Source of the DNA: Bryopsis sp. KO-2023
Lineage: Eukaryota > Chlorophyta > Ulvophyceae > Bryopsidales > Bryopsidaceae
Direction of reading: 5' to 3'
Length of the DNA stretch: 64,000 nt
Assembly (NCBI GenBank): GCA_030272585.1
Contig: BSYQ01000011.1
Location: 1,984,001 to 2,048,000 of the forward strand
Shown here: in pieces, positions 1 through 64,000 of the stretch
Numbering within the stretch: position 1 is the first letter of the stretch
Layout: each line of letters starts with the position of its first letter
Notes under the pieces: generated by a model
Told to the model about the DNA's origin: nothing
Database searches by the model: none
Seen by the model: only the letters and a program-made list of their open reading frames with translations
Translations under genes and position numbers: made by a program

Positions 1-23
1 ATTTCAGTGGAAAGGCTGCAGCA

Positions 24-2373
24 TTGACCAACCTGACCAAAGGCAATCAACAGTTCATATGGGGACAAGAAGAACAACAGGCATTTGAGGATCTCAAGGA
101 TGCATTATGCTCTGCACCTGTTTTGATACATCCAAGGGAGGATTGGCCCTGGATTGTGGCCACTGATGGCAGTCAATCAGGAGTGGGGGGAGTATTGATG
201 CAAGAGGGACCAGATGGGTTGCATCCAGTGGCTTTTGAATCCCATAAGCTGACTGATGCTGAAACAAGGTACCCAATCCATGAGATTGAGTTGTTGGGGA
301 TTGTCCACTGTCTCAAGAAGTGGAGAGCATATTTGGAAGGAAGGGAGTTTGTTCTCAGGACAGACAACCAGTCACTGGTATGGCTGGATTCTCAACAGCA
401 TCTGAGCAGAAGACAAGCCAGATGGGTGGAGTTTTTAGCTCCTTTCAGGTTCCAAACAGTGCACATCCCAGGAAAGGATAATGTGGTGGCTGATGCCCTC
501 TCCAGATGTCCACATCCAGTGGATCCAAGGGATTCTGGAAGTGGAGGGGGAGATTTGAAGGCATCTACACCAGATGGCACAACAAAAACTCTTGTGAAGC
601 ATGATGGCAAAGTTCAGAGGTACCAAGGCTTGGGGGCCTGGGGAGAGAATCATCCACAGGATCTTGTGTTTGATGAACAACCAGGAGAGCCATTGGGTTC
701 CAGATTGGTGAAGGTTACTGGATGCCAAACTGGAAAGCTGCCTGAGAGACTGAAAACAGATGTGATGCCAAATGATGCAAGAGGAGGTACCAACAGGGGT
801 ACTGTAAATGAATTGTCAAGATCTGATGAACAAATCAATGCACTGGAGAAAACATCCATGGAACCTGTGGCTCAAGGGAGTCCACAAGAGGTTGCTGATG
901 CCCAGAAGAATGATGTACATTGCAAGGAAATCCTGAAGAGATTGGATTCTGACATCCAGACCCAAAGGGTGTTCAAGATGTCTGATGATGGAGTTCTACA
1001 GACTGTGGAAGGGAAGATTGTGGTTCCACAGAACCTGAAAGCAATGGTGATGAAAGAAGGGCATGATAGTCTGATTGGAGGACACAAAGGGAAGGAGAGA
1101 ACACTAGCTGTGTTGCAACAGCATTTCTGGTGGAAGAAGATGTCCCAAGAGGTAGCCCAGTATTGCAGGAGCTGCCCAGTGTGCCAGAAGACTAAATCAT
1201 CAACCCAGAAGTTGGCTGGAGACCTACAACCATTGCAGATCCCCAACAGGAGATGGAGCTCAGTGAGCTTGGATCTCATTACAGGACTACCAAGGACTGA
1301 GAGGGGAAAGGATGCTATAGTGGTGTTTGTGGACAGGATGTCCAAAATGTCCCATTTCTGTGCCACAGAAGGAACCATTGGAGCTGTTGGGATGGCAAGG
1401 ATGCTGTTTGATGAAGTTTGGAGGCATCATGGATCTGGTGTCTGACAGGGATGCCAGATTCACCTCTGAATTGTGGAAGGAACTGATGAAGCTGGTGGGT
1501 ACCACACTAAAGATGTCATCTGCCAGGCATCCACAATCAGATGGCCAAACAGAGAGGTTAAACAGGATACTGGAAGAAAGCTTGAGAGCCTATGTCAGCC
1601 ATGCCCAAACAGATTGGGATTTGAAGTTGAGTGCAGCAGAATTTGTGTACAACCAAGGGAAACAATCAAGTACTGGGTATAGCCCATTCTACTTGAATTC
1701 TGGAGAAGAACCTTTGGTGCCTGCAGCCTTGTTGGGGAGGAAGAAGATTGAGACACCCATCAGAGGTGTGGATGAAATCTTGAATGATCTGAAGATGGAT
1801 GTGGAGGTAGCCAAGACATGCATTGCTAGAGCTCAGAACAGACAGAAGCAAAGTGCAGACAAGCACAGGAGAACAGATGAGTTCAGTGTGGATGACAGGG
1901 TCCTCCTGAGTACTAAGGACTTGAAGCTGGCTGGAGACAGATGCAAGAAGCTTGGACCCAAATATGTGGGACCATTCAGAGTGCTGAAGAGAGTGGGCCA
2001 AGTGGCCTATGAATTGGAAGTGCCCCAGCAGTGGAGTCTACATCCAGTGTTCCACATATCCAAGTTGAGAAGATATATCCAGGATGAACAGCATGGGGAA
2101 AGGGAACCCAACCCAGTTCCTCCTGAGATCATTGATGGAAACACAGAGTTCCATGTGGAGAGGATATTGGATCACAGAGAGATCAGAAGAGGCAGAGGCA
2201 GGGGGAGGACCTCAAGAGAGTTCCTCATCAGATGGCAGGGGTATGATAGAGGCCATGACAGTTGGGAGCCTATCAGGAATCTGGAAAACTGCCCAGAAAT
2301 TGCAGCAGCATACTTCCAGCAAAACAATCTGGAGGCATCAATCCAGGAAAGGAGGATTTGGAAATGGAGTTGA
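24..2373 (+). pseudogene. pol: Gyp-1 pol remnant: RNase H, integrase, chromodomain (frameshifted)
   Basis: Two overlapping reading frames (24-1445 and 1327-2373) together encode the C-terminal part of a Ty3/gypsy polyprotein. The first has the RT/RNase H connection, RNase H with the TDGSQ motif near residue 48, the integrase HHCC zinc region (HDSL...GGHKG...CRSCPVC) and the first catalytic Asp (SLDLITG). The second continues with the second Asp (VSDRDARF), the Glu block (HPQSDGQTERLN) and a chromodomain at about 2150-2330 (FLIRWQGY, SWEP). The frame change at about 1427-1440 falls between RHHG and LVSDRD and fits a small deletion that loses one or two codons. The chromodomain places it among chromoviruses. 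It cannot make a full protein. Confidence 0.85.
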
Positions 2374-2505
2374 TTGAGATTGAAGTCTACAGTGAGTACA
2401 AATGAGAGATATCCCTGAAGAGACAAGGGAATGAGAAAAGAATTTTAGTCTATGACTGATGGGGGTTCAGGGGAGATGGTGTTAGTGCTGAGACCAGGTC
2501 AGCTA

Positions 2506-2817
2506 TTTTCTTAGTGGAAGTGGAAGTGTGGGCTTAGTGGGATTCGAACTCGTGATCTCCGGATCGCGAGTCTTACTTTTTCTGTCCGAACCACTCGGCT
2601 GAGTGTTGGTTGTTGACGGTTAGTTGGGTGACTGACCGGACTAAGGGACAATTGTGTGACAATGTGTGAATGAGTGAGAAGTGGTTCCGGGGAGGATTCG
2701 AACCTCCGCCGCAACCGTAACTGTCTTTGATCGGTCCGCACTACAAGAGTAGTGTGGTGGTGGACTCGGTGTTCTTTGTAAAGTTCCATTGTCTTTAAAA
2801 CACTCCCGTGTCTTACA
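2506..2817 (+). repeat. Gyp-1 3' LTR, 5' end deleted
   Basis: It matches the Gyp-2 LTR at 14921-15240 with scattered differences, but lacks its first bases. It contains two antisense tRNA-like stretches at about 2528-2606 and 2682-2745, each with a B-box-like GGATTCGAAC core read on the minus strand. Confidence 0.8.
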
Positions 2818-2837
2818 ACGTCTTTGGTCAAAGGATC

Positions 2838-2984
2838 AGATTCGGTTGTGGGCCTGAGGGATTGACAAAAGAAGGAACGGTTGGGCAGTCCTATTACCAG
2901 ACCTGGTGTAACGTTCGATGCACATCAAGGAGTGCAGCCTATGGCTGACAAGCTGGATGCAATCAAGCAGTGGCCCACACCAGT
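2838..2984 (+). pseudogene. Gyp-2 pol fragment, end of reverse transcriptase
   Basis: One frame reads LGSPITRPGVTFDAHQG followed by KLDAIKQWPTPV. This is the usual Ty3/gypsy segment between the RT thumb and RNase H (LGHxITxxGV ... KxxAIxxWPxP). It ends where the TGCACAG-rich repeat starts at 2985. Upstream, a stop lies just before this fragment, so only about 48 codons are recognisable. Confidence 0.6.
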
Positions 2985-3527
2985 CATGGGCTGCACAGGA
3001 CAGACCCCTGTCCTGTGCACCCTGTGCTGTCCTGTCCTGTTTTTCGAAATTCCACAGGCTAGAACAGAACAGACTGTCTGTTCTGTGCACAGGTCGGACC
3101 TGTGCTGCACAGGTGAGCAGACCTGCACAGCACAGCACAGAACTGCACAGAATCTGCACAGAATCTGCACAGAATCTGCACAGAAACTGCACAGATTTTG
3201 CACAGACCCTGTCTGTGCTGTGCTGTACAGGTCTGTGCACCTGTGCAGCATAGTGTAGTGAATCCGCCTGCAGACCGCTATTGTGGGCTGCTGGCTGTGA
3301 ACTGCAAGCCTGAAACGGCTTGGAGGGAAAGAATAGACGACTTGGAAGCGAGACAAAGGGAGTTCAATCCCAAAGTAAGGTTACAAGAACGTTCAAACCC
3401 CAAGAACTTATAGAATACCCTAGCAGCCTTGATCCCAACTGATCATAGGCTGTAACATCAATCTGCATCAGTGCTGCAAGCTATCAGACCTTGCAGTCCT
3501 GTCAATCAGAGCCCAGCTCAGCCCCAC

Positions 3528-4168
3528 TGTAACGATTCTGCCCCTGCAGATCGCTTTTTCCACTCAAGTCCATTGAAGACTGCGACCCTGCCGGTCTGCC
3601 AGTCTGAACTGCCGTTCTATTGAACGACCATGGGAGAGACACTTGAACCTAGCAAGGTTCAAGGGCGAGATCAGGTTCCAAACTAAGGTTACAAGAATGT
3701 CCAAGCCCCAACAACTTATACCGTTTCTTCCAACCCTGATCCAAACTGATCCTAAGCCATAACATCAGTCTGCATCAGTGTTGCAGACCATCAAACTACC
3801 AAGTCCCTTTCAGTCCTCTTTCATGACATGCAGCCTCAGACACCTTGCACGGTACTGCGGTCCTGAGTCTGCCACCTAAGACCTTCTAGAACTTTGTGCC
3901 TACCAGCTCTGCAGCCCACGTTCTGCAGCGCTGTCAGCACCTGTCTGTCGTCAGCAAACCTGCCAGCCCGACTACTCTGCCACTTCGTCAGTCTGTCAAT
4001 CTGCTGACTGCCAGCCTATTAGTCTGCAGGTCTAAAGGACCTGAACCATTCCTGCTTCTGCTGAATCATAGCAGTCAACCTGCAGCTCTAACCTGTCAGC
4101 CCAATCACTGCCAGTCTGCAAGCCTGCAGGTCTGCCTGAATCTCCTTTGATTCTGCCGAATCCTTACA
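3528..4168 (-). repeat. LARD LTR, left copy (3' LTR)
   Basis: It is 641 bp, TGTAACGATTCTG at the left and CCGAATCCTTACA at the right on the plus strand. It matches 11876-12516 without a difference that I could see. Rich in CTGCAG and CAGTCTGC words. Confidence 0.85.
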
Positions 4169-7100
4169 TTCCTCCCCATCTAGTTGGCAGTAGTCCCTTA
4201 CTGCCCTAAGAGAACGATAACAACCTTGTCCCTTGGATTTCAAACACCCAAAGAAACACTCAAAGTTCAGTTTGAAAAGTTGCTATCCCATCTTGCCAAC
4301 TGCCAAACACCTTTTGGAAGGACTGACCACTGAAAATATCTTTTCGACAAAAATTGCAAAATAAAATATAGCCTCTTTCTCAACATTCTGATGTGTACCT
4401 TTGAATTGCCTAGAAAACTGCTCAGAAAAATCCCAATAACACAAACAAGAAACCCGAATGAACTTCTCTTTCGGAATTGTACTGTGCTACTGAACAAAAT
4501 TCAATTCCTTTCTGCAGCCTGTTAACTCAACAGATTTTTATTTTGACCATAAGAAAATCCAACAGAAAAATAGCAAAAATCTGCTGCAGCTTTCAGAGTC
4601 TCAGCAATTCACTTTTCTGCCTTCTTTAAGATAAGAATGTTGCTATTCTGCTCAAATATTTTGCAACTACCCAAACTTCTGAAACTTCATGTTGCCCCAT
4701 AATTTCAAAAGCAACATTTGCATATTGAAAACCTGCAAACTGCCACTACCACAATCTGCAAATTCTCTGCAACTACTGCCACAGTCTGCAACCCAGCAAA
4801 CTGGTGCTGCCACAATCCAGAACTCTACAAACTGTTGCTGCCAAAATTTGCAACTCAGCAAAATACCACTTTCACAATATGCAAACTGTCTTGGAGTAAA
4901 GAAGAAGGTTGAATGACTGAAGTTCTGTCTCCCAAAAGAAGTTTCCAACCTTTTGAAAACCAAGAGATCACCAGCCACTCCAGCAGCTCCTCAGAGTTGA
5001 AGCTCCTTGCTGCATACTGAGCTGCCACATGTCTCCACCAAGTTAGCCTTCCGCATAGCAATGAAAAGCGAGCGATAGGATCTTGCAACAACAAGTCTCC
5101 AGATGTTCTTCAATGAAGAAGTGAGCTTGCTCCTCAATTTTTCCCTGAAGCATGCTCCCTTCTGTTCCTGCTTCCTCTCTCCTGAGTCATGAATGTTCAG
5201 AGTACCTACAGATTGATTGCATTAATTGTTCCCGAGTTCTTCCATGCCTTCTCCGGTTTTCCCATATATGAATCTATACAAACCAGAGTATATGAAAACC
5301 CAGAAACTCCACTTGGCCTATCCTGACTTAATGAAATCAACCCTTTCTTTCAACCAACAAGACTTCACTCAGTGACATTTCCTTTTTCTTTTGAACTCTG
5401 CTGCTCAAATAAATATCCTACAACTGAGTGCTGAAAGAATCCATACCAATGTACCCTCTGAAATTCAGTAACCTCAAGTGAGCACCAATCCAACTGACTC
5501 AATCAATGGTCCTGCAAACTTCTGTAAATTCCAAACCAACTAAATCCACAGCAAAATATGTGTCACGTACCAGAATATTTCAGTCCACCAGAAACACCCT
5601 TGCTAGACTGCAAATGTTTTAATTCTGCATCGTCCCAAAGTAGTGAACTATGCCTAGTTGCCTAATCCACTCTGCAAGAATAGTAGAACTGAAAACACAT
5701 ATTTACTGACCACCAAGATATTGCAAACACTATCCATCAATTCCCATCAGCTCTGAAAGAGTACTACTAACAACCTCTTCCTTTCCTTAGAAACCTTGAT
5801 GAAAACATCTGTCTTTTTGCAACACCTACTGAAATAAATGCAATTTTGGAAAAACAAAAACGAAACGCATCGGTTCAACCGAGGCCTCCTCCCCATCTGA
5901 AATGGAGCTTGTCCTCAAGCAAAACCATGCAACCATGCAAAACCATATCACTGTCCCAGCTACAGAAAGTTGAGCTGTTCGGAGCAGCCAAAATAACCCC
6001 AAACAACTGAACAAACTACTTCAGAAAACAAGCTTGAAAAAACTGAAGGCCTGAATGTGCTCTGCCAAAGTCAGAAAAATCTGCTGCCCCAGATTGTAAC
6101 CAAATGTTCAGTTCTCAACCTTTCTGATATATTTTGTCCTCACACAAATATACACCAACTACGCCACCAAAGATCAAAGCTATTTCTGATTCATTGACTA
6201 GAAAAGAAATAGAAAAGAAAGAAAACACAGAAAATTTTGCAGCCCTGCAAAGTGTTCCTGCAGCTAACAGGTTCTGCACCTGCAATTTACCAACTGCCCA
6301 TAACAAATTTCCAGATCTCCTGCAAAAAATTTCACTGTCCCTTTTGTTTCTTTGTATGTAAAGCTGAACCTGACCATTGAATGTCATAACCTTCAGCTCC
6401 TGATCTTTGACACCATGCTATCCATGCATCAAGTTCAAACACTAGCCCATGGTGTTTACTAGTACATCGTCATGAAATAAAAGAGCTGCCAACTCATGAT
6501 ACTTCATGTCTAACCACTGCAAACAAACTCAAAAAGAAATCCACCTGAAAATCTGAATCCTACCTGAAAATCTGAATCCTGCCTGAAAATCTGAGAGAAC
6601 CATTCTTTTCTTTTCTTTAACTCTGCTGATTTCCACTGATTCAAACACCAAATCAGAGATAGATCTTCAGAAACTGAAAATCCTTTTGCTTTTCCTTCTG
6701 AGCTTTATATTTCTCACAATAATATTTGAACTACCGCTGATCCATGTATATTTAGACTTCTCAAAGAAATCAGAAATATAGACTTCACCCCTGATTTTCT
6801 TTCTTGATCTTCTGAAAATCTGCAACTCAAACCAGATCTAATGTATCGAATCAAAATAAAGCATTTTCCAGATTTCAGTCACTGCCAATTAAGTCCAAAA
6901 GTGACTGCAACAATACCAAGTTCTGTCACTGAAAATTGCTATCTCTGATGCAGTTTGACACAACCATATCTTTCACGGGGAACCCTGAATTTCCCTCAGA
7001 AAATTTTCAGCTCAACAACCAGTCTATGGACCTGTAAAATAGAAATCAGAGTCCTCCTTTCAAGCAAAAACTGCAACTCCATCTGCAGTCTGAAATAGAG

Positions 7101-10100
7101 CCCAAATCTCTTATTTTCAAGCCTTTCAAATGTTGTAATTCTGCCACTGATTTGCCAAACTAATTTCCATCAACAAAACTGAAATGAAAGCTCTTCTGTA
7201 GGTTTCTGTATCTGCACATTTTAATTAGCCATACTCAAGTGGCGACAAATACTAACACCACGAAGATAAATCTCACAATGCATCAGATATTTTTCTCTAA
7301 ACCAATACTCTGATCCTCTTTCCTCTAGAGCTGAGGTCTCTTCACACTCTGCAACTCCTAGAAAAGATCATTGTATTTTCCTTCGATTCAGCTACATTCC
7401 TTCATCAATCTGAAAATTTCTCTAGCCAATTTCAGAACCCCAGCTAGCTTCCATTTTATAGGCAAGATGTAGATATTCCAATTCTACATCCCTACCTATC
7501 GATATACGATTTTCTCCACGTCACGAAATCACCGACAATAAAAATTCAGTTCCTTCTCAAAACATCAATCGCACGCCGTACACAATCTGCCTGGCATGTA
7601 TTCTCATTTCAGCCGCACGCCGCACACGGCCTGCCTGGCATGTACACTTCACTTCGAAGTTTGGACTATGTCCTTTAAAGTAGACTTCATTAGGTCTACC
7701 CAGCCCATAACTCCTCGCTCACAAAAACAAATCTGATGTGCCTGCAGAACACATCATGCAGGTCAGGTGTGGCCCCACATGACCACACACACCCTGCCTC
7801 CGAGAGCTGAGCAGTCGTGGCTACACTCGGCCCAACAACCCCCTCAAGCTCAGAATCCTCCTCCAAAAATTCTGCAAGTCAGTACTCCCCGCACTGCACC
7901 TCAGAACTTTTCCTTGAAAATCTGCAGATGCTGCGACTCCCCGCCCAGCATCTACCAACTCACAGTCTGCAGGTCCCACGCGTCGCCTAGTGGGTACCTC
8001 CTGCAACACTGCTCACCTTCTCCTCAAGGTCTCCAGAATTCCCTGCACCAGTGTCCTTGCCCGGACCACCACCTGCAGAAATTCCATCCACCAGACTTAC
8101 ACACTTCTCCGTAGTTGCGGCTGCACCGGCACTCCAACTTCGGAATGGACTCCGCGCCCATAGGCTACCCTCCCCTGAGGTAACACCCTGTGTGAGTGGC
8201 TACGCCGGCCTTCTCACACTCCACTTCTGTCCTCCTTCGCCTCTTTTCTCACTCCTGCAAGTCCTCCCTGGACTTCCATCCCCGCGAAAACTTGGGGCTG
8301 AGCAACTTTCTTGAGGGATGCTGATCTTAGCTTCCCCGCTCAGTTGTCCTACATGAGTGTATGCTTCCCATGGCACTCCACTCATGCACCATCTCCTCAG
8401 ATGTAGCTACACATGGCTTTTCATCTGCAAGAGATATCTGCAAGTCTTGCTCTCCTTTTCTCACTTCACAACCCATAAGCACCACCTGGTGCTATCACCT
8501 TAAACTCTCTTTTTTTTTTTAACTTGTACTCTTCTCGTAAAAAGCACCTGACTACAATGTGGCTGCAAAAAGAATATAAAACCTGCCACATTTAACTTCC
8601 TTTCTTTTCCTCCTATTTTACCCTAATAAATCAGCAAAATACTGAGTGCACCTCTTTCTTTTGTCACAACAAACCACTAAGTATATTATGGCAGTCCAAA
8701 CACAAAAATCTGCCACAGTTTCTTTGTGTAAAGAATGCATGAAAACTTCAGGTGACTCCAGCATATCACTAATATACTTTCTATCGCCAACAGGATAGAA
8801 ACTCTACCAAAATAACTATCAGAAATATACTCCCTTTGAAAATCAGCAACCACTCTGCATCCAAATGAAAAAGGAAGAACAGAACTATACCAAACAAGCA
8901 AAGAAAACTTCTCTTTTGTTCAGCCATCTGCCCTTTAGACTGCTGCCCTTTTTCTGTGCCTCAAGAGTACCACTGCTAGTTCAATAACTGACCTGAAATT
9001 TTCTGGAAACCTGAATAAACTTCCAGAATGAGATATATCCTGAAAACCTATTTTCCAACACCTCAAAGACAAATAACCAAGAGTGTAACCAGAAATTTCT
9101 TTTCTCTAAGACCAAGCTTCTTCAACCAACTCTGCTACCACCAAAGTCTTGTTGAAATAAAAACCTAGTACCGAGAAAATGCTGCCATCAACCAAAGAAA
9201 ATACCCTCTTAATCAATGGGTAGGATGTGGCTGCTTTATCACTTCAACCTCCCCATCTGATTTCTTTTCTCTTTGAAAGACAATCAGTATTTTCAAACAG
9301 CTTAATTTCCAGAATTCCCTACACTATCTTTGAAAATTCAGTCTCTAACAATACTACCACAATTGAGTATTGTTCCCTTCCAGAAAATTCTCTAATCACT
9401 AGCAACCGTTTACTGCTCAATAAGGGGCATCCTTGAACAAAATAACCTGCCCTCATATCAATGTATCTGACTGAAAATTTTCTGCTAGCGAAAATAGAAG
9501 ATGTCCTATTTCAGAACACCCATAATAGAAGAAAAGATCAGCTACTGCTGTACCAAACATTTCTTTACTTCACCACTATCACTCAGCCTACTAAAGAAGA
9601 GTTCCATGGACCTATTGGTCCCTTCAAAAATCTACATCTTTTCCTGACCTGAAAAGCAAGGCTGCCACAGAAAAATACCTTGCCAATACATCTAATATTT
9701 GCCCTGCCAACAACAGAAAATGATCTGCCACTGATCTATAAAAAGATTGATATTCTGTCATTTGTCCCACCAAACAACAGAAAATAATCTGCCACTAGTC
9801 TATTATAGAACGAAAACTTCATGTCATTGACATTCTTCTGAGAATAACCTGCCACTGGTCTATTCAGAAATCAGAGCAATATACCATAGGGTCCATCAAG
9901 AAAAAGACAAGACAACCCTTCCACAGAAACACAAACACTATACCTCAACTGACCAATAGAGTAGAACTGAAAAGTGCCTTAGCTTTCTGCAAGCAACTCT
10001 AAAATAAGTTCTGACCTTCAGTTCTCCTCATTTCAAGTTCAGAAACGACTCTGAAAAATTCCCTCAAGCTATTGTGCATTCACTGAAACACCTGAAAATG

Positions 10101-10740
10101 TTCCCACAATCAACACAAATGTAGCAAGTGTTCCTGATGTACAAACATCCAAAATATGTATGCACAATCACATCAAAGCTGATGTGACACATGTTCTGAC
10201 CTGCCACTAAAGCCAAGAATTTTTTTTTTCACTGCAACCTTCCACACTCTGAAATGCTGAGTCAACCACTACTGCTCAATCCCACTGAGCCAAGGATAAT
10301 ATTCCACTAGAAGATGCACAAATCCAAGCAATCAAGAAGAGACCTTTATCTCATATCAGCAAGGAAAAGCCTCTGATCAGAGAATCCCAACTTCTGACCA
10401 ATAAAGCTGTCAAATATCACCACCAGACTTTTGAAAGAATATATCAAAACTTCCTGAAAAATCTGCCTGGTCTCAAAGACTCTTTCCAGAATTTTCCCCA
10501 CTGACTTGTAATCAATCAAAGCCTTTCAGAACATCTCCCTCACTTCAGCCTGAAAATTTGACTGCAACTCTGAAATCCTTTATAAAGTGATCAAACATCT
10601 TTTCCAGAATGTGTACTGCAATCAGAAGATCATAGATCACCTGATCCTGAAATCAATCTGAAGCTCACTACTTCTAAAGTCACTTCAATCAACCAACGAA
10701 ATGATCAGATCACTCAAATGTAACCCTGCAAGCACGTAAC
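4169..10740. other. LARD interior, AT-rich, no genes
   Basis: About 6.6 kb with no open frame resembling a known protein. The plus strand is rich in CTGAAAATCTG, CTGCAA and TCTGCCAC words and poor in G, a strand composition bias running the whole length. Short open frames here lack codon structure or recognisable motifs. Confidence 0.6.
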
Positions 10741-11870
10741 ACTCTTGCACCTCACGTCTGCGCTCAACTTACGCTCAATCTGCGCTCAACCTGAGTCAGT
10801 TAAGCGATGCCTGCATCAGTCGCACTCACTGCGCACACTGCAACTCTTCCTGATCGCAGCAACTTAATTTGTGCTGCGCAATTCTCACTCTCGCACACAT
10901 CCTGCCACGTTCTGTGCAAGTCCATCAGATCCTGCACCTTGTGCCGACCTTGCACAGAGCTGCGCGTTCCTGCGTCAGCTGCGCGATCCCTGCATCAGCT
11001 GTTCCTTCAATCGACACGCAGTCCCAACATCGTCTGCGAACTTCCATCAAGAGCTGCACAGTTCCATAAACACTGCGCAGTCCCTGCATCCTGCATAGGC
11101 TGCCCAGCCTGCATCTGCGCGAAATGTCCCATCGACATTGCAATCCGCTGCACGCAGCGTAACTCTGTCGTCTGCAGTGCAATTTCGCATGTGCAGCGCT
11201 TTCCTGTGGCTGCTGCGCGTCACATCATCCACTTACGCAGTGCCAACATTCGCTGCGCACTTCCAGCAAAACCTGCGCACGTTCTGTCTGCGACGCAATC
11301 CTGCCCGCGGTACATTTCCATATTCGCTGCGCAACCTTGTATCAACAGCGTAATTCCACATCTGCGGTACAACTCTGCATCTGCGGCGCAATCCTGGATC
11401 TGCTGCGCATTCCTGGATCTGCTGCGCAGTTCTACACCTGCGACGCAATCCTCCAAATGCTGCGCCACCCAACGTCTCCTGCGACGCTGCATAGTCGTGC
11501 TGCGCTTGACAATGCTGCGCGCCTGTGTGTAAGCTGCGCTTCTACATACTCCAATGTATTGCCCTGCGCTCTACACATCACTTCTGCGAAATCTGTCTGC
11601 CGCAGTGTTCTTACACACACTGCGCCCATTCTACTCCTGACGCTGATTCAGCGACTTTCCTTCACACAGCACACTCGAACACTCCAATAGATAACTGCAA
11701 ATCTGCAAAGCACTGGCGTTTGTCTGCCTTGCAAACCTCTGCTTTGCACTGTGCTGTGTGCCTGCTAGTGTCCTGCGCCTCTGCGCCTTCTCACTGCGCG
11801 TCTGCGCGCATACTGCTGCCTCTGCAGCCTGCCAGACTCGTTTGTGATCTTGTCACAAGCCTGCTCCGAA
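10741..11870. repeat. CTGCGCA-word field in the LARD leader
   Basis: The stretch next to the primer-binding end is dense in CTGCGCA, TGCGCAA and TGCATC words at irregular spacing. It gives long Cys/Ala/Ser-rich open frames in several phases, which I take as a by-product of the repeated word. It forms the 5' leader of the minus-oriented LARD. Confidence 0.55.
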
Positions 11871-11875
11871 ACCAA

Positions 11876-12516
11876 TGTAACGATTCTGCCCCTGCAGATC
11901 GCTTTTTCCACTCAAGTCCATTGAAGACTGCGACCCTGCCGGTCTGCCAGTCTGAACTGCCGTTCTATTGAACGACCATGGGAGAGACACTTGAACCTAG
12001 CAAGGTTCAAGGGCGAGATCAGGTTCCAAACTAAGGTTACAAGAATGTCCAAGCCCCAACAACTTATACCGTTTCTTCCAACCCTGATCCAAACTGATCC
12101 TAAGCCATAACATCAGTCTGCATCAGTGTTGCAGACCATCAAACTACCAAGTCCCTTTCAGTCCTCTTTCATGACATGCAGCCTCAGACACCTTGCACGG
12201 TACTGCGGTCCTGAGTCTGCCACCTAAGACCTTCTAGAACTTTGTGCCTACCAGCTCTGCAGCCCACGTTCTGCAGCGCTGTCAGCACCTGTCTGTCGTC
12301 AGCAAACCTGCCAGCCCGACTACTCTGCCACTTCGTCAGTCTGTCAATCTGCTGACTGCCAGCCTATTAGTCTGCAGGTCTAAAGGACCTGAACCATTCC
12401 TGCTTCTGCTGAATCATAGCAGTCAACCTGCAGCTCTAACCTGTCAGCCCAATCACTGCCAGTCTGCAAGCCTGCAGGTCTGCCTGAATCTCCTTTGATT
12501 CTGCCGAATCCTTACA
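11876..12516 (-). repeat. LARD LTR, right copy (5' LTR)
   Basis: It is 641 bp, the same length and sequence by eye as the left LTR. The primer-binding site lies directly outside its inner end on the minus strand, so this is the 5' LTR of the element. Confidence 0.85.
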
Positions 12517-12764
12517 CCCACGGCCATTCCTGTGGTGCTGAGCGACCTTCTAGAACATTCTAGCTGCCAGCACACCCTGACTGACTGTACGCTGCCTCAG
12601 GGCAGCCAGACTTCTACTTAAAGTACTGCAGGACTGTCAGCAAGCCTGCTGACGTTCTGCAGGGCTGGCAGAAACCCTGATTCGCTACACACAGGTCTGA
12701 CCCTGTGCACAGAACAGACAGTCTCTTCTGTCCTGTCCTGTGCACAGGGGTCTCAGCCCATGTC

Positions 12765-14603
12765 TGCCCTGGATTGTGGCTACAGATGGCAGCCAATCAG
12801 GAGTGGGGGGAGTACTGATGCAGGAGGGACCAGATGGACTACATCCAGTGGCTTTTGAATCCCATAAGCTAACTGATGCAGAGTCCAGGTACCCTATACA
12901 TGAGATTGAACTATTGGGGATTGTCCACTGTCTCAAGAAGTGGAGGGCATATTTGGAAGGAAGGGAGTTTGTTCTGAGGACAGACAATCAGTCATTAGTT
13001 TGGCTGGATTCTCAACAACATCTCAGCAGAAGACAAGCTAGATGGGTGGAGTTCCTAGCTCCTTTCAGGTTCCAAACTGTCCACATCCCAGGGAAGGATA
13101 ATGTGGTGGCTGATGCACTATCAAGATGTCCACATCCAGTGGATCCAAGGGATTCTGGAAGTGGAGGGGGAGATTTGAAGGCATCTACACCAACTGGCAC
13201 AACAAAAACTCTTGTACAGCATGATGGCAAGGTTCAGAGGTACCAAGGCTTGGGGGCCTGGGGGGAGAATCATCCACAGGATCTTGTGTTTGATGAACAA
13301 CCAGGAGAGCCATTGGGTTCCAGATTGGTGCAGGTTACTGGATGCCAAACTGGAAAGCTGCCTGAGAGACTGAAAACAGATGTGATGCCAAGTGATGCAA
13401 GAGGAGGTACCAAATGGGGTACTGGAAAAGGATTGTCAAGATCTGATGAACAAATCAATGCACTAGAGAAGTCATCCATGGAACCTATGGCTGAAGGGAG
13501 TCCAAAGGAGGTTGTTGATGCTCAGATGAATGATGAACATTGCAAGGAAATCCTGAAGAGACTGGAATCTGACATCCAGACCCAAAGGGTGTTCAAGATG
13601 TCTGTTGATGGAGTTCTACAGACTGTGGAAGGAAAGATTGTGGTGCCACAAAGTCTGAAAGCAATGGTGATGAAAGAAGGACATGATAGTCTGATTGGAG
13701 GACACAAAGGGAAGGAGAGAACACTAGCTGTATTGCAACAGCATTTCTGGTGGAAGAAGATGTCCCAAGAGGTAGCTCAATATTGCAAGAGTTGCCCACT
13801 GGGCAACTCAGAGGCCCTCAGAGCCTATGTGGATCATTCCCAAACAGACTGGGATTTGAAGTTGAGTGCAGCAGAATTTGTGTACAACCAAGGGAAACAA
13901 TCAAGCACTGGGTATAGCCCATTCTACTTGAATTCTGGAGAAGAACCTTTGGTGCCTGCAGCCTTGTTGGGGAGGAAGAAGATTGAGACACCCATCAGAG
14001 GTGTGGATGTAATTTTGAATGATCTGAAGATGGATGTGGAGGTAGCCAAGACATGCATTGCCAGAGCTCAGAACAGACAGAAGCAGAATGCAGACAAGGA
14101 GAGAAGATGAGTTCGGGGTGAATGATGTGGTCCTCCTAAGTACAAAAGACTTGAAGCTGGCTGGAGACAGATGCAAGAAGTTGGGTCCAAAGTATGTGGG
14201 TCCATTCAAGATTCTGAAGAGGGTGGGCCAAGTGGCCTATGAATTGGAAGTTCCTCAGCAGTGGAGTCTACATCCAGTGTTCCATATCTCAAAGCTGAGG
14301 AGATACATCCAGGATGAGCAACATGGGGAAAGGGAACCCAACCCAGTTCCTCCTGAGATCATTGATGGAAACCCAGAGTTCCATGTGGAGAGACTCTTGG
14401 ATCACAGAGAGATCAGAAGAGGCAGAGGCAGGGGGAGGACCTCAAGAGAGTTCCTCATCAGATGGCAGGGATATGATAGGGGACATGACAGCTGGGAACC
14501 TATCAGGAATTTGGAGAACTGCCGAGGAATTGCAGCAGCATACTTCCAGCAAAACAATCTGGAGGCATCAGTCCAGGAGAAGAAGATTTGGAAATGGAGT
14601 TGA
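12765..14603 (+). pseudogene. pol: Gyp-2 pol remnant lacking the integrase core
   Basis: Two frames (12740-14110, 14058-14603) give RNase H (VATDGSQSG), the integrase zinc region (CKSCP) and the C-terminal part with chromodomain (WQGYDRGHD, SWEP). Compared with Gyp-1, about 400 bp between the zinc region and the LRAYV block is gone, which removes all three integrase catalytic residues. The junction at 13791-13807 is a 17-base fold-back, GTTGCCCA-C-TGGGCAAC. A further frame change at about 14100 precedes the chromodomain part. Dead as an integrase. Confidence 0.85.
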
Positions 14604-14910
14604 TTGAGATTGAAGTCTACAGTGAGTATAAATGAGAGATATCCCTGAAGAGACAAGGGAATGAGAAAAGAATCTTAGTCTATGACTGATGGGGGTTCAG
14701 GGGAGATGGTGTTAGTGCTGAGACCAGGTCAGCTATTTTCTTTTCTACTGTCTTTGGGATGATCTTTCAGATGGTGTTCCTTTTTGCTTTCTGGAGAGTC
14801 TTTGGGATTTTTCTTTTTGCTTTGAGGGGGGTGCTCTATTCTCTTTGCTGGATTTTCTATGTGCTTATGGTGACCTTAGGACTGGGGGTCCGTCCAGCTT
14901 CCCAAGGTCA

Positions 14911-14920
14911 GGGGGAGTCT
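14911..14920 (+). promoter_or_regulatory. Gyp-2 polypurine tract
   Basis: GGGGGAGTCT lies directly before the LTR start TGTGATAG at 14921, the place where plus-strand DNA synthesis is primed in LTR elements. Confidence 0.6.
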
Positions 14921-15240
14921 TGTGATAGTTTTCTTTGAGGAAGTGGAAGTGTGGGTATAATGGGATTCGAACTCGTGAACTCAGGATCGCGAGTCATACT
15001 ATTTCTGTCCGAACCACTCGGCTGAGTGTTGGTTGGTGACGGTTAGTTGGGTGACTGACCGGATCAAGGGACAATTGTGTGATTGAGTGTGAAAGAGTGA
15101 GAGGTGGTTCCAGGGAGGATTCGAACCTCCGCCGTAACCGTAACTAGACTTTGACCGGTCCGCACTAGAAGAGTAGTGTGGTGGTTGACTCAGTGTTCAT
15201 TGTAAAGTTCCATTGTCTTTATACACCCCGTGTCCTTACA
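14921..15240 (+). repeat. Gyp-2 3' LTR, 320 bp, with antisense tRNA-like segments
   Basis: It starts TGTGATAG and ends CCTTACA. On the minus strand about 14952-15030 reads like a tRNA with an A box (CAGCCGAGTGG) and a B box (AGTTCGAATCC). About 15103-15165 holds a second B box inside a perfect T-arm (GGAGG-TTCGAAT-CCTCC). The same two segments occur in the Gyp-1 LTR. Neither folds into an obviously complete tRNA. Confidence 0.75.
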
Positions 15241-16294
15241 CGCAGCAACATAAAAAAACACCTTGTCCTTCCTTTCCACCACTCCCCAGTCCACATTATA
15301 AAAATCAGTGTGCATCAATGGTAAATTCCATTAAATCATCAATCAAACAAAAAGGTTTCTGGACCCCACAAATCACACCAATCATGTGACTTTCAATGCA
15401 TCTCGTGTGCAATCACGATTAAAAAACATTATTGTTCCCCCTTTACTTGCCTTCCACAAAGAATCGTTGACATAATCAATAAAAACTCAATTTAACTCAA
15501 GCTCAAATTTTTCCTTTTAAAATCAGCAATCATAATAACAATCTCTATTTTTTTATTTTTTTTCACTTGCAATATTGACAGCAACTTTCTCTTTTCCCAC
15601 ATTCGTGTGGGCGTCCGTGGCATGATTCAAAGTTCATTGCACATACGGCTTTTTCCCCTATAGGGATTTTCAAAATTGTGTGAACATCGATTGGTGGACA
15701 TGTGTTTGGTGCACCATCCATAGTCAGGTCTAGCGTGTGGGGGCGTTCTGTTGATTATTCCTCCTCTCATGGTTTGGCCTAACGTGTGGGGGCATTCTGT
15801 TGATTATTCCTGGTTTGGCGGCTGTGAAGGACCACCGCCCTTGCGTAATTGCAAGCAGCCTTAAAAGCAGCCCGTATGGGCAAACCTCCCCAATTGGGTC
15901 GCTGCTTGTCGTTTTTTTAGTTTTTTGAGTGATTGTTTTCTTAGTTGTTTGAGTGAACGGAGGGACAGGTCGTTCATTGACAATACATTCGGCCACTACA
16001 AGAAGCACACTCTCTGATTTGTAAGCCCAAATCAGTGATGCAGACTTCGTCAGGAAAAATGTGATATCTTTCTGAGTCTGTTTCCACCCATCATGCATTT
16101 TTTCGCTCGCTCCAAAACACGATTTCGACCAAGGAATCCAAAAAGACACATATCTCTCTCTGTACATATATACAACATGCTATTAATTCAACAGCATGAA
16201 TCCTAAATCGTTCAAATATCCCTCACTGAAGGTCAGAACCCGCAACACAACAAAACAAAAGCACCACCCCTGTTATTCCCCTCCTCTCCACATA
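15241..16294. other. Intergenic stretch downstream of the methyltransferase gene
   Basis: No convincing gene. At about 15735-15820 a unit containing GTGTGGGGGC(G/A)TTCTGTTGATTATTCC is repeated twice in tandem. A minus-strand open frame of 145 codons at 15730-16167 has no recognisable domain, and I do not call it. Confidence 0.5.
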
Positions 16295-17788
16295 TCATGC
16301 ATGGTGCCCTCTGACATTCTGCCAAGATTTCCTAAATCGATCAAGGTCTCCAGCCTTCGGCACATTTTGAGACTTGCATTTTTCCCCTGTTACAGGTTTC
16401 TCTGCAATGACCATCACAAAAAGCGGTGCGATATCGTCGCTGTCCATTTTCAGTGTTTCTTCTGAGAAATCATCGGCCGACATGCCCATCAATTCGGAGA
16501 GTGCTAGGAAGGAGGAGCTCATGCCTTTGGCCTCTTTGATACAGAATCCAGCGGTTTCGATCAGGTGGGCAGCCCCTCGAATGGTGTATCGAAAAAAATC
16601 ATCGGGGACAGCATGGAACACAGAAATAAAGGGGGCTGTCCATAGCAACACTCCCCCAGGTTTCAGAATTCGATAAACCTGCTTGATCGCAGTGAAGGGG
16701 TCGTGCAAGTGCTCGAAAACCTGCATTTTGGAAAAACCGAAAAGAATGTGACTGGCATCTACTGAGGATTGAAAGGAAATATGCATGATCGAAAACAAGA
16801 CCATTGATGGATGAGCACTATACGTCCTCTCCTCCCCCCCCCCCTGAAAAAAACAAAAAAACACAAAAGGGAGGAATCAACAGTGCATGATCAACGCATA
16901 TAGGTTGGCCAGGAATCACCTGTGTTGCAAGCACCGAGTCCATGAAATTCGCGGGTATTGCTTGATCAGCTGTGTGCACGTCCCCACAAAACCCAAGGCC
17001 ATGCTTCTCCAGAAACTTTCCTTGCTTCCCTCCACAATGCGTTTTCGGGTATTGGAAATTATAGGGCTCAGTGCACACGTCCAAAAAGTTTTTCATGTAC
17101 AAGATGTCCCACTCCATGCATCGAGGGCCTTTCAAAAAACTTCCATTCTTGATATAAGGCACCAAAGTCTTCATCAAAACCTCCCTGGATCGAAAACAAA
17201 ATTCCTTTTAACTTTCTTTTGTGGACAGGGTAGGGGGGCGCTTTCGACCGAGGTTTAACCAGGGCAAGATTTTTGAGCCCACTGTATGAATCAGTATTTT
17301 GATGAACACTGGCTGAAAAAGTGGATGTCTCTTTACCTGCCAATGGTAACTCCCCTGCTGCGTCCAAAGTCCAAATCAAAAGGCACCAATCGATTTGTGC
17401 CCAGAAAACCATGCAATCGAGTGTACAATTCCATCACTTGCTTGACTTGGGCATCTTTTGGATCCTTGAATTCATTCTTGTTCAGCGAATCCAGTACGCT
17501 CTGGACTCTAACGGTAATGTCCGTCATTTCTTGAATAACATCTGGGCTGCCCAGACCACTCGACTTCGTTCGATCAGAGCCTAAGGGGGGGCTCGTGGTT
17601 CCCTTTGACTGGCAAGTCGAATTCAGTCTTTTGAAGAGCGTCGTTACGTAGCCCGTGTGGGGAGTTTCGTTCCACGGTCGATTCACGATGGAAAACGTAG
17701 CCCAGACCGCCAATAGAACCACCACAGGTAATACGCACAGCGACCAGCGTCGTGCACCATGGGATTGCAACAATGCGGCTCTAGTCAT
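16295..17788 (-). CDS. Type II membrane-anchored SAM-dependent methyltransferase-like protein (3 exons)
   Basis: I read exons 17337-17788, 16920-17184 and 16295-16720. Splice phases match (2, then 0), donors are GTAAAG and GTGATT, and the joined frame is 380 codons. The N terminus has a short basic segment and one hydrophobic helix (about residues 16-36, CVLPVVVLLAVWATF), typical of a Golgi/ER signal anchor. The C-terminal half has methyltransferase features: DSVLATQ-VFEHLHDP across the second splice junction, then RILKPGGVLLWTAPF and a DDFFRYT segment, as in Methyltransf_11-type proteins. A textbook glycine-rich motif I is not obvious, so substrate and activity are unknown. It lies downstream of hemE on the same strand, with 1.16 kb between. 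Confidence 0.7.
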
Positions 17789-18951
17789 GCCCGAAAAGAC
17801 AACGCACGCGATTCTTCAAAGAACTCGTTCAGTTGGGATCAGTGCCAGGGGCTGCTGCTTTGCAAGAAGCATTGCTTTCGACGTGACTGGGCAAATCATC
17901 TCGTTGACAGAACACTGTGATAGCCCCTCCAAGGCGGTCGAGGTTTGTGGTCACACGCCACGATTGTCTTAGATTTCCCCACCTGATTGCACCCAGCTTT
18001 GCAATTTAGGCTGTTTGAGGTGTGGGCAGCGCCACAAAAACACGGGAGGCGGCAAGAAACGGTACTAATTTGGTGAGTGTCCCTGGAAAGACGTCAACAT
18101 CTGACGCCGACAAGCATCAACAGGAGCGATATGCTCTCTCGCAAGTCAGCCATAGGCGGTGTCGTTCCGCCAACCAAAATTTGCACCTCCTTGATCCCAC
18201 ACTGGCGACAGGATGAAATGAGAAAAAAAAATAAAAAATGGTTATTGGAAATGGGGTAATTGGGAACTAGAGCAAATGATGGGGTTTTGTGAGCAGATTG
18301 ATTTTGATTGCAGTTGACCTTCCAACATCCCAACCACATCAAAATCACCACATGGTACATCGAAAACACATCAGTTCTTGTCTGTTTGAATACAGCTCAA
18401 GACAAAAGAGAACCCTTGCATTGAGAAAACAACATCCTTTCCAACCAAAAGAAACAAGGAAAGAAAAAAAAAAGGAAATATCAAAATACCCACACCAAAA
18501 CTCAATATTCCCCTGCTATCCTCTCACCACAGCTGAAGCCAGCCTGTCAAACAGACGGGAAAATTCCAAAAATATGATTTCCTTACCACCACACCAAGAG
18601 AACACCACATCTAATTTCACAATTCTATTATGGAAAAGAATATATAATCCTTCATTTCCATTCCTCCCCAAAAAAATCTTCTCTCGTTGCCACACGATAG
18701 CAAAATGAACAGCCCATCGATCCTTTTTTTTATCTCCCCGTATGTACACATGTGTAAATTTTTTTCCCCAGCATCGCTTGATGGGCTATCAATCCAGCAA
18801 AAAAAAAAAGAAGCTCTTTCAAAACTATTCTGATTTTCTACCCCTTCTTTTTTAATTTTCCTTCCCCTGTCCATCATAGCAGAGCATGAATTTTGGAAAT
18901 GCATGCATGGACATGCACATGCACATGATCATGCCTGTAGGAAATGCATTC
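17789..18951. other. Intergenic region between methyltransferase gene and hemE
   Basis: It contains the upstream region of the methyltransferase gene and the 3' flank of hemE. It is AT-rich with A and T runs; I see no gene. Confidence 0.5.
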
Positions 18952-21900
18952 TTACAGGCGTTCGTGGACTGTCCGGGCGACCTCAAAATAATGAGCAACG
19001 TTTTCCTCGGGGGTTCCCACCAAAACTCCATGGCCGAGATTCAGAACATGTCTGACATCTTGGGACTGAGTTTGCCTCACCAGCTCAATGATTCGCTGTT
19101 CAATAACATCCTTGGAGCCGAAAAGAATACCAGGATCCAGATTTCCCTGTGCCAAACCACCAAAAAAATACATATGAATATATTTATATGAATGTTTAAT
19201 TTACATTAGGCAAACTTGCCCAACGAAGGCCGTACACGACGAGGTGATTATGCCCAAGGAAAAAATTCGGCTCAATATAGTCGCTTCCAGGAAACCCTCC
19301 ACAAAATATAAATACGGATCAACAAAATATTCATGTCGAAACCTCATGCACCGCCGCAACACTGAGTGTATCTGCAGAAACAATCCAACCCCCCCCAAAA
19401 AAATAAAAAATAAAAAATCTCAGACAAAATATCGGAGGTCATGAGCAAGAATTCGCACCTGAATTCCGAAACCAGTTCCCAGCCTCTTTAGTGAATCGAG
19501 CATGTCGACGGTGTAGTCCAACGAAATCACATCAGGGTTGCATGCAGCCATTCTTTCTAAAATGCCACCGCTTCCGCTGATGTACAGAATGATTGGGACT
19601 TGAGGGTGTGTCTTCCGGAAACTCTCAATGATCTCTTTGATGTAAGGCCCAGCAAAGACATCAAAATCTTGTGGAGACAAATGCGATGCCCAGGAGTCGA
19701 AAATCTGAATGACCTCCGCTCCAGAGTCGGCCTGAATTCAACATCAAACAAGAAATACTTCCATCGAAAAAAAAAAAAAAAACGAAGCTTTTTCCGACCT
19801 AACCAAGTTAATGGTCCTTGTGAGGAATTTGTATAAACGAGATAGAATTTTACAAGATAACCGAATTTTTTTTTCCTTTTGGGAAGGGGGGGTAATATGT
19901 GCAAACATCTCTGTGTAAAATCGGATGTTTATCCTTTTGCATCGACCACAACACCTATTTGCAAAGTGGATGGGCAAATATATATATAGATATATAAATC
20001 ACTTCAATCAATGTAACACATTTTAAAGGACATTTTACCGTATGGCGCTCCAAAAAAAACAATCGTTTCTTTGGATTTAAAAAAAAATGCCTTTGATATT
20101 TGTATGACCTTTTTCGCTGTGCATCGTAAAAATATGGGTTCAGGTATGAGAACGACCAGTCGTCGCATTTCCATTCAAAAAACAAAAAAATCCTGGAGAA
20201 GATCGTTTCTGTGAAATATTATTCCAACTTCTCAGAAATTTTTCTGGACCACGACAGGTGGGTCCAGTGCAGATGGGGAAAAACAAAACTAAAAATAAAA
20301 TAAAACAAAAACACAGAATCGACAAAAATGGACCATCAAAGCTGACGATGCGAAAACTGATGAGTGAATGGATGGGCTGAAATACGCCCCCCCTTTAATA
20401 ACACATGGTGGCAATTCATTTGGAGATATGAATAATAATAATAATAACAATATCTTAGGGTGCGGGACTGATACCACCAGCTCACCTGATACCTACAGTA
20501 GTCAGCGATATTGTCGGCCAGTCTTCCCAACAAAGCATGCAAAACTTCGGGCTGTTGATAAGCCAGTTTTTTGATGTGGGTGTAATTCTTGGAGGAGCCG
20601 CCTTCGACGATGTAGGAGGCCAGAGTGAACGGAGCCCCCACGAAACCCAAGACTGTGGATTCATTCCCCACCGCTTGCTTGACTTGCCTCAAACTTTCCC
20701 CCACGAAAGGTACGGCAGCTTCTCCATCCAAAGGGGTCATTGCGTTGACTTGCTGTGAGGATGGGCAGACAGAGAGTAACAAATGAGTCCCGAACACATA
20801 TGCATAATGAGGAAAGAAAAGAAAAAAAAAACAGGGATTATCAAGGTTTGAAATTGGTAAATTGGTGCCTCCCCCCCCCAAAAAATAAAAATATAAAAAA
20901 AATCTATGAATTGTTTGTGGTGTGGAAAAAAAAATCCTGGAACGACTGCGAAACAGATTATCCGTGTTTTCTAGGATGGGTCTTGTCAGAAATCAAACAG
21001 TTGCAATGGAAAATTTAAAATATCAACACGAACAATCGGAATAAATTCCTGCCCACAAGAAATCAAACAAAGCTATTCGGAATTCCTTGGGGGCAATTTT
21101 CTCTTTCCTCAACCGTTTATGTTCAAATTTTTGCAAAAAAAACGAATGGGGCAGTTTTCCGGTTTCTCCTTTCTCTACGACATTTTCCAGGGAAACGAAA
21201 AGACAAGATGACCTCAGCGGTCCAGTCGATTAGTCAGGGACGAGAAAAATAAGAATATTGATATGACTACCACCATCACTAGTATTAAAATTTACCTATA
21301 TAGGATATATTCTACGTATTTCAAACAAGTGCATCCTTTCTCGATATATATATATTTTTTATTTTTTTTCAGTACCTCCATGGTTCGAATAGGATTGTCG
21401 ATGATGGGACCTTTGCCTTTGACGATGTCGAACGGAATGTTCATTCCTGGTAGAGGGGTCAAAATATCGGAAAACAAAACAACCCCATCTGGTTTGAAAG
21501 CATGCCAAGGTTGAAGAGTGATCTCAACCTGAAAATTTTGCAGAAAAAAAAAAAAAAATCGTTATGAATTATTATTTGTGCATATCTTTTTGGGTGTACT
21601 TACGTTTTTTTGGATACTTGCGTTTTTGGACCTCATATTCAAGTTTTCCAACGTGGACCTCATGGACACCAACCCTTATTTCTTTTAAAAAAAAAAAATG
21701 GAAAAAGAAAAAAGAAAAAGCAAGAAAAAGGCGGGGACAAAAAAAAGGGGTCGAGACTCACCGACAAATCGACATTTTCTGATCTCTCTCTGAACGTCGT
21801 ATGCTTCTTGCAAAGGTCTTGATACACCTGCAAAATGCAATTACCTTTCTTTATTTCTGGAAAATATAAAAAACAAACATAGAGGAAATTCCCTTGTTCG

Positions 21901-22407
21901 CATGGTGCGGCGCCCTCGACATCACAGGGGGATTATTTTATTTAAAAAAAATCAGACAAGATCACTTTGTATCATTTTTCTGTTATATCATACAGCCAAA
22001 AAACAGCAGAGACTTCCAGTTCCACCATCGCACCGCTTTTCAATCTAGATAAATGCACAAGAACTACAACAGATTTACTAAAATTTTGTTTTCCAATCTC
22101 TGCGACATTCAAGGGCAGGTATTTTTTTGTTCGTTTCTGTGGATGCGATCGGATTCGATATGACGAGAAAACAAATCGCGACCGCGCCACAACGACGCAC
22201 CTTCATGTAGCGTCCCGCTTGGCGCATCATCCACACAGGCGGTCTTTCGACGGACTCCCCCTTGATCGCTCGCAGCATCAGAGCTTCTTTGGAAGCTTCC
22301 GACACCGCGCTGGTCGACTCGACGTCTGCGGCGGCGGAAAACACCTGGGAACAGTGTTTCCTCGACGTCTTTCGATAAGCGAGTTGTTTTGGACGCGACA
22401 GTCCGAC
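18952..22407 (-). CDS. hemE: Uroporphyrinogen decarboxylase, plastid type (5' end unresolved)
   Basis: It converts uroporphyrinogen III to coproporphyrinogen III in haem and chlorophyll synthesis. Six exons read cleanly, all with phase-0 introns: 22201-22407, 21762-21827, 21376-21528, 20486-20752, 19459-19731 and 18952-19146 (386 codons plus stop). Family motifs in order are [61 protein letters not shown] and [13 protein letters not shown]; the Arg and Asp residues of the active site are present. The first exon read has no ATG. A candidate first exon starts at 22667 (minus) with Met followed by a Ser/Arg/Lys-rich stretch, and both exons are basic and hydroxylated like a plastid transit peptide, but I could not place its donor. 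The divergent gene to the right may share the promoter region. Confidence 0.93.
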
Positions 22408-23872
22408 CTGCAGCGCATCGAGTCGAATTGGAAACAAAACACTGGAGGGACTTCTTACTCTCCTTTCAGAGGAAGTGAAAGTGGGAACAGTGCAGTCTTA
22501 TGTAGAAATAGACGATTTGATCAGTGGAGTGGGTGAACGAACCAGGGCAAGGGGAGGAACCATGACTTGGTTTCCCCAGAGTGTTTCTTGCTGAGTCGAT
22601 TCAAAGTTCCACACACCGGTTTAGCGCACATTGCGCTGCCAAACGATATCCCTTGGACTCGCTCCATTCTTGTTCGGTGGACCTCGCGAGGGGTGGAAGG
22701 AAAGGCGGTCTTCAAACGGGAGAAACGCAGGTATTGCTGGCGTGAATTGGAGATCGTTTTTTTTTCGGCTTCGATCTGGACGGGTTTTCGGAGCGAGATA
22801 CGTTCCATCAACGTGTCGGCGGATGGACACGCTGTGCGCCAATCAGTCTGACAATCGATACGCAAGAACTTGCATTCATTCGTCGATCCACCCCAAAAAG
22901 CACCACTCGATTTTTCAACATGAGCGACCGCAGCAAGAGTCTGAAAGTAGAAGATTTCGAAGTCAGTACTTTTTCCTTGAATTATTCGTGCCCCTTTCCC
23001 CCCCACCCGTCGCAAATCTTCGATCGCTGGCGGTGCCACGTTACCCCCCCCCCCCCCCAAATCCTTCCCCACGAAATGGAAAGAAATCAAAGGAGGGTTT
23101 CCAGTTTTCTGGTTTCCTTCCAAAACGTTTTTCCAGTGGGTTCAGACATGGGGTCCCTTTGGATCCTTGCATTGATTTTTTCCATGGTTTCTTAGGATTT
23201 TATTTTGCAGGTAAGAGCGCAGATATTCAAGAAACCCACAGGCAGACTTGTTATTACTTTCCGGGCTACACACATCCAGCAGACATAATATTCAAGTGGC
23301 GGGGAGATATTTATGAAACCCCTGGATTGATTGAACTTTTTTTTTGGGGTGGGGGGAGGGGGGTTCGCAAAATGGATCCGGATCTTGATAGTAATTGCGA
23401 TTTCGGGAAAACACATAAGTTGGGGTCAAAATTGTTTCAAGCATCAAATTCAGTTCAGTCCTGTGGCGATGGACCCACAGGGTTCAGTTGCATTGGATAG
23501 GATCCATGGGCTTTTCTAACAAAGGTTTAAAAAAAGAATTGCAATACGAAGAAAGATGTCCGTTTTACTTTTTTTTGTAAAGTTCTTGGCAATCATTGAA
23601 CAATGCTTGTCTATTGTGGGATGTTTTTTTGCTATTTTGTCTGTACAGCCTCAAAAAAATCGAAGTTAGTGTAGCCTATATCGTTACCGTGAATGACAGA
23701 AATTTCAGAAAACAGAAGATAGTGTGGGCTAGGCACACTATTTCCGAAATCTACATTCCTTGTTAACGTTTTGGTTTTCCATGAATCAGTGGGCCTGCAC
23801 TATTACTATTTCTATTATTCTCTGAATACAATTGAGGGTGTATCTTGACTCCCTCCCGATTGCTTGTGCTAG
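22408..23872. other. Region between hemE and the F-box/LRR-like exon
   Basis: It probably holds the hemE first exon (ATG at 22667, minus). A candidate first exon of the rightward gene starts with ATG at 22920 (MSDRSKSLKVEDFE, then a weak donor GTCAGT). The rest is GC- and T-rich, including homopolymer C at 23046-23059, without a clear gene. Confidence 0.4.
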
Positions 23873-24366
23873 GGGAATGACAAATGGGGCCAGCTACCTT
23901 GGGACTTGCTGGAAACCATATTTGGGGTTTGGACAGGGGAGGGCCAGCTTTCATATCGCTTCACCACGCTTCGACTGGTGAACCAACACTGGAAATGTCT
24001 GGCAGACAAGCTGGTCAAAAAAATCAGGCCAGCCAGCACAAGCTCCATGGAAAACGTGGGGCTGGTGCTGGATACGATGCCTGAGATTCGCAAAGTGGAT
24101 TTCAGCTGGAGATGTTTTGACGATGATCAAGCGATGGGACTGGCCCGAGGTTTACGCAGCCGTGAGGGTCTCATCGAGGTCGACATGACTGGGTGTGCTC
24201 TGCCAGGAATCACGTGGTCGTGGTTGATGGAAGCCTTGGGAAGCTGCCCGAATCTGGAGTGCATAAACAGTGGCTCCTGTTGGCAGGGGGACAGTGCAAT
24301 CGGAATGTTGAGCGATGTCCTAGAAAATCACTCGAGGCTGACAAAATTGGAGCTGAGCGGGGGCGC
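23873..24366 (+). CDS. F-box / leucine-rich-repeat-like exon (partial gene)
   Basis: The frame opens after a 3' splice site-like TGCTTGTGCTAG at 23861-23872 and begins NDKWGQLPWDLLETIF. That stretch and the following LRLVNQHWKCLADKLV look like an F-box. Then come LRR-like units: IRKVDFSWRCFDDDQ, LIEVDMTGCALPG, LECINSGSC and LTKLELSGG. The pattern suggests a substrate adaptor for a ubiquitin ligase or a related scaffold. After LELSGG the LRR pattern stops abruptly at two adjacent palindromes (24371-24402), and the open frame to 24502 no longer looks like LRR, so the gene is incomplete or disrupted there. Confidence 0.5.
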
Positions 24367-24370
24367 AACC

Positions 24371-24402
24371 GCAATTAATTGCAAAAAGCAAAATTTTGCT
24401 TT
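24371..24402. repeat. Two adjacent perfect palindromes
   Basis: GCAATTAATTGC (24371-24382) and AAAGCAAAATTTTGCTTT (24385-24402) sit exactly where the LRR coding pattern ends. Confidence 0.8.
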
Positions 24403-24510
24403 CGTGTATTTTGGCGGTCTGTGGATTATGTGTGCTCTGGTGGTTATGGTGGCGGCCCCGGCAGAGGCAGAGGAAAACAGGAGGGCATCACCACGAGAAT
24501 AAGCTTCCTG

Positions 24511-24543
24511 CATGACACTGCAACTTTGTCCAGCAGTGTCATG
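24511..24543. repeat. Hairpin with 11-bp perfect stem
   Basis: CATGACACTGC (24511-24521) pairs with GCAGTGTCATG (24533-24543) around an 11-base loop. It could be an RNA hairpin or a cruciform; nothing else indicates a function. Confidence 0.75.
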
Positions 24544-26289
24544 GGTGGTAAGCGTGTTCTGCATGGTTTTTTTAATTATTTTTAGTATCATTTTTGAGAA
24601 ACAAATCCTTTTTAGGTCACGACACTGTGACGAGTGGTGCAGGGAAAAAAAATGACAGGGAAGAGAACTGCACTGCGAAGGATCCGCTCTTCTTCTGATC
24701 ATCCTTACAAGTAAACTCATTTTCCTTCTGAAATGAATGACGGAGAAAACAAAGCAGTTGGCTCTTCGACCAAAAAAAACCTGAACGATGCTGCCATAAG
24801 TTTGCCCAATCACCACCAACCTACCCATCTAGAAGAAAGATTTTTGTTACAGTTTTTTAAAAAAACTTCGACTGCAAGAAAGGAAATGATGGTGATGGTA
24901 GAGCTGTGTTGAGCGTGAGATTTTTCTGAAGGAATTGCTTACAAACAGCATAGTGCAAGATGCCAACCGTTCCCATTCGTTCCATTCGTTTCCAACGCGT
25001 CTCTCCTGAACAAAACTTCTTCCCCCGTAATGATCCAAATCCATGATCATATATGAGATCCCCAAGAAATTTGAATACATAAGAAACCCAGTTCGAACTG
25101 TTCTTCAAACATATCTGTGTGGCAATCGAATTTGTAGCTTTGTTTTTCTGAAAATTTTTGCACTGTATCGATGACACAACATGATGGATTTCTGGATGGG
25201 AGCATCCAAAGTCGTAACAGAAACAATAAAAAGTATTACTATTGGACGAAATCAAGGTGAAAGATCAGCCAAGTGTAGAAAACAGATCAGCCAAGTACAT
25301 GTACGTGAGTGGCATCAACACTTTCCTTATAAGGAATCATAATTATGAATAACGGAAAATACTTTTGAATGGTCTGGATGTTGTGTGTAAACTGCAATTG
25401 CTCATTGTCTTGTGGCCGTCACTAATATCTGAATTTCTGAATTTGGATCAGAAATTGGAGCCTCCAATTGAAATTGAGGCTCAGAGGGTTGGGTGTCTGG
25501 AGAGCGATATTTAAAAATATCACGACTTGCGCTGACTTATCTCGGCATAATCTTCAATGACTGTTGGCGCGCTGTCTTCGCGCGTCAGCAACCCTGGCGG
25601 TGTTGCGTCTGCGACGACGTCGCCGACGACGCTGTCGTACGTCGCCAGTCGGACACGCGATTTTCATCTCGGTGTCAGCGCGGTCGACGACGATTTTCCT
25701 TGCACGCCCTCGCGAGAGCCGCGAGAGGGACGTCTCCCCAGCTCGCCGGCGCCGAGAGAAGCGCGGGGCCGTCTTTTCGATCGCCTCGCCGCCTGCGATC
25801 GCTCGTCGCGAGACGGATCCGGGGAAGGAGGGAGGGAATGGGGGTCGGGGGGTGATTTCAGCGGTCGAGGAACGGAGGCTTTCGAGGGGGGGCGGGTTCT
25901 GGGGGAGCGTCTTTGGTTCTTTGGTTGCTCACCGGACAAACTGCGCTCTTCTACCGTGTTCGAATCCTGTTTTGATTGGTGAAGAAAATCGTGGACCGGC
26001 CAAAAGAACAGGAGTGTTTTAAGACAGAAACCCTCTGTCTCAACAGCTCACTTTTTTTTCTTCTGTGATTCCACACACACGGGGGGGGGGCGGGGGCGGA
26101 GACGACGGCGCGGCGATCAACGAAACGGAAAAAAAAAGAGATCCAGGGTTTTTCCCCTCTGCTGTGTGGGGTGCTGTGTGTGTGGGATCCCAGGGGCTCG
26201 AGGGGTCTGGGGATCGTCTTGGATGGCGAAGCTATAGGCTCGAAGGCCTGTCGGAACCCAGGCGACCTACGCTTCGTCGCTGCTCTGCC
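24544..26289. other. Gene-poor stretch with GC-rich block at about 25560-25930
   Basis: 24544-25490 shows no gene. From about 25560 to 25930 the DNA is strongly GC-rich with many CG dinucleotides and is open in three frames on the plus strand (starts 25493, 25557, 25564). This looks like a CpG-rich promoter or first exon, but no frame has a recognisable domain. hAT-1 inserted at 26290, so any gene starting here would have been cut from its continuation at 53828. Confidence 0.4.
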
Positions 26290-26297
26290 GCTCCTAC
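26290..26297. other. hAT-1 left target site duplication GCTCCTAC
   Basis: The same 8 bases recur at 53820-53827 directly outside the other end. Eight-base duplications are diagnostic of hAT transposition. Confidence 0.9.
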
Positions 26298-26770
26298 CAT
26301 ACTATGGACGTGATCGGAAATGATCGGCCGTCCATTTTCGATGTCAGGACAGGTCGTTTCATTGATCTGACCTGATACGATCTCGTTCCACATGATTCTG
26401 AAAATGATCGGTCTTTTTTTTTTTTTTTTTTACCGATCATGATCGATGATCGTGATCGTGATCGGCCGATCAAAACCTGATCGATGATCGTGGTCGGCCG
26501 ATCAAAGCTTGATCGTAATCGGGATCGGGCTTCCGATTGTCGATCTAATCGGTTGCTCCGATCACGATCCCGATCACGATCAAGCGTTGCGACATGCAAA
26601 CGCCTAATCGGCCGATCAAGATCGGTGAAACGCCGATTAATCGGCCGTTGATCCGATCAGCTCCGATCATGGTCGGTTGATCGGGATTTGGTTTCAAATT
26701 CCGATTATGATCGGTCCAAGAAATCAAAAACCGACTTTTGCACCGATCATCACTTCCGATCAAATCCAAA
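26298..26770. repeat. hAT-1 left TIR and GATCGG-rich subterminal repeats
   Basis: It starts CATACTATGGACGTGATCGG. It is dense in TGATCGG/CCGATCA words in both orientations, many joined as GATCGGCCGATC palindromes. Such subterminal arrays are the usual transposase-binding sites in hAT elements such as Ac. Confidence 0.85.
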
Positions 26771-26895
26771 GTTAGTCAGTTCTGCCGTACTGTCCCGAAT
26801 ATATCGACTTCGCTCCCTGTTCGACTTCACCGCACCGTGCGCCTTTGTATCGTGGTATCTTGTTGTTGTCTCGCCTGCAGTGCTGATCGATTGCG

Positions 26896-28658
26896 ATGTA
26901 CGTGGAACTCAAAGCACGGCAGTATGTCGTGAGGCTCCGGAACAGGCTCCAAAACCGAACAGACCTGTTCCAGCCCGGGACGGTGGTAGATCGGGATGCC
27001 GCCGAGGTGGTGTTCCGGCATTTGACGTCGCTTAACACGTATTTTGGTCTGGAAAATGTAAGTGTATGCTGCCTGCTATCTGCTGCACTGTTTCTGTTTC
27101 GAATGTTTTGACTTAGGGTTACTGTTACTTGTCTTCCTAGGCTCTGTTCTGGAAAGCTGCATCCGCCCTGGACAGCGCTGCGGGAAGCGAAGACGAACTT
27201 TTCTTGCGAGCGTACCGAGCGGGCAACCCCCCTGAAAGGCGCATCGACCCCATACTCGATTCCATTCAGGTGACACCTCCAGGACTGACCAGGAAGGGGA
27301 GCACCAACCTGGGGGACATGGAATACCCCTACATGGTGCCTACAGGTGAGCAGTCCAGCATCAGGTTCAAATTAGGTTGTTTTTCTCTCTGCCCTCTCAT
27401 TCACATTCTGTCTTTTGCAGAACTCCTTCGTGATCGCCAGCTATTGCCTCATCTGGACCAGCTCAGAGAGGAGGTTGCAACCATGCACGAGGTTGATCTA
27501 GATCTGAGCAGAACGTTCGACTGGAGCATCGAAGCTGCAAGTCTTCCAGCACCTGATCCTGCACAAGAGATTTTGCCTGAAGCTACACTTCCAACCGCAG
27601 ATGAACCTGAATCTGAACCTGAACCTGAGGGACCCTCTGAGCAGCTGCCGGAAAACCCGTGGAGTATGACGGACGAGGAGTCTGTTTATGAACCTGAACC
27701 TGTGCTTCACCCTGGTGGAAGAGGCTCCCCCCCAAACATGTTCAGACCTGCTGGAGCTGGTGGAAGAGGGCCACCCCCCAAGCTGTTCAGAGCCGCTGAA
27801 GCTGGTGGAAGAGGGCCACCCCCCAAGCTGTTCAGAGCCGCTGAAGCTGGTGGAAGAGGGCCACCCCCCAATCTGTTCAGAGCCGCTGAAGCTGGTGGAA
27901 GAGGGCCACCCCCCAATCTGTTCAGAGCTGCTGAAGCTGGTGGAAGAGGGCCACCCCCAAACATGTTCAGAGCTGCTGAAGCTGGTGGAAGAGGGCCACC
28001 CCCAAACATGTTCAGAGCTGCTGGAGCTGGTGGAAGGGGGAATGTTGGTGGATGGGAATTCGGGGGAGGCGGCAGGAACAGGAACAGAGCAGGTCAGGGT
28101 GGTCAGGGTGGTCAGGGTGGTCAGGGTGGCCAGGGTGGCCAGGGTGGTCAGGGTGGTCAGGGTGGCCAGGGTGATCATGGTGGTCAGAGGCAGGCAAACC
28201 CCAGACCCCCATTGATGGACAGGTGGCCAATGGATTTTGATGGACAACCTTGCATCAACGACAGTGAGGGGTACCCTCGGCGCAGGCAGGCCCCCTTGCG
28301 AAGGATCATGTCTGAACGGAGCAGGGAACAGCGCAGAACTGCCCAGCGAGAGAGAGCCAACATGCAGACGGAGTACGCCTTCTTCCCCGACTTCACCATC
28401 CAATTCCCGATAACCTTCGCCTCCATGCCCCATCTGAATCAGTTCGTGCAAAACGTGTATCTGCAGAACTGTTACGCTCTCCACAGAGTCCGTGAAGGCC
28501 TCTTCCACCATCAGACCCGTTTGGAGGACCGAAATGTAATGAGGGACCTGGATACTGGCTCGGTTGACTTTGCACCTATCCCTGAAGACCGCACACGTGT
28601 GTATCGGGTCAGGGTTGGACCGGATGGGAGGTTGGTGGAGGAGGAGGAGCCAAATTAA
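26896..28658 (+). CDS. hAT-1 accessory protein, unknown function (3 exons)
   Basis: Exons are 26896-27057, 27141-27345 and 27421-28658, joining to 534 codons plus stop. The first intron is phase 0 after YFGLEN, the second phase 1 after PT. The hAT-2 gene at 60373-62006 has the same two introns in the same phases at the matching places (FGLER, KT). The N-terminal 120 residues and a C-terminal block match hAT-2; the C-terminal block runs IQFPITFASMPHLNQF to LHRVREGL. Between them are acidic E/P repeats, six copies of a 60-bp repeat encoding AGGRGPPPxxFRAAE, and a GGQ repeat. I do not recognise a known domain. Lying inside the TIRs in both elements, it is probably a transposon protein, for example a DNA-binding or regulatory partner of the transposase. 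Confidence 0.8.
27718..28035 (+). repeat. 60-bp coding minisatellite in the accessory gene
   Basis: Units read GCTGAAGCTGGTGGAAGAGGGCC... with a period of 60 bases, so the frame is kept. A GGTCAGGGT repeat follows at 28092-28185 and encodes Gly-Gly-Gln. Confidence 0.85.
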
Positions 28659-28689
28659 AGAACCTGTTTTGAGTCACCATAAACAGAGG

Positions 28690-29045
28690 GTTATCTGTTA
28701 TCTGTTATCTGTTTTTTGATTCACGTAATGAACCATGAACCAGTTTGGTATCTGTTATCTGTTTTTTGATTCACGTAATGAACCATGAACCAGTCTGGTA
28801 TCTGTTATCTGTTTTTTGATTCATGTAATGAACCATGAACCAGTCTGGTATCTGTTATCTGTTTTTTGATTCACGTAATGAACCATGAACCAGTCTGGTA
28901 TCTGTTATCTGTTTTTTGATTCATGTAATGAACCATGAACCAGTCTGGTATCTCTTATCTGTTTTTTGATTCATGTAATGAACCATGAACCAGTCTGGTA
29001 TCTCTTATCTGTTTTTTGATTCACGTAATGAACCATGAACCATAA
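28690..29045. repeat. 50-bp minisatellite between the convergent hAT-1 genes
   Basis: About seven copies of a unit containing ATCTGTTTTTTGATTCACG, TAATGAACCATGAACCAGT, period 50 bases. It lies between the two stop codons, as does the 98-bp array of hAT-2. It could hold the polyadenylation signals of one or both genes. Confidence 0.85.
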
Positions 29046-29332
29046 ACAGAGGGTTATTTGTGTGGGCTGAATCAGTGCTGGAATCTGTGGAAACCTCTGA
29101 AACTTTTTACCAAGCATTCAAAAGAGTTTGGATTACATACCCATACCAAAACAAACAGAACTCGGGGCAAATCACACCAGGTCAAGATGCAGATTGTCTG
29201 ATCCATACCCAGCACCCCAAACAGAGAACATACCCGACACCCCAAACCAAAAAAAGGAGAGTTCCTCCGTAACAGGAGGGTTCTGAATCAGAATACAGAT
29301 TGTCCCACACAATCAAACAGAAGCAGTTCAGG

Positions 29333-31356
29333 TCATGCCCTGAACAGATGCAGATTGTCCCGGAGCACGGTCAGTTGGTTGACCTTGCTCTCCTCCATCG
29401 CCCTCCTGCGCTTGTTCAGCTGGTGGCCATTGACACTGAACATCCGCTCAACCGAGGCGCTGGAGGCTGGGATGCAGAGATACTCGGCAGCCAGGATCGA
29501 AACTGTTGGGTATGCCGCCTGGTGTACCCTCCACCAGTCCAGAACAGATGAAGTGCTCTGAATAACCCTCCTGACCCCACAATATCGCTCCCACTCATCA
29601 GAATTAGAACCGCCCGTAGCAGATGGAGGAGGGCACACACTGAGCCAGTCCCGTTCGAGATTTTCCTTTTTCTTTTTTTTTCCCTCTCTGCCTTCCCCCG
29701 GATTGTCAACACCTCTGTAATCTGATCGCAGCCGGATCTCCTTCAGCAGAGTCACGCACTCTTGCAGCACATCTGAAACCCACAGATCAGGTCTGCTGAA
29801 TTGCTTCCTCAAGCAAGGAAAGCGCCCTGGGGTGCCCCACAAATACCGATTCACCTCAGCGTCTTCGAGTGATAGTTTGGTCGGATCCAGATGCTGCATG
29901 CACCCGACGGCCAGGAGCCATGCGGGATCGTCAAATTCATGGTCCATGACTGTGCGGAGCACATCTCTGAAGTCTATCACATCCGGTTCCTCGATGTTCA
30001 TGGCATCTACCGCAGCGCTGATCCGAGCCATGAGCATCAGGACGGCACTCCCCGTCACCTTCTTTTCTGCCTCCAGTACCTTGGTTGCTTCCTTGTATGG
30101 CCTCAGAACCAGGTACAGTTCCAGCAGCACTTTCCATTCTTGGGGGTTGATATTGTATTGGGGGGGAAGGAGGGGAAAGAGCTGGATCAGATCGGGTTTC
30201 AAAATCAACAATCGATGCAACATGTACCAGATGCTGTTCCACCTAGTCTCCACCGCCAAGGTCAGTCTGAGAACCTTGTCAGATCTGCGGACAGGTCCTG
30301 GGCAGTCTTCTGCCTCCTCCACGTCGTCTCCATCATCGGGACATGCGTCTTCATCACTTGAATATATTTCCTGTGATGTGGGGTCGTCCTGTTCCTGGCT
30401 CTGATGGTCGTTTTGATTAGATTCCTCTTGTGCATCCTCCAGAAGTTCATCCTCATCAACTTGAGATGGACCGGGGCTCTCACCAAGCCCACCGTTGCCA
30501 ATCCCAGAGGCACCCGTGGCTGTCGAGGACCGGACCACATAAATTAACTCTTGGGGATCAGCCTCCGCTTGTTGCCGTTCCAGATCAGCTTCTTTTCTTT
30601 TGGCTCGATCGATCTGAATCTGTTTCAGCTTTTCCCAATGAGTGGATGCACCCATCACTGTTCTGCACAGATCGTGTACTTTGGCCACAAGGTCGTTCAC
30701 GCTTTGGGGGGCATTTTTCAGACCCTTCTTTACCCCCAAATTTATTCTGTGTGTCCCGCACCCGTGCCAATCGTAACTGTAGTTCATTTCACATGCTGCC
30801 CCCATTCTGGACTCGTGATCGGTAACGATGCTGGCCTGATATCCGGTCAGATCAAAGTCCTCCCTGATCTCGTTCATTTTTGTGCAAATGTCCAAAGCAG
30901 TTGCGGTACCCTCCATTTCCCAGGTCCCGAGACTGATCCGCTTGAGTTCGAACAGATCCTGTTCCGGGTCCCGGTGTATGTAGACAGCCCCCATCGCGAA
31001 CCAATGCTTGGGCTGCTGAGACCAACCATCAGCAACAAAGCATGGTCGGAATCTGCTCAGATCCATATCCTTCATCTTTTTTTTAAGCCTGTTGGAGGAC
31101 AATCCGACCTGGTGAGACATGGATTTCGCTGATAGAGGCGGAGCAGATGCGTTCAGTTGAGTGCACATGTCTCGGAAGTGCTGATCTTCCACTGTCCTGA
31201 AGGGGGCCCCGACGCTGACCAGATAGCACATAACCTTGTGCCGGTACGACTGGAACTCCCGGGTAGTAGGTCCCCATTTAGACACAAACGGGAGTGTTTT
31301 CTGGGTCCCAAAAGAACTGATCCGACCCCCTTGTGTGCCTGTTTTCATGTCCTGAT
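29333..31356 (-). pseudogene. hAT-1 transposase, 3' part of split gene
   Basis: An uninterrupted frame covers the catalytic and C-terminal parts. Family features are FVADGWSQ (first catalytic Asp), IVTDHESRMGAAC (second Asp), CGTHRINLGV, the conserved VETRWNSIWY (TRW motif), and the C-terminal hAT dimerisation block with the catalytic Glu (LCIPASSASVERMFS). The frame continues across the Chr-A insertion into 52700-53016 on the same strand, using one copy of the CTGAT duplication. Apart from the insertion I see no stop or frameshift, so the loss of function is due to the retrotransposon. It closely resembles the hAT-2 transposase. Confidence 0.9.
31352..31356. other. Chr-A left target site duplication CTGAT
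   Basis: It repeats at 52700-52704 outside the other LTR. A 5-bp duplication is typical for Ty3/gypsy integrases. Confidence 0.9.
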
Positions 31357-31496
31357 TGTTAGGCCCTGTTTAGCTAGGCTTTCACTGGGAGGTTGTGTGC
31401 ACACTTGAGTTTGAGAAACGAGTGAACAGGGGTGAAACTCGACACTCAGAGATAATTAATTTTTACAAGTTCTCTCTGAACTTATCACCCTAGAAC
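31357..31496 (+). repeat. Chr-A left LTR, first 140 bp only
   Basis: It matches 52513-52652 of the complete right LTR and then switches at CCCTAGAAC into gag sequence. The missing LTR end lies inverted at 51031-51088. Confidence 0.85.
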
Positions 31497-31561
31497 AGAT
31501 ACAGCATCATGCGGAAGTAGCCTATTTGTTAAAGGAGGCAGCGGCTGCGAAAGAAGCGGCG

Positions 31562-31566
31562 GCTAG
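31562..31566. other. Chr-B target site duplication GCTAG
   Basis: It repeats at 41670-41674 directly outside the right LTR; the copy lies in the Chr-A gag frame. Confidence 0.92.
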
Positions 31567-31992
31567 TGTTAGTCTTTTAGCGCTATACGAGGTAGTTTGG
31601 GATAGAGCCGAGGGTGGCTGACGCATGTGGGTTCGCGAGTAAGACAGATTAGACCCAGAGTTTGGGGCATGCGTCAGCGTACTACACTTAGGGGTACTTA
31701 AGAGGCCCACTCGTTGTTTTGACATTCTTATTCACTTTACTTTGTAAGAACTCGGGATTCGTGGGATTGGTGTGTTCCCGCTTGTGTGTGTGTTTGTGTG
31801 TGTGTGTGTTAAGTGTTTGCCTGACGCAATCACTTCTCAACCCAAGTGCTCTAGTAGCGTTCACAACCGCGCTAGCTAGAGAGTTGTCTAAATCAACAAA
31901 CCCCACAAGTATACTTGCGTTAGCCAGCAAGTTATCACGAATCCAATCAACACAGCCGACCACTATTGCGTCACCCACAAGCTTCACTATCA
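31567..31992 (+). repeat. Chr-B 5' LTR, 426 bp
   Basis: It begins TGTTAGTCTTTTAGCG and ends CTTCACTATCA. It contains a TG/GTGT tract at about 31782-31810. A possible TATA element is not clear-cut. Confidence 0.92.
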
Positions 31993-31994
31993 AT

Positions 31995-32011
31995 TGGTTT
32001 CGGAGCAGGGC
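31995..32011 (+). promoter_or_regulatory. Chr-B primer-binding site
   Basis: TGGTTTCGGAGCAGGGC lies two bases after the LTR. It resembles the initiator-Met tRNA site TGGTATCAGAGCA with two differences. Chr-A (reverse strand at about 52492-52509) and the LARD use the same core TGGTTTCGGAGC. Confidence 0.75.
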
Positions 32012-32137
32012 AAGAACTTTAAGTTCTTGAGATCGAAACTTGTGAACGTGGCGCAACAAACGTTTTTGTTTGTTTGTTTGGTAGAGAGAAACTCCAACCG
32101 TGGTTGTTGAGTACTCCCAAATAGTGGCTGAGAGACC

Positions 32138-34789
32138 ATGGCTGACCGTGAACACGCATTGGCAGTGCGCGAGCCTCAAGTTGAAGAGCCAGGGATTGAA
32201 CCTGAGTTCGATGAGGAATTGCCTGACGCACCCAATGTTGTGTACCAACAAATAAACGTCCAGAACATCCACAATGTCCAGCAAGCAGCTGTCGACATAG
32301 ACATGGGAGCTGATGCGGAAGCCTTAAGAGAGGATGTGGATGCGGTCCATGACCGTGTGGACGATTTAGCCCACGGGCTAAGGGGTCACCTGCAGCAAGT
32401 TGACCAGACACTGGGGCAGAGGCTAGCCCATGCTGAGGCCTCTGTGTCGAACCAACTGGCTGGCGCATCAGAGGTGATCGGGCAGGCGCTGGAAACACAG
32501 CACCAGCATGCGCAACAGGTTGAGGCCACACAGCATGCGGTGGTGTCGCAACAGCAGAAGCTGGATTCAGTAGCGGCTCAACATAGTCGATACGAGCAGA
32601 GGCTATTACGCCAAGATATCGACCATAGAAAAGAAAGAGCCGAGATCAAAGCTTCTGTGGACGCAATAACGAGGAGAATGGATGCCGCAGACATTCTAGC
32701 GGACTCTCGTTTTGCTGACCTAAAAGAAGCAACTGAAGCATCAGCACTTCAGTTAAAACAACTCTCCGAGTTATCCCTTGTTCAAGGGCGGAGAATTGAA
32801 GGCTTATTAGGAACTGTTGCGGATTCCAACGAAAAAGTCGAACGGACTCTAGAATTGTTTCGGGAGTCCTTGCATAAGCAAGGTGCGGAGGTGAAGCGTT
32901 TGCAGAGCTCCAGAGTAGCAATTCAAAAAGATTTGATTGCCTTGGAGAAAAAGGCATCCAAGACCTGGGATCAGCAGCAAGATGCAGCTGATGTAGTTGC
33001 CTTAAGATTATCTGGCCTGGAACGAAGCATGGAGGATGTGAGTGGCGGAAGTCAGAGTGCCCAAAGTGGAAGTGATGCTCGTGCAGTATCACCAGAGCGA
33101 GAAGAATCAACTTCTCCTGAGCCTGAGGACTCAGCCTTTGGGATGCCGCTGCCGAAGAAATCAGTAAAGCAGTTGGCTGCATCATGGCCGCCACTGGACC
33201 AGAGCTTCGCGGTGGGAATGGTTGGGGCAGGAACCTCAACAATACCGGCTCCTCCAGCAGTACAGGTCGAGGAGGGTGAAATTGTTGCTGCAGAAGCACC
33301 ACCATGCACTGCAGTGGACAGCGCACCAGACGCTGATTTCACATTCCCTCAGTTGATACCTCCAAGTACAAGAGCTCAGCCTGGAGTACGCATCTCAGAA
33401 CCCGACTCTGCCGATGGATCACGTAGACCCACACGAACTAACCCAAGAGTTCTCTCCTCAGCAGAAGTGTTATATCAAATTGACCTTGAGCGTGCTAAGG
33501 CACAGGTCAGAGAAGAGAAGGGAAAAGAACCCATGCAGATCCCCACACGTACTGGAAGATTGGGACTTGGGTTAAGTGCTTTGGGAGCAAGGGTAGAAAA
33601 TAATCCCTTTGCTGCACTTGGTTCATATGAGTCTACTGGTGGACCCAGTCGAGTTCCTCGCATGCGAGGTAACTTTGGAGACCCTGGTGATGACGACCCA
33701 GATGATGATGGCGGTGATGATTACCGCGACAGGCGAAACCGCCCACCTTCCCGCATTCCAGGTGCGCCTGATGGCGGTGGAGGTGGTGGCGGCGGTGGAG
33801 ATGGTGGAGGCGGTGGACCTCCCGGTGGACCTCCTGATGGAGGTGGAGGTGGAGGTGGCGCTGGACCAGCAGGGCCAGGACCTCCTAGGCAAGGACAGTG
33901 GTTGCCTAGCACCGTCAAGTTGCAAATGCCTCGCGCATTTAACGGAAGTGGAGAACCAAAAGCCCGTAAATGGCAAGTGCTCATGACGCGGTACTTGAGA
34001 ACCTGCGGAGTGCATGAAGCACAGTGGCAATCGATTATGGCCACTAACCTTTATGGAGCTGCCTCGGATTGGTTAACGATGCAAGAGTTGAAAATTCACC
34101 GAGGTGAAAGACCACCCTTCCGTGACTGGATGGACTTCATGGATGGCTTAGCTACAGCTTTCGAATTCTCTAGTGATCGAGATGAAGCGTGGCGTGACCT
34201 CCACAAACTCAAGCAGACTGGAACCGTGAAGCAGTTCGTCAAAGAGTTTCAGCGGTTAGTCTTGAGGATTCCAGACCTCGAAGAGGATCACCAGTATTTG
34301 CTCTTCGTGGATGGACTTAAAAGTGAAGTTCAGAAGTTAGTCGCAGCAACAGTACCTCGAGATGTCGAGGCCGCCATCATATCCGCCGAACGATTGGAAG
34401 CCCTTGGAGTTGGAACACAAGGCCAAGGAGGGCAAACCAATCAGAAAAAGAAAGGAGTCTGGCGTGGTGGAAGAAAGAAGAAAGGCCAGAATCAGGGTCA
34501 GCAGCAGCAGAACCCCACACCACCAGCCCAAGCACCACCACAAGCTGCCGCAGGAGTACAACAGCAGCAGCAACAGCAACAAGGACGAGGAGGAGGACGT
34601 GGTGGTGGTGGACGTGGACGCGGTGGTGGTAACCGTGGAAGAGGACAAGCCAATCAGGGAAGACAGAACCCCCAGGGGGGAGGGGGATATAATTGTTATC
34701 TTTGTGGAAAGAAGGGTCACCCTGTGAGGCAATGTCCTAGATTGGAGGAGGTGAAAAACCTCCCCGATGTAAAAAAAATGTTAAACTGA
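32138..34789 (+). CDS. gag: Chr-B Gag, 883 aa
   Basis: Structural protein that would form the virus-like particle. ATG is in the good context ACCATGG. The first 300 residues are rich in heptad-like Q/L/A/E segments and look coiled-coil. An acidic Pro/Ser region follows, then a poly-Gly/Pro stretch (encoded about 33770-33895). Next is a capsid-type region (DWLTMQELKIHRGERP, LHKLKQTGTVKQF, LLFVDGLKSEVQ), a Q-rich and RG-rich basic tail, and one CCHC zinc knuckle with ligands C853, C856, H861 and C866. It is longer than typical Ty3 Gag because of the coiled-coil N terminus. The capsid and knuckle are clearly homologous to Chr-A gag. Confidence 0.9.
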   Translation: MADREHALAVREPQVEEPGIEPEFDEELPDAPNVVYQQINVQNIHNVQQAAVDIDMGADAEALREDVDAVHDRVDDLAHGLRGHLQQVDQTLGQRLAHAEASVSNQLAGASEVIGQALETQHQHAQQVEATQHAVVSQQQKLDSVAAQHSRYEQRLLRQDIDHRKERAEIKASVDAITRRMDAADILADSRFADLKEATEASALQLKQLSELSLVQGRRIEGLLGTVADSNEKVERTLELFRESLHKQGAEVKRLQSSRVAIQKDLIALEKKASKTWDQQQDAADVVALRLSGLERSMEDVSGGSQSAQSGSDARAVSPEREESTSPEPEDSAFGMPLPKKSVKQLAASWPPLDQSFAVGMVGAGTSTIPAPPAVQVEEGEIVAAEAPPCTAVDSAPDADFTFPQLIPPSTRAQPGVRISEPDSADGSRRPTRTNPRVLSSAEVLYQIDLERAKAQVREEKGKEPMQIPTRTGRLGLGLSALGARVENNPFAALGSYESTGGPSRVPRMRGNFGDPGDDDPDDDGGDDYRDRRNRPPSRIPGAPDGGGGGGGGGDGGGGGPPGGPPDGGGGGGGAGPAGPGPPRQGQWLPSTVKLQMPRAFNGSGEPKARKWQVLMTRYLRTCGVHEAQWQSIMATNLYGAASDWLTMQELKIHRGERPPFRDWMDFMDGLATAFEFSSDRDEAWRDLHKLKQTGTVKQFVKEFQRLVLRIPDLEEDHQYLLFVDGLKSEVQKLVAATVPRDVEAAIISAERLEALGVGTQGQGGQTNQKKKGVWRGGRKKKGQNQGQQQQNPTPPAQAPPQAAAGVQQQQQQQQGRGGGRGGGGRGRGGGNRGRGQANQGRQNPQGGGGYNCYLCGKKGHPVRQCPRLEEVKNLPDVKKMLN
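34771..34777 (+). promoter_or_regulatory. Candidate -1 ribosomal frameshift site A AAA AAA
   Basis: Gag codons here read GTA AAA AAA ATG TTA AAC TGA, so the heptamer A-AAA-AAA fits the X-XXY-YYZ rule in the gag frame. It lies ten bases before the gag stop. The pol frame is -1 relative to gag and stays open from here through 38784. I did not test for a downstream structure. Confidence 0.55.
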
Positions 34790-37700
34790 CCGCCAGGCAG
34801 GAAACTGCTTCGTCTGAGCCTGGCCGACGCAAACGTCGTAAGCGAAACAGAGTTCGTAGGCGGCGTAGGAAGCTAAGATCAAAAGTAGGTGCCTCGAAAA
34901 AGGTTTGTACTCACAGCGGAAAACCTGGGGCGCGGACTAGTACACCGCGTGAAGAGAGAACAGAGACACTCTCCACATCTACCCAATCGGCACATGACAA
35001 CTGCGATTGGAAAAATGAACAGAAGGAAAGCACACCGGATGAGATGGACGCGCCTCATGCGTCATCTGCATCTCTTCCCTCTGTTAGTGAATCTGTGGGC
35101 TCATTGGAGTCGCAGAGTAGTCTACAGGAGTCCCTGCCTGCAGACGTAGACGATAGTGGGTCAGAAACAACCCAGCGGTCTACCACAGAGCGAGTTAATG
35201 TGTCAGAAGTTCGATCAACTTCGTCAACCAAGGGTGACACATGCCCTCTGTTAAAAATTCAAGAAGTGCCTGTGAGAGGGTACGAAGTAAAAGCACGGAT
35301 CAAGACCACGGACCTTTATGCATTCATTGATTGTGGAAGTACCGCAAACTATATCAATGATAAGGTAGCGCGTGATCTCGGGTTGTCGATTACACCAAGC
35401 TCAAAGAGAGCAATGTTGGCAAACGGAGATATTAAAGAACTGGCTGGCAGCTGTAACAACCTCCGAGTAAAGATAGGAGGGCTGAAGTGCAAAATGAAAG
35501 CGGATCTGTTCCCAGACCTTGGTTATGACCTAATATTGGGCATGCCTTGGTTGCAGAAAGAAAACCCCCGCATAGACTTTCAGCAAAATGAGATTTCAGT
35601 TTGCAAAAACAGCCAAGTGTTTCATCTCCCGTTGCGACATCCAACCCAAGAGAGTATTGAACCTGAACGAAAAGTACAGTCGATACTGCAAGAAGTGCCA
35701 GTGACTGAGTGTTCAGCTAAGAGAATGATGCGTCATCTCAAAACAGAGACAGCATTCATGGTTATAGTGCAAGAATCTGAAGAGAAAGCTTTAGGCCAAC
35801 ATGAATTGCCTGACGCAATAGAGCGAACACAGCCATTCAACACTGAGGATGAGATTGGCAAACTTATTCGTTCAGACACCCCTGCCGAAATTAAAAAGGT
35901 GGTAGAAACACACCGTGGTGTGTTCCCTCGTGATTTACCCCCAGGGATCCCTCCGAAGAGAAAAGGTCATGAGTTTAAGATAGACCTGGAGGATCCAACA
36001 CCTATCCATCGTCCAATATACAAGCTTTCACCAGCAGAGCTGGATGAAGTGAAAGCACAAGTGGACTACCTTCTGGAACAGAAGAAAATCAAACCATCCG
36101 AGTCCCCTTGGGGCGCGCCAATCCTATTTGTACCGAAAAAGGATGGAGGCTTAAGGATGTGTGTGGATTACAGGTGGATCAATAAGGTGACGGTGAAAAA
36201 CCGGTATCCTTTACCCCTGCCAGAAGAATTGATGGATAGAGTGTTCAAAGCCAAAGTGTTCTCGAAGTTAGATCTGCGATCGGGCTACTGGCAATTTCCA
36301 GTAAGGCCATCTGATACAGATAAAACAGCGTTCCGCACGAGATACGGTCACTTTGAGTTTTTGGTAGCGCCTTTTGGGCTAACCAATTGCCCAGCGCAAT
36401 TCCAAACTCTAGTGCAAGACCTACTCGCAGAGTTTTTAGATGATTTTGTTGTTGTCTTTATCGATGACATACTCATCTTCTCTGAAAACATGGAACAGCA
36501 TGCCGAACACTTAGAGAAAGTCCTGTCGCGACTAGCAGAATATCAGCTTTTTGCTAAGGCAAGTAAAAGTGAGCTGGCTGTCGCAACAGTAGACTATCTT
36601 GGCTACCGCATTAGCGGAAGTGGGTTAAAACCACAGGAACAAAAAGTGAAGGCAGTGAAGGAGTGGAAGGAACTGCAGAGTGTTAGTGATGTACGTAGTT
36701 TCCTTGGAATGGTTTCATACTACAGGAAATTCATTCCCCAGTTTGCACATATTGCTGGACCACTCCATGACTTAGTGAAAAAAGACCATCCCTGGAGATG
36801 GGGACAGGTTGAGCGTGGCGCATTCAATGAACTGAAAAAGCGTCTAAGTCAAGCTCCCGTCCTTATTTTTCCAGATGCGTCACTGCCTTACACTGTGATC
36901 ACTGATGCGTCGAATGAGGCCATCGGTGCCGTGTTAACACAGGATCACGGAGAGGGGCTACAGCCAATAGCTTACCTCTCACGTAGATTCAAGCCTGCCG
37001 AGCTTAACTATGCACCATACGACAAAGAGTTGTGTGCAATATGTTATGCGATGGTGCAGTGGAGACATTATCTAGAAGGTTGTGCGGGTGGAGTAACAGT
37101 GTTCACTGACCACCAACCTCTGACGCATATTCTGTCGCAGAGGAACCTTTCTAGAACCCAAGCAAGATGGCTTGAGGCGGGGTACCTGACTTCGATCAAC
37201 CCCAAGATCTCCTATATCAAAGGCAAGGCTAATGTGTTAGCAGATGCTCTCTCCCGCAGTGTTCCTAAGCCCGTGGAAACTGCGATGAACATTTCCACTT
37301 GGCAAGTGCATCAAGCAAGCCAAGACGAGTGGAAACAAGCCCTCCAAGCTGATAACTCCTTGGTGAAGATATTGCGGAAGCTTGAGAGTGGCGAGGAAGT
37401 TGAGGGATATTTCCTCAGAGAGGGAATACTCTGGACGGTCCCAAAGAGAGGATTAGTCGAGAAAGTGGTGGTTCCTAAAGGCCAGCGCAATAAAATCATG
37501 AAGGAGTGCCATGAGACACCTTCAGCAGGCCATACAGGACCAGCGCGAACAGGAGAAATCCTAGCGCGGCGATATTGGTGGAAGGGGTGGATGAATGAGT
37601 TGAAGGCATTTGTGCGCGAATGCCCTGTGTGCCAACAAATAAAGGCTGACACACAGAAGCCTATGGGCTTACTTCAACCCCTGCCAATACCTGAGCGGAA

Positions 37701-38784
37701 GTGGGAGCAGATTACCACTGACTTGGTGACAGATCTACCAGCATCCAATGGGTTTAGTGCTGTAGCTGTCTTTGTCGATAGACTTACCAAGTTTGTGCAT
37801 TTCGCCCCATGTACTAAAGAGATTACCGCTGCAGGATACGCCCAACTTTTTATCGAACATGTTTACCGCAACCATGGCCTACCTAAAGTGATTGTGTCTG
37901 ATAGAGACCCTCGCTTTACCAGCAAGTTCTGGCAGACGCTTTTTAAAGCTCTGGGTACAGAGATTCGTATGAGTACAGCTTACCACCCTCAGACGGATGG
38001 GCAGAGTGAGGTTACCATACGTACTCTGGAAAATTTTCTAAGGCCATATGCTGAGAGGTATCCCCATAAGTGGGTTGAGTATTTACCTACAGCAGAGTTT
38101 GCAGCAAACAATGCAGTGAATGCGAGTACAGGGTTCGCACCTGCATACTTGATGTATGGGTACCATCCAGAAACACCAAACATTGGTGGGACGGCAACGC
38201 AATTTCAAGTGGAAGCAGTTAAGACTATGGTAGCACGGATGGCACAGGACTTAGATACCGCAAAAGCATATTACTCTAGAGCACAACACAGAATGTGTGT
38301 GAGTGCAAACAAGAAGAGGAAAGATATTGCTTTTGAGAAAGGGGATAAAGTCCTGATAAAAAGCCGTTTTATTCCGTTGGCTGCTTTGAACAAAGTGAGT
38401 CCCAAACTGCGCCGTCGATTTGTGGGTCCCTTTGAAATTGTGGAGAAAATATCAAAGGTGGCTTACAGAGTTCAACTTCCGGAAACATGGCTCATTCACC
38501 CAGTGTTTCATGTTTCTAAGTTCAAGCGTTATCACGCCTCGAGTGATAACAGCAGGCAAATACAACCTCCAGAAGGAGAGTTGATTGGTAGCGAAGTAGA
38601 GTATGAGGTCGAAAATATCCTAAGGGCTAGAGGTAAACGCAATCGTGAATACCTAGTGCTGTGGAAAGGATACGATCTACTTGACGCTACTTGGGAACCT
38701 GAAGCTAATCTGGTTAACGCACCAGATATACTTCGCGCATTTAAAGAGAAAGAAAGAAAAGAGTTGCAGAAAGGAAGAGAATAG
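34778..38784 (+). CDS. pol: Chr-B Pol: protease, RT, RNase H, integrase, chromodomain
   Basis: The frame is open from inside the gag end; the first ATG is at 35044, and numbering below counts from it (1246 aa). A basic RRKRRK segment comes first. The aspartic protease has D96-C-G-S-T instead of the usual D-S/T-G. RT carries LDLRSGYWQ and FIDDILIF (D474, D475). RNase H begins ITDASNEAIGAVL. Integrase has the zinc region (HETPSAGH...CPVCQ) and catalytic D893, D953 and E989 with exactly 35 residues between the last two. A chromodomain lies at about 1186-1235 (YLVLWKGYD, TWEPE). It would copy the element RNA and integrate the cDNA, the chromodomain guiding it to marked chromatin. Expression is probably by -1 frameshifting from gag. 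Confidence 0.92.
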
Positions 38785-39112
38785 GGAAGCAGAGTGTTTG
38801 ATGGCTAAGGTGGAACTCCTTATAGCAAGGGGGCGCGAAAAAGGATACCTTAGAAAAACTCTGTCGACTTCCAAACCAACTCTTTAACTTTAATGCGTGA
38901 GGTGCCTAAGTTATTTGGCTGGCGCAGTAAGTGTAGCTTCAGTAGTACTTTAGAAACCGGGCAAACGATGTCACATTCGAGATAGTGTGGTTGTTCCGAG
39001 AAAACCCCTATCAAGTGACGTGTTGAGGTGGTCTTGACGAGACTCCAACCGAGCGAAACGTTGGTGTCTCACCCCAATAACTCAACGAGGAAAGTGTACG
39101 AGTCACCCAGCC

Positions 39113-39119
39113 TTATAAG
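39113..39119 (+). promoter_or_regulatory. TATA-like box upstream of Chr-B ORF3
   Basis: TTATAAG is followed by CCCTCGAACCATTTTG and AAACGGAGC. Chr-A has a TATA box at the matching place, followed by CCCTCCGCACCATTTTT and AAACGGAGC. Conservation of these blocks outside coding sequence suggests an internal promoter for ORF3. Confidence 0.5.
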
Positions 39120-39233
39120 CGCAGCCCTCGAACCATTTTGCCCTAGTGTTTGTGTAAACGGAGCGAGCTCCTGAGTGAAAAAGAGTCTAAAGACGCACAA
39201 ACCGTTGTTATTTCTTTCTTTCCGACAAACATA

Positions 39234-41048
39234 ATGGCTGCCGACACACCCGCCGCAATTATTGCGAGGTTGGAAGCGGAGGTAGCTCAAAAAGAAGAGG
39301 AGCTGCAGCACTTTGTTACGACCGCAGAGGAGGTGCTGCAGAACAATGAGGCCTTAACCCGGCAGCTCGCAGAGTTGAGTGACCGGACGAAAGCAGCTGA
39401 GGCTGCGAAGGAGGCAGCGGAAAAAGCCAAGGATAAGGCGGAGGCGGAAAAGAAAGAAGCGGAGGACAAGACTAAGGTCTTGGAAGAAAAATTGGAAGCC
39501 ATGAAGCTGAAGAAGCAGCGGTTCCAATCTCACATGATGGCTAACCATCGTGAGAATGACCTCCGTAAGCAAGCTCTCGGGGGAATGGTGGATCGATTTA
39601 CCGCGGTAGAGGAAACGCTGCAGCGAGCTGTAGCAACCGCGTGGAGTGCAGCAGCCAACAACCTTGAGAAGGAATTGGCAGAACAAGAGCTGCAGATCGA
39701 TTTGCTGGGAGAGTCCCTCAGAGACGGCTCTGAAAAACTTCAAGTGCAGAGCAAAACAACGGACAAGATGCTGCGTTTGAACCCGCCGGTACCAGCACCA
39801 CGGGTACGCGAAGAACTGGATCGCCAAGTCCAAGTTCTGTTGTCAAACGCAACACTTGATCTGGAACCGTCCAAGGACGATGATGCGGGAGGCTCAAGCA
39901 AGGGCCAGGGGAAAGGGAAAAACAAACGTCCAAGCTCGCCGTGTAGGGATGAAGATCCACACGGAAAGAGAAGGCGAGAGGACGGTGACGATGAAGGTGG
40001 TGAGCCACCGAGGGATCGTATGCCTGGAGATGCAGCAAGAGCCAACTTGTTACTCAAGTTAAAGGCTGCCGCATTAAAGACTCCAGCACCCTCACAACCA
40101 GCGCCAACAGTTCAGACTCCCGGAGATGAGGCTACCGCAATAGCACCGGGGGAGGACTTATTCGACATGCGAGAGGAGGAGCTTTTGGACTTGGATTTTA
40201 ACGAAGAAATTGACTTCGGCAGTCCACCTCCTAGGCTCGAAGGTCCTAGTTCTGAACTGGAGGACGGGGAAATAAGGAATGATGAAGGGCCAAGCCAGGT
40301 GACAGAGGTTCAGCGTGCGGTCCATCCACCGTTGGAGTTAGCTCCAACAGAAGCAGCACTTCGGGCTTTCCGAGAAAAGGTTAAGCTCAGAAGACTAAAG
40401 GCGGCTGCTCAAGACAAAGTGGATGCTGCACCCAGCGAAGTGAACCTGTCACGGGAGGATATCGAGGAGGCTTGCAACCCCATCACTGCGTCAGAGAAAT
40501 GGCCGAAGGTCCAATATACTAACCCCAGGGACCGAGCCTTGCAAAATTACCGCGGCAACCGGCACTTTCACGAGTTGCCCATGTGCATTTGGTGCGGAAG
40601 AAGCCCAATGCAAGCAAGTGCTCAGCGGCTGACGCAGAAGAAGTATTCCGTCCTTCCTTGTGGGTATCACCTCGTGTGTGATGCTCATTGGTTGGCATAC
40701 TCGATGCTGGGGCGCATCGTCACGGCGGTCCAAAAAGTCGCGGAAGTGGACAACAAGTCCATCGCCACCGTCTCCCCATTCTCTCTACCTGCCCATATGT
40801 TGAAGCTGACACGCTCGACGTTCGAAGAAATCCCTCCGTTCCCGGCTGAGCACGAGAAGTTGCCACACTGCAACATGTGTGTAAAGCGGCAGCTCAAGGT
40901 GTCCGGCATCACAAGGGATCTGCCATTCCTTAAGTCCAAGAGGGTGGCTGCCGCATTTGATCCCTGTGTCCGGTATCGTGCAGTGCAGCAAGCGCATGCG
41001 CAGGAGCAGCGTGCTATTCAGCAAGCGCAAGCGCAGGAACAGCGTTAA
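39234..41048 (+). CDS. Chr-B ORF3: coiled-coil zinc-motif protein in the env position, 604 aa
   Basis: Chosen start is ATG at 39234 (MAADTPAAIIARLEAEV). The first 200 residues are Ala/Lys/Glu-rich and strongly coiled-coil-like. A charged linker with a possible nuclear signal follows (KRPSS...GKRRRED), then acidic and Pro-rich stretches. The C-terminal third has an eight-ligand pattern: C451-x2-C454, C476-x2-H479, C482-x2-H485-W and C546-x2-C549. It looks like a RING- or treble-clef-type zinc domain, but I cannot name the family. No signal peptide, membrane helix or glycoprotein features are seen, so it is not an Env. Chr-A has a homologue with the same layout and spacing logic. Role unknown: a Gag-like assembly partner, an integration or silencing regulator, or a ubiquitin-ligase-like factor are possible. 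Confidence 0.85.
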   Translation: MAADTPAAIIARLEAEVAQKEEELQHFVTTAEEVLQNNEALTRQLAELSDRTKAAEAAKEAAEKAKDKAEAEKKEAEDKTKVLEEKLEAMKLKKQRFQSHMMANHRENDLRKQALGGMVDRFTAVEETLQRAVATAWSAAANNLEKELAEQELQIDLLGESLRDGSEKLQVQSKTTDKMLRLNPPVPAPRVREELDRQVQVLLSNATLDLEPSKDDDAGGSSKGQGKGKNKRPSSPCRDEDPHGKRRREDGDDEGGEPPRDRMPGDAARANLLLKLKAAALKTPAPSQPAPTVQTPGDEATAIAPGEDLFDMREEELLDLDFNEEIDFGSPPPRLEGPSSELEDGEIRNDEGPSQVTEVQRAVHPPLELAPTEAALRAFREKVKLRRLKAAAQDKVDAAPSEVNLSREDIEEACNPITASEKWPKVQYTNPRDRALQNYRGNRHFHELPMCIWCGRSPMQASAQRLTQKKYSVLPCGYHLVCDAHWLAYSMLGRIVTAVQKVAEVDNKSIATVSPFSLPAHMLKLTRSTFEEIPPFPAEHEKLPHCNMCVKRQLKVSGITRDLPFLKSKRVAAAFDPCVRYRAVQQAHAQEQRAIQQAQAQEQR

Positions 41049-41243
41049 GGAGGAGGAAAAAGGAGTTATCGTCGACCAAGTGTGTGCGTGCAGCAGCTGT
41101 CAGAGACGTCAGAGCAAGAGACAGGTCCAAGACAGTTGGGTGTGGGTATGGGAGTGGGTGAGTTTTGTGTTTGTGTTTTTGTGTTTTTGTTTTTCTTTGT
41201 GTTTTGGTGTGCGTGGGCGCCCACTTTTTGCGGGGGGGGCGTA
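41049..41243 (+). other. Chr-B 3' leader and polypurine tract
   Basis: A GT-rich stretch (TTTTGTGTTTTTGTTTTTC) is followed by GCGGGGGGGGCGTA at 41230-41243, directly before the 3' LTR. The G run is the likely plus-strand primer. Confidence 0.7.
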
Positions 41244-41669
41244 TGTTAGTCTTTTAGCGCTATACGAGGTAGTTTGGGATAGAGCCGAGGGTGGCTGACG
41301 CATGTGGGTTCGCGAGTAAGACAGATTAGACCCAGAGTTTGGGGCATGCGTCAGCGTACTACACTTAGGGGTACTTAAGAGGCCCACTCGTTGTTTTGAC
41401 ATTCTTATTCACTTTACTTTGTAAGAACTCGGGATTCGTGGGATTGGTGTGTTCCCGCTTGTGTGTGTGTTTGTGTGTGTGTGTGTTAAGTGTTTGCCTG
41501 ACGCAATCACTTCTCAACCCAAGTGCTCTAGTAGCGTTCACAACCGCGCTAGCTAGAGAGTTGTCTAAATCAACAAACCCCACAAGTATACTTGCGTTAG
41601 CCAGCAAGTTATCACGAATCCAATCAACACAGCCGACCACTATTGCGTCACCCACAAGCTTCACTATCA
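41244..41669 (+). repeat. Chr-B 3' LTR, 426 bp
   Basis: Same length as the 5' LTR and, by eye, the same sequence throughout, which implies recent insertion. Confidence 0.92.
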
Positions 41670-43568
41670 GCTAGATTACAAGCGGAAATGGAGGAGTTGA
41701 AAAGAAGTCAAAGTCGGTCTTCAAGGAGAAGCAGATCGAGAAGCTCAACAAGGAGCAGAGAGCCGCGGGAAATGTTGCAGGAAATGCTACAAGACCCGGA
41801 AACAGCGCAAGAGCTAAAGAAGGTGTTTGAGGATGTAGCGGACACAAAGTTCACGTCGAACTTTGAGTTTTGGCGGAAGAAAGATGCTGCAGCAGTTGCC
41901 ACACACATGGCATCCGCCGCCCAACAAACACCTCTTGTGGCTGCTATGGCGGGAGTGGGAACCAGAACGGTGGCACAACCACCCAGATTGTCCGAAGTAC
42001 AAATTCCATTCGGTCAACCGGCCCAAACCTCATCCGGCTTTGCCCCGGATTCAGTAGGTTTCCCGCCAATACCACCAGTATTCCCGCGGGCAAATAGACC
42101 GATTACCCGACCTGCATCACCCCCAGTCATTATTCCTGGAGTGGGGCGAGGCAGTGCAATCAGCGGACAGGGAAATGTACCTAGGCCGACTGTGAGGCCT
42201 AGCGCTGTGTTTGGACAAACACCAAATACAAGACCACCAGCGGTATTACAGCCAGTACAACCGCCACAGCGTACGCAGGCTTCTCCCGTGGTACAAACTG
42301 TTCCGCTGACAACTCCAACAACCACGTCACCCGAGCCACCTAGAACATTACCCATGCCACCACCAGCTTCTCAGCCAGTGTTATCACATCCATCAATGAT
42401 TTCACCACCCGGCTATTATGCCATGGGGGCATCATACATTCGGCCTTCTATCTTAGGTCACTCCGTGAATGTATACGGAGCTCCATCATCCGGAAACCCC
42501 TATGTGGGATGGGGATCCTATCCGCGTATTCCTCAACGCGCAGGCGGAGGAGGCGGAGGAGGCGGAGGTGGAGATGATGATGGTTCCGGTGATGGAAGTG
42601 GCGGAGGCCCATCGGACAGAAGTGGCCGTGGGTCTGCACCTGGACCACATATTGGTGGAGGAAGAGAAGGACCATCTAGGAACCCAGGAGGCGGTCCTGG
42701 AGATGGTGGTGGTGGAGGTGGCGGAGGAGGCGGACCTCCTGGTCCCCCAAGTGGGGACCCCGATTTTATGGGCTATGCACGTCCAGAAAATCGTTTGCTT
42801 CACATTCCCAATGCGGTCAAATTCCCGATGCCGAAACCGTATACTGGCGCTGGAGATCGCTGGATTCGGGATTGGCAGGCAGAACTCACCAACTTCTGAT
42901 TTGGATGAGTCTGTTTGGCTTAAAGTATTCCGCACAAATCTCTCTGGTTCAGCCGCCACATGGCGGAATATGCAAGAGATGCGTATTCGGGAAGGAGTTC
43001 GTCCGATGTTCCAGGACTGGATTCAACTTGTGGAGGAACTAGCCATTGCTTTTGAGCCCACAAGGATGTCCGATGTTTCGCGTAGGAAGCTGCGGAAACT
43101 TCAACAAACAGGGAATGTTCGTTCCTACATCAACGCATTTCGGGATCTCATACTCAGAATTCCGAATATGACGGAGGAGGAACAGTACCTACAGTTTGTT
43201 GACGGATTGAAACCCCAGATCCGACATCAAGTTGTTACAATGGTGACAGAAGGAGTGGAAGCGGCGATAGTCACTGCCGAAAGAATCGATTCGTTGGGTG
43301 GCCAATCTCAAAACAACCGCGGACGTGGTCGCGGACGAGGGCGATGGAACTGGAATTGGAAAAACAAGCCCAAAGCTGACCAGAACCAGCAGATGCAGGG
43401 TCAGCAACCGCAACCACCACCTCCACCCCAAGATCAAAATCAGCAAATGGGAGGAGGCAACAGAGGTGGAGGCGGCCGTGGCCGCGGAAGAGGCGGAAGA
43501 CGAGGTGGCGGACGAAATCGAGGTGGTGGCGGAAGGCAGCAACAAGGAGGAGCTAGAGGCGGAGGCGC

Positions 43569-46500
43569 ATGTTACATCTGCGGCGAAGTGGGCCATGGTT
43601 TTGGGAAATGTCCCAAAGGTCCAACTTTTCAAAAGTGGCTAAAAGATCACGCCGCATAGAGGGGACTTCACTCCATGCGGCCAGAAGGAAAAGAGCCAGA
43701 CGCCGAAGATACAAGCATCGCAAACGTCAAAAGCTCCGGGAGTCACGAGAACGAGAACGGAAGGGGAAACAGAATAAGAAGCCAGAGAAAGAGTCAAGTA
43801 ATCCCGCCCAGAGGGCTGAACATCCGCTAATGAGTACGAAACTTGGGGACAAAGAGCGGATGGACGATTCAAGTACGGTCGCCCAAAGCATTTCCGACAA
43901 AGATTTGCCGGAAAGTGTTGGTTCAGTACGTGAAGACTCTGGAAGTTCCTCCGAAGATAGCAACCTGGAATCTGTCCTACCTTGTGGAGAGAAACAGGCT
44001 TCGGAAGGAAGTGTTAAAAGTTCAAGCCGGACTAGTCCAAGAGTTCCGTTTGACGCCGGTGCAAGAGGGGTACCGGACCGTAGAAAAGGAACAGCGGAAG
44101 GAGAAGGGGATTACCTCCAAGACAGTTTTAATCCGTTAGTTCAAAATAAACACCTCAAGTTCATGGGATATGAGCTTAGAGGGCGGATAGGGGGAGCGGC
44201 AATTTCCGCTTATGTAGACTGTGGAGCTACAGAAAATTACGTGGCACAAAAACTGGTGGACAAGTTTGGGTTAGAGTTCTCCTCGTGTAATAAGACAGTT
44301 TCGTTAGCGAATGGGGCTGTTTGCACTGTGGACAAACGATGTGGGAACATCAAGATGCAGCTGGGTGACTACAAAACCCAATTTTCTGCAGATGTATTCC
44401 CTCATCTCACATATGACATTGTGTTAGGGTTACCGTGGCTCATCGCTAATAACCCGTCCATAGACTTTGCACAAGGAACCATCAACATCCGTCAGGGAAA
44501 TCGTTGGATTACAGTACCGGTTAAAGAGAAGCCGACTGATTATCTCCAACTGACGGAAGAAACTATCCCCATTCTGTCCCACAAGAAAGTATTCCGCCAT
44601 ATAGGCAAACAGGCCGACAAAGATAGCCTGGCCTATCTGGTGGTGGTTCGTGAATCTGACCCTATGGATAGCAACCATTTGATGCAATATCCATATGAGG
44701 GCCTCCAGGTTGATAGTCTAAAGACCTCGGCCGACAACCACGCACCAATACAGACGGATCTTCCACGGCTTTTGCATGACAAGATGCATCCGGCAATCCG
44801 TTCTGTGGTGGAGGAATACAGCCATGTTTTTCCCAAAGATCTCCCACCTGGCATACCTCCAGTCCGTAAGGGCCACGAATTCAAGGTGGACCTCGAGGAC
44901 GAGAGTATGAGCCCAATCCATCGTCCGTTGTACAAACTTTCTCCAGCAGAATTGGATGAAGTTCGGACACAGGTGGACTACCTACTGGAACAACGGAAGA
45001 TACGGCCGTTAGAGAGTCCCTGGGGTGCTCCCATACTCTTCGTGCCAAAGAAAGACGGCGGATTGCGGATGTGTGTTGATTATCGTTGGATCAACAAATA
45101 CACAATCAAAAATCGCTATCCACTTCCACTTCCGGAGGAATTGATGGATCGGCTCGCTAAAGCAAAGATCTACACGAAGATCGACCTACGTTCGGGGTAC
45201 TGGCAATTTCCAGTTCGCTCGAAGGATACTGCAAAAACCGCCTTCCGAACAAGATATGGACATTTCGAGTTTCTCGTCTGTCCTTTCGGAATGTCCAACT
45301 GTCCAGCCCAGTTTCAGACAATGGTGCAGGATTTGTTGGGCGAGTTTTTGGACCACTTTGTGGTTGTTTTCATTGACGACATCTTGGTGTTTTCCAACTC
45401 AGTGGAGGAACATGTCGATCATTTGAAACAAGTATTCGAACGCCTTGCAAAGTATAAATTGTACGCCAAAGCAAGCAAGTGCGAAGTGGGGGTCAGCGAG
45501 ACCGACTATTTGGGGTATCATCTGTCAGGAAAAGGCCTGTAGCCAATGAGCGACAAAGTGCGGGCTATACAAGAGTGGAAGGAGCTGAGCTCAGTGACGG
45601 ATGTGCGAAGTTTCTTGGGCATGGTATCTTACTATCGTAAGTTTATACCAGAGTTTGCTCGCATTGCAGGACCCTTGCATGATCTCATCAAGAAGAATCA
45701 TGTGTGGACGTGGGGACCTCTGCAACGGGAAGCTTTCGGCAAACTCAAGGAAAAGATTACCCGCACACCGATCCTTCTCCTACCCGATTCGCTGCTCAAG
45801 TACACCGTAATAACGGACGCATCAGGGACTGCATATGGAGCAGTTTTGTGTCAGGACCATGGAAAGGGGCTACAACCAATAGCTTACCTTTCAAGACGAC
45901 TAAAACCAGCTGAGACACGATATTCCGCTTACGAGCGAGAGCTGGGGGCTATAGCATATGCGCTTAGCCAATGGCGACATTATCTCGAAGGAGCGCCTGG
46001 GGAGGTTACGGTTATGACGGACCATCAGCCGTTAACCTACTTCATGACCCAAGCAACAATGTCGCGGACCCAAGCCCGATGGTGGAGGTCAGGGTTTTTT
46101 GATTCCATAGGTCCAACAATCGTCTATGTTCCTGGCAAAGCCAGCGTTTTGGCGGATGCGTTATCCCGAAGCCTTCCTGATGCTAAGGATCAAATTCATG
46201 CTTTGTCGACCTGGGTGGTAGATGAAGCGGATGCATGGAAGACCGCTATTGCAGAAGATCAAAAACTGCAAGCGGAAGTCAAGAAAATCCAAGAGGGTAA
46301 ACCCACGAAACTTTCGCTAGAGGATGGCTGGTTGTATTATCAAGCAACTCCCACCTCAGACAAAGTATTAGTGGTACCGAACGGATACCGGGAAAAGGTG
46401 ATGGGGGAATTCCATGATGTGCCGAGTGCCGGCCATGCAGGCGCGGCCCGCACCATGGATGTGCTGAAGCGATACTATTGGTGGAAAGGAGTTGGCAAGG

Positions 46501-47744
46501 ATGTTCAAGCATATGTGCGGACATGTCCTGTCTGTCAGCGGACGAAAGCTGATACGACAAAGCAAAAAGGACTTTTGCAGCCACTCCCAATTCCGTCAGC
46601 AAAGTGGGAACAGATTACCACTGACCTCGTGACTGATTTACCAAAGTCACATGGGTTTACCGCCATTGCGGTATTTGTTGATCGATTAACCAAGTACGTT
46701 CGCTTTGCACCGTGCACCAAGGAAATAACCGCCCCAGAATATGCGAAGTTGTTTGTGGACAAAATCTACAAACACTATGGCCTTCCCAAAGTGATCATCT
46801 CAGATCGTGACCCCAGATTCACAAGTTCCTTCTGGAGGTCGATGTTTTCACTGTTGGGAACCCAACTCCGAATGAGCACCGCCTATCATCCACAAACGGA
46901 TGGGCAGTCTGAAGTAACAATTCGGGTGTTGGAGGATTTCTTGCGGCCTTTTGTGGAACGGTACCCAGATCGTTGGGTAGAGTTTTTGGCGACAGCAGAA
47001 TTCGCTGCCAATAACTCCCGCAATGTATCCACAGGCTATGCCCCAGCGCATTTGTTGTATGGGCAGCATATGGGCCAGATTACTGTGCATAGGAAGTTGA
47101 CGGCAAAGGAGGAGTCCGAAATGGCAACCGAAATGGTCAAGAGGATGGACGAACAACTGCAGCAAGCAAAGCAGCAGTATGCAACCGCACAAGAGCGGAT
47201 GTGTGTCCAGGCCAACAAAAAGCGACGAGAAGTGACGTTTAAAACGGGGGATGAAGTATTGGTGAAGAGTGCCTTCATACCATTGCACTCCCTACAAAAG
47301 ATCCCACCTAAACTTCGTCGACGTTTTGTCGGACCATTCGTTGTGGACAAGGTCATATCCACAGTGGCCTACCGTCTCAAACTTCCACCCCATTGGACTA
47401 TACATGCCACCTTCCATGTTTCCAAGCTGAAGGCATACAACCGCTTGTCGGAAGATGATAAGCGGGAGGTGGAACTTCCCGAAGGGGAATTGGTGGATGG
47501 CACCATCGAATACGAGGTGGAGCGTATTCTGCGGGACCGAGGAGCCTCCAACCGTAAGGAGTACTTGGTTTTGTGGAAGGGCTTTGATTTGATGGAAGCC
47601 ACCTGGGAGCCAGAAGCCCACCTGGCCAATGCCAGCGACCTTTTGGCTGAGTACTTGAAGAACCGCACGCGCTTGCCGACTAAAGAAGAAGTCCGATCAG
47701 AACGGGCAAAGAGACGGACAAGGCGGCGGGGGTTAGCTCTCTAG
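43569..47744 (+). pseudogene. pol: Chr-A Pol with one premature stop
   Basis: Open from inside the gag end in the -1 frame. Protease has VDCGATENYV; RT has LRSGYWQFPV and VFIDDILVF. A TAG at 45540-45542 stands where Chr-B has Lys (SGKGL-stop-PMSDK against SGSGLKPQEQK), so one base change truncates the protein before RNase H. The frame then resumes at 45546 without shift: RNase H (ITDASGTAYGAVL), integrase zinc region, DDE motifs (TTDLVTDLP, ISDRDPRF, TDGQSEVTIRVLE) and chromodomain (YLVLWKGFD, TWEPE). All domains match Chr-B along their length. No canonical slippery heptamer is obvious at the gag end here. Confidence 0.88.
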
Positions 47745-47947
47745 ATGACACAGATTGATGTGGGGATGGGAACGATGGTGAGAGGATGGTATCAGTTCAC
47801 CCACAATCAAATACATCTGGAGGAGCAAGCTAATCAGTACACAGTCAAGGGGTTGAGGGTAATTACAAAGCGGGCTAGAATCTGACTGAGGCGACTCTCA
47901 ATAGAGGAGGTCAGCCATCGGTGACAAGTGGGTGACTCTACCACTTG

Positions 47948-47956
47948 TATATATAC
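47948..47956 (+). promoter_or_regulatory. TATA box upstream of Chr-A ORF3
   Basis: TATATATAC lies 126 bases before the ORF3 ATG and about 29 bases before ACCATTTTTCACTTT. Chr-B keeps similar blocks (TTATAAG, ACCATTTTG, AAACGGAGC), so an internal promoter for the third ORF is likely. Confidence 0.55.
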
Positions 47957-48407
47957 CCACTTCTTCAACCCTCCGCACCATTTTTCACTTTCGAGCAACC
48001 CAGTAAACGGAGCCGAGTTCAGCAAAGAGCGAAGTGTGCGTGTGTGTGTTTGCGGAGAGACCGTCCAGCAGCTATGTCTTCCAAAGGCAACCGTGAAAGC
48101 AAAGATGAACAAATCACGCGTTTGCGGATGGAACGAGACAAATATGGAAAGGAATTAGCGGAAGCTGTGGAAGTAAGCAACAAGGCTTTGACGGCAAACA
48201 CAGCATTGCTCCAGCAATTGACGGAAGTAAACAAACTCGCTCAAGAAGGAGTAGGCCATCGAGATGAACTGGCCGACAAACTTGCCGAACAAGAAGCACT
48301 GATGAGGGAAGCGGCTCAAAAACATGCGGAAGAGCGGGCTAAAGAGGAGGCCGACTACCACCAGAAATTTCGGACGTTCCAACAAGCAATCAGTGATGCC
48401 AAAGTGA

Positions 48408-48415
48408 ATGCACGG
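48408..48415. other. Target duplication ATGCACGG of the non-autonomous hAT element
   Basis: Repeated at 49441-49448; eight bases, as expected for hAT. Confidence 0.9.
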
Positions 48416-49440
48416 CATACTATGGATCTGATCGATCTTCCAAAACTAAGGTAATATTAGGTCACAGCAGTAATCCGACATCATAACTGCGTCCTAGAAC
48501 CGATTTTAGCAATGATCGGTTTTTTTTTTTTTTTTTTTCATTTTTGGCTGATCGGTGATCGTGATCGTGATCGGCCGATCAAATGTTGATCGTGCTCTTG
48601 ATCGTCCGATCACATGTTGATCGTGATCGTGATCGGTTCGCCGATCACCGATCTGATCGGTTGTTCCGATCACGATCCCGATCACGATCAAGCGCCGCGA
48701 CCTGTCGGCACTTCATCGGCTGACCTTGATCGGTGTGATCGTGATCGGCCGATCGTGATCGGACCTGCATCCGATCATGATCGGTATTGATCATTTGATC
48801 GATGAATTGATCGGTCTCGCGAAAATGCCGACAAGTCACCACCCGCAGGTGTTTCTGAGGTAGAAGGATTCGAACCGGGTACCTAACGGATTAGAAGCAT
48901 ACTCACTAACGCTTGGACCACTCGGAGCCACGGTTTGTAGGTCATCCGTGTCATTATATACGTGATCTGTCAGTCCGACAAACTGAGGTATATAATGACA
49001 CGGATGACCTAATGACCGTGGCTCCGAGTGGTCCAAGCGTTAATGCGTCTGTCTCTAGTCTGTTAGGTCCCAGGTTCGAATCCCTGCACCCCAGAAACAC
49101 CTGCGGGTGGTGATTTCTCGGCATTTGTGATGGACCGATCAATTGACCGATCATGATCCGATCTAATCGGCATCTCCGATCCCGATCCCGATCCCGATCA
49201 AGCGCCGCGACCTGTCGGCACTTGATCGGCTGACGTTGATCGGTTTGATCGTGATCGGCCGATCAAAGTTGGCCGATTAAATCGGTCAGCCGATCAGATT
49301 GGTGATCGGCCGATCTCCATCGATGATCGGCCAAACCGATTTGATCGGCGATCGATCTGATCGGAAAAACCCGATCACGATTTAATCGGTCGGACCGATC
49401 AATCCACGACCGATTAGATCGTGATCGGATCCATAGTATG
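48416..49440. mobile_element. Non-autonomous hAT element (1025 bp) related to hAT-1/hAT-2
   Basis: Inverted ends CATACTATGGATC(T/C)GATC, identical in the first 13 bases to hAT-1-type ends, and an 8-bp duplication. Both flanks carry GATCGG-rich subterminal repeats (48505-48835, 49130-49440). The centre (48836-49113) is not transposase sequence but a fold-back with two tRNA-like segments. It could be moved by the hAT-1/hAT-2 transposase. Confidence 0.88.
48836..49113. repeat. Fold-back core with two divergent tRNA-like segments
   Basis: The outer arms are TCACCACCCGCAGGTGTTTC and its reverse complement. Inner arms GGTCATCCGTGTCATTATAT and its complement flank a loop of about 30 bases. Each arm carries an outward-reading tRNA-like sequence: minus strand about 48857-48932, plus strand 49018-49092. 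Each has an A-box-like GGCTCCGAGTGGTCCAAGC and a B box GGTTCGAATCC. The anticodon arms do not fold convincingly, so they are more likely tRNA-derived than working tRNA genes. Confidence 0.7.
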
Positions 49441-51008
49441 ATGCACGGGGATTATCTTCTGAGTTGAAGGAAGCCCGGACAACAATCAAAACGCTGGAAG
49501 AGGAAAACCAGGCTGTCCGACAAGAGAAAATCTGCATCACTTCGGAGTTGGGATCCGTGAAAAACAACCTCCAAACTGCGCTGAAGGATCAGTCCTTCTA
49601 TATCAAAGAAAACAAAGAATTGCGGGAAGCTCAGACAAAACGCTTCCAGACGCTGAAGCAGTTGGAGAAAGAGGTGACGGCCCTCAAGGCGGAAAAAGCG
49701 GCGGACAAACGTGGTGAGCGAGTGGCGCTCGAGACCAAGATCATGATGACGGAGCTGCTAGCATCCAGAGCAGAGGCGGCCAGGCTTCGTCAAATCTTGG
49801 AAAAATTCCCACAAGATTTGGCGGCCATGGCAACTGGAGTCGTCCAAGGGAAGCTCCACACTCTGTCCGATCAAATGTCGCTGTTGCATAAGGGGAAATT
49901 TCAAGATGTGGTAGACATCCACAAGATAAAAGAAATCACCCTGACGCATACAAGCTTGCCGCCCGCGAATGAACTGAAGCATGTCCGAGACTGGGATGGG
50001 AGACTCACAAGGGAGGCCACGAAGATTGCAAGAATGATGGGCCAACCACCATCGCAGCCGACAAACGAGGACGACAGCAGCGATGACGACAGTGATTCCT
50101 CGGAAGATGAACAACACCGAAAAGAAAAGGAAGCTGCGGAGGCAGCCAAGGCAGCGGCCGACATTCTGAAGGCCGACAAATTGAAGTCCGACAAAGCTAA
50201 GGCCGACAAGGCTAAGTCCGACAAAGCTGCAGCCGACAAGTTGAAATCCGACAAAGCTGCAGCCGACAAAGCAGCAGCCGCCAAAGCTAAGACGGACACT
50301 ATCAAGCCCAAGCCCAAGCCAATCAAGACGACAACACCGACCCGCAAGAGAATGCGTCCATCAAAGATTGCAAAGGAGCTGGAGGAGACACTGCTCAAAC
50401 GTCACAAGGCAAATGGTGATCCTCGGTTGTTGGGCCGCACGTGTTATCATTGTGCAGGACGACAACTGCATGTAGGAATTCCTGCAGATTGTCAGTCCCA
50501 CTTTGTGTGCCCCAAACATTGGACCAGACACCAAGTGACGGAGAGAATGATCCAGCGATGGAAGGACGACAAGTCTGTGGTTCCGCTCAACATGACTGTG
50601 ACGGAACTGCATCTCGGCAAGCGAATGCCGGACTTCCTTCCCCTTGCACCACCACCACCAGCCGACGCCATCGACAATTTGGTTGTTCCATGCCAAATTT
50701 GTAATATCCGCAAATGTGGATTTCCGTCCGGCTCGAGCACAAAGGCTCTCCGGTCGACGATGACGACAATCCTTCATGAGATGTGGGATCCAGAGCAGGA
50801 CATTGACTCAGACATTGACTCTGATGTTGCTGGTGGCGGCGGTACTGTTGGACCAAGCCAAGCCGACTAGAGACTGACCAAGCGAGAGACAGTGGTTTCG
50901 GGAGTTGGTAGTGGGCTGAGTGTTAGTTGGACTTTTATTCTTTTTCTGTTGATTGACTTTTGGGGTTTTCTTTTTCGTGTGTTCACGCACAAGGGTGAGG
51001 GCACCCTT

Positions 51009-51026
51009 TGGGGGGGGGGGGGGGAG
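51009..51026 (+). promoter_or_regulatory. Chr-A polypurine tract
   Basis: A run of G followed by AGTAG precedes position 51031, where an LTR should start with TGTTAGG. Instead the reverse complement of the LTR end (TGATACGAACG) follows. Confidence 0.7.
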
Positions 51027-51030
51027 TAGT

Positions 51031-51088
51031 TGATACGAACGTTTCGCATGTAGTACAGTCGTGGTACGGGTATTCGGGTTCTAGGGTG
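51031..51088 (-). repeat. Inverted Chr-A LTR end fragment
   Basis: Reverse complement of the last 58 or so bases of the LTR (compare 52642-52699). A short templated filler (ACTTATCACCCT) joins it to inverted gag sequence. Confidence 0.85.
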
Positions 51089-51102
51089 AACTTATCACCC
51101 TG

Positions 51103-52014
51103 ATGATGCTGTATCTGAAACCTTTCCGCTTTTTCTTGCGTCTCTTTGAGATCATACTTAACACGAACGAGTTCCTTGAACTGTTTATCTTGACTCGCAC
51201 CCATTTCCGCCTGCGTCTCTCTCAGTTCTTGTTGGACTGTATCCAACCCCCAAAGGGCGTCGTTATATTGCCGGTCATAATCCTCTTCAAGTTTCTTCCT
51301 TTTTTCGTCCGTGTCGGCCACTTGTTCCGCCAATCTCCGCTGAGCCTCTTTGGCTTCGTCCACCTCTTTCTGGGCGACATCACGGATATTCGCCAAGCCA
51401 GCTTCCATTTGGCTGAGCCTCCCCTTGGCTGCAGCATCCAGATCTTGTATCCGCTCATCCAACCTCTCACTGAGCTGTCCTTCAATCTGGTGATGGCGGG
51501 ACTGTAGAGTAGAGTCCAACACATCATGTACTTGGGAAGCCATGCTTGAACAAGCTCCCTCTACCCGACTATCAAGATGTTTGGCGACCTGGGCTGTTCT
51601 GTGGGCAGCCTCGTCCGACAATTGGCTATACAACCGCTCTTGCGATTGTTGGAGATCGCGCTCCTGCAAACCGTCATTGTGAACGTGCAGAGTTTGATTA
51701 TGTACATTCACTTGGCTTTGGCGCAGGTGCTGCGTTTGCTGATTGATGAATACTCCTGGCTCTTCGTCCATCTCTTCATCAAATTGCGGGCCATTGTCGG
51801 CTTCCTCATCGCCTCCCTCTTCCACCATATCCGGTTGTACGGGTATGCCATACGCTTGTAGCGGCTGGCCCATTTCTGCCTGGTAGGGCAGTCCGACAGC
51901 AGGTATGTCTCCAGCGACGATAATCGGATATAGCGGCGCGCCAGCTGGGGCATCGCGCTCTTGATTGTCGTCCTCGATTCCATACTCCAGGAATAACTGC
52001 TCGTCGTCCCCCAT
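51103..52014 (-). pseudogene. gag: Chr-A gag N-terminal part, inverted
   Basis: On the minus strand it starts with ATG at 52014 (MGDDEQLFLEYG). It has an acidic segment, a QSQVNVHNQT segment like VQNIHNVQQ of Chr-B Gag, and a long coiled coil. It breaks at QIQHH (about 51101), exactly where the plus-strand part at 31497 begins (QIQHHAEVAYLLKE). The 14 bases AGATACAGCATCAT occur at both break ends. So this is the missing N terminus of the same gag gene, not a second element. Confidence 0.85.
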
Positions 52015-52512
52015 GGTGGATGTCTTGACTTGTCGGCGGGCTGATCACGTGTCAGTTCGGTGAATCACTTTGCCGGTGATCCACGTGACTAATTTGTCAC
52101 TCTTTGTCGCGCAATTTCTGGCAGCGTAACTTTTGGCGGAGCTCCGTTTCCGTCTAAAGACGTCCGCTTTAGCGGTTCCGCTTCGTCTGCCTTTCCGTTT
52201 AACCACGTTTAGCGTCGACAACTCTGTGACGAACTGAAGGTCTACTACGCCGTGCTGTGTGGTCGTAGAGTCCGAGGATCTACAGATCCTGCGCGATCTT
52301 CGAGGGAATGATCAGGCGCAGCAACGTGCGTTCTGTGTCGTCCAGCGTAAAGTTGGTGCGCAGCAACACGAAGTAGGTTCCAGACACGAGAGGAAACCTT
52401 CTTCGACCTAGTTGACCTGATCTTTTGCAACTCGACTGCTAAATTCCCTGTCGATCTTTTCGAAAAGAAGACTCGACTTGCAGTAGGGGTTGCTTCGGCT
52501 CCGAAACCAGTT
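52015..52512 (-). other. Inverted Chr-A leader and primer-binding site
   Basis: On the minus strand the bases next to the right LTR read TGGTTTCGGAGCCGAAGC (about 52492-52509), a primer-binding site, followed by the untranslated leader up to the gag ATG. The primer site therefore faces the start of the LTR instead of its end. Confidence 0.75.
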
Positions 52513-52699
52513 TGTTAGGCCCTGTTTAGCTAGGCTTTCACTGGGAGGTTGTGTGCACACTTGAGTTTGAGAAACGAGTGAACAGGGGTGAAACTCGACA
52601 CTCAGAGATAATTAATTTTTACAAGTTCTCTCTGAACTTATCACCCTAGAACCCGAATACCCGTACCACGACTGTACTACATGCGAAACGTTCGTATCA
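52513..52699 (+). repeat. Chr-A complete LTR, 187 bp
   Basis: It begins TGTTAGGCCC and ends GTTCGTATCA. The CTGAT duplication follows at 52700-52704. It is the only full copy of this LTR in the window. Confidence 0.88.
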
Positions 52700-53359
52700 C
52701 TGATCCTTTTGCCTTTTCAAATGGCAGCCCTCAAAGCCTTCCGCGACAGCGATTTCCATTTCGGAACTGATCCGGATACCGTGTTTGGCCGCATGATTCA
52801 AAAGGGGGATCCTGCCTCCCTTCACCCATGACAATTGTTCATGACAGATTCTGCACGACACCACCTTTCTGCCCCGATCATCCTTATACACCAGGATCTT
52901 GCCTTCTGGACTGCTGACATACATCTTGTCAACCCATGTGTTACTTCTCCGAACAGGAATCACAGGAGGGCTTGCACCCAGTTCCAGCAGATCAGCTTCC
53001 TTTCCATTTCTGTTCACTGCAGGGCAGGGCAGGACAGGACAAACACCTCATAAAAGCAGAACCAGAACAACTGGAGAAAGCACAAGCACCTCACACAATC
53101 CAACAAGGGAACACCTCACCCCCCCACAAAACCATAAGAGTACAACAAGGCGGAACAGATCAGGGAGTAACGCACTGTTGGTCAGGTCAGATGCTTGCCC
53201 CGACCCCTGCGGCCCCACGGATGGAACGCTGCCCTGGCGACGAGGTTCCAACCCCCCGCTTCCAGATCCGGTCGGAACTGGTCTCCTCTGGGACGTGTGT
53301 GGGCGTTGCCCCGACCTCGCAGGGGTGACGAGCGCTTTTCTTTTTCCATGCCGGCCCAT
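52700..53359 (-). pseudogene. hAT-1 transposase, 5' part of split gene (BED-type zinc finger)
   Basis: Exon 2 begins at 53016 after CCCTGCCCTGCAG and encodes NTWVDKMYV, then CRICHEQLSWVKGG and LLNHAAKHG, a BED-type C2H-family zinc finger matching the one in hAT-2 (CRICRSQLVYSKGG, LLTHAKRHG). It reaches the Chr-A insertion at 52700 and continues at 31351. A first exon, ATG at 53359 (MGRHGKRKALVTP), probably ends at 53095 before GTGAGGTG; that choice keeps phase 1, as in hAT-2, and the whole joined frame is a multiple of three (866 codons plus stop). The exon 1 boundary is inferred. Confidence 0.82.
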
Positions 53360-53454
53360 TTCGAACGGGGCGCTGATAAGACGTGGAGTTAAACGCTCAC
53401 CAGATTAACAGCAACCGAACATGCGATGTGCCCGCGTGACTCACTTGCATCTCA

Positions 53455-53819
53455 CCCGCGATCAATGATCGATTCTTGACGTAGACGACCCACCGATCAT
53501 GATCGGTGTTGCGCCGATCATGATCGGCGCAACCCGATTATAGTCGATCGCGCCGATCACGATCACGATCTCGATCAAGCGTCGCACCCTGTCGGCACCT
53601 GATCGGCAGTTTTTGATCGGCCGATCACGATCAGGCCGATCAAAAACTGCCGATCAGGTTGGGCGACCGATCAGATCGGTGATCGGCCGATCTTGATCGA
53701 TGATCGGCCCTGCCAGACCTGATCGGCGACCGATCAGATCGGTGATCGGCCGATCACGATCATGATCGGTCTCCCGGTTGATCGGAGACCGATCTGATCG
53801 TGATCGGATCCATAGTATG
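53455..53819. repeat. hAT-1 right TIR and GATCGG-rich subterminal repeats
   Basis: It ends GATCGGATCCATAGTATG at 53819, the inverted copy of the left end. GCTCCTAC follows at 53820-53827. Confidence 0.88.
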
Positions 53820-53827
53820 GCTCCTAC

Positions 53828-55110
53828 CGGGTTCGGAGGAGTAGAGAGAGGATTTTCCCAACCTGAGCCAGGATTTTTACAAGTGTCCATTCACCCTTCG
53901 ATCTAGTGAATGCTGGCTCTAAAACTGGGCCAGAATTCCAGAGAAGTCCAAAATACCCTTCAAGCCAATGAAGGATCCCAACTTAAGAAACCAGAAACCC
54001 ACAACTCTAAAAGAATATGTCGATAGACTTCAAAAACTGCCCCAAGCCTCAAACCTGGCATTCACAAAGAAACAAATACAAAGCACCATCAAACAACACT
54101 GGAATGGTAGGGAGGGAGGAAAAAAACCACAAAAAATCTACTGAACCCTCGTTCTGCCTGAATCTTCCGCCATTGGTCCTCCCTGGCACTACCTCCAGTA
54201 TCATTTCATCTGAGTAACTGTCCTGCAGAACCTTGATTACTGTGTAATCCTGCAGGATCTACCTTTTTTCCTCACATCTAATGAATTCACCGGCCAACAA
54301 GCACCACTCCACGCCTTACGGAAAGAAAGAGTGGAAAACAAGAACAAAAGCAGGGAACACAGCTTTTATTCAAAAGCTTGAAAACAAGATTCCTAAATAG
54401 TGTTGTATACTAGAAATCAGAATGAGATTAAAGGACAGATAGATTGAATGGAAATGATCTGAATTTTGGACCATAAAGAAGGGAAGGACTTTGTACGAAG
54501 TATCTTCCTAGAAGGGAGTTCTGTTTGTGTTTTTCAAAAGGCAACAATAGTAAAAATGGGGAGGGACTCTCCTGTCCGGCTTATTGTTTGAATCAGCGAT
54601 TTTCAATGACTCAAATCGCATGTTGATGAGAAAGAACGGCGGGAACTTGATGGACCATCTAAATGAACATTTGTATTTCACGGAAACAATCTGGCTCGAT
54701 AGCTCACATATATTTTTTGTATTTCCTGTCAGAAATGGGGTGAGCCACCTGAGAAGATGGACAACTGCAATGAAATGAAACGAAATAAAATAAGTAGATA
54801 AGGATTTCCACAGCTATGGGACAAACAACTGGTGACAGGTTGGACTAGGGATGGCCATGTCCATGTAATAGGAGTGCTATTACAACACTTCTGAAATCTG
54901 TCTTGCAAAAACATTTTGGCTCAGATTCTGCCGTCTCTTGGTTGTATGTTGTGCATGCAAGAAGACGATTGATTTGAGGCAAAACTTCCCTTGCCCAGTT
55001 CACTTTTTCTTTTGCCTCATTTCAACAGTTCCAAGGTAGCCCAGCGAGTCAGTGGCTGGGGGTAGGTACGCCTGATGAATTCGCAACGAGCATTCGTTCG
55101 GGTTTGTGAG
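53828..55110. other. Gene-free stretch between hAT-1 and hAT-3
   Basis: Before hAT-1 inserted, this sequence continued directly from 26289. AT-rich; no recognisable coding frame, RNA gene or long repeat. Confidence 0.5.
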
Positions 55111-55129
55111 CAGACCTGGGCGCCGACCC

Positions 55130-55690
55130 GTTGGACCGGACCGGACCGGACCGGCAGTCACTTTCTGGACCGGAAATGACCTTTATTAGACAGGTGTCTG
55201 ACCGGTCTAGACAGGTCCGACACCTGTCTAATAAAGGTCATTTCCGGTCCAGTAAAGGTATACCTTTACTAGACCGGATTGAGCCTGTCCAGACCGGCTG
55301 GCCTCATTTCCGCTCATGAATTCGTTCCTGTCCTGACCGGTAGGACCTGTCTGGACAGGTGATTTCCTGTCTAATAAAGGCATAGAAGCCGCTAATCGGT
55401 AACCTGGACAGGTTCGACCGGTCGGACAGGTCTGGACCGGAACCACCTCCTGTCTAAGCCTGTCCTAGCCTTTACTAGACAGGAACTCAGCCTGTCTAGA
55501 CAGGCAAGTCTGTTTAGACCGGCTGAACACCGGTCAAGACCGCACAGACTCACTCATCTGGACAGGCACCAGCCTGTCCAGACCGGTGTTTCACCTGTCC
55601 AATAAAGGTTAAATCCGGTCCACAAAGAACCGTTTTCCTGTCCAGAACAGGTCAAATCCGGTCAAGTAAAGGTGGAATCCGGTCAAGTAA
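55130..55690. repeat. hAT-3 subterminal repeats: GGACCGG, GACAGGT, CTTTA(T/C)TAGAC words
   Basis: Many short words in both orientations, including CCTGTCTAGACAGG-like palindromes and repeated CTTTATTAGACAGG. It has the same organisation as the GATCGG arrays of hAT-1/2 but a different word. Confidence 0.65.
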
Positions 55691-55849
55691 AGGATCCACC
55701 TGCAGTTGCAAGCGAAGTCATAAACAATAATCTTACAACATAAATACCCAACCCAAAACAAATATTATCACCCCACCTGCACAAATGTGTTTGCAACTGG
55801 CTGCCTAATCCCCACACACAACATGAACACCTTCCTTTCCCCTTTCCCC

Positions 55850-56240
55850 TAATTTTTTCGTAACCCCCCCTTCTTGTTTTTTTCTAATCCACCCTCTCCC
55901 CTTGTTTTTTTTTAAATCCACCCTACCCCCTTGTTTTTTTTCTAATCCACCCTACCCCCTTGGTTTTTTTTTTAATCCCCCCTCTCCCCTTCCCTTGTTT
56001 TTTTTTTTATCCCCCCTTTCCCCTTCCCTTGTTTTTTTTTTTAATCCCCCCTCTCCCCTTCCCTTGTTTTTTTTTTTAATCCCCCCTCTCCCCTTCCCTT
56101 GTTTTTTTTTTATCCCCCCTTTCCCCTTCCCTTGTTTTTTTTTTAATCCCCCCTCTCCCCTTCCCTTGTTTTTTTTTTTAATCCCCCCTCTCCCCTTCCC
56201 TTGTTTTTTTTTTATCCCCTCCCCCCTTTCCCCCTTCCCC
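55850..56240. repeat. T-run / pyrimidine minisatellite
   Basis: About ten units of TTGTTTTTTTTTAATCCCCC followed by TCTCCCCTTCCC, lengths near 35-40 bases. It lies just beyond the hAT-3 transposase stop codon on the minus strand, where it is purine-rich. Confidence 0.85.
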
Positions 56241-56243
56241 CTC

Positions 56244-56555
56244 CTATTTGTTCATACTAAGAAAAGACATATACCTAACATTTTGGGGCGTAAGGGATGC
56301 CCTTCTGGCTCTAACTAAAGCTCCTACCCTTGAGAAAGACCTCTCGCTGTGCGCACTAGACGCTTGCACCGCCAAAAAGTCAGGGGCGATGCTTTTCAGC
56401 AGAGGGTAGGACGACCCATCCTTTGCCCAAAAGGACAAAGGACAGGCCGTCCTTCTCCCTTCCCAAATCTGATCAAACCTATCTAATTCTGCTCTGCACA
56501 TGCTCCTAAGACTACCTAACCTATTTCCGCTTCTGCCCCCCAACCCCCTCCTACC
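56244..56555 (-). pseudogene. hAT-3 transposase, last exon C-terminal part
   Basis: It encodes the hAT C-terminal dimerisation block: LAVQASSAHSERSFSRVG, then RRASLTPQNVRYMSFL and a stop at 56244. The Glu of SERSFS is the last catalytic residue of hAT enzymes. The frame joins at the CTCCTACC duplication to 62646-62905 (GSGSGARG, then RRGLGGRS), so hAT-2 split this exon. Confidence 0.85.
56548..56555. other. hAT-2 left target duplication CTCCTACC
   Basis: Repeated at 62646-62653. Overlaps in sequence with the hAT-1 duplication GCTCCTAC. Confidence 0.9.
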
Positions 56556-56930
56556 CATACTAGGGATCCGATGCCGACATGTCGGTCATCGATCAAACCG
56601 ATCTCCGATCAAGATCGGTCCCTGCAGTTTCCGATCAAGCCGATCACCGATAAGATCGGTCCGATCAGACCGATCGCCGATCAAAATCGGACCGATCAAA
56701 AAAAAACGGTCCGACTTTTCCGATCAAAATCGGCCGATCACCCAGTTCTGCCTCGGAAACCAGATCGGATCGGGATCGGGATCGGCGGTTTCCGATCAGA
56801 TCGGAAATTGACCGATCTGATCGGCGCGTCGCCGATCATGATCGGCGACGCATTATCACTCGACAACGATCAAATCGCTGGTCCGGCTACCGATTCCCCT
56901 GATCGGCACCACATCAAAGCCCGTGGCGTC
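56556..56930. repeat. hAT-2 left TIR and GATCGG-rich subterminal repeats
   Basis: It begins CATACTAGGGATCCGATG and is filled with CCGATCA/TGATCGG words, including a GATCGGGATCGGGATCGG run. Confidence 0.85.
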
Positions 56931-56953
56931 GGATTATCCGTGTTTCCGTGAAC

Positions 56954-59593
56954 ATGAGAGGCAACAGGAGAAAGACGAAACCGCGAGCGCAACCGCGAGC
57001 GCTGCACCGTATCTTACCTCCCGTCGAGCTGTCCGGGGATGACTTGCGAGGCGAACCGAACGCAGTTCAGCCGACGCCACACCGCTGGAGCTCTGATTCT
57101 GTGAACCCAAAGGGGGTTGCACGCGGAGGGGGAAGAGGATCTGGAACTGGAACGGAAACAGGAGGAGCAGGAACACGATCTGGAACAGAAACCGGTGAGT
57201 GTGGCAAATTTGCTGTGCAGTGAACTCATCAGATGTGATTGTCTTGGTGGGGCACTCTTGGGGTGTTGGTGTTTCCTTGCATCTGCCTCCAGGTAGGGAC
57301 ATGTCACCTGTGGGCTTTGATATGCTTCAGAAGATATGGCCTTGGGCCTCATGCTGGTTGTCTTGTAGTGGATCTCACATTCCAAACATCAGCTCGGACG
57401 CAGGCACAGAACCAGAAACGGACCGGAATCCACACTTGGGTGGACTCCATGTATGTACAGAACAGTGCAGGAGAAATGGAGCGATTTGTGGATGAATGGA
57501 ACAGGAAAGTAGTGACCTGTAGGATATGCAGGAGTCAGTTGGTCTACAGCAAGGGAGGCCGCACCTCGTTGTTGACCCATGCTAAGAGGCATGGTCTCAC
57601 CACCCCGGAGCAGATGCAGATCGCTGTCCACAACGGATTTGTGGGACATCATCAGGAGCAGGGGGGGGAACGGATCGTTTCGTTCGGAAACCAGAGAACG
57701 TTGCCTTTCGTGTCTAGATGGGGCTGCCTGACCAAAGAGTACAAAAACTTCCGGGATCATGTCATGAAATTCGTGGTCAGCACCGGTGCAGCTTTCAGGT
57801 GTGTGGAGGACAAACATTTCAGAGCCATGTGCTCCTCCCTTAATGCATCTGCACCTTGTCTGAGTGCAAAGACCATCTCCACCAACGTTGGGCTTTCAGC
57901 GAAACGGCTCAGCAAAAGGATCCGAGAAGAGGACCTCGGAAAATTCAGACCCTGCTTCGTTGCAGATGGCTGGTCGCAGGAACCGAAGCACTGGTTTGCC
58001 ATGGGAGCTGTTTATATCCACCGGGACGCTGAACAGGATCTGTTTGAACTGAAGCGGATCAGCTTGGGAACCTGGGACCTGAAGGGAAATTGTGATGCTG
58101 AGGACATCAAAAAAAAAATGGCAGAAATTCGGGATCGGTACAACCTGGGCGATTACCGGGCAAGCATTGTCACAGATCATGAATCAAGAATGGGTGCGGC
58201 CTGTGAACGCAAAGGTGAATACGACTGGCACGGATGCTGCACTCACCGGATCAATCTCGGAGTCAGAAAAGCCCTGAACCAGGCACCTGAGCCGTTGGAA
58301 TTCCTGATCAAGAAGGTCCGTCAGATCTGTGTCCGTGTCATGGGATCTGCCAACCTGTGGGAAAGTTTCAAGACAATCCAAGAAGCGCGCATATACAAGG
58401 AAGATTATGACCGGGACCGGGCTGCAGCGGATGCGGATATGCAGAGCCAGGCCAGCCGGAACCAGGTTGGCAGTCAGAACCAGAGTCAGAATCGAAGTCA
58501 GGCTGGCACCTCCGACCAGAATCAGGATCAGAACCAGGCTGAGGAGGAGGGGCCCTTCCCCATGTACTCCTCTGATGAGGAGGAATGTCCTGATGATGAC
58601 TGGTTGATGGAGGAAACAGAAGACTGCCCTGGACCAGTCAGGAGATCGCAGCGGATCCTGAGATTGACCCTGCCCGTTGAAACCAGGTGGAACTCTGTGT
58701 GGTACATGCTGCATCGGTTCCTGATCCTGAAGGAGGATATGCGTAAAATGCTGCAGACCATGTCTGAAGAGGATCGGTTGACAGAATTGGAATGGATACA
58801 ACTCCGGCACCTGCATTCGATCTTACAGCCATACAAGGAAGCTACCAAGCGCATGGAGGCTGAAAAAACGGTCACCTGTTCGCTGGTTCTGATGGTCATG
58901 GCCCGGGTCAGTGACATCATCGACAAAATGGATTTACCCTGTCAGGACTTGGATCAGTTCAGAAAGCAGCTCAGAAGCAATATGGATGAGGAATTCGATG
59001 ATCCAAACTGGCTCCTGGCCGTCGGATGCATGCAACAACTGGATCCGTCACGTTTGCGATTGGATGATCCTGTTATCACTCGGTATCTGTGGGGATCGGA
59101 CCAGTTCCATGAATTCAAATCTCGGTGGTCTCGGTGCGATCTGTGGGTGAATGATGTGCTAGAGGAGTGCAACAAGCTCATAATGTGCATCAAAGAGAGA
59201 CCGGATCAGGAGGCAGGAGCAGATGCATGCGGCACCTTCAGAGGACCAGAAAAAAGCCCGGTGCATTCCACGTATGACTGGCTCACAGTTGTCCATCCAT
59301 CAGGGGATCCAACCGATTCAGGAACAGATGAGTGGGAACGGTACTGTGCAGTGAGGGCAACCCCCCTCACATCTGTACTGACTTCAGGTCTGGAGTGGTG
59401 GCGGTTAAATCAGGCTCTGTACCCAGCTGTAGCAGTTCTGGCAGCCGAGTATTTGTGCATACCAGCGTCCAGTGCATCTGTGGAACGGATGTTCAGTATT
59501 AACGGGCATCAGTTGAATAAGCGCAGGAGGCGGATTCAGGTTTCCAAGGTGCGGGATCTGACACTGATACGGGACAATCTGGATATGATTTAG
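56954..59593 (+). CDS. hAT-2 transposase (2 exons, 821 aa)
   Basis: It would cut and paste hAT-2. Exon 1 is 56954-57194 (MRGNRRKTK, basic), then an intron 57195-57368 (GTGAGT...TTGTAG, phase 1), then exon 2 to 59593. Domains in order: BED-type zinc finger (CRICRSQLVYSKGG, LLTHAKRHG), catalytic core with FVADGWSQ (first Asp), IVTDHESRMGAAC (second Asp), CCTHRINLGV, an acidic Q/N-rich insert, VETRWNSVWY (conserved TRW), and the C-terminal LCIPASSASVERMFS with the catalytic Glu. All key residues are present and the frame is intact, so it may be active. It resembles hAT-1 transposase along its length. Confidence 0.93.
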
Positions 59594-59639
59594 TGTGGTT
59601 CCCTTCTTTTTTTCTGCAACCTGGATCTGAATCTGTTTC

Positions 59640-60055
59640 TGATGCAAATTGGATCTGTTCCAGATTCCATGGTTTGGCAGGGGTTTTTGTGGAGGGGTCA
59701 GTCTTGGTTTTTCCGTTTTTTAACAGGCAGTTTTTTAACATGCAACCTGGATCTGTTCCAGATTCCATGGTTTGGCAGGGGTTTTTGTGGAGGGGTCAGT
59801 CTTGGTTTTTCCGTTTTTTAACAGGCAGTTTTTTAACATGCAACCTGGATCTGTTCCAGATTCCATGGTTTGGCAGGGGTTTTTGTGGAGGGGTCAGTCT
59901 TGGTTTTTCCGTTTTTTAACAGGCAGTTTTTTAACATGCAACCTGGATCTGTTCCAGATTCCATGGTTTGGCAGGGGTTTTTGTGGAGGGGTCAGTCTTG
60001 GTTTTTCCGTTTTTTAACAGGCAGTTTTTCAACATGCAACCTGGATCTGTTCCAG
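59640..60055. repeat. 98-bp minisatellite between the convergent hAT-2 genes
   Basis: About four copies of a unit containing CCTGGATCTGTTCCAGATTC and GGTTTTTCCGTTTTTTAACA, period 98. It sits just after the transposase stop, as the 50-bp array does in hAT-1, but the sequences are unrelated. Short open frames inside it repeat with the array and are not genes. Confidence 0.9.
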
Positions 60056-60372
60056 TTTTCCGTAGTCTCCCTCGGGGTGAACATCATCCACAAACGGTTT
60101 TACATTTCACTGAGTCCGGAAACCGTTCATCATCATCCACTGAGTCACTGATCCACTGAGTCCTGATCCTGATCCCAATACTGCTTCCTGAAAACTCGAT
60201 ATCCTCCACCAGAGCAGTGTACCATTTCGTTCTTTCATCCACATCCACTCAGTCATCACAAATCATCACATTCCTACCCAGCAAAGCTGATCCTGATCCT
60301 GCTCCTCTACAAAATCGATTTCTCCCACCAGTGCACCATTCCATTGTCAAACTCTGGACAATCATCACATTC
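60056..60372. other. Spacer downstream of the hAT-2 accessory gene
   Basis: Rich in CATCATC, CTGATCCTGATCC and CACTGAGTC words; no coding frame. It includes two similar copies of CATTCCTACCC(A/T)(G/T)CAAA about 100 bases apart. Confidence 0.5.
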
Positions 60373-62006
60373 CTACCCTTCAAACCCACCCCCATGGTGC
60401 TGCTGATCCTGGTCCTGCTCCTGCTCCTCTACAACATCGATTTCTTCCACCAGTGCATCATTCCATTCTCTAACGCTGAACACTGTGCCCGAGTTCCCTG
60501 AATGACGCCTGAAACCGTCCAACCCCCCTCTTCCGGTTCTCCTGTAAACTTTAGTGTCTGATATGACAATGCCATGGATATATAATGCTTCCTTTATTCT
60601 GTGGAGAATCCACGAGTTTTCCAGGGCCACGTTTTGGAGGAACTGTACCAGGTGGACCATCGACCGGAAGCTGATGGGGAATTGGATTTTATAATCTCCG
60701 TTGAAGGTGTACCTGGTCCTGAGCTCCATGTCCTCCAACCGCAGCTGAACCCGCTCCTCATCCGATAATTGGATCTGGTCCTGTTGTACTGGGCACCTTC
60801 TGGGCACGGCTCTACCGCGCTGATCCGTTTGACAGGAGAAGCCATCAAAATCTCTCGGGAACGGGGTTTCTACTGGGTACCTCTGGGGCTCACTCTGGTC
60901 CTGCCTGTGTGCGTGCATCTGGGCCCGCATCTGTTCAAAGTTAGGTTGGGGACCCCTGCCACCACTTCTGAGAGGTTCGTTTCCGAATCCTGATCCAGGC
61001 CTTGATCCTGACCCAAGTCCTGACCCCGATCCAAACCCTGATCCAAACCCCGATCCATATCCTGAATCTGGGTACTCTCCATCTTCATATTCCGCACAGG
61101 ATCCACGCCCTGGTTGAGGTCGGAACTCCCCAATCAGCTCCACTTCGCTGTCATCGTCTCCCCAGTGTTCCACAGGCTCCACCTTGATGAATGAGCCAGG
61201 TCCTGATGGGGCCGGTTCATACGATGCTGCTGGTGGTGCCATTCCTGACCCTGATCCAACCGGTGGTGCTGCTGCTGGCGCTGAGGATCCTGATCCAGAT
61301 GGCATGGGTGGTGCTGCTGGTGGTGCTGCTGGTGCTGGTGCTGGTGCTGGTGCTGGTGCTGGTGCTGGTGCTGGTGCTGGTGGTAATGGAATCGAGAAGT
61401 CTGCAGCAATCTGATCCGAGATTACTATCATATTCTGGACCTCAACTTCTAGCTGAGCCAGGTTCTGTTCCAGGCAATATCCTGTGAGCACTCCTGCTCC
61501 ATACACAACAACTTGTTACCCTAACAGGAAAAAAACAATAAAACAACCGCAGCATCAGATATTCAACTGATTTAACTCACCTGTTTTAACCGATATCACC
61601 CGATGCGTATCCGAAGCCAGGTTCTGGTAACCCTCTCTCACGATTCCGGGTGGGCCTTGCTCCAGGTACACCAGCAAACGGTCCACGAGTCTGGGCAGGT
61701 ACGGGTCGTTGTCCATCGCAGCTTGCAGATAACCGGATCCGAGAGTACTGCAAACCTTCAGGAACGGAACCTACACAACCAAGCAAACAAGAAATCTGTT
61801 TCCGGACAGACACCAACAGCAGCACCAACAGAAACCGCGACAACGATACTTACCCGTTCCAATCCGAAAAACCGACGCAGGGACCGGACGCAGCCATAGA
61901 TTCTCTGCCGCGCGTCGGCAGGTTCTTTTCCCACCGCGGGAGGAATCGCGCCACCGAGGCTGTTAAGCTCCCGGGCGTACCGAATAGCAGGGAACGCGTC
62001 GACCAT
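60373..62006 (-). CDS. hAT-2 accessory protein, unknown function (3 exons, 493 aa)
   Basis: Exons are 61854-62006, 61581-61770 and 60373-61511. Introns are phase 0 after FGLER and phase 1 after KT, as in the hAT-1 accessory gene. The N-terminal part (YARELNSL, RSLRRFFGLE) and the C-terminal block (IQFPISFRSMVHLVQF, LHRIKEAL) match the hAT-1 protein. The middle differs: APAPAP repeats from GGTGCT DNA, Gly/Ser/Pro-rich segments and an acidic VELIGEF patch. The chosen ATG at 62006 aligns with the hAT-1 start; an in-frame ATG at 62162 would add a hydrophobic Cys-rich stretch and is less likely. No known domain recognised. Its place inside the TIRs of both elements argues that it is part of the transposition system. 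Confidence 0.82.
61310..61380. repeat. GGTGCT hexanucleotide repeat in the accessory gene
   Basis: About eleven GGTGCT or closely related units; they encode alternating Ala-Pro on the minus strand without breaking the frame. Confidence 0.9.
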
Positions 62007-62279
62007 TTCAGAAACCGAGAGAAAAAAAACAGGACCTGGGGTAAAGGGACCGAAACCGGGACAAAAACAGGGACCGAAACAGGGACCGCAATATGCAAAC
62101 AGAGACAAGTCCAAGCATAACACGAGAAAAGAAGGTGGCCCAAACGCCTCGAGGCTCGACATATATTGGAGGCAGTTTTGCGCTGGACGTCACATCTGAG
62201 TCATCGGTGTGTCAGTGAACACGGGTAGTCGGATCGCAAGTCGGCATCAGACCCACACAACCGATTTTGAATGATGTGA

Positions 62280-62645
62280 CCGACATTGCGCCTTTCACAC
62301 CGATCATGATCGGCACACCCCGATCACTGCACCGATCAAAGAAAACACGCCGACTTTGATCGGCCGACTATTCCGATCACAGCTCCACGCCTTGATCGGA
62401 TCGGGATCGTGATCGGCCGACGCCGTTCTTTGATCGGATCGGTCGCCGATCCCGATTAATCGGTCCGATCATAACACCGATCACCGATGATCGACGCCGA
62501 TCATGATCGGTTTTGAAAAAAAAAAAAAAAACCGACTTTTTTTGTATCACTCCAAAACACACGTTCGTGAAAACCAGAGTCCGATCCGACCCCGTTTAGA
62601 CCTGTTTACAGCAGGCCGATTATTACCTATCATATCCCTAGTATG
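62280..62645. repeat. hAT-2 right TIR and GATCGG-rich subterminal repeats
   Basis: It ends CATATCCCTAGTATG at 62645, inverse of the left end. CTCCTACC follows. Confidence 0.88.
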
Positions 62646-63950
62646 CTCCTACCCCTTGCCCCGCTCCCACTCCCACTCCCACTGCCCCCCCCCTGTTCTG
62701 TTTCATCACCCCCTGGTGGAGCCGTCAGCAACAATCCCCCAGCTGGGGCATCAGTCTCCGTCCGCACCTCTGCTTGTTCGTCTTCAAATTGCAGGAAATC
62801 TGCACGTGGGTCACTCTGTCGAGGTTGGGCTGGGGGTGCCGCCTGCTCACGCTCCTGAACTGCCTCGGCCTTCTGGGCCATTAAGGCCACAATTTCATCT
62901 CGAACCTGGCAGAATAACAACATCCATCATGGGAATGCTTGATAACATCCCTGCTGGGGATGACCGCTCTGATCTGATTTATATGGATAAGGGAGTTAAG
63001 GATCTTTTCTGTTTTCGGATGCTGATTTCGATTACATGGATCACCCCCTTCCTTCTTTGTGATTTCATGGTTTTCAATCGGTTGGATGATGTATGAAACA
63101 TAAAAAAAAGACTATTTCAGTTGTAAAGAAAAACCGAGTGAAGCGCCAGAAAATGGAGGGAGATATGAATAAAAACAAACAGGCACGCAAAACAAGAAAC
63201 ACGGAAAGCAACCAACACACAAAAGATTGCTCACCTCGCTCCACAATGCCTCTGGGGTGGACCAGTCCCTCGTGACGTTCTGCCACCTGTCATCCCGCCC
63301 CCACTTGAAGGCCTCCTGCAAGGACTTAAAGTCCGTCCGTGTTCCTACAACACCACAGAAGTGGATGTCAGTGGATGTCAGTGGATTCTAGTGGATTCTA
63401 GTGGAGTTCAAAACAAACAACCAAAGACAATGAACAGAAACTTACTTGTGTCCAAGTACCCCAGCACCAGCCCTGCAAACACCCAGTTGGGGTCGTCCAT
63501 CCTCGTGTAGACGCATTGGGCCACCACCCTCATCATGTCCTTCTCCAACTGGGGTGCATCTCGTGCCTTGCTGCCTTCTCGCAGGTGTGCCGCCAGCCGC
63601 ATCATGGTTCGGAACGCCATGCCTCCTGTTGTGTGCTTTGCTGCCTCGAGCGTGTCAGAGACCACCTTGGCGGGCGCAAACACCTTTTCGCACACCCTTA
63701 ATGCATCCCTAAATCACACAACACAACAACAAACACAGTTGATGAATAATAAACAACATGTTAATTCAATTTTGTTTTCTACCCTCCACAGGTACGCTTG
63801 TATTGGTTAAAGAAAATAGTTTACTTGGGATTTACATCGAAACGACTTCATGTGAAGGCCTACCAGTCCGCCCTTTCCAGCGCTCCTTCCGGCAGTTGGG
63901 TGTGGTGGGCATCCAGCCATGCACGCACCGGTTTTTCCAGCTTCAGCAGC
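62646..63950 (-). pseudogene. hAT-3 transposase, visible 5' exons
   Basis: Exons 63864-63950, 63446-63708, 63235-63344 and 62646-62905 join in phase (2, 1, 0) and encode part of a hAT transposase. They include RADWDALRVCEKVFAPAKVVSDTLEAAKHTT across a splice junction (shown as the family's WxxLxxxxxxLxPxxxxTxxLE type), then DDPNWVFAGLVLGYLD, LQEAFKWGRDD and a Gly/Ser-rich end cut by hAT-2. The gene's start is beyond 64000. Introns are short with GT-AG ends (GTAGGC, GTAAGT, GTGAGC donors). The last exon continues at 56244-56555. Unlike hAT-1/2 it has no TRWN-type block in the visible part. Confidence 0.75.
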
Positions 63951-64000
63951 CTACACACAAGGCACAACAATGTTAAACACAAACACAAAGGAAAAAAAAA

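Follow-up and report, generated by a model that had tools for sequence, protein, structure and literature searches.

A lineage of hAT transposons in Bryopsis sp. KO-2023 carries two convergent genes, which are read inwards from the element ends and meet at a minisatellite. Two of its members, hAT-1 and hAT-2, lie in the window, i.e., the whole stretch of 64,000 nucleotides that was analysed (Table 1). One gene encodes the transposase and the other an accessory protein, and both move together because they lie within the same terminal inverted repeats (TIRs) and 8-bp target-site duplications. Every subfamily with a full-length transposase has the accessory gene, which is conserved as a protein. 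Taken together, linkage, enclosing duplications, tree agreement and dN/dS values therefore indicate that the accessory gene is an integral, selected part of this hAT lineage (probability about 0.93).

One-protein transposition is classically exemplified by hAT elements, which, to our knowledge, have otherwise been described as one-gene elements (Ac, Tam3, hobo, Hermes, and Tol2), while MuDR and En/Spm have a second gene. Our literature search found no two-gene hAT element; its coverage was thin for subscription journals and Repbase reports, it neither contradicts nor proves the one-gene view, and we do not claim that such elements are absent from print. The second protein, kept in each subfamily found, offers a natural test of helper roles like end pairing, integration, and escape from silencing. 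The question is directly testable, because the copies are young and the 1,025-bp non-autonomous relatives can serve as ready-made reporters.

Structure of the elements and hAT membership

For hAT-2, the original prediction of TIRs, an 8-bp duplication and two enclosed genes agrees with the ends and the gene models, which comprise a two-exon transposase gene (821 aa) and a three-exon accessory gene on the minus strand (487 aa). In the latter, acceptor 61511 for intron 2 was rejected, as the alignment of relatives favoured 61493; the blastp figures for accessory proteins and transposases were computed with the earlier 61511 model. hAT-1 has a perfect TIR of 11 bp and a three-exon accessory gene on the plus strand (534 aa). 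As predicted, the accessory proteins of both elements share a C-terminal block (blastp E = 2e-22, 148 aa, 39%) and an N-terminal block (E = 4e-8, 130 aa, 28%), and the gene models bear out two introns alike in position and phase (intron 1, phase 0; intron 2, phase 1). These phases are kept across subfamilies A, B, C, and D.

It had further been proposed that the repeats of the two elements have diverged completely. This applies to the tandem repeats separating the two genes (98 bp vs. 50 bp), but the terminal hexamer GATCGG/CCGATC is common to both. In hAT-2, 40 hexamers fall within the 860 terminal bases compared to five within the remaining 5230, and hAT-1 has 18 and 24 at its two ends. The arrays, in which each hexamer includes one CpG, are present at both element ends and in the 1,025-bp non-autonomous relative. 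The 13-mer CATACTAKGGATC occurs at least 454 times genome-wide and its reversed control not once, so that the sharing exceeds chance. The copy number of the 98-bp repeat, judged from gene spacing, differs among element copies.

By its protein sequence, the lineage is a member of the hAT superfamily. The hAT dimerisation domain PF05699 was significant in both transposases (E = 7.2e-15 in hAT-2 and 2.4e-18 in hAT-1, which share 54% over 669 aa), Hermes structures align to the same part, and Pfam searches of the transposase returned hAT and no MULE family. Of the predicted BED/DDE transposase, the hAT assignment thus holds, whereas the zf-BED match in hAT-2 (E = 0.025, 15 bits) stays under the cut-off of 20.6; for the DDE triad, the region of the last E lies within the PF05699/Hermes match and the two D residues were placed by eye only. 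The 8-bp duplications and short TIRs (12 bp in hAT-2) are those of hAT elements. The ends start with CATAC and deviate at positions 3 and 5 from YARNG, the usual hAT TIR start; we do not take this as excluding hAT, since that consensus has exceptions. Scored against the hAT target preference nTnnnnAn, 22 duplications had T at position 2 in eight cases and A at position 7 in 11. Both two-gene elements in the window have the string CTCCTAC in their duplications, which was considered as a sign of target specificity; it was dismissed as a coincidence, as the remaining target sites differ.

Table 1. Features of hAT-2, hAT-1 and the non-autonomous relative (positions in the window)
Feature	Position	Strand	Remarks
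hAT-2, whole element	56556-62645		two convergent genes between terminal repeats
hAT-2, left target-site duplication	56548..56555		CTCCTACC
hAT-2, right target-site duplication	62646..62653		CTCCTACC
hAT-2, left TIR	56556..56567	+	12 bp, CATACTAGGGAT
hAT-2, right TIR	62634..62645	-	12 bp
hAT-2, left subterminal GATCGG/CCGATC array	56556..56955		23 hexamers per 400 bases
hAT-2, right subterminal GATCGG/CCGATC array	62186..62645		17 hexamers per 460 bases
hAT-2, transposase exon 1 (predicted)	56954..57194	+	open frame with GT donor
hAT-2, transposase exon 2 (predicted)	57369..59593	+	weak BED finger, hAT dimerisation domain PF05699
hAT-2, 98-bp tandem repeat separating gene ends	59642..60055
hAT-2, accessory gene exon 1	61854..62006	-
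hAT-2, accessory gene exon 2	61581..61770	-
hAT-2, accessory gene exon 3	60373..61493	-	low-complexity linker and conserved C-terminal domain
hAT-1, end to end	26298..53819		LTR retroelement inside its transposase (insertion read by eye)
hAT-1, target-site duplication	26290-26297 and 53820-53827		GCTCCTAC
hAT-1, accessory gene exon 1	26896..27057	+
hAT-1, accessory gene exon 2	27141..27345	+
hAT-1, accessory gene exon 3	27421..28658	+
hAT-1, 50-bp tandem repeat separating gene ends	28694..29042
hAT-1, transposase, larger part	29333..31348	-	671-aa open frame; PF05699; 54% to hAT-2 transposase
hAT-1, transposase N-terminal part, past LTR insertion	52697..53017	-	by eye against hAT-2
1,025-bp non-autonomous relative	48416..49440		ends as in hAT-1/hAT-2; duplication ATGCACGG; inside LTR element

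Linkage and co-evolution of the two genes

All copies surveyed stem from one host genome (91 Mb), and the genome counts are lower bounds. A plastid contig of this genome, C28, points to a green alga: it has an EF-Tu gene within an AT-rich block, in which further translations were read by eye as AccD, Rpl19, and ClpP. A fungal origin, considered because of the introns and repeats, was rejected on these grounds. Transposase copies were termed full-length if the match covered nearly all of the query's main exon; some of them contain internal stops (three in C17:59564, one each in C13:1006251, C2:8775489, and C2:8795165). From the first transposase query, 33 of 62 matches were used (clades A, A84, and C), and from the second 58 of 67 (B, D, and E); the 29 and nine dropped belong to clades covered by the respective other query. 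The accessory list merges searches with 111 and 119 matches, and omits second pieces of a copy, together with a number of the weakest fragments.

Among the matches listed, 59 of 63 full-length transposase copies, representing five subfamilies, have a convergent accessory gene within 2.5 kb, and two more have one within 30 kb. The remaining two are rearranged or deleted two-gene elements, and undamaged transposase-only elements were not found among these 63 copies. C9:4136265 was rejected as a transposase-only copy, because it breaks off within the 98-bp repeat, and 40 kb away lies an inverted accessory half that begins in that repeat; the two halves presumably once formed one element. C2:8795165 lacks about 2.7 kb including the whole accessory gene, with an LTR element in its place. 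In 21 of the 26 elements searched for ends, which included one copy each from subfamilies B, D, and E, both genes lie between terminal repeats that are flanked by identical 8-bp duplications. At least 17 full-length copies of one subfamily are 99–100% identical, and two subfamilies are represented by many young copies.

The original prediction had named two findings that would point to a captured passenger, i.e., most full-length copies lacking the gene, or a normal host gene outside TIRs. Only 4/63 copies have no accessory gene within 2.5 kb and 2/63 none within 30 kb (among the matches listed), and no host version outside TIRs appeared among the unpaired accessory matches examined (12 of 23), of which seven were fetched and are truncated elements or short relics, and five adjoin a transposase fragment. 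Nor was the accessory gene an evident partner of other hAT families in any of the 56 matches listed for them, which were picked by eye from 150 using score and place.

Trees of the transposase and the accessory protein have the same topology (six tips, one weak node), and the distances of the two proteins correlate with r = 0.70, a value reached by 17 of 720 permutations. The proposed dN/dS test of the accessory gene gave 0.32, 0.32, and 0.26 in three comparisons (dN ≥ dS in 0 of 1000 bootstraps each), well under 1; these values of about 0.3 apply where synonymous sites are unsaturated, most dS values being saturated. In the A–A84 pair, dS is 0.16–0.17 for the transposase (dN/dS 0.55–0.63) compared to 0.7–1.1 for the accessory gene, a mismatch which indicates that the halves can recombine.

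The accessory protein and its possible role

Searches with Pfam and PDB profiles identified no known domain in the accessory protein, DNA-binding domains included. AlphaFold2 gave an unusable model of the C-terminal domain (six sequences, mean pLDDT 50.5). No relatives were found by protein searches with the whole protein (7994 candidates scored, the words probably dominated by low complexity) or the C-terminal region (218 candidates) as query, nor in viral contigs and GTDB genomes. This says little, because the collections seem poor in algae and even the transposase obtained only three relatives there (best 41%, on a 2.6-kb contig).

That the accessory frame is merely a chance open frame in GC-rich, repeat-rich DNA is scarcely credible: the frame does contain long repeats, but dN/dS is near 0.3, intron phases are conserved, and protein similarity persists between subfamilies saturated at synonymous sites. 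DNA transposons commonly capture host genes, so a host passenger of no use to the element was also considered; the occurrence of the gene in each of the five subfamilies that have full-length transposases, the congruent trees, the purifying selection and the lack of a host copy among the matches examined make this very improbable. An element-encoded negative regulator, acting in copy-number control or as an overproduction inhibitor, would be compatible with the strict linkage, and the P element and other DNA transposons do encode repressors. We regard it as improbable, since a pure repressor should have been lost from some active copies, yet two subfamilies are young and numerous and none of the 63 full-length copies listed is an undamaged transposase-only element.

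Of the predicted conserved part in transposition or its control, conservation and integral nature are borne out, and the accessory protein probably contributes to the movement or continued activity of the element. Helper proteins of other transposons, like TnpA of En/Spm (which encodes TnpA and TnpD) and VANC of VANDAL MULEs, act on subterminal repeats or against silencing; the latter applies to VANC and to TnpA in one of its roles. By analogy, the accessory protein might be an anti-silencing or transcription factor that counters methylation or chromatin silencing at the element's own ends. The CpG in every terminal hexamer would suit this role, as would the lower conservation among subfamilies (in pairs with A, 34–57% identity for the accessory C-terminal domain vs. 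54–83% for the transposase; longer branches in the accessory tree). A and A84 also keep, within the fast-changing linker, the motif IKVEPVE.WGDDDSEVELIGEF, which we take to resemble a SUMO site followed by a SUMO-interacting motif; however, it is continuous in these two only, needs an assumed third intron in C, and was not seen in B, D, or E. Overall, we consider this role rather unlikely.

The role we favour, with an even chance, is an end-binding or transpososome cofactor, again by analogy: the element would need the accessory protein, which may join the transposase in acting on the GATCGG arrays at both ends, as TnpA (En/Spm), ORF1 (PIF/Harbinger) and the mudrB product (MuDR) support their transposases. 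More tentatively, and with the odds somewhat against it, this hAT lineage could be an ancient system of two components: its fast-evolving accessory protein, belonging to a new family, would recognise the ends of the lineage, or the silencing marks on them, and be indispensable for activity; a division between transposase and helper of the MuDR/VANDAL type would then have arisen independently within hAT.

Comparison with known transposons

The lineage shares 8-bp duplications, short TIRs, the dimerisation domain and subterminal hexamer arrays with the hAT superfamily (the Ac hexamer is AAACGG), and differs from Ac, Tam3, hobo, Hermes, and Tol2 by the second conserved convergent gene. En/Spm and VANDAL MULEs belong to other superfamilies, and Pfam searches, on which this comparison rests, gave no sequence relation to the accessory protein. 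The layout is like that of maize MuDR (mudrA and mudrB), for which the literature describes two convergent genes, encoding a transposase and a protein of unknown function (PMC3440606), the second protein apparently being needed for integration (PMC6446971); here, the convergent arrangement within 2.5 kb applies to 59/63 full-length copies listed. Unlike this lineage, MuDR has a MULE transposase, long TIRs, and 9-bp duplications, and for MURB the comparison drew on Pfam and PDB profile searches of the accessory protein, which gave no match. PIF/Harbinger and Pong likewise encode two proteins, ORF1 and a transposase, both of which are required (PMC2836001); PIF/Harbinger differs in its transposase and 3-bp duplications, and profile searches of the accessory protein gave no Myb-like match.

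Lineage-specific accessory proteins, as found here, are also described for Kolobok, a related C/DxxH superfamily (PMC9587614), with KolX in Kol0 and a His-Me nuclease in KolobokP. Several of these are recognisable enzymes, which the hAT accessory protein is not, and the 4-bp TTAA duplication of Kolobok contrasts with the 8-bp duplications of varied sequence in this lineage. In KolobokP, the accessory protein is encoded downstream of the transposase, on the opposite strand (PMC9587614).

Two convergent genes in hAT-1 and hAT-2

Based on duplication length and transposase domain, the two-gene element can be assigned to hAT, while the start of its terminal inverted repeats (TIRs) deviates from what we take to be the hAT consensus. 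The transposase model of hAT-2 comprises 821 aa and contains a hAT dimerisation domain (PF05699, E 7e-15), a part over which Hermes structures could be aligned; a possible BED finger scored below the Pfam cut-off (E 0.025). The accessory gene starts from the opposite end and points towards the transposase gene, encoding 487 aa in hAT-2 (one splice acceptor was set from comparison with relatives) and 534 aa in hAT-1, the transposase of which is interrupted by an LTR element. As the original prediction had claimed, the two accessory proteins share an N-terminal block (130 aa, 28% identity, E 4e-8) and, beyond a low-complexity stretch, a C-terminal domain (148 aa, 39% identity, E 2e-22), and their genes have two introns in common, with agreeing phases (0 and 1, respectively).

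Pfam searches with both accessory proteins revealed no family above its cut-off; members of the N-block alignment had no match, and members of the C-domain alignment had weak matches at most (best E 0.046). In the PDB, the C domain had no match and the N block a single one (E 2.3). By these sequence searches, the accessory protein could not be connected to any other family.

Features in the window and accessory matches elsewhere in the genome
Feature	Position	Details
hAT-1	26298-53819	target-site duplication (TSD) GCTCCTAC (26290-26297)
hAT-2	56556-62645	perfect 12-bp inverted repeats; TSD CTCCTACC (56548-56555)
Non-autonomous relative	48416-49440	1,025 bp; inside the LTR element of hAT-1; ends as hAT-1/hAT-2; TSD ATGCACGG
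Its inner inverted repeat	48796-48961 / 48988-49153	85% complementary
Remnant of another hAT family	56244-56558	minus strand
Pyrimidine-rich minisatellite	55957-56219	35 bp; 7.5 copies, 95% matches
Unpaired accessory matches with dimerisation fragment	C9:10553, C6:920684, C9:641467, C2:1399380, C1:15578	
Accessory relics on contig C2	2564292, 2948456, 2999551, 4023298, 4415552, 5048777	three fetched, all short relics
Apparent repeated stretch in D accessory gene (locus L032)	~1480-2000	reverse-complement coordinates

The TSDs of hAT-1 and hAT-2 have seven bases in common, one step off register, which is probably coincidence because the sites of other copies are unrelated. The remnant listed adjoins the left end of hAT-2, near the 35-bp minisatellite, and the genome has at least six PF05699 matches in the score group of this remnant.

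Pairing and joint movement of the two genes

The window covers positions 1984001-2048000 of contig C11 in an assembly of 91 Mb (28 contigs). On contig C28, an EF-Tu gene lies in an AT-rich block, further translations from which were read by eye as AccD, Rpl19, and ClpP; the host is therefore most likely a green alga. The assembly was searched with both window transposases and both accessory C-terminal domains. Among the matches listed, 63 transposase copies had a full main exon (17 in subfamily A, to which hAT-2 belongs, 28 in B, that of hAT-1, 7 in C, 10 in D, and 1 in E). A convergent accessory domain lay within 2.5 kb in 59 of them and an accessory domain within 30 kb in two more. It had been asked whether full-length transposases commonly lack the accessory gene; this applied to two of 63, and both are damaged elements. 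One ends in the 98-bp minisatellite repeat described below, with an accessory half starting in the same repeat 40 kb off, inverted; the other carries a stop and is without 2.7 kb including the entire accessory gene, with an LTR element at that place. The sole copy of subfamily A84 is partial, yet paired with an accessory gene. As a control, we used the PF05699 profile (at least 150 genome matches), and 56 of the matches listed were assigned outside these subfamilies by our own sorting. Three of these lay within 5 kb of an accessory match, one of them convergent (C9:640567), with a B-type transposase end intervening.

Conversely, 23 accessory matches had no transposase partner. Five of them have a convergent hAT dimerisation fragment within ~1.1 kb, and seven were fetched (L059–L065), comprising the accessory half belonging to the split transposase copy, a truncated A element that retains the TIR on its accessory side (its accessory gene is 97–98% identical in most parts), a broken D element including a transposase piece, a degenerate D-like piece, and, in the last three, short relics. 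No accessory gene existing as a host gene outside TIRs, the other possibility raised by the original prediction, was found among these 5 + 7 of 23. One of the other 11, C4:3728744, is part of a paired copy (a second piece of it); another, C11:2677437, has a dimerisation match 11 kb off. Contig C2 holds six short accessory relics at ~2.56–5.05 Mb, the most of any contig among the matches listed; this region may be old or recombine weakly.

Flanks at both ends were compared in 14 A and 6 C copies. Identical 8-bp TSDs, each at a different site, border 18 of these 20; of the remaining two, one has unlike flanks and the other yielded no accessory-side end. Regarding four further loci, the D element has the TSD CCCCCAAG, the flanks of a C element (L033) differ, one end was found for A84 (L034), and the pair of ends looked for in E (L031) was not found. 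With hAT-1, the only B copy in this count, and hAT-2, matching TSDs thus surround both genes in 21 of 26 elements. Both genes move together.

Selection and history of the accessory gene

A dN/dS well below 1 in the shared blocks had been proposed as support for function, and this is what we observed: 0.32 for the A–A84 N block (bootstrap 0.20–0.50), 0.32 for the A–A84 C domain (0.18–0.51), and 0.26 for the B–D N block (0.09–0.48), with dN ≥ dS in 0 of 1000 bootstraps each. Across all 10 N-block pairs dN/dS was 0.23–0.62, with dS > 1 in nine; for the C domain, 12 of 15 values were not computable because dS was saturated.

Both introns are kept in A, B, C, and D with unchanged phases. By eye, intron 2 is precisely absent from A84, and additional introns are probable in C (a third one) as well as in D (within a repeated stretch); the E model covers the C-terminal part only. 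Each tandem copy of the D stretch seems to contain intron-like sequence (by eye), as if introns had been multiplied through tandem duplication.

Unrooted transposase and accessory C-domain trees had identical topologies, the latter with one weak node (0.524), and distances correlated with r = 0.70, a value reached by 17 of 720 permutations. Between A and A84, dS was 0.16–0.17 for the transposase (dN/dS 0.55–0.63) and 0.7–1.2 for the accessory gene. This gap speaks against a simple history; it suggests that, in A84, element halves were exchanged through recombination between subfamilies. The A84 transposase, the N-terminal part of which was unmatched in the genome search, may also be decaying.

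Element ends and possible role of the accessory protein

The end sequence CATACTAKGGATC has at least 454 genome copies, compared to 0 for a reversed control. GATCGG/CCGATC hexamers cluster at the ends: 40 within 860 terminal bases of hAT-2 versus 5 in the remaining 5230. In hAT-1, there are 18 within the initial 500 bases, 3 in the following 4561, and 24 in the last 380; the D copy has 14 at each end versus 4 in its middle. The 1,025-bp relative contains 38. Ac carries AAACGG arrays, and by this analogy the transposase probably binds the hexamer arrays.

Each gene begins near one end, and the convergent genes meet at a minisatellite, which differs by subfamily: the unit is 98 bp long in A and 50 bp in B. 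Its copy number seems to vary, since most changes in gene spacing are by 98- or 99-bp steps. We infer, with a probability of about 0.5, that the accessory protein is a helper acting with the transposase at the element ends. The main rival, an anti-silencing factor, appears rather unlikely to us. The two-gene hAT works like a two-component element; its arrangement is that of MuDR, in which mudrA and mudrB converge (PMC3440606). No two-gene hAT was found in the literature searched, the coverage of which was partial.

The large inner inverted repeat of the 1,025-bp relative contains tRNA-like A and B boxes by eye; ARAGORN (bacterial code) predicted no tRNA in the whole window. Among the first 100 of the at least 454 end places, neighbouring ends face each other in 22 pairs, eight of which span exactly 1,025 bp.
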